Part shown: positions 1-41,726 of the stretch, piece by piece
Position numbering within the stretch: position 1 is the first letter of the stretch
How the letters are laid out: every line of letters begins with the position of its first letter
Assembly (NCBI GenBank): GCA_919902735.1
Contig: CAKKRM010000124.1
Location: forward strand, 1 to 41,726
DNA length: 41,726 nt
Source: Anaerolineales bacterium
GTDB lineage: Bacteria > Chloroflexota > Anaerolineae > Anaerolineales > Villigracilaceae
Direction of reading: 5' to 3'
Made by a program: the position numbers and the translations under genes
Notes under the pieces: model-generated
Database searches by the model: none
The model's input: only the letters and a program-made list of their open reading frames with translations
Told to the model about the DNA's origin: nothing

Positions 1-863
1 GTGCACGCCATCATCTTGTCTGAAAACTTTTCAATCTCCTCGGCGTTGAGCGTGTCTTCAAAAAAATTATCCTGGCTGTTACGTGTGCGGATCGCGCCGA
101 GTCGGTTGCTGACCTCATACAATAACGGCGTGCCGACTTTTCCAAGCACCTGCACGATCCTTGAACTCTTCAACTCTTCCTGTTGTTTGACCCGCAATGC
201 GCGCAAGGTATCTTTTTGTGCCACTTCAATCGCTTCACCGCCGCGCGCCGCGATGGCTTTGATATTCTTACTGCCCATGACCGCGCCCATGCCGCCGCGC
301 CCCGCCGCGTTCTTTTTGCCCGTCATGATCGCCGCCATGCGGACGAGATTTTCTCCCGATGGTCCGATCACAGCGGATACAGTCCCCGCCCCATGCCGCG
401 CTTTGAGTTGCTCCTGCGCTTCGATGATTCGCCTCCCCCAGAGTCCGTCCGCTGATAGGATGCTGATCTTTCCATCTTCAAGCAACAAATAAGATGGCTT
501 CTCTGCACGGCCTAAAATAACCAATCTTTCGAATCCTGCTTTACGCATGGCCGCCGCGAAAAAACCGCCGCAGTTTGAGTCACCCAGGATTCCGCTTTCA
601 GGCGAGCGCGCCGAGACGTTGAAACGCGCTGCATTGGGCGCGATGGTTCCCGTCAACAAGCCTGCGCCGATGATGAGCGGATTGCGCGGATCGAACGCGT
701 CAATATCACGCGGGCCGCCGTGCGCGCGCAGGTAATGACGCAGGTATGCCATGTTCATGCCGCGTCCGCCGAGATAGGCGCGCGTCAATTCAGCGGGCGC
801 GGAGGTGATATTGATTTCGCCGCTGGTGAGATTGATGATGGCAAGGGTCGATGTGTGTGTCAA
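1..863 (-). CDS. Aldehyde:ferredoxin oxidoreductase family protein, N-terminal part (cut by window edge)
   Basis: About 287 residues of an AOR-family enzyme are visible; the C-terminal half lies outside the window. Family marks are the N-terminal AYLGGRGMN segment, the GAGLLTGT segment and the GRGGMGAVMGSKNIKA segment, which belongs to the tungstopterin-binding domain. The frame reaches MMACT at the edge, about where the family's first [4Fe-4S] cysteines begin. The start is taken as TTG at 863, preceded by AGAGGA; no upstream ATG fits. Known members oxidise aldehydes to acids, or run in reverse, using a tungsten bis-pterin and ferredoxin. The gene follows a MoaD-like gene across a small palindromic repeat, a common pairing for tungsten enzymes. 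It does not look like BamB of class II benzoyl-CoA reductase, but the visible part cannot settle the substrate. Confidence 0.85.
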   Translation of the reverse strand, partial: MTHTSTLAIINLTSGEINITSAPAELTRAYLGGRGMNMAYLRHYLRAHGGPRDIDAFDPRNPLIIGAGLLTGTIAPNAARFNVSARSPESGILGDSNCGGFFAAAMRKAGFERLVILGRAEKPSYLLLEDGKISILSADGLWGRRIIEAQEQLKARHGAGTVSAVIGPSGENLVRMAAIMTGKKNAAGRGGMGAVMGSKNIKAIAARGGEAIEVAQKDTLRALRVKQQEELKSSRIVQVLGKVGTPLLYEVSNRLGAIRTRNSQDNFFEDTLNAEEIEKFSDKMMAC

Positions 864-880
864 ATATCCTCTATTTAACC

Positions 881-936
881 GTAGTAACGACTTTAGTCGT
901 TTTGAATGACAGGCAGGCGACTAAAGTCGCAACTAC
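881..936. repeat. Palindromic intergenic repeat (ACTTTAGTCG type)
   Basis: Two inverted arms containing CGACTTTAGTCG and CGACTAAAGTCG are separated by about 17 bases, flanked by GTAGT and ACTAC. It fills the gap between the moaD-like and aor genes. It is probably a dispersed, non-coding element; there is no U-tract to make it a classic terminator. Confidence 0.6.
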
Positions 937-939
937 ACG

Positions 940-1191
940 TCAACCGCCCGCAATGGGCCAGACGAGATGGACGCGCGCTCCATCCGTCAGCAAAGAGTCG
1001 TGAGGCGCTTCCACATCCCCGATGAAAATGTGGGGCGGGGTTTGATCGAACTCGATGCCGAGGCTGGGATACTGCTCCCGAAGCGCAACCAGCAAATCGT
1101 CGACGCGTGAAGCGGGGTTTATATCCATCCCCATTTCACGCAGACCCACCACGCGCCAGAACGGTTCCGCAAGCCTGACGTAAACTTTCAC
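940..1191 (-). CDS. MoaD/ThiS-family sulfur carrier protein
   Basis: A small ubiquitin-fold protein of about 83 residues starting MKVYVRLAEPFW and ending in WPIAGG. The C-terminal Gly-Gly is where MoaD/ThiS proteins are adenylated and thiocarboxylated, to donate sulfur to molybdopterin. The start is taken as GTG at 1191. It lies one base past the TGA of the upstream gene and is preceded by AAAGAG inside that gene's 3' end, so translation is probably coupled. A longer reading from an upstream ATG would add 16 residues unlike the family. Because the gene lies directly before an AOR gene, it probably serves tungstopterin synthesis for that enzyme rather than general cofactor supply. Confidence 0.8.
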   Translation of the reverse strand: MKVYVRLAEPFWRVVGLREMGMDINPASRVDDLLVALREQYPSLGIEFDQTPPHIFIGDVEAPHDSLLTDGARVHLVWPIAGG

Positions 1192-1192
1192 A

Positions 1193-2506
1193 TCAAACTC
1201 TTTCCCGCTTGCGCGAGAGTTCATGATCCAATTCTTCATCGGTAACTTCCTGGTTGGCCCTTATGCGGCGGCTCATCACGGTGACGATTCTTCTGACATC
1301 ATCATCCGAAAGCAGGCGATTGGAGCGTTTGGCGACTTCCAAAATTTTTGAGACATACGCGGGGTTTTCCTCGATCTTGTTTTTGCGCAGGAAGAAGCGC
1401 ACATTATGTTCGCCCGACAACGGTCCAATTTCAATGCTGTGTTCGCGCCCGACCATGCTGGATGGCACGCCGCAATACACGTGTTCCGCAAGCCAATCAT
1501 CGTTTTTGCTGAGGGCTTTTGCAATTGCCGCGGCGTGAACGCCTGTGGCAGTGCGGAAGGAATCCGCGCCGACGATGGGGTAGTTGAACGGAATAACCGC
1601 GCCGCATTTTTCGGCGATGACTTCGCAGTATTCGGGGAGTTTGGTGAGATCGCGGTTTGCCCAGCCAAGCAGATTAAGATTGACGAGCAGAAGCTCCATG
1701 GGCGTGTTGCCGCTGCGTTCGCCGATGCCCAGCCCGCAGGCGTGGACGCGATCCGCTCCCGCTTCGATTGCCGCGAGCGAATTGGTGATGTCGAGTCCGC
1801 GGTCTTTGTGACCATGCCAATCGATCCCGACGCTTGGATCAATTTCATCCACCACCTTTCGCAGGAAAGCGATTAAGGCGTGGACGCCATGCGGCGTGAT
1901 ATGCCCGACTGTATCCGCCGCGCAGATGCGATGCGCGCCCGCGCGGATGGCGGCGGTGTACACCTGACGCAGAGTATCAGGCTGGGTGCGGATCGTATCC
2001 TCGGTGACGAACATGACGGGGATGCCATGCTTCACCGCGAAACTTACGGCATCCTCGGTTTGCTTCAGCAGGAAGTTGACATCCCATCCTTCAACATACT
2101 GACGGATGGGGCTTGTGCCAAGGAAGACGGCGGCTTCGATGGGCACGCCGACATCCTCAGACACATCCACAATCGGGGCTATATCCGAAATGACGGAGCG
2201 CGCCGCACTTTGCGGTTGAATGAGCATTTTCTGTTTGACGATTTCCTTTGCCAGCACCGTGACGTGATATTTGAATTTTTCCCCTGCGCCGCACAAGCCC
2301 AAATCTGCCACATCAATTCCGAGATCGCTCATCAGGTAGAGCAGGTACACCTTGTCTTGAATTTCAGGCTGAATCACAGAAGGGGATTGCAAGCCGTCGC
2401 GCAGGGTTTCATCTGTGACCATGATGCGCTGTTTTGGTTTTTCGGGCGCGTCGACCAAATTCCAATCGTAGATCAATTCGTGGGTATCGTTCGGATTTGC
2501 AGACAT
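1193..2506 (-). CDS. DRE-TIM metallolyase, 2-isopropylmalate/homocitrate synthase-like
   Basis: A 437-residue protein of the HMGL-like TIM-barrel family. The metal-binding and catalytic signature TDETLRDGLQSP is near residue 31. The HGHKDRGLD motif supplies the metal-binding His-x-His, and GLGIGERSGNTP closes the barrel; the C-terminal region is extra. Family members join an acyl-CoA to a 2-oxo acid (LeuA, homocitrate and citramalate synthases) or run the reverse cleavage. The start ATG follows AAAGGAGT. It lies between a second 2-oxoacid:ferredoxin oxidoreductase pair upstream and moaD-aor downstream. It is therefore unlikely to be biosynthetic leuA and more likely acts on a 2-oxo acid or acyl-CoA in the same catabolic block. 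The substrate is not readable from sequence. Confidence 0.8.
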   Translation of the reverse strand: MSANPNDTHELIYDWNLVDAPEKPKQRIMVTDETLRDGLQSPSVIQPEIQDKVYLLYLMSDLGIDVADLGLCGAGEKFKYHVTVLAKEIVKQKMLIQPQSAARSVISDIAPIVDVSEDVGVPIEAAVFLGTSPIRQYVEGWDVNFLLKQTEDAVSFAVKHGIPVMFVTEDTIRTQPDTLRQVYTAAIRAGAHRICAADTVGHITPHGVHALIAFLRKVVDEIDPSVGIDWHGHKDRGLDITNSLAAIEAGADRVHACGLGIGERSGNTPMELLLVNLNLLGWANRDLTKLPEYCEVIAEKCGAVIPFNYPIVGADSFRTATGVHAAAIAKALSKNDDWLAEHVYCGVPSSMVGREHSIEIGPLSGEHNVRFFLRKNKIEENPAYVSKILEVAKRSNRLLSDDDVRRIVTVMSRRIRANQEVTDEELDHELSRKRERV

Positions 2507-2543
2507 GGTTTACTCCTTTGGCAAAATGATTCTCAACTAAAAT

Positions 2544-2595
2544 CGTCCCGAAGGTTGGTTAAGTCAATGTAGTTGACTTTCAAACCTTCGGGACG
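2544..2595. terminator. Long stem-loop between iorB and the HMGL-like gene
   Basis: CGTCCCGAAGGTT pairs with AACCTTCGGGACG, and an inner AAGTCAA/TTGACTT pair extends the structure. On the minus strand the stem is followed only by GATTTTAG, so it would be a weak terminator or a read-through attenuator. On the plus strand it is followed by a strong T-run. A half copy (GTCCCGAAGGTTTG) recurs near 41694, so it may instead be a dispersed element. Confidence 0.5.
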
Positions 2596-2604
2596 TTCTT
2601 TTTT

Positions 2605-3189
2605 TCAATTCATCATTTCCCTGCCAGCCTGAAATGCCTTCAAGTTGCCTTGCAAAAATCGAGCAGGGATGCGAAGTTTCAACGTCTTGTCCCAGATTTC
2701 CTGTGGGATGGGTAGAAGGGTGGACAATGTGCCGAGCAGAACGACATTCGCCATGCGACCATCGCCCAATTCGCGCGCTATCCTGGAAGCGGGAAGGGCG
2801 ATCACGCGCAGTCCCTTTGATTTCAAAAAGTCAATGGTTTCATGTGGATATATTTTTTCCGCGTTGGCGACCGAGCCGGGGATCAACTCATAATCGTTGA
2901 CTACTATCGTCCCATCTTTGACATTCACATAATGAGCGAAGCGCAAGGCTTCCAGTTTTTCCAAGCCGATCACTGCATGGGCCTCTCCCGGTGTGACGAT
3001 GGGCGAATGAACTTTATCCCCAAAGCGCACGTGGGTTTCCACGCTCCCGCCGCGTTGTGATACGCCGTGGACTTCGGTTTGTTTCGTATCGTATCCCGCG
3101 CTGACTGCGGCAAGCGATGTGAGTTCCGCGATCAACAACGATCCCTGGCCGCCGACTCCCGCGAACATTAAGCTGATCGTGGCGCTCAT
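2605..3189 (-). CDS. iorB: Indolepyruvate ferredoxin oxidoreductase, beta subunit (first copy)
   Basis: A 194-residue gamma-domain protein of the 2-oxoacid:ferredoxin oxidoreductase superfamily. It has the GVGGQGS segment at the N-terminus and the HGVSQRGGSVETHVR segment typical of IorB. The start ATG at 3189 overlaps the TGA of iorA by ATGA, showing tight coupling; a longer upstream reading lies inside iorA and is not used. With IorA it would decarboxylate an aryl-2-oxoacid to an aryl-acyl-CoA and reduce ferredoxin. It is clearly paralogous to the second pair at 31196-33755, but too divergent to be a recent duplicate. Confidence 0.9.
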   Translation of the reverse strand: MSATISLMFAGVGGQGSLLIAELTSLAAVSAGYDTKQTEVHGVSQRGGSVETHVRFGDKVHSPIVTPGEAHAVIGLEKLEALRFAHYVNVKDGTIVVNDYELIPGSVANAEKIYPHETIDFLKSKGLRVIALPASRIARELGDGRMANVVLLGTLSTLLPIPQEIWDKTLKLRIPARFLQGNLKAFQAGREMMN

Positions 3190-4928
3190 GCCATCACCTC
3201 TGCAAGTTTGATCGCGTCCGTCGGGCAGACTTGTGCGCAGACGGTGCAGGATGTGCATTCATTCGCGGCGATGACGGGGAAGTTTTGCGCGGTGCGTGTG
3301 ATGGCGGGACACCAAACCTTGAAACACGCATCACATTGCGTACACAATTCCTCCTCCACGATAAAGGGGATGACCTTCCGCCTCTTAATCTCTGGAAGTT
3401 GCTGGCACGGACCGCGAGCGATCACCACGGACGGTCCCTGGAATGCGATGGCGCGCCGCAGTGTGCTGACGATTTCCTTGCGCTGCCACGTATCCACCAC
3501 TTCAACGGAACCCACGCCCGTGGCGCGGCAAAAAGCTTCAAGGTCAAGTTTGGGCGCATCCTCTCCCAAAACATTTTTTCCCGAAGCGGGATTTTGTTGA
3601 CTTCCAGTCATGCCCGTTGCGGAGTTATCCAAGATCACGAGCGTAAGATGACTCTTGTTGTAGACCGCGTCAATCAGAGGGGGAATGCCTGCGTGGATGA
3701 AGGTTGAATCGCCGATGATCGCCACCGTGTCTTTGTGACCCGCCTGTTCCAACCCAACCGATACACCGATGCTGGAGCCCATGCTGAACGTGGTATGTTC
3801 GGCTTCGTAGGGAGGCAAAGCGCCCATGGTGTAACAACCGATGTCGCCCGATACGGTGACTTTCAACTGCTTCAACGCGGCGAAGACTGTGCGATGTCCA
3901 CAGCCGACGCACAACATCGGCGGGCGCGGGATGAGATTGACTTGTTCGGTAAAGGGTTTGGGAGGATCGCCAAGCCCAAGCGCTTTTCGCAAACGACCTG
4001 GCGAGTATTCGCCGATCACGCCGAACAATTCCTTGCCTTTGAGGTTGGTGATTCCCAAATTACGAATGTACTCTTCGATGAACGCTTCGCCTTCTTCGAT
4101 GACATAAACGGTTTGATATTGTGAACAAAATTCACGTAATAACTTCGCGGGCAGTGGGAAGGTCATTCCCAATCGTAAAACTCCCGCCTCAGGCATGACC
4201 TCTTTGACGTATTGATATGCGATTCCAGAAGTCACCACGCCGATGGAATTTTTAGTATGCTCAACGCGATTGAAGGAACATGTCTCCGCGTAATCCGTGA
4301 GAGCCGTCAGCGTTTTCTCAACTTCGGGTCGGCGCAGCAGGCGATAGATTGGGACAGAGAAGCGTTTCGCATCCGCGATGAATTCCTTCTGTTCGACATC
4401 CCTCCGCTCGCCGACTTCAACCAATCCCTTGTGATGCGCGAGACGCGTAGTGGTACGCAGCATGACAGGCGATTTAAATTGTTCGGATAATTCCAATCCT
4501 GCGATCATGAAGTCGTGGCATTCCTGCGCGTCGCTCGGCTCCAACACGGGGACTTTGCCAACGCGTGCAAGATAACGATTGTCCTGCTCGTTTTGCGATG
4601 AGTGCATACCAGGGTCATCTGCGGAGATGACGACAAAGCCGCCATTGGTGCCTGAGTATGGAAAGACCATAAACGCGTCTGCCGCGACATTCAAGCCGAC
4701 ATGCTTCATCGTGACCATCACGCGCAGTCCGCCGATGGCCGCGCCCATGCCTTCCTCGAACGCAACCTTTTCATTCGCCGACCAGCGCGGGTTGGTTTCA
4801 GGGAAGCGCATCGCAAGAGTTTCGATGATTTCGGTGCTGGGCGTGCCGGGATAACCCGAGACAAATTTCACCCCTGCTTCCCATGCCCCGCGGGCGATGG
4901 CTTCGTTGCCTAATAAAAATTCGCGCAT
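3186..4928 (-). CDS. iorA: Indolepyruvate ferredoxin oxidoreductase, alpha subunit (first copy)
   Basis: A 580-residue fused alpha/beta-type subunit. The N-terminal pyruvate:ferredoxin oxidoreductase domain contains GNEAIARGAWEAG and SGYPGTPSTEI. A central TPP-binding domain contains CVGCGHRT, GDIGCYTMG and the GDSTF...LDNSATGMTG metal/TPP segment. Two C-terminal [4Fe-4S] motifs follow, CTQCDACFKVWCP and CTSCTVCAQVCP. Known IorAB enzymes convert indolepyruvate or phenylpyruvate plus CoA to the arylacetyl-CoA, CO2 and reduced ferredoxin. The gene starts a block with iorB, an HMGL-like gene, moaD and aor, a set often linked to aromatic or branched amino acid breakdown. Reduced ferredoxin from here could feed the benzoyl-CoA reductase encoded upstream. 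Confidence 0.92.
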   Translation of the reverse strand: MREFLLGNEAIARGAWEAGVKFVSGYPGTPSTEIIETLAMRFPETNPRWSANEKVAFEEGMGAAIGGLRVMVTMKHVGLNVAADAFMVFPYSGTNGGFVVISADDPGMHSSQNEQDNRYLARVGKVPVLEPSDAQECHDFMIAGLELSEQFKSPVMLRTTTRLAHHKGLVEVGERRDVEQKEFIADAKRFSVPIYRLLRRPEVEKTLTALTDYAETCSFNRVEHTKNSIGVVTSGIAYQYVKEVMPEAGVLRLGMTFPLPAKLLREFCSQYQTVYVIEEGEAFIEEYIRNLGITNLKGKELFGVIGEYSPGRLRKALGLGDPPKPFTEQVNLIPRPPMLCVGCGHRTVFAALKQLKVTVSGDIGCYTMGALPPYEAEHTTFSMGSSIGVSVGLEQAGHKDTVAIIGDSTFIHAGIPPLIDAVYNKSHLTLVILDNSATGMTGSQQNPASGKNVLGEDAPKLDLEAFCRATGVGSVEVVDTWQRKEIVSTLRRAIAFQGPSVVIARGPCQQLPEIKRRKVIPFIVEEELCTQCDACFKVWCPAITRTAQNFPVIAANECTSCTVCAQVCPTDAIKLAEVMA

Positions 4929-4961
4929 GAGGCCTCCGTATTTAGTGTTACGTGTTGCGTG

Positions 4962-5816
4962 TTACGTGATTTTCAAAACACGCGTTGCGTTTTCATACAG
5001 AATTGCTTGCTTTGCTTTTTCCGAAATTGGCAAAGCCCTGATCGCATCGGGATTGCGCCGCAAATCTGGATTGCCAGGCCAGTCAGAACCATAAACAACT
5101 TTATCGGCAATATCTTCAAGGCGCGGAAAATATTCCAATAAATTCTTGGCAGGCAAGCCCGAAACTTCCATGTAAACGTTCGCGTGCCGCCGCGCCATCC
5201 AAAAGGCCTGCTCATACCAGAATGGTCTGCCCGAGTGAGCCATCAAAATATTCAGTTTTGGAAAATCAATCGCCACATCATCCAGCAACAGCGGGTCGCC
5301 ATACTTGATGCGCGCGCCTTTGAAGACCGACGATCCCGTATGCACCATCATGGGCAAGCCGAGTTCCTGCGCCTTTGCATATAACGGATACATGCGCGGG
5401 TCGTTGACATAATGATGCTGGTAGGTTGGATACACTTTGATGCCGCGGAAATCGAATTCTTTTACGAGCCTCTCGAGTTCGGCGGCAAGATCATTGACGA
5501 TGAATGGATTGATGCTGGCGAATGGCAGCACGCGTCCACGCGGACCTGAGGCAGGGTCGGCGATCCTGTTGGCTTCCGCGCAGAATTTGCCGACGTAATC
5601 GTTGTCCGCGGTTCCGGTTGTGATCGGCGAGACTTCCGCAAGCCCGACAGCCCAATCGATATCGTTTTCCTGTAAATATTGGCGAATGCCTTGAGGAGTA
5701 AGTACCTTTTCGATGAATTCATCAAAATCTCCTTTGAAATTGGAACGCGTCCAATCCATGACCCAGGGAAGTTCATGTTCGGGGCGGCTGAGGTGGATGT
5801 GGAAGTCTATGATCAT
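4962..5816 (-). CDS. Amidohydrolase 2 family TIM-barrel hydrolase/decarboxylase
   Basis: A 284-residue metal-dependent barrel protein. Motifs are DFHIH at the N-terminus (metal ligands), a conserved Lys-containing KVYPTYQHH strand, MVHTG, LMAHSGRPFW and the C-terminal GSDWPGNPD with the catalytic Asp. This is the layout of the amidohydrolase-2 group, which includes ACMSD-type decarboxylases, lactonases and hydratases. It follows had by 77 bases and precedes iorA, all on the same strand, so it may act on an aromatic or alicyclic carboxylate in the same pathway. The reaction cannot be assigned from sequence. Confidence 0.75.
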   Translation of the reverse strand: MIIDFHIHLSRPEHELPWVMDWTRSNFKGDFDEFIEKVLTPQGIRQYLQENDIDWAVGLAEVSPITTGTADNDYVGKFCAEANRIADPASGPRGRVLPFASINPFIVNDLAAELERLVKEFDFRGIKVYPTYQHHYVNDPRMYPLYAKAQELGLPMMVHTGSSVFKGARIKYGDPLLLDDVAIDFPKLNILMAHSGRPFWYEQAFWMARRHANVYMEVSGLPAKNLLEYFPRLEDIADKVVYGSDWPGNPDLRRNPDAIRALPISEKAKQAILYENATRVLKIT

Positions 5817-5817
5817 T

Positions 5818-5892
5818 GTCAGTTATCAGTGTTCAGTTATCAGTGTTCAGTGGCAGGTGTTGGTTACTGGTCACTGATTACTGATCACTGGC
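5818..5892. repeat. Short repeat rich in CAGTTATCAGTGTT / ACTGATTACTGATCACTG
   Basis: Two direct copies of CAGTTATCAGTGTT are followed by an inverted CACTGATTACTGATCACTG section, filling the gap between had and the amidohydrolase gene. A related piece (TTACTGATTACTG) occurs at 40253-40265. It is a dispersed intergenic repeat of the type common in Anaerolineae; no gene is seen in it. Confidence 0.6.
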
Positions 5893-5893
5893 T

Positions 5894-6916
5894 TTACGGC
5901 ACAATCACCGAGCGGATACCTTCGCCGCTTCGCAGCGTATCGAATGCGGCGTTGATATCGTTCAACGGGAATTGCGCGGTGACAAGTTCCTTCACTTTGA
6001 TCTTGCCCTGCCGCGCCAGTTCCAACACGCGCGGATAATCCACTGCACGGCAGCCAAGCGACCCGATAATTTCCATTTCACGGTACATGACTCGCCCTGT
6101 ATCGAGGGTCATTGGTTTGTCGGTGAAGCCGACCACCACGAACCTCCCGCCTGTGCGAATGCAGGAGAAGGCTTGCGCCTGAGTTGCGGGATTGCCAATG
6201 GCTTCAAAGCCGATGTCTGCTCCGCCGCCCGTCAACTTGCGGACTTCCTTATCCACGCGCTCGACGTTCTTGGCATTGATCGTGGCCTGCGCGCCGAGTT
6301 TCTTCGCCCATTCCAATTTTGAATCAACCACGTCGATTGCGATGACTTTCGCTCCAACCGCCGCCGCAACCTGCACCAGATTCAATCCAATGCCTCCACA
6401 CCCGAAGACAATGACCGAATCGCCAGGCTTTACCTGTCCGCGATTGACGACTGCATGATAGGGCGTTGTCACCGCGTCCGCGATAATGGAACTTTCAATT
6501 AATGGGAGTTCATCGGACAACGCGATGATATCCTTGGCGGGCGCGAGCATGTACTCCGCGTAGCCGCCGTCCACGTTGTTGCCGAACATCACCATCTTCT
6601 CGCAGATGTTTTCACGTCCCGTGCGGCACATGGCGCATTGTCCGCAACCGTAAACGGCGGGAAGCAGAACGCGCGCGCCTTCCTTCCATTGTGAGACTCC
6701 TGCGCCCAAGCCTGCCACTGTGCCTGAGACTTCATGTCCCAGTACGAGAGGAGGCTTCTTGAAAGTTGGCACCCCATGATCTATGTAATGCAGGTCGGTG
6801 TGACAGACTCCGCAGCCTGCCACTTTAACGAGAACTTCGCCCTCGCTGGGAGTCGGGGTTGGGATATCTTCCACTGCCAATAACTGGGTAGGGGCATGAA
6901 AAACAGCGGCTTTCAT
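5894..6916 (-). CDS. had: Zinc-type alcohol dehydrogenase, likely 6-hydroxycyclohex-1-ene-1-carbonyl-CoA dehydrogenase
   Basis: A 340-residue medium-chain dehydrogenase. C38 in GCGVCHTD and H61 in GHEVSG are the catalytic zinc ligands. C91, C94, C97 and C105 form the structural zinc lobe. GCGGIGLN is the NAD-binding glycine motif. The family alone would only say alcohol dehydrogenase. The presence of Dch and Oah homologues and a class I benzoyl-CoA reductase in the same block points to Had, which oxidises 6-hydroxycyclohex-1-ene-1-carbonyl-CoA with NAD. The start at 6916 overlaps the thioesterase stop by ATGA; a longer reading would run into that gene. Confidence 0.82.
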
Positions 6917-7332
6917 TTTAGTTTTTCCTCCAAAGCCTGACGGAAATGATCGGGGACATGCATTTTCTTGAATGTCTCGCGGTCTGCGATCACGACCGTG
7001 ATCTCGCCGTTTGCCGTCAGGCAATTTTTAGTTTCGTTGAAAATTTGAAAGTCAAAACGCACGCTGGAATTACCGATCTTCCCCGGGCAACAGTGAATAC
7101 GTAGGGCGTCGTCAAAATGCGCGGGCGCCTTGTACGATGCGTGCGAGTCTACATAGAGCATATCTATATTTTCATCGAGCATACGCTGGTAACTAAAACC
7201 AACGGAGCGCAGGTATTCGATCAAGCCGACGTCGAAGTAATTAAGATACTGCGCGAAGTTCACATGTCCCTGCGCGTCGGTTTCGTTGAAGCGCACTTTG
7301 ATGGTTGTGGAAAATGGATAAGGGTCGGTCAT
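6913..7332 (-). CDS. Hotdog-fold acyl-CoA thioesterase (4-hydroxybenzoyl-CoA thioesterase family)
   Basis: A 139-residue YbgC/FcbC-type hotdog protein. [21 protein letters not shown] contains the family's catalytic Asp (D19) and the loop before the long helix. It overlaps had by four bases and follows the thiolase gene after a repeat. In a benzoyl-CoA or indole pathway it could release CoA from dead-end thioesters, or free indoleacetate from indoleacetyl-CoA before ring hydroxylation. The true substrate is not visible. Confidence 0.82.
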
Positions 7333-7347
7333 GGTTTATTGGTTCTT

Positions 7348-7409
7348 GCCACAGAGGTCACAGAGATCACTGAGAAAACCTTTTAAGAATCTCTGTGGAC
7401 TCTGTGGCT
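7348..7409. repeat. CCACAGAG inverted repeat
   Basis: CCACAGAGGTCACAGAG at the left faces CTCTGTGGACTCTGTGG at the right, with about 27 bases between. It lies in the gap between the thiolase and thioesterase genes and looks like another small dispersed palindrome. No coding sequence is seen here. Confidence 0.55.
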
Positions 7410-7422
7410 AAATCTCTTTTGG

Positions 7423-8625
7423 TTAACTTGCGCGGACTTCCAGCACGATGGCCGCGGCAGTATCGCCCGCCGCACAGCCTGTGAATAGCCCATAGCCGCC
7501 GCCGAGCATGACCAGTTCTTCGATCATCTCGATGACGAGTCTCATACCTGTCGGTCCCTGCGGATGCCCCCAGATGAGCGACGATCCGTAGTTGTTCATC
7601 TTATCCAAGCCGATGCCAAACTCGCGGCTGAGGAAAATGTCGTTCAGGGCAAACGGGTTATGCGTCTTGATGGCTTTGATGTCTTTTATGTCAACGCCCG
7701 ATTGCGCCAGCGCTCCGCGCACAGCGGGAACGTTTGCCTTGGGCATGAATCCTTTTGCGGTGCGTCCTTCAGCGAACGACAAGATTTGAATCTCGATCTT
7801 TGAATCTTTGCTGAGTTCGCGCGCTTTCTCCTGTGTCGTGACGATCATGCCCGCGTTGCCATCCGCGGGGAAGGTTTGCCCGCCGAATGTGACCGTGCCA
7901 TCGGGCATAACAGGTTTGAGTTTCGCCAATCCTTCCACAGTGGATGGGAAAATGCCTTCATCGTCTGTGACGGTCGCGATGACTTTTTTCCCGCTTGGAT
8001 TAACTTCCACAGGTGTCATGTAAAGTTTATGAAATGCCGCGTCGTTTTCGAGCGCCTTCTGATATTGAGCGTAACGCATTAACACAACTTCATGCTGTTC
8101 GGTGGTGGTGATGACCGATTCTTTTGCAACGTTCTCGGCTGTTTGCAACATGGTGTTGCCCACAAAGGGATCGCGGTTGAAGTTATCCCAAACCCAATCT
8201 TCCGCGTCGCCGCGTCCGCCGGGGTTGTTCGGATTTGGATAAAGCAGATGAGGTCCGTTGGAGGTTCGATCCGCGGTGATGCAAAGGATGGAGTCGCTGC
8301 TCCCCGTTTCCACAGATTGAGTCGCGCTGCCGATCACTCGCGCGGATGTGGCGCAAGCCTGCGAGAAAACGGGCCCCGTCGCGCCTTCCGCGCCGATCAT
8401 ACCAGCCAGCCACGGCGCGCCGTAAAACGATTGCGCTGCGGGGATGGTCATGCCGAGATATACATTGCTGAACGTCTTGGGCGAGATGTTTCTCGCTTCC
8501 AGCGCTTTGCGCGCCACATCCGCTGCGAATTTGATTGTGTGCAAATTGGCAAAACTTCCCTGCCAGCGGGCGAAGGGTGAACACCAATATCCGCCATAAG
8601 GGATGAATGTCTTTGTGTATGCCAT
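7423..8625 (-). CDS. Thiolase (3-oxoacyl-CoA thiolase family)
   Basis: A 400-residue thiolase. The nucleophilic Cys lies in SQACATSARV, the His in THNPFALND, and the second Cys in GLFTGCAAGD. It is of the SCP-x/acetyl-CoA acetyltransferase-like type, which includes thiolases of anaerobic aromatic pathways. The start ATG at 8625 lies one base after the TAG of the SDR gene, so the two are co-translated; longer readings overlap the SDR gene. Its neighbours suggest two possible jobs: cleaving 2-aminobenzoylacetyl-CoA to 2-aminobenzoyl-CoA plus acetyl-CoA, or beta-oxidising the C7 dicarboxyl-CoA made by Oah. It could do both. Confidence 0.88.
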   Translation of the reverse strand: MAYTKTFIPYGGYWCSPFARWQGSFANLHTIKFAADVARKALEARNISPKTFSNVYLGMTIPAAQSFYGAPWLAGMIGAEGATGPVFSQACATSARVIGSATQSVETGSSDSILCITADRTSNGPHLLYPNPNNPGGRGDAEDWVWDNFNRDPFVGNTMLQTAENVAKESVITTTEQHEVVLMRYAQYQKALENDAAFHKLYMTPVEVNPSGKKVIATVTDDEGIFPSTVEGLAKLKPVMPDGTVTFGGQTFPADGNAGMIVTTQEKARELSKDSKIEIQILSFAEGRTAKGFMPKANVPAVRGALAQSGVDIKDIKAIKTHNPFALNDIFLSREFGIGLDKMNNYGSSLIWGHPQGPTGMRLVIEMIEELVMLGGGYGLFTGCAAGDTAAAIVLEVRAS

Positions 8626-8626
8626 G

Positions 8627-9394
8627 CTACGCTCCCACGGTTTGACCGCCGTCAACGAAGAGCGCCTGTCCGGTGATAAACGAAGCCTGGTCGCTGGCAA
8701 GGAAGGCATGAACCGCCGCAATCTCGGATGGCTCGGCAAATCGTTTCAGCGGAATTTTCTCCAGCAAGTTCGCCATGACGTTTTCAGGGATTGCGGCTGT
8801 CATGCGCGTTTTCGTGCCGCCCGGCGCAATGCAATTGACCGCGATATTGAAGCGCGCCCACTCCAGCGCGAGCGTTTGCGTCAAGCCGACCACGCCCGCT
8901 TTCGACGCGGCGTAATTCGATTGTCCGAAGTGTCCTATCGCGGCAACCGAAGCGGTGTTGACGATGCGCCCGTATTTTTGTTTGATCATTTCAACGGATG
9001 CAATCTGCGAGCAGAGCCATGTGCCTTTCAAGTTGACGTTCAATACCGCGTCCCACTGTTCATCCGACATCAACTTGACTTCGCCATCCTTGACGCGTGT
9101 GGTCAGCGCATCACGCGTGATGCCCGCGTTGTTGATCAGCACATCGAGCCTGCCGTGTTCTTTGATGATGGCGTTTACGACGCGCTGCACGTCTTCGCGC
9201 ACGGAGATATTCGCTTTCACGGTCCTTACCTGACCTCCAGCCTGCTCTGCCTCTTTGCGCGTTTCCTCCAACCCGGCTTCATCCAGATCTACGGTCACGA
9301 CCTTCGCGCCTTCTTCAAGAAAGCGCAGCACGATCGCCCGCCCGATTCCATTCCCTCCGCCCGTGATCAATGCGACTTTATCTTTGAGTAACAT
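8627..9394 (-). CDS. Short-chain dehydrogenase/reductase, likely 3-hydroxyacyl-CoA dehydrogenase
   Basis: A 255-residue classical SDR. It has TGGGNGIGRA (NAD(P)-binding), D37 after a beta strand, which favours NAD, NNAGITRD, the catalytic Ser in NTASVAA, and YAASK with the catalytic Tyr and Lys. The start follows GGAGGGC. It resembles FabG-like enzymes, several of which act as 3-hydroxyacyl-CoA dehydrogenases in anaerobic aromatic routes. Direct coupling to the thiolase supports the oxidative, beta-oxidation role. Confidence 0.87.
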   Translation of the reverse strand: MLLKDKVALITGGGNGIGRAIVLRFLEEGAKVVTVDLDEAGLEETRKEAEQAGGQVRTVKANISVREDVQRVVNAIIKEHGRLDVLINNAGITRDALTTRVKDGEVKLMSDEQWDAVLNVNLKGTWLCSQIASVEMIKQKYGRIVNTASVAAIGHFGQSNYAASKAGVVGLTQTLALEWARFNIAVNCIAPGGTKTRMTAAIPENVMANLLEKIPLKRFAEPSEIAAVHAFLASDQASFITGQALFVDGGQTVGA

Positions 9395-9417
9395 ACTGCC
9401 CTCCAGTTATTTCGTAT

Positions 9418-9525
9418 GTCATTGCGAGGAGCGTTCTTCCCTGCACCGAACGCAGGACGGTGTGCGACGAAGCAATCTCCTGTTAAGTGGGGGATTGCTT
9501 CGCCCCTATCGGGGCTCGCAATGAC
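9418..9525. repeat. GTCATTGCGAG palindromic repeat, copy A
   Basis: One of six copies in the window. It starts GTCATTGCGAGGAGC, contains GAAGCAATCTCC and GGGGATTGCTTCG facing each other, and ends CTCGCAATGAC. It lies between the SDR and MaoC genes. Confidence 0.8.
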
Positions 9526-9533
9526 GGATCGAT

Positions 9534-9983
9534 TTACGATTTTGTTTTCATCAGGAGAGTCCACTCTCCTTCAACGACGACTTCATCTCGTTGATTACGA
9601 ACGCGCACGGCAAACTTGACCACGCCGCGGTCTGGCTTTGACGTGGGTTTCTTTTCGGCCACTTCCATTTCAAGGTGGATTGTGTCGCCAAATTTCACCG
9701 CGCCTTTGTAGCGCGTCACCTGTTCCATCAATGCAATGGTCGTGCCTTCAAAGATGCCCATCCAATTTGCCATGCCTGTCGCCATCGCAAGGATCAACAC
9801 GCCGTGTGCGATGCGTTCGCCAATAGGAGTTGACTTTCCAAACTCGGCGTCTGTGTGTAGTGGATTGAAATCGCCAGAGAGACCTGCGAAGTTCACCACA
9901 TCCGCTTCGGTGACGGTGCGCGCCTGCGAGGGGTAAATGTTTCCAATTTCAAATTCATCGTAAGTGAGTCCGCGTGATGCCAT
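9534..9983 (-). CDS. MaoC-like hydratase
   Basis: A 149-residue hotdog-fold (R)-specific enoyl-CoA hydratase. DFNPLHTDAEFG carries the catalytic Asp and His, and IAHGVL follows as in PhaJ/MaoC proteins. It lies between the SDR gene and dch with repeats on both sides, on the same strand. In this setting it could hydrate 2-aminocinnamoyl-CoA or an intermediate of ring beta-oxidation. Pairing with the SDR gene fits an R-stereospecific hydration/oxidation module. Confidence 0.85.
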   Translation of the reverse strand: MASRGLTYDEFEIGNIYPSQARTVTEADVVNFAGLSGDFNPLHTDAEFGKSTPIGERIAHGVLILAMATGMANWMGIFEGTTIALMEQVTRYKGAVKFGDTIHLEMEVAEKKPTSKPDRGVVKFAVRVRNQRDEVVVEGEWTLLMKTKS

Positions 9984-10005
9984 AGGGTTTCCTTTGAGTA
10001 ATATC

Positions 10006-10103
10006 CGCCATTACGAGGACGGTGGTCTTCCACCCGAAGCAATCTCCTCACATAACAGGGGATTGCTTCGTCGCGAAGAACAAGAGCGCTCCTCGCAATG
10101 ACG
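10006..10103. repeat. GTCATTGCGAG palindromic repeat, copy B
   Basis: It starts CGCCATTACGAGGAC, has the central GAAGCAATCTCC/GGGGATTGCTTCG pair, and ends CTCGCAATGACG. It separates the dch and MaoC genes. Confidence 0.75.
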
Positions 10104-10107
10104 TTAA

Positions 10108-10872
10108 CTATTTATGCTTCCAAACAGCGGCGCGTTTTTCCATGAAAGCCGCGAGTCCTTCGTGGGCGTCTTCGGATTTCATCAATTCGTCCAAGTAAAG
10201 TCTTTCCAACTCGGATGCTGAAGAATCCCAATTATCGAAACCTGATTGCAAAGCGCGTTTGGTCATTGTGAGCGCGATGCGGCTCAAACCTGACAACTGT
10301 GCGGTCTTTTCTTGAATCCATTGCTCCAATCCGTCAGTGGGAAGGACGGCATTGACGAGTCCGATCTTCAACGCTTCATCGGCGGTGAGCGTGCGACCCG
10401 TGAGGAGCATATCTGCGGCGGCGCGATAGCCAACCATGAGCGGTAGTCTCATCGCGGCGATGGGAGCGAATGCGGCGAGTTGAATCTCGGGCTGCCCGAT
10501 TTTTGCGTTTTCAGACATGACCGCAAGATCGCAACACAGAACCAGCTCGCATCCGCCACCCAATGCGTGACCGTGAACGACAGCCAGAGTGGGGCAGGGG
10601 AAATTCGCGAGCAATCGGCAGGCGCGGTCAAAGAGCGGGATCATTTCGCCGACTTTATCGGGAGTGTGATCGGCAACATCCACGCCAGCGGAGAACATTT
10701 TCCCTGCGGCGCGCAGGATGAGAACGCGGATGCTTTCGTCGCGGGATAAATCCGTCAGCGTTGACTCGAGCTGACTCAAGGCGGCGATATTAAGCACATT
10801 AAGCGGAGCCCTGTTCAAGGTCAGGGTGGATGCGCCGTTCTTCGTCTCAACACTGATGTATGAGTCGGTCAT
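10108..10872 (-). CDS. dch: Enoyl-CoA hydratase/isomerase, likely cyclohexa-1,5-diene-1-carbonyl-CoA hydratase
   Basis: A 254-residue crotonase. The oxyanion-hole segments are FSAGVDVADHTPD and HGHALGGGCE, and IGQPEIQLAAFAPIAAMRLP follows. SAG-V-(A/G)-H-P, GQPEI and FAP-A together resemble Dch/BamR proteins, which add water to the dienoyl-CoA product of benzoyl-CoA reductase. It overlaps the oah stop by ATGA. Together with oah and had it completes the three-enzyme modified beta-oxidation of the dearomatised ring. A general enoyl-CoA hydratase role is possible, but the context makes Dch the best call. Confidence 0.85.
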   Translation of the reverse strand: MTDSYISVETKNGASTLTLNRAPLNVLNIAALSQLESTLTDLSRDESIRVLILRAAGKMFSAGVDVADHTPDKVGEMIPLFDRACRLLANFPCPTLAVVHGHALGGGCELVLCCDLAVMSENAKIGQPEIQLAAFAPIAAMRLPLMVGYRAAADMLLTGRTLTADEALKIGLVNAVLPTDGLEQWIQEKTAQLSGLSRIALTMTKRALQSGFDNWDSSASELERLYLDELMKSEDAHEGLAAFMEKRAAVWKHK

Positions 10873-11927
10873 TTCCCTCCGGGATGGTTCCCAATCAATT
10901 CAGCGCCACATGCGCCGCAGTGAGTGAAGTCTTCGGGCAGGGCTTTCGCGCCGCAGGAGGAGCAAGTCTTTTCGTACGCGCCCCAGATGAACTCACTGCT
11001 CCTGCCTTGCGCGGCGCGTTCGCGCAACATGCGATAGCGCGCGGGTCGTTTTTCGACGAAGGCGGTCATGCCTTCGAGCGGTTCCCAGGATGTGTAATGG
11101 GTGGACAGCCAGTCGCGCGCGGCGCCGATGGTTTGATGCCAGCTGAAATTTTTCCAGAAGTTGGTCTGTTCTTTTGTGAAGCGCGTACATTCCGCAAATT
11201 TATCCACGAGTTCCTGCGCGAGGGCTTCCACCATTTCATCGAGTCTGGAAAGGTCAATGCTGTAACCGTCCGCGCCTTTTTGCGCTTTTGAAATTTGTTC
11301 GGGCGTGGCGTGAGTGATGAACTCGCCATCCTTTTTGACCGATGGCGCAACTTCATTAACGAGTCCCCATTCCAATGCTTGATAGGCGGGGATGCGGCGA
11401 TTCGTCATCAACATATAGCGGGCGCGGCGATCTCCGACTGTGATCGGCAGCCATTGAGTCCCGCCGCCCGCCGCGACACTGCCGACGCCCGTGCCGACCT
11501 GCCCCACCCAGGCATGTTCCGCAATGATGGCGAGATCACATGCGAGATTCGATTCATTCCCACCGCCGACTGCCATTCCATTTAATCTTGCAATGACGGG
11601 CTTGCCTGTGTTGACGATGCTTTCGATATACGCGCCGAAGAGACGCATATATTTCCAGTAGTCATGCGGCGTGCGCGTGTAGCGTTCCTGATATTCCTTG
11701 ACATCCCCGCCCGTGCAAAAGGCTTTGTCGCCCGCGCCCGTGTAAACAATGACTGCCACTTCATCGTCGAACGCGGCTTGACGAAAAGCCTGCGCCAGTT
11801 CCTCCAGCGCGTTGGTGCTGTACGAGTTGTACACTTGCGGGCGATTGATGGTGATGCGCGCCACCCAATTCGCCTTTTCGTAGATGATCTCTTTGAAGTC
11901 TGTTTTTTGTTGTTTCAATATATCCAT
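10869..11927 (-). CDS. oah: 6-oxocyclohex-1-ene-1-carbonyl-CoA hydratase/hydrolase (Oah/BamA type) with C-terminal zinc ribbon
   Basis: A 352-residue crotonase-fold enzyme with the Oah/BamA signature. It has FCTGGDVKEYQERYTRTPHDYW, GMAVGGGNESNLACD and the GTGVGSVAAGGGTQWLP loop, plus the typical long C-terminal part with FWKNFSW. Oah hydrolytically opens the oxidised alicyclic ring to a C7 dicarboxylic acyl-CoA. The start ATG at 11927 follows GGAGAA with 7-base spacing. The last 31 residues carry a CxxC-x11-CxxC zinc ribbon (C322, C325, C337, C340), an appendage I do not associate with the characterised enzymes. The gene is coupled to dch by a four-base overlap. Confidence 0.9.
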   Translation of the reverse strand: MDILKQQKTDFKEIIYEKANWVARITINRPQVYNSYSTNALEELAQAFRQAAFDDEVAVIVYTGAGDKAFCTGGDVKEYQERYTRTPHDYWKYMRLFGAYIESIVNTGKPVIARLNGMAVGGGNESNLACDLAIIAEHAWVGQVGTGVGSVAAGGGTQWLPITVGDRRARYMLMTNRRIPAYQALEWGLVNEVAPSVKKDGEFITHATPEQISKAQKGADGYSIDLSRLDEMVEALAQELVDKFAECTRFTKEQTNFWKNFSWHQTIGAARDWLSTHYTSWEPLEGMTAFVEKRPARYRMLRERAAQGRSSEFIWGAYEKTCSSCGAKALPEDFTHCGACGAELIGNHPGGK

Positions 11928-12017
11928 TTGTTGTTCTCCATTTTTTATGTTCGTCCTCCCGAAAGTGCGCCGGGACAAAAGGATAATTTTGTTTTCTGCA
12001 ATACACCAGCGCTTCAA

Positions 12018-12096
12018 CCCTTCGGCACGGTGAGCGAAAGTCGAACCGTCAGGACAACGCTTCGTTTGGACGATCCTTCGACTTTGCTCAGGATGT
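12018..12096. repeat. GAGCGAAAGTCGA-type inverted repeat
   Basis: GCGAAAGTCGAA and TTCGACTTTGCTCAGGAT face each other across about 32 bases. It lies in the 180-base gap between paaX and oah. The rest of that gap holds a short A/T-rich stretch but no clear promoter. The element resembles the other CTGAGC/GCTCAG repeats near 38676 and 41586. Confidence 0.5.
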
Positions 12097-12107
12097 CTTC
12101 ACTCCGA

Positions 12108-12953
12108 TCAGCGAGGATATTCAACGCCAAACACTTCATCCACGAATTGGTTGGCGGGTTTTTCCAGAATTTGATGATAGTCATCGAACAACTGCCGTGA
12201 CTTGAATCCGATCCAGTCAGGGGGCAGCAGGACGGCAGGCAGGTTGGGGTCTATGCGCGGGAAAGTCTGGAAGTGGTGAATCAACCAAAAGCGGCGTACA
12301 AAACACTCATCCAGTGATGGCGCATGTTCTCCGTTATTTTTGCAGGCAAGATATTCCTTTTCAAATTTTGTGAGAAATGTTTTATATTGGGTTGTCAGGT
12401 TGGGTAAATCCCAGCAGCGTTGAACGAGTTCCTGATCTTCCGATGGACCTGAGTGAATCCCTGAAAATATTTCGATATGATCCTGAATGCCGAGTTCGTT
12501 GCCGAGCGCGGTGATCTCTGTTTTGCGGTTGTGTGGCGAGATCCACGTGTTCGGCGCAAGTTGACCAAACCCGAGCCAGGGCAGGCGCACGCGGAAAGCA
12601 TGTCGCAAACTGCGCTTTTTCTCTGGCAACGAAAAGACCACGATATGCCACATCCCATCCCATTCTTTGAGCGGCGGTTCGAAGATGCGCTTTTCCCCTT
12701 GAATGAGCAGTGACCAGCCGCGCGGAGTCAGCGAATACTGACTGCGTCGTCCCTCTTTGCGCGTTGCCAGCCAGCCTTTACGCGCCATGCGCGAGAGTGT
12801 GATGCGCGCAGCGTGCTCGCCGACATCTAAATGATTCAAAAGAGAGAGCAGGCTGGAGGTCCAGACTGAGCCGCCGCGCGCCAGGATGAATTCGCCGAAT
12901 AGCGTGAAGATCAAAAACTGCGTGCGGACGGTGGGTCTTTCTGTGGTTACCAT
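12108..12953 (-). CDS. paaX: PaaX-family transcriptional repressor
   Basis: A 281-residue regulator. Its N-terminal winged helix contains the ARITLSRMARKGWLATRKEGRRSQYSLT recognition region. The middle domain has WDGMWHIVVFSLPE and the LRHAFRVRLPWLGFGQLAPNTWISP segment, and a PaaX C-terminal domain follows. Known PaaX proteins bind phenylacetyl-CoA and leave their operator. It sits inside the benzoyl-CoA block, between the reductase and oah, and is the only transcription factor found in the window. It is therefore the natural candidate to read the inverted-repeat operators at 17339 and 35771, with an aryl-CoA (benzoyl-CoA, aminobenzoyl-CoA or indoleacetyl-CoA) as signal. That link is inference. 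Confidence 0.88.
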   Translation of the reverse strand: MVTTERPTVRTQFLIFTLFGEFILARGGSVWTSSLLSLLNHLDVGEHAARITLSRMARKGWLATRKEGRRSQYSLTPRGWSLLIQGEKRIFEPPLKEWDGMWHIVVFSLPEKKRSLRHAFRVRLPWLGFGQLAPNTWISPHNRKTEITALGNELGIQDHIEIFSGIHSGPSEDQELVQRCWDLPNLTTQYKTFLTKFEKEYLACKNNGEHAPSLDECFVRRFWLIHHFQTFPRIDPNLPAVLLPPDWIGFKSRQLFDDYHQILEKPANQFVDEVFGVEYPR

Positions 12954-12989
12954 TGTGAATTTGGGCGTTTCAAATGAGTTACAAGAAAC

Positions 12990-13047
12990 TGTGCTGCGTG
13001 TTGCGTGTTTCGTTTTGAAGGTTTACGCAACACGAAACACGCTACAT
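12990..13047. repeat. CGTGTTGCGTGTTTCG repeat
   Basis: An imperfect inverted repeat of TGCGTGTTGCGTGTTTCG and ACGCAACACGAAACACGC lies in the gap between bzdQ and paaX. A related GTTACGTGTTGCGTGTTACGTG stretch lies at 4947-4969, before the amidohydrolase gene end. No gene is seen in it. Confidence 0.5.
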
Positions 13048-13058
13048 GCTGTATGGCT

Positions 13059-13874
13059 TCAACCAACTGAAACGCCTTCTTTATTTATTTTTTCCATGCG
13101 GCGGAATCCGAGAATTGCCGCGCCCAATGCGGTGACGAATTGAACCATGTCGCCTTCCGCCACATTGACTTCGGTCTTGAGTTGTTCGCATGCGACGCGC
13201 CCCATGGATTCGTAACGCAGGATACCGCCGATCAATGTGAATTCTGGAGTCAAGCCAACGCGCTTGATCAACTGGGTGGAGCGGGCAACCAGCGAAACGA
13301 TGGCTCCGTACATAATGTCCGATGGGGAGGATCCCTGTGAAAGGTGGTTGATCACTTCAGACTCGGCGAACACCGCGCACACGCCTGAGATTGGCACGAC
13401 CTGTTTGGAGACAGCCGCCAGCGTTCCGATCTCTTCGGTTTTGTAGCCCATGTAACGCGCGGTCTTTTCAAGGAAAGCGCCTGTGCCTGCGGCGCATTTG
13501 TCATTCAAACGAAACGACTTGACTTTGCCGCCTTCAACGAGTTGAATGGCTTTCATCGTCTGTCCGCCGACATCCAGGATGGTGCGAGTTTTTGGGAAGA
13601 GGAAAGTCGCGCCGCGCGCGCTGGCGTTGATGTCTGTGACGTTGACATCGCGGAACGTGACGAGATGCCGCCCGAAGCCAGTTGTCACTAAATAGGAACA
13701 GTCAGCCTCTTGAAGTCCTGCGAGATCGAGCGCGCTGTGATACGCCTTGTGTGCGGCTTCCTCGAGTCGAAAACCTGTGCTGAGCATGGCGCGGCTGACG
13801 ATCTCTTTTCCGTCGCGCAAAATTACAGCTTTTGTGTAGGTGGAGCCGACGTCAATGCCTGTAACGTAAGTCAT
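13059..13874 (-). CDS. bzdQ: Benzoyl-CoA reductase, ATPase subunit (BzdQ/BcrD type)
   Basis: A 271-residue member of the BadF/BcrA/HgdC ATPase family. DVGSTYTK (8-15) and DVGGQTMK (101-108) are the actin-like ATP-binding motifs. C127 in NDKCAAGTG and C166 in [12 protein letters not shown] are the two cysteines with which each subunit holds half of a bridging [4Fe-4S] cluster. The second motif reads GGQTMK rather than the usual GGQDxK seen in its partner, so the two ATPase subunits are not equivalent. Both are short (271 residues), as in Bzd-type reductases; in the Thauera type one ATPase is much longer. It starts in an ATGA overlap with the partner subunit gene. Confidence 0.9.
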
Positions 13875-14686
13875 GCTGTCTCCTTTGCGCTTGAGGGAGC
13901 GCGGCTGGCGATGATGTGGTCGAGCGCGAACAATGCGGCTCCGAGTGCGCCGATGTAATGCGAATCGTCGCTGATATTTAATTTGAGGCCGATGGCCTGT
14001 TCAAGCGCCTTGATCACCCCCGCGTTTTTGGTGACGCCGCCTGTGAAAGTTAATTCATCTTCGATACCAACGCGGCGCAGCAAGCCAACAGAACGCGATG
14101 CGATGGATAGATGTACGCCCCAAAGAATATCTTCGATCTTTTTGCCTTTGCCCAGCCACGACAACACTTCGGACTCCGCGAAGACCGTGCAGGTGGTGCT
14201 GATCTTGACGGGGCGCTCCGACTGCATTGCGACATGACCAAGTTCGTTGAGCGGAATATCCAACGCGGCGGCGGCGGCTCCGAGGAAACGTCCCGTTCCT
14301 GCGGCGCATTTGTCGTTCATGCAGAAGTCCAGCACTTCGCCGGTTGGACTGACGCGAATCGCTTTTGTGTCCTGCCCGCCCATATCCAGCACGGTTTTTG
14401 TGTTGGGGAACATGTGCGAGGCGCCGCGCGCATGACAGGAAATTTCAGTCACCTGCGTATTACCAAACGTGACGCGGTACCTGCCATAGCCTGTGCCGAT
14501 CACATATTCGACTTCCTCTTCTTCGACGTTGCTGTTCCTGAGCGCTTCGTTGTACGCGTTCTCAGCCGCAAGGACAACGTTCGCGCCTGTATCGATCAGA
14601 GAACGCCCGACGATTTCCTTGTCTTCGTTGATGATGATCGCTTTTGTTTGTGTCGAACCTACATCTACACCTGCGGCGTATGCCAT
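13871..14686 (-). CDS. bzdP: Benzoyl-CoA reductase, ATPase subunit (BzdP/BcrA type)
   Basis: A 271-residue ATPase and electron-activation subunit. It has DVGSTQTK (8-15), DMGGQDTK (101-108), C127 in NDKCAAGTG and C166 in [12 protein letters not shown]. With BzdQ it forms a heterodimer bridged by one [4Fe-4S] cluster. ATP hydrolysis there lowers the potential of electrons passed from ferredoxin to the ring-reducing BzdNO module. The start is taken as ATG at 14686, seven bases after GGAGG; a TTG four codons upstream would place the Shine-Dalgarno sequence inside the gene. A perfect palindrome (copy C) separates it from bzdO. Confidence 0.9.
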
Positions 14687-14706
14687 GGGGACCTCCAAAG
14701 TTAGTC

Positions 14707-14772
14707 GTCATTGCGACCTTCGGGAAGCAATCTCATCGTAATAGGGGATTGCTTCCCGAAGGTCGCAATGAC
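14707..14772. repeat. GTCATTGCGAG palindromic repeat, copy C (perfect 26-bp arms)
   Basis: Left arm 14707-14732 and right arm 14747-14772 are exact reverse complements over 26 bases, with a 14-base loop. It lies between bzdO and bzdP inside the reductase operon. Transcribed, it would form a very stable hairpin, without a U-tract, and could change the ratio of the two halves of the enzyme. Confidence 0.9.
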
Positions 14773-14781
14773 GGTATTTAT

Positions 14782-16077
14782 TTATGCGGTCTTCGCTGCC
14801 GTTAGACGGCGCGACGCCAACCCTTCAAAGAATGCGTCTGCGCGGTTTTTCATTTGCGCTTCAGAGACGACGCGTTTGTCCATCATATCTGATTCAATGA
14901 AAAGACTCGGCGTGTCTGTTGCCGCCATCATTGCGCGGCGTCCGTCCGCCAAGCCTGTCGAGACCGTGCGGCATGATTTGATCGGGTGGTAGACGACGCC
15001 ATCCAGTTCATAATCCTTTACCATGTTAATGATCATGCGATCATGGTGGAACATGCTGTCCATTGCGTCGCGGATGCTGATCAACGCGCCTTCCGCCAAA
15101 CTTTCGATGGGGCGGTTCACATCGTATTCAAATCCCATATTGGCCCCGCCCGATGCGAAATGCAGATATGTGGAGTGGACGAACGCGCCGCCCCATTCAG
15201 TGAACATCTCGCTGAAACGGCGGAAGATGGGATAGCATGGCACGCCGACGAATGCCAGCCGATATTTTTCCTCGGTCTGTGTGCCGATACCGTTCGCGGC
15301 TTTGTATTCCATTTCTTCCACAAGGTTCTTGAAAAACTGGCTTCCCTCTTTTGTGCCGCGAAAATTATTCGAGACCCCAAGGTACGCCGTGCCATCGGTC
15401 AACGCATTGAATAACGACGGTTTACTTTTGTTGAGTTCAAGCACACGCTTCCAGCCGGTATTCATGTCATTGGCATACGACAGCGTTTCGCGCAGGCGGT
15501 CAATGTCGAATTTCTTTCCCGTTGTGTTTTCGCATAAGGTAATCAATTCCCTGATCTGCGCTTCGACATATTTGCAATCACGCGCAAAGTCGGAACTGCC
15601 TGGTTGGAATTGTCCGCCTGCCTGACGCGTGGCTGGAACATCCAGAACGAACAGGGGTATGCCATACATGCGTTCCCAAATCTCAGCCCATTTGACGTAG
15701 GTATTGCAGGCGTTGGTCAATACGGTCAATGCGGGTTTTGGGATTTTCCCCATGGGATGTTCCCTTTCGCGCAAGTGAACGCCGAGGTCTGCTTTGACGT
15801 ATCCGCAAATATCGGGCGAGTATCCGTAGTCTTCTGCGACGGTCAGATATTCGTCCGCGACGCGCCGCACCGCGGTTTGCAGGGCAGTGATCTCAGGAAA
15901 GACAAGCGGAAAATCAAATGTCTTCAATAATTCCGCCATGCTGCCCATCACAAACACATACGCAGCGCCCTGATTATTTTTCGCCGCTTCGGTCAATTCC
16001 GCAAACCAATCACGGAACAGGTTAGCCCCTTCTACATTACCGCGTCCAACGATATCGACTTTTTTAGTTTCTGTCAT
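14782..16077 (-). CDS. bzdO: Benzoyl-CoA reductase, ring-reducing subunit (BzdO/BcrB type)
   Basis: A 431-residue member of the 2-hydroxyacyl-CoA dehydratase subunit D/BcrB family. Candidate cluster ligands are C124 in LTNACNT, C281 in VGVPCYPIFRR and C369 in IKSCRTVSTG; C91 in PDICGYVK is also conserved-looking. With BzdN it holds the [4Fe-4S] clusters and the active site, where the CoA-bound ring takes up two electrons to give cyclohexa-1,5-diene-1-carbonyl-CoA. The start ATG at 16077 follows AAAGGTGA; an in-frame ATG 24 bases earlier lacks a ribosome site. Two distinct ATPase subunits plus oah, dch and had nearby argue against a 2-hydroxyacyl-CoA dehydratase. Confidence 0.9.
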   Translation of the reverse strand: MTETKKVDIVGRGNVEGANLFRDWFAELTEAAKNNQGAAYVFVMGSMAELLKTFDFPLVFPEITALQTAVRRVADEYLTVAEDYGYSPDICGYVKADLGVHLREREHPMGKIPKPALTVLTNACNTYVKWAEIWERMYGIPLFVLDVPATRQAGGQFQPGSSDFARDCKYVEAQIRELITLCENTTGKKFDIDRLRETLSYANDMNTGWKRVLELNKSKPSLFNALTDGTAYLGVSNNFRGTKEGSQFFKNLVEEMEYKAANGIGTQTEEKYRLAFVGVPCYPIFRRFSEMFTEWGGAFVHSTYLHFASGGANMGFEYDVNRPIESLAEGALISIRDAMDSMFHHDRMIINMVKDYELDGVVYHPIKSCRTVSTGLADGRRAMMAATDTPSLFIESDMMDKRVVSEAQMKNRADAFFEGLASRRLTAAKTA

Positions 16078-16133
16078 AGTGTCACCTTTAACTATTGCCA
16101 TTGTGATGAGATCGGTTCGTTCCTCGAACTATG

Positions 16134-17300
16134 TCAACCAAATAAAATATTTTCCGTAAACGTCTCCAGTTGAATTTCCATTTGATCGAAACTGGTCATG
16201 CTTTCTTCAAATTCGCTGACGAAGTAGGGGATTCCTTTTTCGTCCAATGCCTTTGTATAAGCGACTTGATCTTCAAGACCAGGCTCGCACATCTTCGCCG
16301 CAGTGATGATCGCCGCACTCGCCCCCGCATTGGAGATCCTCTCCAAAAGCATTTTTTCCTTTGGCTTACGCGCGTCGTGCTGTACAGGGCTGTAACTTGA
16401 TTTTTCAAGATATGCTTCTGCAAGATTGAACAACGGATCGCCTTCAAGCGAGACATCTTCAAGTATCCATCTCAAGCCGATTAATAGATCGTCGTCCACC
16501 ACATAACAGGATTGCGAGATCGTGCGGATTAGATCCAGCGGAGGCTGTTCGCAGAAACCACCCTCAAAGACTACCCGTATCTTGTCCTGACGTTTGGTTG
16601 GGCGCGTCTCAATAAGCAGGATCGCGGCTTTGAGCAGTTCGTTATGCTCCTCGCGCAGGATCAATCCGCCGACATTCGTAAGCAAATAGGCTTCATACGC
16701 CGAGATCAACCAGGGTTGCTTGCGTTTGATTTCATATAACTGGCGCAACAGACTTCTATTTTCATTATAGACAGATAAGGAATTATTCAGCGCTTCTACC
16801 GTGACCTTGTTCCCCGTGATCGCTTCGATCTCCGCCTGTACACGCGCATATTCTTCGCTCAGGTAAGTTGCAGACGCGGTGGAATTTGCGTTTTGTGGCA
16901 GATACAGAATCTGGCATGGATAATCAAAGTTGCGTCCCCATATAGCCGCGAGGTTACGAGCCGCGTCGCAGATGGGGTGGGTAACGAACATATCCAATTC
17001 GACTTTCTTGCTCAATACAAGTTCAAGCGAGGTTTTGAGGATCGAACACAGATAGGAGCCGAAATGGGAATCCGCGTGCGTTGGTTCGATGGCTGCGCCG
17101 CGTATTTTCAGCGGCAACATCCCCGCCGCGTGAGCGATCTCTTCTGGAAAGTAAACCTGAAAATGACCGAGAACTTTTCCCCCCGCTTCGCGCCAGCGTT
17201 TGACCGTCGAAAAATCGGTATCTTCCACAACTTCCCGGCATTCCGCGATAATCCATTCTAAAGACTGCCCCTGCCAATTTCTGAATAGTTGTAAAGCCAT
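16134..17300 (-). CDS. bzdN: Benzoyl-CoA reductase subunit (BzdN/BcrC type)
   Basis: A 388-residue member of the same HgdB/BcrC family and the first gene of the reductase operon. Candidate cluster ligands are C111 in [12 protein letters not shown]250 in [11 protein letters not shown] and C338 in [11 protein letters not shown]. The length matches BzdN-type subunits. GGAGGTTCTAC precedes the ATG at 17300. Immediately upstream lies a strong promoter with an inverted-repeat operator. A decayed paralogue of the first 120 or so codons, with its own copy of that control region, lies at 35375-35733 upstream of trpB2. Confidence 0.9.
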
Positions 17301-17338
17301 GTAGAACCTCCAATTTTAAGGAAATTCAGTGCCTCAAA

Positions 17339-17387
17339 AAACATATCTCACTTAATTTGCGCTATCGTGTAATAGTGAGATATGTTT
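17339..17387 (-). promoter_or_regulatory. Operator: perfect 14-bp inverted repeat with 21-bp spacer, upstream of bzdN
   Basis: AAACATATCTCACT at 17339-17352 and its exact reverse complement at 17374-17387 flank a 21-base spacer, a centre-to-centre distance of 35 bases. The distal arm abuts the -10 box, so the transcription start falls inside the site, as expected for a repressor. The arms, spacing and neighbouring promoter recur at 35771-35847, while the spacer sequence differs. Confidence 0.85.
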
Positions 17388-17415
17388 AGTATAGGACTTT
17401 TTTGGGATTTGTCAA
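17388..17415 (-). promoter_or_regulatory. Sigma70-type promoter of the bzdN operon
   Basis: On the minus strand TTGACA (17415-17410), 16 bases, then TATACT (17393-17388). It leads into the operator and, about 80 bases on, the bzdN ATG. The gap 17421-17515 between this promoter and the end of hyuB holds nothing else I can support. Confidence 0.85.
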
Positions 17416-17515
17416 GATTAAAACCCATTATAAAAAACTTCTGAAGCCTCCTAAACAATGGAAGTTTCACTGATATCGTCAGTACACTTTTTCGATATTA
17501 TGTCGCGGTGTCGTT

Positions 17516-19198
17516 TCATGTTTGAGGCGTTTCATCCGCAACGTCCACGCCATAATCGTTTTTAGCGCCAGCCGCTGTTACCTTTCCAGCGCGGACATCG
17601 TTTAGCAGGGCGTCGCGTTCGCGTTCGCGCGGGTCGCCGTATCCGCCTCCGCCAGCTGCATCCATGGTCACAACATCTCCGGGTTGAAGCCTTGTCAAAC
17701 CGTAGGGATTTCCCGGTTTTCCGTTGACCAGGAACTGCGCGCGCGCGCCGGGCTGGCCGCCAAACAAGCCCTGCGGGGCGAGGCGAAAGCGTCCGGATTG
17801 AATGCCCAAGTTCACAGGCGGAAGAGGCGCGGTTTCATCGTCAGGCACGCGATAGACAATGCGGCAGCCCAGGCCTCCGCGCAGTTTGCCGGCTCCGCCT
17901 GAGTCGGGCAACAGTTCGCGCATCTCCACGATCAGCGGGGTATCACTCTCCATTATTTCCGCCGGAGTATTGGCGCCGTTTGCAGGGAAGATATAACATT
18001 GCTTGCCGTCATTCAAACTGCTGGCTCCCATGCCCCCGCCGCGGATGACTGACGAATGCCAGGGAGAGCCGCCCCTGCGGCGACCGTAAAATACGTTCAT
18101 CGTGGCTGGCGTTCCTCCGCTACTGGCGATGACTCGATCCGGCAGGGCTTTCGACAGGGCGCGGTAGATGATCTCCGTCATAAAATGACCGATCTGCATC
18201 CGCGCAGCCACCGCTGCAGGGAAGCGGCAATTGACCACGCTTCCTTCAGGAGCTTTCAGAAGTAAAGGCGAAACACTGCCGTGATTATTGGGGATATCCG
18301 GGTCGAAGATACTCTTGATTGCCATGTGAACATAAGCAAAAGTAAAGTTGTAGACCACGTTGCCGCCCCAATCCACTTGGGGCGAAGAACCCGCCAGGTC
18401 TACGATAACGTCGCTGCCGGAAACTTCCACGGTGGCTTTGATGACGATGTTCTCGCGCCCCTCCATTTGTTCGATCACTCCTTCGGCGCGGTAGATACCA
18501 TCCGGGACTTTCTCGATGGCAGCGCGGACACTTTTTTCGCTGCGCGTGATGATCGCGTTGGCGAGTTCATCCAACCCGTCGAAGTTGTAATCCGTCAACA
18601 TCTGGCGGATCTGTTCTGCGCAAACGTGGTTTGCCGCGATTTGGGAACGGATGTCGCCGACAACATTTTCCGGCGTGCGCACATTCCAGCGGATCATATC
18701 CATCACCGCCTGATTTAACTCGCCATGATCGTAGAGTTTCACCAGCGGAATGAAAAGCCCTTCTTCAAAGACATCGTGATTGTCCGAAGCCACGCGCCCG
18801 CCAATATCCGAATGGTGTAAGACGCATGCGGTGAAAGCCACCAAACGATCCTGGTGGAATATCGGGCTGAACACGCAAACATCGTTCAAATGTCCTGCCA
18901 ATGCCCATGGATCGTTGGTGATAAAAACGTCGCCCGCGTGGAAGGAATCCGCCGGGATTTGTTCCACAAGTTTTCGGACGCCCAATGCCATTGCCCCGGA
19001 TTGTCCCGGGGTTGCAAAAGTTCCCTGCGCCAGTTCCCGCCCATGTTGGTCGGTGAACATACAAGTGTAGTCGTGAGCGTCCCGCAGCACGCTGGAAAAA
19101 GCCGTGCGGGCGACGGTGGCGTCGGCTTCGTCTACAATGGAAATCAGCCGCCGCCAGAGAATTTCAAGGGTGATGGGGTCAATTTTTGATGGCGTCAT
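17516..19198 (-). CDS. hyuB: HyuB-type hydantoinase/oxoprolinase subunit B
   Basis: A 560-residue hydantoinase B/oxoprolinase family protein. It starts MTPSKIDPITLEILWRRL and contains the typical GDVFITNDPW, HHSDIGG and the C-terminal GGAGKLRGG and GGGGYGDPR segments. The start at 19198 overlaps hyuA by ATGA; a longer reading lies inside hyuA. HyuAB-type enzymes use ATP to activate and hydrolyse (or carboxylate) amide- or ketone-like bonds. Here the likely role is opening the five-membered lactam of 2-oxo-indoleacetate to 2-aminophenylsuccinate, as proposed for the hydantoinase in the anaerobic indoleacetate cluster of Azoarcus/Aromatoleum. It is the last gene of the block and ends 101 bases before the bzdN promoter. 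Confidence 0.88.
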   Translation of the reverse strand: MTPSKIDPITLEILWRRLISIVDEADATVARTAFSSVLRDAHDYTCMFTDQHGRELAQGTFATPGQSGAMALGVRKLVEQIPADSFHAGDVFITNDPWALAGHLNDVCVFSPIFHQDRLVAFTACVLHHSDIGGRVASDNHDVFEEGLFIPLVKLYDHGELNQAVMDMIRWNVRTPENVVGDIRSQIAANHVCAEQIRQMLTDYNFDGLDELANAIITRSEKSVRAAIEKVPDGIYRAEGVIEQMEGRENIVIKATVEVSGSDVIVDLAGSSPQVDWGGNVVYNFTFAYVHMAIKSIFDPDIPNNHGSVSPLLLKAPEGSVVNCRFPAAVAARMQIGHFMTEIIYRALSKALPDRVIASSGGTPATMNVFYGRRRGGSPWHSSVIRGGGMGASSLNDGKQCYIFPANGANTPAEIMESDTPLIVEMRELLPDSGGAGKLRGGLGCRIVYRVPDDETAPLPPVNLGIQSGRFRLAPQGLFGGQPGARAQFLVNGKPGNPYGLTRLQPGDVVTMDAAGGGGYGDPRERERDALLNDVRAGKVTAAGAKNDYGVDVADETPQT

Positions 19199-21276
19199 GA
19201 TTGCTCCGATTGCATTTCGATCCACAAAAATCCATACGCGTCTATCCGAACTGCCGCGTCCTCGCCGACGATCACGGTTGATTCGCGCTCCTCGATAATT
19301 GCCGGACCCGCGAAGATCGCGTCTGGGGATAGTTTATAGCGGTCATAGACTTTGAAAGGAATAAAGTCGTGTTTTTTATCGGAGTACGCCAGACGTTCGC
19401 CTTTAAAGGCTTCATTCAGGCTGCCTCGCGCTTTCAGACGGGGCAGTTCCAGCGCTTGCACGGGCAGGCTGGCGCGTACCCTAAAGTTGACAAATTCCAC
19501 GGGGATTTCGGGATAGGTGCGCCCGTAAAGTTTTTCGTAAGCCTGATCGAATTGATGGCGCAAATCTGTTGGATTTAAATCGGCGAAAGAACTATCGGGG
19601 AGGGGCAGGTTGGTCTCGTAACCTTGTCCGATAAAGCGCGCCTCTACCGAACGTGCAAACGAGACTTTATCTGTCGCGCCTGCCGTTCGCAGGGTGCGTT
19701 CGCCGTCGGCTTCCATCTGGCGGAATAGGTTTTCCACATCCTCAAAGTTTGCCCCAACCAAAGGTGTTTTATGACTGCGAACCAAATCAAAAGCACGCGG
19801 CGCGGTGAAGAATCCCAACGCCGAGCCGACACCCGCGTTGGGCGGGACGATTACTCTGGGAGCGCCGAGTTTGCGCGCCAGTCCATAAGCATGAACGGGT
19901 CCCGCGCCGCCAAAGGCAGCGACCGTCACCAGTTTTGGATTTCCGCCGCGTTCGGCGATGTGGGTCTTCGCCGCCGCCGCCATCGTTTCGTTGATCAAAT
20001 CGTGAATGCCCCAGACCGCCTGCACGTAGGAAACTCCCAGCGGTTCGGCGAGGCGCGTTTCGATACTCTTCCGCGCCGCTTCCAGGTCCAACTTCATATT
20101 TCCGCCGAGGAAATATTTCGCGTCCAGGTAGCCAAGCAGAAGATCCGCATCGGTGACTGTTGGTTCCGTGCCGCCCAAGTCGTAGCACACCGGGCCCGGA
20201 TTGGCGCCCGCGCTTTCGGGTCCTACTTGCAGAGTCCCCAAGCGGCTCACCCTCGCAATGCTGCCGCCGCCCGCGCCGACCTCCATCAAATCCACCACTG
20301 GGACTTGAATGGTAAGCCCGCTTCCTTTCATAAAGCGCTGTACGCGCCCAACTTCAAAAGTAGGGACAACCCCGGCAACGCCATCCTGTATCAAACAGGA
20401 TTTGGCGGTGGTGCCGCCCATGTCAAAGCAGAACATTTCAGGTAGATCGAACAAGCGGCTGTAATATTGACCGGCGATAACAGCCGCAGTGGGACCTGAC
20501 TCGATGATCCGCACCGGGAATTCGGCAGCCGTCTCCACCGAGGTAATGCCGCCGCTGGATAACATGATGAATAGTTGTCCGCTGAAGCCGAGGGAATTTA
20601 ATCGGTTGAAGAGTTTCCGCAGATAACTTTCGGTAAGCGGCTTGACGTACGCATTGGTGACGGTCGTGCTGGTGCGTTCATACTCTCGAATCTGGGGCAG
20701 AACTTCGTAAGATATAGAAATAGAAATCTCGGGGAATTCTTTAGCGATAAGTTCTTTGAGTGCGAGTTCGTGCGCGGGATTCTCGAAGGAGTTAAGCAGG
20801 CAGACTGCAATCGAAGTTACCCCTTCACCTGCCAGCGCGCGAATCGTTTCCAGCGCTTGTGTCTCATCCAACACTTTCAGCACGCGACCATCGGTGCGGA
20901 CGCGCTCGTCCACTTCCAGCCTCAGCCAGCGCGGCACGAGCGGTTCAGGATATTCGGAAAAAACATCGTAGGGAGCATAGCGAAATTCCCGCCCGAGTTC
21001 CAGCACGTCGCGGAATCCTTTTGTAGTGATCAGCCCAGTGCGCGCGCCTTTACGTTCGATAATGGCATTGATCACCAAAGTGGTGCCATGAATGACTTCC
21101 TTCATCTTCACTGGCAGGTCGGGTACGCGCGCCGCTAACGCCCGAATCCCTTCTTCGATGGCGTCAGATGGGTCGCCTGGCGTAGTCAGGCATTTGTATA
21201 CCAGAATCTGTCCGGTCTCATCGTCAAGTAATACAAAATCAGTAAAGGTCCCGCCAATGTCACAACCGAGGCGCAT
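19195..21276 (-). CDS. hyuA: HyuA-type hydantoinase/oxoprolinase subunit A
   Basis: A 693-residue protein with DIGGTFTDFVL at the N-terminus (phosphate-binding, ASKHA-like), HGTTLVINAIIERKGA, FDMGGTTAKSCL, VGAGGGSIA and the C-terminal GPAIIEERESTVIV, the standard order of HyuA/5-oxoprolinase A. It binds ATP and forms the enzyme with HyuB. It follows the B12 mutase gene by 12 bases. An acetone or acetophenone carboxylase would normally bring a third, small subunit, and none is present. Together with the molybdenum hydroxylase in the same operon, this favours lactam hydrolysis. Confidence 0.9.
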   Translation of the reverse strand: MRLGCDIGGTFTDFVLLDDETGQILVYKCLTTPGDPSDAIEEGIRALAARVPDLPVKMKEVIHGTTLVINAIIERKGARTGLITTKGFRDVLELGREFRYAPYDVFSEYPEPLVPRWLRLEVDERVRTDGRVLKVLDETQALETIRALAGEGVTSIAVCLLNSFENPAHELALKELIAKEFPEISISISYEVLPQIREYERTSTTVTNAYVKPLTESYLRKLFNRLNSLGFSGQLFIMLSSGGITSVETAAEFPVRIIESGPTAAVIAGQYYSRLFDLPEMFCFDMGGTTAKSCLIQDGVAGVVPTFEVGRVQRFMKGSGLTIQVPVVDLMEVGAGGGSIARVSRLGTLQVGPESAGANPGPVCYDLGGTEPTVTDADLLLGYLDAKYFLGGNMKLDLEAARKSIETRLAEPLGVSYVQAVWGIHDLINETMAAAAKTHIAERGGNPKLVTVAAFGGAGPVHAYGLARKLGAPRVIVPPNAGVGSALGFFTAPRAFDLVRSHKTPLVGANFEDVENLFRQMEADGERTLRTAGATDKVSFARSVEARFIGQGYETNLPLPDSSFADLNPTDLRHQFDQAYEKLYGRTYPEIPVEFVNFRVRASLPVQALELPRLKARGSLNEAFKGERLAYSDKKHDFIPFKVYDRYKLSPDAIFAGPAIIEERESTVIVGEDAAVRIDAYGFLWIEMQSEQS

Positions 21277-21288
21277 AAAAAACTCCTA

Positions 21289-22881
21289 TTATAGATTCAC
21301 CGGCTCAGGAAATTTGCCGAAGACATCTTTCATCACGCCCGTAATTTCGCCTATTGTCGCGTAGGCACGGACGGCTTCCATTAAAGATGGCATGAGATTT
21401 TGATCGCTGCGCGCAGCGTCGCGGACTTTTTCCAGCGCGGCTTTGACCGCGTTTGAGTCGCGGCGAGCAATCACCTCCGCCGTGCGGTGAATCGCGTCTG
21501 TCGCTTGATCGGGATTGTAAGCGTGTAAAGCTACGTCCCGTTTTTCTTCCTCCATACGATGGCGGTTGACGCCCACCTTCGGGATGGAGCCGTCCTGAAT
21601 GCCTTTTTCATACGCAAAGGCTTGGCGCGCCACTTCCCCTTGAACGATACCCTCGCTGACCGCTTTCACGATCCCGCCCCACTCATCCTCCACGCGCTGC
21701 ATTTCGGTAACGATCCGCGCTTCGATTTCGTTGGTCAGGCTTTCTACATAGTACGAACCAGCCAGCGGATCCACCGTGTCACCAATGCCCATTTCTTCGA
21801 TCAGCAATTGCATGGTGCGCAGCGAGATCAGGGCGGCTTTCTCGGTGGGGATGGTGTAGGCTTCATCATAACTACACAGAGCCATGGTCTGCGTGCCGGA
21901 AAGGGCGGAGATCAAAGCGTAATACGCGCCGCGCACGATATTGTTTTCCGGCTGTTCGATGGTCAAGCCGCCGCCACCGCCCCCGGCGATCATCTTCATC
22001 ATCATGGTGTTGGGATTTTTTGCGCCGAATTCATCCCTAATGATCCGCGCCCATAAGCGCCGCGCCGCGCGGAATTTGGCGATCTGCTCGAAGAAATTGC
22101 CGAAAATATCGAGGTTAAACGAAATCTGTCCCGCGAAATCATCGACGTTTAGCCCGCGTCCCAACCCGCGTTTGATATATTCCTTGGCGATGGCGTAGGC
22201 GTAAGCGATCTCCTGCACGGGGTTGGCGCCCGATTCGCGAATGTGGTAGCCGCAAACGGAGACAGGATAGTATTTGGGTGCATTACGGGCGCAGAACTCG
22301 ATGGTATCGCCAATCAAGCGGACTCCAGCTTCCACCGGAAAGATCCACGCGCCGCGCCCGATGTATTCTTTTAGGATATCGTTTTGGGCGGTGCCGCGTA
22401 TTTCCGCCAATGGAATCCCCTGCTTCTCGGCAACGACAAAATACATTGCCATGATCGGCGCTGCAACGGCGTTGATCGTGAGTGATACGCTGATCTGATC
22501 GAGGGGAATCCCCGCGAAGGCGACCTCCATGTCAGCGAGCGTGTCCACCGCCATCCCCACCCGCCCGACTTCTCCTTCGGCTAATGGGTCGCTGGAATCC
22601 AATCCCATTTGCGTGGGAAGATCGAAAGCGACGTTGAGCGCGTTTTGCCCATTTTCAATTAAGAATTTGAAACGTTGGTTGGTTTCGTGCGGCGCGCCAA
22701 ACCCGGCATATTGACGCATGGTGAAGGGTCGCTGCCGGTACATATAAGGATGAATGCCGCGCGTGAAAGGAAATTCTCCCGGCTGCCCTATCTCATGTTT
22801 TGGATCGACATCTTCGGGACCGTAAACCGGTTTGATTGGGATACCCGATTCCAAAATCACTTCTCGAATTTTAGAACTCAT
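21289..22881 (-). CDS. B12-dependent acyl-CoA mutase, large catalytic subunit
   Basis: A 530-residue methylmalonyl-CoA mutase-type TIM barrel without its own B12 domain. It has FTMRQYAGFG (Y58 at the methylmalonyl-CoA pocket tyrosine), NVAFDLPTQMGLDSSDP, GTAQNDILKEYIGRG (R176 at the carboxylate-binding arginine) and VCGYHIRESGA with the active-site His. The conserved Tyr and Arg suggest a malonyl-type carboxylate in the product. GLDSS replaces the usual GYDSD, a possible pocket change. In this operon the likely substrate is 2-aminophenylsuccinyl-CoA, rearranged to 2-aminobenzylmalonyl-CoA, rather than methylmalonyl-CoA. No MeaB-type chaperone gene lies nearby. Confidence 0.88.
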   Translation of the reverse strand: MSSKIREVILESGIPIKPVYGPEDVDPKHEIGQPGEFPFTRGIHPYMYRQRPFTMRQYAGFGAPHETNQRFKFLIENGQNALNVAFDLPTQMGLDSSDPLAEGEVGRVGMAVDTLADMEVAFAGIPLDQISVSLTINAVAAPIMAMYFVVAEKQGIPLAEIRGTAQNDILKEYIGRGAWIFPVEAGVRLIGDTIEFCARNAPKYYPVSVCGYHIRESGANPVQEIAYAYAIAKEYIKRGLGRGLNVDDFAGQISFNLDIFGNFFEQIAKFRAARRLWARIIRDEFGAKNPNTMMMKMIAGGGGGGLTIEQPENNIVRGAYYALISALSGTQTMALCSYDEAYTIPTEKAALISLRTMQLLIEEMGIGDTVDPLAGSYYVESLTNEIEARIVTEMQRVEDEWGGIVKAVSEGIVQGEVARQAFAYEKGIQDGSIPKVGVNRHRMEEEKRDVALHAYNPDQATDAIHRTAEVIARRDSNAVKAALEKVRDAARSDQNLMPSLMEAVRAYATIGEITGVMKDVFGKFPEPVNL

Positions 22882-22903
22882 AAAGACTCCTGTCTATTAT
22901 GCA

Positions 22904-22935
22904 GACCCTAAAGGTTTTAAGAAACCTTTAGGGTC
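22904..22935. other. Perfect 14-bp stem-loop at the mutase subunit junction
   Basis: GACCCTAAAGGTTT (22904-22917) pairs exactly with AAACCTTTAGGGTC (22922-22935) around a four-base loop. It spans the 3' end of the B12-binding subunit gene and its stop codon. No T-run follows on the minus strand, so RNA stabilisation or processing is more likely than termination. Confidence 0.7.
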
Positions 22936-23321
22936 TTGCCCTGGATAAATAAAGCGATTTCATCGAACGAACTGCCGGTCGGGAATATGCCCGCCACGCC
23001 GAGCGCTTTCAAAGATGGAATGTCTCTTTCGGGGATATTGCCGCCAATCAGGACAATCTTATCGTTCATGCCTGTCTGGTTCAATTTAGCCATCAGTTTC
23101 TCGGCGATGGGCAGGTGCGCACCGGATAGAATGGACAGACCGATGACATCCACATCTTCTTCAAGGGCGGTATCGAATATCTGGTCAACCGTCTGGTGAA
23201 GTCCCGTGTAAATCACTTCAAAGCCGGCATCTCTCAGCGCAATGGCAACCACTTTTGCGCCCCGGTCGTGACCGTCGAGTCCCGGCTTGGCAATGAGAAT
23301 CCGTATAGATTTTGTTGTCAT
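22917..23321 (-). CDS. B12-binding small subunit of the acyl-CoA mutase
   Basis: A 134-residue cobalamin-binding domain. [12 protein letters not shown] is the DxHxxG lower-ligand motif, and the SILSGAH and IGGNIPERD segments complete the fold. The start ATG at 23321 follows GGAGAACAC; a longer reading extends through a repeat into the next gene and is rejected. It lies 35 bases before the catalytic subunit gene. The two form a split mutase as in archaeal methylmalonyl-CoA and 2-hydroxyisobutyryl-CoA mutases. Confidence 0.9.
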
Positions 23322-23337
23322 GTGTTCTCCATATAAT

Positions 23338-23423
23338 GTCACTGCGAGCGATTTGCGCGAAGCAGTCTCCGCGTGACATGAGATTGCTTCGTCGCAAAGA
23401 ACAAGAGCGCTCCTCGCAATGAC
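23338..23423. repeat. GTCATTGCGAG palindromic repeat, copy D
   Basis: It starts GTCACTGCGAGC, has GAAGCAGTCTCC facing GAGATTGCTTCG, and ends CTCGCAATGAC. It lies between the acyl-CoA dehydrogenase and mutase small-subunit genes. Confidence 0.75.
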
Positions 23424-23433
23424 ATATTCATCT

Positions 23434-24594
23434 TTATTTTTTTCGCTGCGCAGGCGCGCCCATTTCGCGGGCAATGTTGGTGCGCAGTATTTCCGATGTG
23501 CCGCCGCCGTACAACAGGAAACGCGCGTCGCGATAGTAGCGTTGAGCGTCGTATTCCATGGCAAAACCGTAACTGCCATAAATTCGGGTACACTCGTCGG
23601 CGATAAAGTTGGCAACCTCAGTTGCGAATAACTTAGCCATGGATGCTAATTTAACATCACGATGTCCCGCGTCTATATCCCTTGCGGCGCGATAAACCAG
23701 GGCATCGGCAGCCTCAAGTCGTGTACCCATTTCCGCAATTTTATGCGAGATCGCCTGGAAGTCGGCAATTGGGCGTCCAAATTGTTCTCTTTCGTTGGAA
23801 TATTTAATCGCAGAATCCAGCGCGGCTTGTCCCAACCCCAATGCCAGCGCGCCGGTCATCACTCGAATCTGGCATAGGATTTCGCCCAAATTCTTGAAGC
23901 CGGTTCCCTGTTTGCCCAGCAAATTACCAGCTGGAACTTGAACTTTATCCAAAATCAATTCCGATGTTTCAGAGGCGCGCACGCCCAGCTTGTTGATTTT
24001 GCGCCCCACCCTAACCCCGCGCATCCCTTTCTCGACTAGAAAAAAGTCAATTCCTTTGAACCCAGCCTCGGGGTCGGTTTTGGCGGCGACGGTAAAGAAA
24101 TCAGCCATCGTCGCAGAGGTGATCCACATCTTCTGCCCAGTGATGATCCATCCACCCTCTGTCGGCGTGGCGCGCGTGACAATGCCGCCCAGGTCGGAGC
24201 CGAAGTCCGGTTCTGTCATGGCGATGGTTCCAATCTTCTCGCCTCTTAGCGCGGGTTCAACCAATCGTTTCCGATGATCGTCGGAGCCAAAGCGAAAGAC
24301 CAGGTCGGTGCCCATCAATGTCTGCATGGCAACCACAGCGCCCAGCGAGAGAGAACCGCGCGCTAACTCTTCGATCATCATGCAGTACGTGAAAAAATCA
24401 GCGTCCATCCCGCCCACTGATTCGGGATAACGCAAGCCGAAATAACCGTTGACCGCGCAGCGTTGGAAAAGTTCGCGCGGAAATTCGCCCTTCTCGTCCA
24501 GCTCTTGCGCCGCAGGAATGACTTCCCGATCCACGAAGCTGCGGACGGAAGTACGGAAAAGAGTTTGTTCTTCAGTCTGTGAAATGTCTTTCAT
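23434..24594 (-). CDS. Acyl-CoA dehydrogenase lacking the usual catalytic Glu; likely decarboxylating
   Basis: A 386-residue acyl-CoA dehydrogenase. FAD and substrate segments are [28 protein letters not shown] and [18 protein letters not shown]. The C-terminal motif reads [10 protein letters not shown], so G364 replaces the Glu of the MCAD-type YEGT motif. The alternative base position used by isovaleryl- and long-chain enzymes (Glu before Arg in the ERL motif) is I243. Proposed role: oxidative decarboxylation of 2-aminobenzylmalonyl-CoA to 2-aminocinnamoyl-CoA, where loss of CO2 itself makes the alpha-carbanion. ATG at 24594 is chosen over the TTG just before it. Confidence 0.88.
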
Positions 24595-24620
24595 CAAATC
24601 ATCCAGTAATAATGTGTCAT

Positions 24621-24702
24621 GTCATTGCGAGGAGGGTGATCTTCCCGACGAAGCAATCCCCTCGTGACAGGAGACTGCTTCGCGCAAAGCGCTCGCAGTG
24701 AC
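24621..24702. repeat. GTCATTGCGAG palindromic repeat, copy E
   Basis: It starts GTCATTGCGAGGAGGG, contains GAAGCAATCCCC and GGAGACTGCTTCG, and ends CTCGCAGTGAC. It lies between the CoA-transferase and acyl-CoA dehydrogenase genes. Confidence 0.75.
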
Positions 24703-24709
24703 ATTGGGT

Positions 24710-25912
24710 TTATAAGATTCCCTGGGATTGAAGCGCTGCCACATCGCAGCCCAACGCACCGAATACAATTTCGTTATGTTCGCCTAACCTTGGCGGAAAC
24801 TCCATCGTCATACCACGCTCGTGGAGGTGGGCGGAAATGATCGGCGGCGGGGAAATGGCGATTTCGATGCCTGTTCGGGGATCGCGCGCCTTCACCAAAT
24901 TATCGGCAATCAATGGATCGGCGCACACTTCGGAGATGCGGTTGACCCTTGATATGGGAACCCCAACATTGTTGAAGCTATCCATCATTTCCTGGGTGGA
25001 GTGTTTTTTTATGATCGTCGCCAGCTTATGGTTTAGTTCTTTCGCCGCGCCAATGCGCCCGGAATTACGCACGTATTCAGATTCAGCGAGGGATTCAAAA
25101 CCCGGCAGTTTCGTGATGGCTTCCCACTGCTTATCGTTGCCGACTGCCAGATAGATGAAACTATCCGCAGTGGCAAACACCGACACGGGAGCGAAAAATT
25201 GATGGGTGTTCCCGTGGCGGGTGACGGGGATGTTGAAACTATTCGAAAGCATGACAGGCGAAACCATCCACGAAACCGCCGATTGGAACATGGAGATATC
25301 CAAGCGGGCGCCCTCACCGCTGACGGCTCGTTGGTAAAGGGATTTCATCACCAATCCGTAAGCGTGTTCACCTGCGCCTAAATCTACCATTGGCAAGCCG
25401 AAAACCATCGGGTCGCCGTCAGGTTCCCCGGTCAGTTCCATGAGACCGGCGCGGGCTTGCAAGATGGGATCGTAGGCTGCTTCGTTGCTCTGAGGACCAA
25501 ACCCCGTGATCCCGACCCAGATCAGATCCGGCTTGATGGCGCTCAATGTTTCGTAATCAATTCCGAGTTTCTTGTAGGAACTGGGGCGCTGGTTGGTGGC
25601 AAAAATATCAACCGGCAGTTCGTGAATTAGTTTGTGCAATAATTCCTGCCCTGCGTCAGTACTCATGTCGAGGGTAATGGACTGCTTTCCCAGGTTATTA
25701 GGAAGGAAATAGGCGTTCATTCCCTGCTCGTAATCTGTTTCGCTTTCCTGATTGATCAACACTGGCGATCCCACCCAGCGGTTCGGGTCGCCGCGCGGAG
25801 GAGACTCAAGGCGAATGACGCGCATTCCATCCATCGCCAACTTGAGCGTCAAGTAGGGGAGGGTGGTGGCCTGTTCTATCGAGAGGACGGTGAGGGAGTC
25901 GAAAAGAGTCAT
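24710..25912 (-). CDS. Class III (CaiB/formyl-CoA transferase family) CoA-transferase
   Basis: A 400-residue family III CoA-transferase. The aspartate that forms the acyl anhydride is D177 in GLPMVDLGAG. LQARAGLMELTGEPDG before it is the family segment, and WVGITGFGP is also conserved. In anaerobic aromatic pathways such enzymes exchange CoA between succinates and aryl-succinates (BbsEF, and the phenylsuccinyl-CoA transferase of the indoleacetate route). Here it most likely activates 2-aminophenylsuccinate, with succinyl-CoA or an indole-derived CoA ester as donor. It lies 12 bases after the VOC gene in the same operon. Confidence 0.88.
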   Translation of the reverse strand: MTLFDSLTVLSIEQATTLPYLTLKLAMDGMRVIRLESPPRGDPNRWVGSPVLINQESETDYEQGMNAYFLPNNLGKQSITLDMSTDAGQELLHKLIHELPVDIFATNQRPSSYKKLGIDYETLSAIKPDLIWVGITGFGPQSNEAAYDPILQARAGLMELTGEPDGDPMVFGLPMVDLGAGEHAYGLVMKSLYQRAVSGEGARLDISMFQSAVSWMVSPVMLSNSFNIPVTRHGNTHQFFAPVSVFATADSFIYLAVGNDKQWEAITKLPGFESLAESEYVRNSGRIGAAKELNHKLATIIKKHSTQEMMDSFNNVGVPISRVNRISEVCADPLIADNLVKARDPRTGIEIAISPPPIISAHLHERGMTMEFPPRLGEHNEIVFGALGCDVAALQSQGIL

Positions 25913-25924
25913 GAAACAAACGCT

Positions 25925-26368
25925 TCATTCAGCGCGTTGAATTGGTTTTTTTTCTGCCAGATGGATTAACACACCGAAAGCATCCCTGGGATGCACGAAG
26001 GCTTCACGCCAGACTTTGCCCTCGAAGGTAACGCCTTCGCCATAGGTGTGCCGGTAAGCGATGCGCCCGCCTCGCTGCTCCAGTTCGGCAATTGCGGCAT
26101 CGAGATCATCCACTTCGAAGGTGATGTGGTGGACGCCGGGTCCACCATTTTTTTTGAGAAATTTTGCCACGGGGCTATCCTCGCGGGTGGGTTCGAGCAA
26201 TTCCATGCGGCTCGTGCCAATCTCGAATGGGCGGTAGCGGATGCCCATATCTTCAATCATTTCTTCCGGGGCAAACTCTGCCCCGAACCACGTTTCAAAG
26301 AAATGCTGCGCCTCTTCCAGGTTGGAAACGGCGAGGGCAACGCGTTCGATTCTTTTTACGTAAGTCAT
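25925..26368 (-). CDS. VOC-fold protein, methylmalonyl-CoA epimerase-like with altered metal ligands
   Basis: A 147-residue two-repeat VOC protein close to methylmalonyl-CoA epimerase. RMELLEPTREDSPVAKFLKKNGGPGVHHITFEVDD matches that family well. By eye, the first metal-binding His (usually in a DHIAIAV-type start) is Arg in IERVALAV. The last ligand Glu (usually in VLIEL) is His in GVLIHLAEK. The middle His in GVHHI is kept. It could be an epimerase for the branched malonyl-CoA made by the mutase, with a changed metal site, or a derived binding protein. The stop of the aminotransferase overlaps its start by ATGA. Confidence 0.78.
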   Translation of the reverse strand: MTYVKRIERVALAVSNLEEAQHFFETWFGAEFAPEEMIEDMGIRYRPFEIGTSRMELLEPTREDSPVAKFLKKNGGPGVHHITFEVDDLDAAIAELEQRGGRIAYRHTYGEGVTFEGKVWREAFVHPRDAFGVLIHLAEKKPIQRAE

Positions 26369-27531
26369 ACCCGCTCCATAAGTTTTAATTTTGACTCCAC
26401 GGAAGTTCCTTCAGGGATTCCAAGTTTTTCCCGCAGAACGATCTCCAGTCGGGCGATAAAAATGGCGTTCTCCTCTGGTGTTGCCACCGTGATACGCACC
26501 CCGTTTGGAATCCCAAACCCGGCGGTGTGACGGACGATGACCCCGCGCCTTAACAGCGCCCCTTCCAATTCAGCTGGGGGGATGGGCGGGTCAATCAAAA
26601 GCACCGAGTTCATGTGGCTGTCCAGGCAGGTCAAGCCCAGTCCGCGCAGCGAATCGCGCAAGAATGCCCGTCCCGCCAGGATGGTTTTGCGGTTGTATTC
26701 ATGGAACTCATCATCGTCCATGCTTGCCATTGCCGCTGCCAGCACAATATCGGAAGTGTGAAAAGGCAGTTGGGCGTGACGCACGTAATCAGCCAGATCT
26801 GCCGTCGCAGCCAGATAGCCGACGCGCAGGTTGGCAAGCCCGGCGGTTTTGGAAAAACTACGTACAACGATAATGTTTTTCCCGGCGCGGATATAATCCA
26901 AACTGTCCGCGTAATCCTCCGCCTCCACGTAGCGGTTATACGATTCATCCAAAACGACAGGGATATGGCCGGGGACTTTGGCGATAAAATCATCCAATTG
27001 GGATTGGGTGATGATCGTGCCGGTGGGATTGTTGGGCGAACACAGAAACACGATCCGCGTCTCGTTGTCAATCTGCGCCAGCATGGCGGGTAAATCGTGA
27101 CAGTAATCCGCCGTGTAGGAAACCTGGCGATTCTGTCCGCCGTACGTGGTTGTCAAAATATGATACATCGGGAATGTTGCGGAACACATCACCGTGTTGC
27201 CGCCCTCGAACAAAAATGCCTGAGTGATCATCCGCAAAATGTCCGTTCCGCCGTTGCCAGTGACAAAGTTGTCTTCGGTGAAACCCTCGCCGAAACGCTC
27301 GGCAAGTTTTCGCCGGAGATCGCGTTCGCCTATGCCGGGATAACGATGGGCATCTTTTAAAGCCCGCTGGACGGCTTCCAATGCCATCGGCGAAGGACCG
27401 TTGGGGCTTTCGTTCGAAGCCATCTTAATGACTTCGCCCAAGCCAAATTCCTCTTTGACGGCGTCAATTGATTTGCCGCCGATGTATAAAGGCACTTTCA
27501 ATAAATTTGGGTTTAACCGCAATCCCGTCAT
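26365..27531 (-). CDS. Class I/II aminotransferase (HisC-like), likely aromatic amino acid aminotransferase
   Basis: A 388-residue PLP enzyme of the histidinol-phosphate aminotransferase type. N-terminal ASNESPNGPSP, SPNNPTG, VVLDESY and SFSKTAGLANLRVGY (K228 binds PLP) are all present. HisC-like proteins often act on aromatic amino acids. Its place between the molybdenum hydroxylase and VOC genes, with four-base overlaps on both sides, and the presence of iorAB in the operon argue for tryptophan to indolepyruvate rather than histidine synthesis. Confidence 0.85.
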   Translation of the reverse strand: MTGLRLNPNLLKVPLYIGGKSIDAVKEEFGLGEVIKMASNESPNGPSPMALEAVQRALKDAHRYPGIGERDLRRKLAERFGEGFTEDNFVTGNGGTDILRMITQAFLFEGGNTVMCSATFPMYHILTTTYGGQNRQVSYTADYCHDLPAMLAQIDNETRIVFLCSPNNPTGTIITQSQLDDFIAKVPGHIPVVLDESYNRYVEAEDYADSLDYIRAGKNIIVVRSFSKTAGLANLRVGYLAATADLADYVRHAQLPFHTSDIVLAAAMASMDDDEFHEYNRKTILAGRAFLRDSLRGLGLTCLDSHMNSVLLIDPPIPPAELEGALLRRGVIVRHTAGFGIPNGVRITVATPEENAIFIARLEIVLREKLGIPEGTSVESKLKLMERV

Positions 27532-29876
27532 TCAGTTTTCTCCTTTTCCATAATTGCCGCCAGTACCCGCTCCGGGGTCATCGGGAGTTGAGTCATCCGA
27601 ACACCCACCGCATCATAAATGGCGTTTGCAATGGCGGCAGCTGTGGGTGTGCCACCCATCTCGCCTACTCCCTTCGCGCCAAACGGTCCCTTGGGGTCGT
27701 CGGTTTCAACGATAATAGATTTGATTTCGGGCATATCGGCAGATGTGAATAACCGATAGTCAAGAAGATCAGGATTGAGTATTTTGCCGTTCTTGACAAG
27801 CAACTCTTCAGTCAGTGCGTAACCCAGCCCCATCTGCGCGCCGCCTTCGATTTGACCTTCCACCGCCATCGGATTGATGGCAAATCCAACGTCGTTCGCG
27901 CAAACCAGCCGCAAGACTCGCACTTTGCCGGTTTCCGTATCCACCACTACCTCAGCCATCTGTGCTCCAAATCCGTAAGCCGCCGAGATATTTCCTTTAT
28001 ACGTATCCTTGTCTACAAGTTTGGTAGGCGGATCGTACCAGCCTTCGCCGAGAATCACTTTTCCGCCTTCTTTGAAATGACGGCTTCGAGCGGCTTGCGC
28101 AATCGTAACAGATCGTTTTGGATCATCTTTGACCGTCACGCTGCCATTATTGGATAGCAGCTCTTCAGGTTTGGCTTTCAGTAGTTCCGCCGCGGTTTCG
28201 AATATTTGGCTGCGGGCGTCCAATGCGGCAAGGTAAGCGGCGTTGCCCGCGATGAAAGTTGTCCGACTGGCATGAACGCCAACATCCCAAGGTTTGATGT
28301 CGGTATCGCTGTTAAGCACCGTGACGTCTTCCATTTTCGCGCCCAAGGTTTGCGCCACAATTTGCGCCAGTACGGTTTCCGAACCTTGCCCGATCTCGGT
28401 GGAACCTGTGATCAAAGTGACGTGTCCAAAGTCATCCACTTTAACCGTCGCGCCGCAGCCGTCGCTGCGGTAAATGCGCGCGCCGCCGCCAACATTGAGC
28501 GTAGCGGCAAAGCCAATTCCGCGCTTCAAGTGCGGCGAATCCTTTGCGGTAAGCGGACGGTTGACCGCCACGCTTCGCGCAGTATTGGAAACCGGGGCGC
28601 TTGCGTTGTGTTTGGCGCCCTCATCGGCGTTTGCAGCGACAGCTTCCAGGCATTCTTTCATGCCGCAGGATGTGATGATCAAACCTTGTGGCGTCTCTGA
28701 ATTGGGAACATTGGCGTTGTGGACGCGGAACTCCACAGGATCCATTCTCAAAGCCTCGGCTAAACGATCCATGATCGTCTCGACGAAGAAAGTTGATTGG
28801 GGATTGCCATAACCGCGCATTGCGCCGGTGATCAAATTATTGGTATAAACGCAGTCAGCCTGGAAGCGCACATGGGGCACTTGATACAACGAGGCGGTGG
28901 TTTCCATCATCACCAGCGGCGTCACCGATCCCCACGAAATATACGCGCCGACATCCAACATGCAGAAAACATCGCGGAAGGTAAGCGTGCCGTCAGACTT
29001 CGCGCCGGCGCGAACTTTGACCTCCACAGGCTGGCGCGCGGGACCGGCGGTAAATTCTTCGTGACGTGAAAACGCCAGGCGCACGGGCTGTCCCACCTTG
29101 CGCGCCATTAACGCGGCAATGGGTTCATATGGATAGATATCCAGCCCGCGCCCGAACGCGCCGCCGACGGCGGTCTGGATGATTCGAATCTGGCTGCCTG
29201 AGATTCCCAGCGCCTCGGAGAGATCGCGCTGCAATAGGAAGGGGATTTGAGTGGTGCTCCATAACGTCAGGTGATCGCGCAGGTCGAATTGGGCTACAAC
29301 TACGCTCGTTTCCATGCAAGCGTGGGTGACGTAAGGAACCGTATAACTGGCTTCGATCACAACATCTGACTCGCGCTCGCCCTGCTCCAATTCTCCATGA
29401 GCATAGCGATAACTATGGAACATGTTCGATTGGGATTTGCGCTCGGGGTGGATCAAAGGCGCGCCCTCCGCCAATGCCCCTTTGGGTGAAAAGATCGCGG
29501 GGAGCGGTTCATATTCCACCGTGATGAGTTCGAGGGCTTCCTCGGCTATGTCAGGGTCGATGGCGACCACTCCCGCGATTTCATCACGCAAACTGCGGGC
29601 AATAGCTTTGAAAGGCCTGTTGTCTTTGCCATACCCAAACAGATGCGAGGGATTATCAGCCGAAGTCAGGACGCACTTCACGCCGCGCAGATTCTTCGCG
29701 CGCGATATGTCAATGTTCACTATCTTTGCGTGAGGATAGCGGGAATATAAAATTCTGCCATGCAACATCCCGGGCAAGCGGACATCGTGTCCGTAAGTGG
29801 CTTTGCCGGTAGCTTTCGCAGAGGCGTCCATCTTGGGGACGCGTTGACCAATTATCTGAGCGGATGGATTCGTCAT
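27528..29876 (-). CDS. Xanthine dehydrogenase-family molybdenum hydroxylase, large subunit
   Basis: A 782-residue molybdopterin-binding subunit. It has [46 protein letters not shown], the [10 protein letters not shown] segment and [10 protein letters not shown] with the catalytic Glu near residue 739. The start ATG at 29876 overlaps the iron-sulfur subunit stop by ATGA; the longer upstream reading lies inside that gene. Such enzymes hydroxylate carbon next to ring nitrogen using water. In the known indoleacetate pathway one makes 2-oxo-indoleacetate (enol/keto forms), which is the role inferred here. Carbon monoxide dehydrogenase is excluded, as the CO-specific Cys loop is absent. Confidence 0.88.
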
Positions 29877-30340
29877 GATCCTTCTCCAGCTACGCTCATC
29901 ACCGCTTCTACGATTTTGACGTATCCGGTGCAGCGGCACAAATTGCCCGAAAGCCATGCACGCACTTCTTCTTCTGTCGGGTGCGGATTCTCCTTAAGCA
30001 GGGACACCGCGTTCATCACAAATCCCGGCGTGCAAAAGCCGCACTGAATGCCGCCTTTTTCGATCAAGGCGCGTTGGATGGCGTGAAGTTGGCCGTCCGC
30101 CATGAGTCCTTCCACGGTCAGCACGTCGGCTCCATCCCAATCGGCGGTCAGCATCATACAGGATGTTACGGGGAGTCCGTTCACCAACACCGTGCATGCC
30201 CCGCAATCGCCAGAGTCGCAGCCGCGGTGCGCTCCCAAGAGTCCCAAGTCGTTGCGCAGTACATCCAACAGGGTGCGGCGGGTATCAATATATAGTTCGT
30301 GGGTATCGCCATTGACGTTGAGCGTAATCAGAGTTTTCAT
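29873..30340 (-). CDS. Molybdenum hydroxylase, [2Fe-2S] subunit
   Basis: A 155-residue small subunit. [11 protein letters not shown] with a following Cys in VTSCMML holds the plant-type [2Fe-2S] cluster. [10 protein letters not shown] and the LCRCTGY segment hold the second, molybdenum-proximal cluster. It overlaps both neighbours by ATGA, so the three subunits are co-translated. It passes electrons from the molybdenum site to the FAD subunit. Confidence 0.93.
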
Positions 30341-31182
30341 TGGATTGACTTAATGCCTCGTTTCAATAGAACTTCCACCATGCGCCGCCGATACCAGGCC
30401 GCACCTCGCACATCGTCAATCGGAGAGCATTCCTGCGCGGCAGTTTTGGCGGCTTGGAGGATACGCTTATCGGTGAGAGTCTGCCCCGCTAATATTTCTT
30501 CGCTTTGATGGGCGCACAAAGGCACGGGCGCAACAGCGCCAAGAACCACTCTCGCCTCGCGGCACACATCGCCCTCCAGCAAAATTCGCACCGCGACGCC
30601 GACCACGGCGATATCCATATAAGCTCGCGGGGAGTGCTTGAGGTAAATGGTCTGGCCCACAGGCGGCGGCAGCGTAATTTCTTTGAGCAATTCCCCGGGT
30701 TGCAAAACGGACTTGCCTGGACCCGTGAAAAAATCTGCCAATGGTAGTTGTCTCTCACCCGCTGGACCAATCAGGCTGACCAAAGCGTCCAGCGCAATCA
30801 AGGGCGGGGCAAGGTCGGCTGAGGGAGCGGCGTTGCAAAGATTTCCTCCCACTGTGGCAAGACTGCGAATCTGCTCGGAAGCCATGATGTGGGCAGTATG
30901 GGCTAGCGCCGGGTAATGTTCAAAGATGATCGGGGAACGGGTGAGTTCTCGAAGCGTTGTCAACGCGCCAAGTTTCAAGCCGTTAGCGGCATCGAATGTA
31001 AGACATCGTAGATCCGACAGTCGTTTTATATTGACGACCACATCCGATTTTCGGAGACCGGCCTTCATCTTAAGCAACAGGTCGGTGCCGCCGGCAATCA
31101 TAGCGGCTTTGCCGTTGTGTTCTGCCAGCAGGGACAAGGCTTCAGAAAGAGTAGTTGGAGAAAAGTGATTGAAGGGACGCAT
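30337..31182 (-). CDS. Molybdenum hydroxylase, FAD subunit
   Basis: A 281-residue CoxM/XdhB-type subunit. [13 protein letters not shown] and [19 protein letters not shown] are the two FAD-binding motifs. It lacks the extra four-cysteine loop that marks the FAD subunit of 4-hydroxybenzoyl-CoA reductase, so that enzyme is disfavoured. It follows iorB by 13 bases and precedes the iron-sulfur gene with a four-base overlap. Electrons probably leave to NAD. Confidence 0.9.
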
Positions 31183-31195
31183 AGGATGATTTTAT

Positions 31196-31753
31196 TTACG
31201 CTGAAAAAATTTTCCTGCCTGCCTGATAACCTGTTTCCAACGCCTTCAAATTCAATTCGGCGTTATTTTTAGAAATCTTCTCAACCGTTGCAGTCATTTT
31301 TTTTATGGGGATATCGAAAGCGGGGTGGGCTGCGGCAAAGCCAGCCATAATAATATTCGTGATGGAAGCGGAACCTAGTTCAAGCGCGAGACGGCTGGCA
31401 GGCAGTCTCATCACCTTGATATTCAACCTGTCGAGGTGATGTCCCACTTCGGAGCGCAAACCATCGTCGGCGTTGACAAAGACCATCCCCGCGCGCCGCA
31501 ACAAAGCCAGATTTCGGACGGCTTCATTTGCTTCCAGGGCGATCATAAAATCGGCAGTTCCGGACAGGATGAGAGGAGCTTCATCGCCATTGATCTTCAA
31601 ATGCGAGATCACAGAACCGCCGCGCTGGCTCATCCCGTGCGTTTCGGATACCATTACGGAATGTCCAAGTGTAACTGCAGTTTGAGCGAATAACCGCGTT
31701 AGAAAAACAATGCCTTGTCCGCCGTTACCGGTGATAATGAGTTTAATATCCAT
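31196..31753 (-). CDS. iorB: Indolepyruvate ferredoxin oxidoreductase, beta subunit (second copy)
   Basis: A 185-residue gamma-type subunit. GNGGQGIVFLTRLFAQ at the start and ETHGMSQRGGSVISHLK in the middle are IorB hallmarks. It lies downstream of its iorA partner, separated by repeat copy F, and 13 bases ahead of the hydroxylase FAD gene. Placement inside the indole operon supports indolepyruvate as substrate. Confidence 0.9.
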   Translation of the reverse strand: MDIKLIITGNGGQGIVFLTRLFAQTAVTLGHSVMVSETHGMSQRGGSVISHLKINGDEAPLILSGTADFMIALEANEAVRNLALLRRAGMVFVNADDGLRSEVGHHLDRLNIKVMRLPASRLALELGSASITNIIMAGFAAAHPAFDIPIKKMTATVEKISKNNAELNLKALETGYQAGRKIFSA

Positions 31754-31779
31754 GAAATATTTATAGGTTAATAGGTCAT

Positions 31780-31870
31780 GTCACTGCGAGGAACGACACT
31801 TGCAGTGCAGGTGAGCAGTCTTCCAGTGACAGGGGATTGCTTCATTGCAAAGAGCGCTCCTTGCAATGAC
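31780..31870. repeat. GTCATTGCGAG palindromic repeat, copy F
   Basis: It starts GTCACTGCGAGGAACG, contains GGGGATTGCTTC, and ends CCTTGCAATGAC. It lies between iorA and iorB and reaches within two bases of the iorA stop codon. Confidence 0.7.
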
Positions 31871-31871
31871 A

Positions 31872-33755
31872 TCATGCACGGGAGATTTCCAGTATCTTCG
31901 GAATAATAAAACCTTTATGACAGGCGTCAATACACTGCCCGCAATCAACACAGATGCTGTAATCAATATCCACGCGGCTTTTATCGGGACGCAGGACAAG
32001 CGCCGGGCACTCGAAAGCTTCCGTGCAGTAACGACATCCGTCGCATTCTTCCGTAATCACGACCGGAACCGGGTGTTCTAATATCGGACTCTGATCATAT
32101 AACGTGCAGGGACGTTCCGCGATAAGCACGGCCACGCCTCCGTCCGGGGATTGGGCGTGAGCTTGCGCTTCTTTTAATGTTCGGATGAAATCTTCCTGGT
32201 CATAAGGATCGGCAACGTTCACGTATCCCACGCCGCACGCGCGCACAAGATCGGGTATGGAAACTTTGCGCGGGGCTTCCATTCTATCCGCAAGATAATC
32301 GTTTGCCGCGGTGGGTTGAAAACCGGTCATCGCAGTAGTATGGTTATCGAGGATGAGCAGCACGAACCGCGCCCCAGTGTGGACCGCATTGATCAATGGC
32401 GCAACGCCTGAATGTAAAAATGTAGAGTCTCCTATCGTGGCAACTATCGGGCGTTCGTCTTTCACCAGGCGGTTGGCTTGAAAGAAGCCGTTCGCCATGG
32501 TGATTGAAGCGCCCATATCTACAAAAGTATCCACTGCCCGCAAGTTCGTTCCCAGCGTATAGCAACCAATATCACCAGGATATATTGCGTTCGGTCCAAA
32601 GGTGCGCTTCATGGCAAAGAAGGCGGAGCGGTGCGAACAACCCGGACACAAACGAGGAGGCTTTACCGGCAAAGGGAGTCCCTTGATTAGCGCTGCCAGC
32701 TCAGGGTCTTCAGGCGGCTGGTTCACTTGATAACCAGCCTCTGACAGGGCTTTGCTCAATACCAGGAAAATCACTTCCGGGGTCAATTCGCCAGCCCCCG
32801 GCACACTGCCGTCAAGCCGACCTTTCACATGGCTCCGATCTTGGATTTGAATCTCTATGCAGACGTCCGGCTCCTCGAGCACTATCAAGGTTTCAAATTG
32901 AGCGCAGAATGAATTAACCAGTTTTTGAGGCAGTGGAAAAGGCGTGCCAATTTTTAGTATCGGAACCCGCGCTCCCAATTCTTGCAGCGCTTGTTGGGCG
33001 GTTTGGAATGCAACACCAGAGGCAATGATTCCCATCGTACCGTTGCTGCTCGCATTAACTACATAATTGAGCGGAGAATCGGAAAATTCATCCGCAATAT
33101 CTTTCAGCTTTTTGTTGAGCTCAACATGCAGCAGATTGCGGAATTTTGGCGTGGCTGTCCAACGCGGCGGATCTCGATGGAATTTAACAGAGGGTATCCC
33201 ATCGTCGGGTTCATGAGCGCCATCAATAGACAGGCTCTGTACCGCATGACACAAGCGCGTTGTAGGGCGCAGGATAACAGGAATTTTGTATCGTTCAGAG
33301 AGTGCGAATGCGTCTTTTATCACTTCTCGCGCCTCGGCAGGGGTGGAAGGATCGAAGACAGGTATCTTGGCGACAAGAGCCATTAAACGCGAATCTTGCT
33401 CGGTCTGGGATGAGTGGGGACCGGGGTCGTCAGCAGAAATAACGACAAACCCGCCCTTCACGCCGGTATATGCGGCGCTAAAGAGCGGATCTGAGGCGAC
33501 ATTCAATCCTACTTGCTTCATTGTTACAACAGCCCGCAGACCGGTCCAACTGGCGGCTAAGGCAATCTCGAACGCCACTTTTTCATTAATAGACCATTCC
33601 GTGTACACATCCCTCTTAAGGCGCTTCTTATGCTTCATAACCCCGGCCAGAATTTCGGAACTTGGCGTCCCCGGGTAGGCTGTCACCACACGACAACCAT
33701 TTTCTATGATTCCTATCGCGATTGCTTCGTTTCCTAATATCGGTTGAGAATTCAT
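31872..33755 (-). CDS. iorA: Indolepyruvate ferredoxin oxidoreductase, alpha subunit (second copy)
   Basis: A 627-residue subunit with the same layout as the first copy. TAYPGTPSSEI and MKQVGLNVASDP lie in the N-terminal domain. CPGCSHRSAFF, GDIGCYTLG and GDSTFLHSGVAP...LDNHTTAMTG form the TPP site. The C-terminal ferredoxin-like motifs are CDGCRYCTEAFECP and CVDCGQCIDACHKG. It is about 47 residues longer than the other copy, with an insertion in the middle domain (near PDDGIPSVKFHRD). It turns indolepyruvate plus CoA into indoleacetyl-CoA and reduced ferredoxin, so it both feeds the pathway with a CoA ester and supplies low-potential electrons for benzoyl-CoA reduction. Confidence 0.92.
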   Translation of the reverse strand: MNSQPILGNEAIAIGIIENGCRVVTAYPGTPSSEILAGVMKHKKRLKRDVYTEWSINEKVAFEIALAASWTGLRAVVTMKQVGLNVASDPLFSAAYTGVKGGFVVISADDPGPHSSQTEQDSRLMALVAKIPVFDPSTPAEAREVIKDAFALSERYKIPVILRPTTRLCHAVQSLSIDGAHEPDDGIPSVKFHRDPPRWTATPKFRNLLHVELNKKLKDIADEFSDSPLNYVVNASSNGTMGIIASGVAFQTAQQALQELGARVPILKIGTPFPLPQKLVNSFCAQFETLIVLEEPDVCIEIQIQDRSHVKGRLDGSVPGAGELTPEVIFLVLSKALSEAGYQVNQPPEDPELAALIKGLPLPVKPPRLCPGCSHRSAFFAMKRTFGPNAIYPGDIGCYTLGTNLRAVDTFVDMGASITMANGFFQANRLVKDERPIVATIGDSTFLHSGVAPLINAVHTGARFVLLILDNHTTAMTGFQPTAANDYLADRMEAPRKVSIPDLVRACGVGYVNVADPYDQEDFIRTLKEAQAHAQSPDGGVAVLIAERPCTLYDQSPILEHPVPVVITEECDGCRYCTEAFECPALVLRPDKSRVDIDYSICVDCGQCIDACHKGFIIPKILEISRA

Positions 33756-33806
33756 CTCTTCTCACTCATCTCAATTCAGGGGTACGCATTAGCGCTTATT
33801 TTTAAG

Positions 33807-33844
33807 CGTTCATTCCTCCAGATCCGCAGTTGGAGGAATGAACG
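33807..33844. other. Perfect 14-bp hairpin between trpB2 and iorA
   Basis: CGTTCATTCCTCCA (33807-33820) pairs exactly with TGGAGGAATGAACG (33831-33844). A second small GCGCTT/AAGCG hairpin follows at 33792-33808. No T-run follows on the minus strand. It could act as an attenuator, processing site or weak terminator that sets trpB2 apart from the genes downstream. Confidence 0.7.
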
Positions 33845-33858
33845 AGGTAGGTCTATTA

Positions 33859-35241
33859 CTAAAAAGCAACCTGCGGTAAATTCTTCATGGATTCTGCGAT
33901 CTTTTCCTCGGGATATTCGAATTTCTCCAGTTTGCCCTTTCTATAATCGTCATACGCTGTCAGGTCAAAGAAGCCGTGACCGGAGAGATTGAAGACGATG
34001 ACCTTGCTCTTGCCTTCTTCCTTGGCTTTCATCGCTTCGTTGATCGCGGCGCGCACCGCGTGGGAGGATTCCGGCGCAGGGAAGAGTCCCTCGGCGCGGG
34101 CGAACATCATCGCGCCTTCGAAGGTATCCAACTGGTCAAGGGCGATGGCTTCGACATGACCGCTGTCAACCAGCGCGGAGACATGTGGCGCCATGCCATG
34201 ATAGCGCAAGCCGCCTGCGTGAATTCCCTGCGGGACGAAATCGTGTCCGAGCGTGTGCATTTTGACGATGGGCGCCATTTGGGCGGTATCGCCGTAATCG
34301 AAGGCGTATTTGCCTTTGGTCAGGGTCGGGCAGGCGGTCGGCTCGACAGCGACAATCCGCGTTTTCTTGCCGTTGGTCAGGTTTTGGTGAATGAAGGGGA
34401 ATGCGATTCCGGCGAAATTACTGCCGCCGCCCACGCAGCCAATCACCACGTCGGGATATTCGCCCGCCATTTCCATCTGCTTTAACGCTTCCTGCCCGAT
34501 GATGGTCTGGTGCATTAAGACGGGACCCAATACCGAACCGAGTGAATATTTGTATTTGCCGTTGGATGTCGCTGCTGCCTCAACCGCTTCGGAGATGGCC
34601 ATGCCAAGCGAGCCCGGGGTATCCGGATACATTTCCTGCATTTTGCGCCCGTAGTTGGTTTGGTCCGAGGGACTGGCGACGACGCTTGACCCAAAACTTT
34701 CCATGATGATACGGCGGTACGGTTTTTGGTGATAGGAAACTTTCACCATGTAAACGTGACATTCCAAACCAAACATATTAGTCGCCATCGCGAGCGCCGT
34801 TCCCCATTGTCCCGCCCCGGTTTCGGTCGTGAATCCCACACAGCCTTCCTGTTTGGCGTAAAACGCCTGCGGGACGGACGTGTTGGCTTTGTGCGACCCG
34901 ACAGGGGAAGCGCCTTCGTATTTGTAGTAGATGTGGGCAGGAGTATCGAGAGCTTTTTCGAGACGGCGGGCGCGGATGAGCGGGGTGGGTCGCCAGAGTT
35001 TATAAATCTCCCGCACTTCTTCGGGGATATCAACCCAGCGGTCCATGCTGACCGCTTCCTGGATGAAGCGCATGGGGAAAAGAACAGACAAGAACTCCGG
35101 CGTAACCGGTTCCTTGGTTTGCGGGTTTAGCACCGCGTTCCAGGCTGTCTTCGCCGGGTCAACCGGCATGTCCGGGTTGATGTTATACCAGGACGTTGGC
35201 AAGTCATTTTCGGAAAGATTGTACTTATACTGATCGCTCAT
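33859..35241 (-). CDS. trpB2: TrpB2-type tryptophan synthase beta-like protein
   Basis: A 460-residue PLP enzyme of the TrpB2 class. It has [22 protein letters not shown] (K118 binds PLP), ETGAGQWG with the catalytic Glu, GGGSNFAG for the phosphate, and the long TrpB2-type N-terminus. The start ATG at 35241 follows GGAGAG; a longer reading of 30 residues upstream has no ribosome site. TrpB2 enzymes join free indole with serine or phosphoserine without needing TrpA contact. No trpA or other trp gene is nearby. As first gene of the indole operon it may bring free indole into the pathway as tryptophan. Confidence 0.88.
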
Positions 35242-35340
35242 GGGTGCTCTCCTTTGGTTAACTAGGTTTTTTGAAGACGACAGGGTTGTTGATCTATTTA
35301 TCCATATAATCCATAAATCTCTCCTATCCATTTACAAAAC

Positions 35341-35369
35341 ATTATCTTTTAGTTACCAGAACACGACAA
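35341..35369 (-). promoter_or_regulatory. Possible secondary promoter for trpB2
   Basis: On the minus strand TTGTCG (35369-35364), 17 bases, then GATAAT (35346-35341), about 100 bases before the trpB2 ATG. Matches are 4/6 and 5/6, and there is no operator next to it. It is weaker than the promoter at 35820-35847 and could be chance. Confidence 0.35.
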
Positions 35370-35374
35370 CTTAT

Positions 35375-35733
35375 TTAATCCGAAGTGGATTCCCCCCGCC
35401 GTGTTGCATATTGGGCGGCAAATCTATCCAATTCGATTTGCTGACTCAACGCAAGTTCAATCAAGGTTTTGATGATCGAATACAAATAGGAGCCGAAATG
35501 GGAATTCGAGCGCGCCAATTCAATGGTTGTGTTGCGCATTTTTAGCGGTAACATCCCTGCCACATGAACAATTTCTTCTGGAAATAAATCTGGAAATGAT
35601 CTAGTACCTTTCCCCCCGCTTCACGACAACGCTTCACCGTCGGAAAATCGGTGTCTTCCACCAACTCCCGACATTCCGCGATGATTCCATCCAATGACTG
35701 ACCCTGCCACTTCTCGAATAATCGTAAAGTCAT
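35375..35733 (-). pseudogene. Decayed 5' fragment of a bzdN paralogue
   Basis: The start MTLRLFEKWQGQSL matches BzdN ([14 protein letters not shown]), with its GGAGGTTCTGC ribosome site intact. Homology continues through GGKVLDHFQIYF; there one base is missing from the TTTCC run and the frame shifts. It resumes in the next frame as AGMLPLKMRN...SHFGSYLYSIIKT...ELD, then degenerates near the codon for the first cluster Cys, C111, which is lost, and ends at a stop. About 120 of 388 codons remain, similar but clearly diverged from the intact gene, so the duplication is not recent. It lies between a conserved promoter/operator and trpB2, as a leftover leader. Confidence 0.88.
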
Positions 35734-35770
35734 GCAGAACCTCCAAATGTGAGGAAATTTAACGTCTGGA

Positions 35771-35819
35771 AAATATATCTCACTTTTGTAGCGCAATGTC
35801 AGAAGAGTGAGATATGTTT
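35771..35819 (-). promoter_or_regulatory. Second copy of the 14-bp inverted-repeat operator
   Basis: AAATATATCTCACT at 35771-35784 faces AGTGAGATATGTTT at 35806-35819 with the same 21-base spacer as at bzdN. One base differs in the left arm, and the right arm is identical to the bzdN operator. The spacer has diverged, so the arms look selected. Confidence 0.85.
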
Positions 35820-35847
35820 AGTATAAGACCTTTTTTGGATTTGTCAA
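35820..35847 (-). promoter_or_regulatory. Second copy of the bzdN-type promoter, reading toward trpB2
   Basis: TTGACA (35847-35842), 16 bases, TATACT (35825-35820) on the minus strand, abutting the operator exactly as at 17388-17415. With its own gene decayed, the first intact gene downstream is trpB2 at 35241. No strong terminator is seen in between. Confidence 0.8.
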
Positions 35848-35901
35848 CTTAAAATTTAACAGGGAGTCTTCTATGGCCCTTATTACGGATAAAGTCTATT
35901 C

Positions 35902-36011
35902 AGGACTTTCGCATGTCCTTCGGGAGTGCGGTGAGAATCTCTGATTTCGGGGTAGAGACCCTTCGCTAACGCTCAGGGTGACATGAAAAACCGAAATTGA
36001 GCGAAAGTCCT
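35902..36011. repeat. Palindromic element with 11-bp terminal inverted repeats
   Basis: AGGACTTTCGC (35902-35912) and GCGAAAGTCCT (36001-36011) are exact inverted ends. Inner pairs such as TGATTTCGG/CCGAAATTG add to it, and it includes a CTCAGGGTGAC piece shared with other repeats. It occupies most of the gap between the duplicated promoter and the lipoprotein gene. A 23-codon ORF at 35873-35944 on the plus strand, with AGGGAG before its ATG, runs into it; I do not recognise it and do not call it a gene. Confidence 0.6.
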
Positions 36012-36024
36012 ACTATTGTATAAT
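35997..36024 (+). promoter_or_regulatory. Likely promoter of the lipoprotein gene
   Basis: TTGAGC (35997-36002), 16 bases, TATAAT (36019-36024), about 30 bases before the ATG, with AGGAG in between. The -35 box is inside the end of the palindromic element. Confidence 0.5.
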
Positions 36025-36053
36025 GATGGAACATATTTTATAAAAGGAGAAAA

Positions 36054-36521
36054 ATGATGAAAAAGTATGGAGTTTTCCTTGCGATCCTGGCTTTGGTTTT
36101 TGCCTCGCTTGCCTGCCAGTCGGTGATGGGCGGCGGCAATGATGTTGACCAGATCGAAAGCCTGCCCACCGAAGTTAATACGGACGATCTTCCCACGGCC
36201 CCGCCTGGATCTTCGGACGATACCGGTTCCCCCTCTGGAGGTGATTCTGAATTCCCGATGCCTGACGATGCAAAGAATATCGTCAGCGTGGCTGGGACGG
36301 TGAATTACCAAACCAACCTAAGCCTGGAAGAAGCGATGGCTTTTTATCGCGATTATTACGGCAAGCAGGGCTTCACGGAGCGCGAGTTGTTGACCACCGT
36401 CACGGATGGCGTTTTCAGTTTTGTCTTTGACGGCGATGCAAGCGGAAAGGCCATTGTGATTCAAGGCGTTGACCTTGGCGACGGCAGTGTAAACGTGAAT
36501 ATTTCCCTCCAAGATATTTAA
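36054..36521 (+). CDS. Small secreted lipoprotein of unknown function
   Basis: A 155-residue protein with a lysine-start hydrophobic signal and lipobox FASLAC (Cys near residue 21), followed by a flexible acidic, Pro/Ser/Gly-rich linker to about residue 68. The folded part (FPMPDDAKNI...VNISLQDI) has LSLEEAMAFYRDYYGKQGF, a pattern seen in small extracytoplasmic proteins that resemble lipid- or polymer-binding domains. I do not recognise a specific function. It has its own promoter and a bidirectional terminator, and is not part of the catabolic block. Confidence 0.8.
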   Translation: MMKKYGVFLAILALVFASLACQSVMGGGNDVDQIESLPTEVNTDDLPTAPPGSSDDTGSPSGGDSEFPMPDDAKNIVSVAGTVNYQTNLSLEEAMAFYRDYYGKQGFTERELLTTVTDGVFSFVFDGDASGKAIVIQGVDLGDGSVNVNISLQDI

Positions 36522-36531
36522 CGGTTCCAAC

Positions 36532-36568
36532 AAAAAGAGCCGACGCCATCAAAGCGCCGGCTCTTTTT
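36532..36568. terminator. Bidirectional rho-independent terminator
   Basis: AAAAAGAGCCGACGC pairs with GCGCCGGCTCTTTTT around a seven-base loop, with one mismatch. It serves the convergent lipoprotein and pabB-pabC genes, and its right arm lies inside the last codons of the latter. Confidence 0.85.
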
Positions 36569-38309
36569 CTATTTCCACATCCACCCATTTTCTGAGGGAA
36601 TTGACCAGGAATATTTTTGAGCATTTGTACAACTCATCTTTGTGAATGATCCGTTCTTTAACCTGATTCGTTTCAAGCAGGTGCGCCCTGAATGTTCCAG
36701 CCAATAGACCGCAGGGGATGGGCGGTGTGAACAATTCTCCATTTATTTCAACCACCAGATTGCCAATTGTGAATTCGGTTAATTCATTCCTTTCGTTATA
36801 CAGTAAAACATCACTGTAAACTTGATAGACGATCAACGCATTATTGTAAACCTCACGCCGGGTCGTTTTGTGATATAGAAAAACTTCCCCTGAATTAACA
36901 GGCTCTTTTGCCAGACAAACTTTGTAGGGTCTTTTCCCAGACTGAAAACTTATCACTTCTTTGTCTAAACCGCCAAGCCTGCTCAACGAAACTTTAACCC
37001 TTTGCGGAGAAGTGAAGGCGCTGGCCAGTTCATCAAGGAACTCTTCCATTGATTCTCTTGAATACGGAAACCCAAAATACTCTGCCGAATCCCGCATTCG
37101 TTCGAGATGTTTCTCCAGCAGGAAATACCCATCCTGTGGAGTCCATAATAGGGTTTCAAAGAGGGAAAATTCACTTGGGCGTTCCGTCAACACACGAGAC
37201 TTGAGCAAAGCCTCGCTGTATTCATCCGCGCTGGTCGAGTCCCAGACGATTCCGCCGCCCACGCCGTATTCCGCCTGCTGTTTTGTTTTGTCAATCAACG
37301 CGGTACGGATGGCGACGTTGAATTGCGCTTTGCGGTTCGGGGAAATATATCCGATACTGCCTGTGTAAATCTTGCGCGGGGTTGTTTCCAGTTCTGCAAT
37401 GATTTTCATCGTGCTGACCTTGGGCGCCCCCGTGATGGACGCGCACGGAAACAACGCCGAAAATATTTCCGTCAGCGATGCGTTTGTCTTCGCCTGCACG
37501 GTGGAAGTCATTTGAAAAAGCGTTGGGTATTTTTCCACCGTGAACAAATCGGGGACTTGCACACTGCCAATTTCAGCAATTCGCCCAAGATCATTGCGAA
37601 CCATATCCACGATCATCACATTCTCGGCGCGGTTCTTAATTGAATTACGAAGCCACTCAGCTTGCTCCTGGTCTTCTGTGGTTGTTCTTCCGCGCTTTAC
37701 CGTCCCTTTCATGGGGCGGCTGAAAATTCTATCCCCGTCCAGTTTAAAAAATAATTCAGGCGAAGCCGAACAGACTTCCCAATCGCCGATGTCTAAAAAT
37801 GCCGCATATTTATTTTGCGATTTTGCAAGATGCAGGAACAACTGCCACCCCAGCGCATCCGTTTTTATCTGCGATTGATTGGAAGAGTCTGCTGACAACC
37901 GCATCGTGTAATTGACCTGGTAGGTCTGCCCCTGCGCAATCCACTCCTTCACGACTCGAATTGCGTTGTTGTAAATTTCCTTTTCAACATTGGGCTGCCA
38001 ATTCAAAGGCGCAAAACCTGCAAAGTCTTTAAAGACCTCGCAGGTTTCCAATACGCGCGGCGCATTATACAACCCAAACCATGCCAGTGGAAATCCCTCC
38101 GCCTTCACCACCTGCAAGGCATTATCAAACGCGGGCGCGGCCTCGTAGCTGACAAAACCAGCCGCGTGCCAGCCGTGTTTGGCAATCAGCCTTTCCACTT
38201 CCTCCAGGCTTTTGCGAACCTCGTTAATGTTCTCGGTTACAATCACGCGATGCGGATGGGTAAATTGCAGCCACGCATCACCGTTCTTCAGAATTACATC
38301 GCCAATCAA
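36549..38309 (-). CDS. pabB: Aminodeoxychorismate synthase component I fused to aminodeoxychorismate lyase (PabB-PabC)
   Basis: The first 390 or so residues are a chorismate-binding domain: GQTYQVNYT, SRPMKGTVKRG with the PabB-type Lys, NRAENVMIVDMVRNDLGRI, GAPKVSTMKII and YCG-like GVGGGIVWDS. The remaining 195 residues or so are a PLP fold-IV lyase: LFETLLW, the internal Lys in FLYHKTTRR, NELTEFTIGNLVVE and PCGLLAGTFR. The fusion makes 4-aminobenzoate for folate. The start is uncertain. TTG at 38309 after GAGGTTTCT is preferred; a TTG at 38339 would add ten residues and overlap the divergent gene. Confidence 0.88.
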   Translation of the reverse strand: MIGDVILKNGDAWLQFTHPHRVIVTENINEVRKSLEEVERLIAKHGWHAAGFVSYEAAPAFDNALQVVKAEGFPLAWFGLYNAPRVLETCEVFKDFAGFAPLNWQPNVEKEIYNNAIRVVKEWIAQGQTYQVNYTMRLSADSSNQSQIKTDALGWQLFLHLAKSQNKYAAFLDIGDWEVCSASPELFFKLDGDRIFSRPMKGTVKRGRTTTEDQEQAEWLRNSIKNRAENVMIVDMVRNDLGRIAEIGSVQVPDLFTVEKYPTLFQMTSTVQAKTNASLTEIFSALFPCASITGAPKVSTMKIIAELETTPRKIYTGSIGYISPNRKAQFNVAIRTALIDKTKQQAEYGVGGGIVWDSTSADEYSEALLKSRVLTERPSEFSLFETLLWTPQDGYFLLEKHLERMRDSAEYFGFPYSRESMEEFLDELASAFTSPQRVKVSLSRLGGLDKEVISFQSGKRPYKVCLAKEPVNSGEVFLYHKTTRREVYNNALIVYQVYSDVLLYNERNELTEFTIGNLVVEINGELFTPPIPCGLLAGTFRAHLLETNQVKERIIHKDELYKCSKIFLVNSLRKWVDVEIEKEPAL

Positions 38310-38320
38310 AGAAACCTCAC

Positions 38321-38710
38321 ATGAAAAAACTTTTTTCAATTGTACCGCGCTGGTTTCCCGCTCTGCTGGTCATGCTTGTTATTTTCGCCTTCTCTTCGCG
38401 CCCCAGCGAAGACCTCCCACACTTTTTTAGCTGGGATTACTTCATCAAAAAAGGCGCTCATGCCGTTGGGTATGGTTTGCTTGCCTTGTCCTACTTGCAC
38501 CTCTTCAACCGGAATAAAAAACAGTACTGGCCTGCCTGGCTGTTGGCGGTGTTGTATTCCGCCACCGATGAATTCCACCAGTCCTTTGTGCCTGGGCGTC
38601 ACGCAGCCCTCACCGACGTTTTGATTTTCGACAACCTCGGTGCGATCATCGCTCTCACAGCTCATTATTGGGCTTGTCATCCTGAGCGAAGCGAAGGATC
38701 TCGGACATAA
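38321..38710 (+). CDS. VanZ-like membrane protein
   Basis: A 129-residue protein with about four hydrophobic segments and the VanZ pattern: FAFSSRPSED, KGAHAVGYGLLALSY, LYSATDEFHQSFVPGRHAALTDVLIFDNLGAI. VanZ-like proteins are widespread and mostly of unknown role. The last 12 residues or so (HPERSEGSRT) are encoded by a dispersed repeat, so the native C-terminus was probably replaced or extended by its insertion. It is divergent from pabB-pabC with almost no gap. Confidence 0.82.
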   Translation: MKKLFSIVPRWFPALLVMLVIFAFSSRPSEDLPHFFSWDYFIKKGAHAVGYGLLALSYLHLFNRNKKQYWPAWLLAVLYSATDEFHQSFVPGRHAALTDVLIFDNLGAIIALTAHYWACHPERSEGSRT

Positions 38711-38744
38711 TTTTTTAGAGACTCTTCGCTACACTCAGAGTGAC
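38676..38744. repeat. GTCATCCTGAGCGAAGCGAAGG-type repeat
   Basis: The left part GTCATCCTGAGCGAAGCG faces CGCTACACTCAGAGTGAC on the right. It overlaps the 3' end of the VanZ-like gene and fills the gap to the amine oxidase gene. Related pieces lie at 35967-35983 and 41586-41668. Confidence 0.7.
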
Positions 38745-38758
38745 ACAAAGGAGAAACC

Positions 38759-40189
38759 ATGAAAAAGAAGATCAACCGACGTGACTTTTTACGCATCGCA
38801 TCCATTGGGACAGCTTCTGCCATTGCCTTATCTTGTGGATTCATCGAAGAGCCGCTTCCATTTCTGACCGAGGAGCCTGATACCATGCCAACTGACATTT
38901 CCCAACCCGATTCATCCGCCCGCGAAGCCGAAGTACTTGTCATCGGCGCGGGGATGTCTGGCCTTGCCGCCGCCCGCACCCTTGCGGACAAAGGCGTGAG
39001 CGTCATCGTCCTCGAAGCGCGAGACCGCATCGGTGGCCGCACATGGACAGACTCATCCCTTGGCATTCCGCTCGACCTCGGCGCATCCTGGATTCACGGA
39101 ATCAAAAATAACCCGATGACCGACCTCGCCAAACGCTTTGGCGCAAATACCATCCCAACGGATTACGAGAACGGCATTCTGTTTGACTCCGACGGAAGCG
39201 AAATATCAGACTCGGAGTATGCCGAGATCGAAGACCTGTTTGAATCTATCTATGAAGAAGTGGCGGCCATGCAGGAGGAGACAGACGACGACATGTCTCT
39301 CCAGCAAGCCTTCGATGAAGTTATTGCAGAGCGCAACCTTTCCAATGACGAACTGCGTAAACTTCAATTCTACGTTCATCAGGAAACTGCTTTGGAATAC
39401 GGCGCAGACCCAGCGGACTTGTCCCTTTGGGAGTGGGATCAGGATGAGATCTTCGGCGGCAAGGATGTGGTCTTTCCCAACGGCTACAGCCAGATCACGA
39501 ATGGACTCGCACAAAGATTGGACATCCGTTTGAACGAAAAAGTGACGCGCATCTCCCACGGCGCAGATGGCGTGGAAGTGGAAACTTCGTCAGGTGTGTT
39601 TGGCGGGGAAAAAGCTATCGTCACGCTTCCGCTTGGGGTGTTGAAGCAGGCGTCCGTTAAGTTTGAGCCGTCTCTTCCAGCGTCGAAACAATCCGCAATA
39701 GACCGACTCGCCATGGGCGTGTTGAATAAAGTTTATTTGAAATTCCCCAAAATTTTTTGGAATGAGGAGATCGAGAATTTTGGCTATCTTGGCGAAACGC
39801 TGGGCGAGTGGTCGGACTGGATGAGTTTTGTGCCGTACGTGGGCGCGCCCGTGCTGATGGCATTTCATGGCGGCGCGAAAGGTTTTGCAATTGAAGAACT
39901 TTCGGATGATGCGATCATTGCGGGTGCGATGAAGACGCTGCGCGTTATTTATGGCGATGCGATTCCCGAACCCGAAGGCTTTCTCATCACGCGCTGGGGC
40001 AAAGATCCGTTTGCGTTCGGCGCGTATTCGCACATCCCGCCCTTCGCCAGCGGTGACGATTACGACGCGCTCTTTGAGCCAGTGGATGATGTTCTGTATT
40101 TTGCGGGAGAGGCAACCTCACGCGAGTATCCCGCCACTCAACATGGCGCGTATCTGACTGGCGTTGCGGCGGCAGATGAAATTTTGTAG
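38759..40189 (+). CDS. Flavin-containing amine oxidase (MAO family), Tat-exported lipoprotein
   Basis: A 476-residue FAD enzyme. The N-terminus has the twin-arginine motif NRRDFLRIAS followed by a hydrophobic stretch and ALSC, so it is probably Tat-exported and lipid-anchored. VLVIGAGMSGLAAARTL is the Rossmann FAD motif. EARDRIGGRTWT, LDLGASWIHG and the C-terminal YFAGEATSREYPATQHGAYLTG are typical of monoamine and polyamine oxidases. The real acceptor and amine are unknown, and an oxygen-using oxidase would be odd in a strict anaerobe. A second in-frame start inside the gene is not needed; AGGAG precedes the ATG. Confidence 0.87.
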   Translation: MKKKINRRDFLRIASIGTASAIALSCGFIEEPLPFLTEEPDTMPTDISQPDSSAREAEVLVIGAGMSGLAAARTLADKGVSVIVLEARDRIGGRTWTDSSLGIPLDLGASWIHGIKNNPMTDLAKRFGANTIPTDYENGILFDSDGSEISDSEYAEIEDLFESIYEEVAAMQEETDDDMSLQQAFDEVIAERNLSNDELRKLQFYVHQETALEYGADPADLSLWEWDQDEIFGGKDVVFPNGYSQITNGLAQRLDIRLNEKVTRISHGADGVEVETSSGVFGGEKAIVTLPLGVLKQASVKFEPSLPASKQSAIDRLAMGVLNKVYLKFPKIFWNEEIENFGYLGETLGEWSDWMSFVPYVGAPVLMAFHGGAKGFAIEELSDDAIIAGAMKTLRVIYGDAIPEPEGFLITRWGKDPFAFGAYSHIPPFASGDDYDALFEPVDDVLYFAGEATSREYPATQHGAYLTGVAAADEIL

Positions 40190-40224
40190 GTCACGTTTTC
40201 AACGTGACAGATTTGCAAAACAAA

Positions 40225-40254
40225 AACGTGCGGGACAAAACTGTCCCGCACGTT
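40225..40254. terminator. Hairpin terminator between amine oxidase and scpA
   Basis: AACGTGCGGGACA pairs exactly with TGTCCCGCACGTT around a four-base loop, between two convergent genes. A second, smaller GTCACGTT/AACGTGAC hairpin precedes it at 40192-40208. T-runs are short, so efficiency is unclear. Confidence 0.7.
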
Positions 40255-40289
40255 ACTGATTACTGTCAACTGATCACTTTCCTCAGCGC

Positions 40290-41063
40290 TTACTCAAACT
40301 CGATCTCGATCTCTTCGTCGTCTTTCCAATCGCCCATTTTCTCGAATTCGATTTCTCCGAACAATTCATTTTGAACCGCGGTGATGTGATAGCGTTTAAT
40401 TAATTCGAGCATTGCCAAAAATGTCACTACAATTTCGATGCGGGTGGATTTGTCTGTAATCAATCCGCTGAAGGTCATGCGCTGGATGTGCTTCATCGTC
40501 TTGGTGATGTATTCGATCTTCTCGCGGATGGTCACACGCGGCGCGCTGATGATGACGCCGAGCGGCTTTTTATCTATGCCTTTGGAAAATCCTGACTCGG
40601 CGGCCGCGAGCAAACCTTCCAATGTTAAGTTTGAAAGATCAAGTTTGGCTTCCACTTTGGGCGGCGGCGCAACACGCAGATGGGTACGCAGGTTATTTTC
40701 CTGCCTCTCCACCAGCCAGCCCGCAATTTCCTTGTAGCGTTTGTAAAGTTTTAGCTGGTCAATTAATTCCGTGCCTGGGTCTTCTTCACCTGGTTCGCGC
40801 TCAGGCGGGCGCGGCAGCAACGCTTCCGATTTGATCTGCAACAGCTTCGCCGCAATGACAAGAAATGTTGAAATTTCATCAGGCATCAACTGTTCCAGCC
40901 CATGCAAATACGACAGGTACTGGTCTGTCACAGTTGCGAGCGAGATGGCGGTAATATCCAGTTCAGCATGTTCGATCAGGGTAAGCAAAAGATCAAGCGG
41001 CCCCTCGTACACCGAGGTCTGCACTTTATAACCGCCAATTTGATGTCCCAAAATGTTATCCAT
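40290..41063 (-). CDS. scpA: Segregation and condensation protein A
   Basis: A 257-residue kleisin. [35 protein letters not shown] is the conserved N-terminal SMC-binding region, [18 protein letters not shown] follows, and a winged-helix C-terminus has [15 protein letters not shown]. It joins SMC and ScpB in the condensin complex that compacts and separates the chromosome. The ATG at 41063 is chosen because a TATAAT box lies nine bases upstream; the longer frame would overlap moaC. Confidence 0.93.
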
Positions 41064-41072
41064 AGCGCGCGA

Positions 41073-41090
41073 ATTATACCAGTGTATAAT
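41073..41090. promoter_or_regulatory. Divergent, probably leaderless promoters of scpA and moaC
   Basis: TATAAT on the minus strand (41078-41073) is nine bases before the scpA ATG. TATAAT on the plus strand (41085-41090) is seven bases before the moaC ATG. With starts 6-8 bases past each box, both mRNAs would begin at or next to the start codon. Neither gene has a Shine-Dalgarno sequence. Confidence 0.7.
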
Positions 41091-41097
41091 CCCCGCC

Positions 41098-41574
41098 ATG
41101 TCGAAACTAACTCACATTGACGAACACGGTCAGGCCAACATGGTGGATGTTGGTCACAAGCCCGATACCGAGCGAACTGCCGTTGCGCGCGGCGAAGTTC
41201 ATATGAAAAAGGAGACATTGGATTTGATCCGTGCGGGGCAAATCAAAAAAGGCGATGTGTTAACCGTGGCGCAAATCGCGGGCATCACCGCCTCAAAACG
41301 GACCTCGGACCTGATTCCGTTATGTCATCCTCTGCCACTCTCGAAGATTGATGTGGCCCTTGCTCTCGACGATTCCCTGCCAGGCGTTGTCATCACCGCC
41401 ACCGTCAAAGTGACTGGCAAGACTGGCGTCGAAATGGAAGCGTTGATGGCTGTCTCTGTCGCTGCGCTGACGGTCTACGACATGGCAAAAGCCGTCGAAA
41501 AGACCATGAAGATTCAGAATATCCGCCTTGTGGAAAAACATGGCGGTCAATCTGGCGATGTGGTGAATGAATAA
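41098..41574 (+). CDS. moaC: Cyclic pyranopterin monophosphate synthase
   Basis: A 158-residue Moa[30 protein letters not shown] at the N-terminus, [20 protein letters not shown] with the active-site His, and [21 protein letters not shown]-(A)KA are all family signatures. It closes the pyranopterin ring in the second step of molybdenum/tungsten cofactor synthesis. This serves the molybdenum hydroxylase and AOR in the window, though no other moa gene is next to it. The start at 41098 is leaderless; a longer reading from 41053 is not supported. Confidence 0.94.
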
Positions 41575-41585
41575 GCCGCGACCAT

Positions 41586-41668
41586 GTCACCCTGAGCGAT
41601 AGCGACACTTGCGCCGCGCGCCAGCGTCGCTTCGCTCACATCGTCCCGATATCCTTCGGGAGAATGAC
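41586..41668. repeat. GTCACCCTGAGCGATAGCGAC-type repeat
   Basis: It begins GTCACCCTGAGCGA, contains CGTCGCTTCGCTCAC, and ends CCTTCGGGAGAATGAC, the same family as 38676-38744. The rest of the window to 41726 has a GTCCCGAAGGTTTG piece shared with 2545-2594, and no gene. Confidence 0.65.
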
Positions 41669-41726
41669 ATCTTAACTGATGTTACGCACCGTCCCGAAGG
41701 TTTGACTGGAAAGCAAGCCTGAATTA

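Follow-up and report, generated by a model that had tools for sequence, protein, structure and literature searches.

A copy of a bcrC promoter and operator, likely captured into one PaaX-type regulon, ahead of a trpB2-led operon in an uncultured Anaerolineales bacterium

Why should the control region of a benzoyl-CoA reductase gene be found a second time, in front of a broken copy of that gene and at the head of an operon of a different function? The question arises from a 41.7-kb contig of a 4.26-Mb Anaerolineales genome, analysed over its whole length and called the window in what follows. The genes annotated between 35241 and 1196 are all read from the minus strand and form two head-to-tail groups. 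The first group (35241-17516) codes for TrpB2, IorA, IorB, a three-subunit molybdenum hydroxylase, a HisC-like aminotransferase, an epimerase-like protein, a CoA-transferase, an acyl-CoA dehydrogenase, a two-part B12 mutase and hydantoinases A and B. The second, from 17300 downward, holds reductase genes of the bcrC, bcrB, bcrA and bcrD type, a PaaX-family regulator, and hydratase, dehydrogenase and thiolase genes. The first-pass annotation of this DNA had named the first group an indole operon, which is fair by homology because its set of mutase, CoA-transferase and dehydrogenase matches the indoleacetate pathway of Aromatoleum as outlined in PMC8360864. The trpB2 gene (33859-35241) is located near the genes for indolepyruvate oxidoreductase (31196-33755) and aminotransferase (26365-27531), and the presence of these three functions suggests that indole may enter via tryptophan (indole plus serine) before the indoleacetate route. 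The genes on which the argument turns are the following.

33859-35241, minus strand: trpB2 (TrpB-like PLP enzyme), first structural gene after the relic of bcrC (gene annotation)
17516-33755, minus strand: rest of the putative operon, iorA to hydantoinase A and B (gene annotation)
16134-17300, minus strand: intact bcrC/bzdN-type gene, 388 aa (gene annotation, profile scores)
12111-12953, minus strand: PaaX-family regulator in the bcr operon, proposed binder of both operators (domain and structure matches)

Positions 35412-35854 of the minus strand are a copy, 78% identical, of the bcrC control region and of the first ~107 codons of the gene (source gene start at 17300). As a DNA match within its own genome the copy reaches 78% identity with E = 8.4e-94, and source and copy align without gaps in three co-linear stretches of 192, 185 and 85 nt, at 77-79% identity and an offset of 18,432-18,434; a gapped alignment was also made. 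The coding part of the copy, the relic, has a 1-base deletion near codon 50-51, and its homology to the source stops near 35412, about codon 107 of 388. These alignments confirm the duplicated control region and the frameshifted, truncated coding copy first reported for this locus; the block is real, but of the span proposed for it (35375-35847) the lower end has to be moved, since recognisable homology ends at 35412 and not at 35375. The source gene, earlier called bzdN, is indeed of the reductase type but nearer to BcrC (269 bits with TIGR02263) than to BzdN (95 bits with TIGR03190), both scores being under the curated equivalog cut-offs (421 and 454 bits, respectively). A homologous control region is thus found ahead of an unrelated gene, as promoter capture would leave it. 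The control elements of source and copy are located as follows.

17388-17415, minus strand: source promoter of bcrC, TTGACA-16-TATACT (alignment, pattern search)
17341-17385, minus strand: source operator of bcrC, perfect 12-nt arms (pattern search, arm scan)
35842-35847, minus strand: -35 hexamer TTGACA of the likely captured promoter (invariant in 9/9 trpB2 loci)
35820-35825, minus strand: -10 hexamer TATACT, 16-nt spacing (invariant in 9/9 trpB2 loci)
35773-35817, minus strand: PaaX-type operator, 12-nt arms 35806-35817 and 35773-35784 with a 21-nt spacer (alignment, arm scan)
35740-35744, minus strand: ribosome-binding sequence GGAGG of the relic (kept in 8/9 loci)
35412-35733, minus strand: relic, 5' part of a bcrC/bzdN-type gene, with a 1-base deletion near codon 50-51 (alignment)

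Six promoter-like matches were found in 35100-36150, of which TTGACA-16-TATACT (35847-35820) scores best, with 11/12 bases. Compared without gaps to the source, the minus-strand operator arms agree at 14/14 (AAACATATCTCACT) and 13/14 bases (AGTGAGATATRTTT) and are spaced by 21 bp, which places them 33 bp apart from centre to centre, and the ribosome site GGAGGTTCTRCATG is one base off. Promoter, arm counts, spacing and ribosome site had all been read in this way from the sequence, and the alignment bears them out. The exact pattern ATATCTCAC-gap-GTGAGATAT has only two sites in the 4.26-Mb genome, both in the window, one at bcrC and one at the relic. A search of 35100-36150 against Rfam returned one sub-threshold lncRNA match only, taken as chance. 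Transcription might additionally start from a weaker promoter-like match (9/12), which lies between relic and trpB2 at 35369-35341.

A search for the pattern TTGACA-N16-TATACT-N7-TCTCACT with at most 2 mismatches matched 38 of 400 genomes of the order, against 9/400 for a reversed-pattern control; shifted one base off register, the same pattern matched 10/400 genomes, taken as chance, and missed every known site. The zero-mismatch matches, 19 in 11 genomes, are all at bcrC or trpB2 loci, and in G215, G341, G312, G073 and the window both sites lie on one contig, 18-21 kb apart, ahead of bcrC and trpB2. A looser operator pattern gave 59 forward versus 107 reversed-control matches in 57 genomes of the genus, mostly noise, after which only sites at bcr or trpB2 loci with 0-1 mismatch were kept, together with those of G073 and G008:C412, which have 2 mismatches. 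The operator scan of confirmed trpB2 loci covered the best 80 of 593, and genes were mapped in six of the 80.

Nine trpB2 loci in two genera carry the relic or its remains: G000 (the window), G073, G008:C412, G005, G215, G341, G298, G312 and G388. Outside these counts are L128, which is without operator and for which no pathway neighbours were found, and G054 and G168/L080, which have no relic. At the nine loci mismatches per column pair amount to 0/216 in the -35 and 0/216 in the -10 hexamer, with rates of 0.10 and 0.15 in the arms, 0.39 in the 16-nt spacer and 0.48 in the 21-nt spacer; 27/36 columns are invariant in hexamers and arms versus 5/37 in the spacers (Fisher p 8.5e-8). In G073 and G008:C412 at least three bases of the second arm are changed. 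Over codons 2-42 of the seven gap-free relics (G005 and G073 excluded), differences at codon positions 1/2/3 are 378/301/383 and mean pN over mean pS is 0.68, compared to 318/192/814 and 0.20 in ten bcrC genes (G054 and G168 excluded). The relic's promoter in these relatives does not decay like its reading frame, and the invariant hexamers and nearly kept arms, set against almost flat codon-position differences, show that the control DNA was kept while the reductase sequence was largely released. Control DNA held on to during decay of the old gene is what promoter capture would produce, and the comparison of nine loci supports the first-pass annotation, which had proposed such a capture from one locus. 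We consider it likely that the block is a captured, PaaX-repressible promoter, by which the trpB2 operon was drawn into one PaaX-type regulon.

In the deeper relatives G054 and G168, trpB2 is preceded by a promoter and an operator-like repeat but by no recognisable relic; the repeat of G168 is degenerate, and the bcrC operators of both genomes have no clear right (second) arm. Covariation between the palindromic arms was not significant over 29 sites, G054 being out of register (281 vs 278.8; 1460/5000 shuffles as high). A tree of promoter and 5' gene end did not resolve a single clade of relics, joining only G073 and G008:C412 (100/99).

The captured promoter may have reached its place in more than one way. 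The copied piece, with promoter, operator and 5' gene end of bcrC, would have come to sit directly ahead of trpB2 either by insertion or as a deletion scar. In the latter case the bcr operon or cluster would once have stood upstream of trpB2, through tandem duplication or a rotation of the cluster, and would later have lost everything except its promoter end. The scar has the same function as the captured promoter and is a serious candidate, if somewhat short of an even chance. It agrees with the gene order in two other genomes, as trpB2 follows bcrD directly in G038 and oah-bcrCBAD lies directly upstream of paaX-trpB2 in G123, and with the erosion of the relic's 3' end, which varies among loci. 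Against it, the segment between relic and trpB2 matches, besides short weak matches, just its counterpart at other trpB2 loci among the loci compared, and no source gene was found there for this segment, mini-ORF included.

The neighbourhood of trpB2 elsewhere bears on the earlier history. It is the next pathway gene after paaX in G123, G085, G059 and G052, and a trpB2 fragment is likewise placed in G039. In a 17-row trpB2 tree (midpoint root) a split supported at 100/99 unites the operator-bearing genes in one group, which also contains L128, without operator, and G008:C22, whose upstream DNA is missing because only 19 bases of the contig precede the start codon of trpB2; outside this group are the paaX-linked trpB2 genes and the T-box-led genes of L052 and L060. 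It is plausible that paaX moved out of the trpB2 operon into the bcr operon and that trpB2 came under the copy of the bcrC promoter, which would have replaced an order in which a presumably autoregulated paaX preceded trpB2. The T-box leaders (L052 5652-5950, L060 8156-8458) precede other trpB2 genes of the same genus, so that catabolic and presumably biosynthetic trpB2 copies are under unrelated controls. The G008 bin holds two trpB2 5' ends, L050/L064 (C22 and C412), alike at 439/492 bases, which represent two copies or two strains.

The persistence of the relic itself calls for a second consideration. The copy had been described as dead, which is right for the reductase; its start, its ribosome site and an open frame nevertheless persist in 8/9 loci. 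Two frames are concerned in the window.

35542-35733, minus strand: open frame of 63 codons plus stop within the relic, possibly a leader ORF (frame analysis)
35294-35314, minus strand: mini-ORF MDYMDK with its own Shine-Dalgarno-like sequence (frame analysis)

The start and open frame of the relic could have been kept as a translated leader that acts, together with the mini-ORF, in protecting the long 5' RNA or in coupling translation to trpB2, a possibility to which we give tentative credence. The sequence GGAGGTTYTGC with a start codon (ATG or GTG) is kept in 8/9 loci, each of the eight start-bearing loci having an open frame of 58-101 codons, and all seven gap-free relics are free of stops in codons 2-42, which was reached in 1/5000 neutral simulations on the fitted tree (3/5000 with branches at 0.7 and 17/5000 at 0.5, kappa being fixed). 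Additionally, the mini-ORF occurs 66-75 nt ahead of trpB2 in 9/9 loci with its own Shine-Dalgarno-like sequence, encoding MDDK, MDEQ, MDYMDK, MDDIDK or, in G008:C412, 15 codons (4-15 codons overall). Several observations weigh against a leader: the open-frame test was post hoc, with no independent loci among 152 family genomes; the amino acid sequence of the relic is nearly unconstrained; stops in the +1 (6/7 relics) and +2 frames (4/7) are a weak control, as bcrC itself has them in 9/10 and 7/10; G073 lost start and ribosome site by deletion; the alignable homology of G005 ends after about 24 codons; and G054 and G168 are without relic. The fuller proposal, that a bcrC remnant was turned into the translated leader (58-101 near-free codons plus mini-ORF) of a ~18-kb PaaX-controlled catabolic operon, is rather doubtful. 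If true, it would be a natural pseudogene selected for being translated and not for its product; in any event, the locus offers a case in which the retention of a pseudogene as translated leader can be put to the test.

The regulator that might act on both operators is encoded at 12111-12953, within the operator-led bcr group of the window. Its product has the Pfam domains PaaX, PaaX_M and PaaX_C, all above gathering score, and matches the solved PaaX repressor 8a39 (E 2.1e-36); with 223.5 bits it stays below the cut-off of 264.55 of the NCBIfam equivalog TIGR02277 (PaaX) and is therefore a PaaX-family member rather than PaaX itself. The E. coli PaaX site given in PMC9493321 is TGATTC(N27)GAATCA, with 33 bp between arm centres, and paaX is autoregulated according to the same source. 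That geometry recurs here, with 12-nt arms and N21, although the letters of the E. coli operator are not matched, the window having TATCTC-N27-GAGATA in the same register. When the arm spacing was left free from 10 to 29 in a scan of the window and 29 other loci, sites were found at 21 nt; spacings of 19 and 23 returned shadows of these, and at 20 there was one additional, weaker site, which lies upstream of paaX in G059. By sequence, the operator also stands at the start of paaX itself in five genomes of other families (G059, G039, G038, G123, G085), and ahead of oah-bcrC in G039, G052, G059 and G123.

Ten of 152 family genomes contain an orthologue of the regulator (76-100% identity), and all ten have the promoter-operator; a distant homologue in G256 (34% identity) comes without operator. 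The 142 family genomes without an orthologue contain two matches (Fisher 4.9e-14), namely G388, which is a real trpB2 locus, and a match in G006 that has 1 mismatch and is taken as chance. As regulator and operators share one gene cluster, this co-occurrence is an association that cannot alone prove binding. Taken with the 33-bp geometry of E. coli PaaX and the operators at paaX starts, the co-occurrence in 10/10 genomes indicates that the operator probably belongs to the PaaX-family regulator of the bcr operon. Binding by some other regulator, to which the departure from the E. coli letters (TATCTC/GAGATA for TGATTC/GAATCA in 6-mer register) could point, is improbable in view of these same three findings. 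A Crp/Fnr-like box, GTGA-N6-TCAY, lies just 5' of the -35 hexamer in 9/11 promoters of paaX, oah, bcrC and trpB2 (G059, G039, G038, G052, G123, G085, G054), is absent from both G168 promoters, and was found in 0/19 promoters of genera g1 and g24, for which 45 upstream bases were read.

Conservation of the copied control DNA might also be brought about without selection, if gene conversion from the bcrC promoter kept the copy alike. In genus g1 the spacer identities are compatible with this, not being separated by locus (0.54-0.65 within the same genome, 0.51-0.76 between trpB2 loci, 0.41-0.86 between bcrC loci), with the proviso that the two loci of G008 are on contigs that may be of different strains. 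In genus g24, on the other hand, spacers are on the whole closer within locus (trpB2-trpB2 0.54-0.81, bcrC-bcrC 0.65-0.92) than within genome (0.43-0.68); moreover, conversion would not spare functional columns alone, and the aligned promoters show no long tracts identical to the bcrC promoter of their own genome, all of which makes it very improbable. That the promoter is alike only because the duplication is recent is hardly credible: the window copy is still 78% identical across 107 codons, but copies in two genera with diverged spacers, scrambled codons and invariant hexamers already disfavour this account.

With promoter capture as the preferred reading, a regulatory circuit can be proposed. 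The PaaX-family repressor, a product of the bcr operon, would bind the inverted repeat with 33 bp between arm centres at both operons, and since the operator begins 2 bp past the -10 box, bound repressor would lie over the transcription start. Release of the repressor from its operator may be brought about by an aryl-CoA formed in the pathway, and the upper (tryptophan/indoleacetate) operon, by transcription running into trpB2, and the lower (benzoyl-CoA-type) operon would fire together. The two halves of the pathway are probably switched on jointly. Selection would no longer act on the reductase sequence of the copy, but still on its promoter and operator and probably on the translation start of the relic.

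The proposed circuit resembles known PaaX regulons in its PaaX-family repressor, its 33-bp inverted repeat and its single regulator over both operons, and the operators at paaX starts in other genomes suggest that autoregulation may be shared as well; a reference title in PMC9493321 (del Peso-Santos 2006) likewise has PaaX linking the upper and lower styrene pathways of Pseudomonas sp. Y2. It differs in controlling a tryptophan/indoleacetate and benzoyl-CoA-reductase pathway of anaerobic type, in Chloroflexota, and in that the upper operator is a copy bearing a gene relic. The iaa operon of Aromatoleum aromaticum shares the CoA-transferase, the mutase (IaaGH) and the decarboxylating dehydrogenase (IaaF), whereas its regulators are IaaQ/IaaR by the account in PMC8360864, and the operon studied here pairs a PaaX-family gene with additional trpB2 and indolepyruvate oxidoreductase genes. 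For BzdR/MbdR, PMC4424350 describes aryl-CoA-responsive repression such as is proposed here, likewise acting on an anaerobic aromatic catabolic operon; these regulators, in contrast, belong to the XRE and TetR families and use other operators (MbdR, ATACN10GTAT). Literature searches for this pathway returned no paper whose title or abstract opening deals with it in these bacteria; the terms benzoyl-CoA reductase, Anaerolineae and indole all occur in PMC6472368.

That bacteria can capture promoters by deletion or tandem duplication has already been described (PMC11111574). In the cases treated there, which come from laboratory selection, an existing promoter becomes joined to a gene that was silent or had been newly placed, as at the trpB2 loci; the capture proposed here is natural, leaves the old 5' gene end recognisable and extends over nine loci in two genera. 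It would provide a natural example of the upper half of a pathway being wired to the lower by copying of a repressible promoter, in which the source, the scar and the later decay of the copy can all still be read in two genera. Our findings also propose a regulator and an operator for the tryptophan/indoleacetate pathway of uncultured Anaerolineales, which makes the regulon searchable.

Two dispersed repeats were noted in the window. A 48-nt repeat, 94% identical, is found at 10055-10102 and 23376-23423. Just upstream of the captured promoter, 35895-36020 is a repeat with 46 matches in its own genome, most of them partial, and with short terminal inverted repeats seen by eye (AGGACTTTCGC / GCGAAAGTCCT); it is possibly a small transposon-like element.
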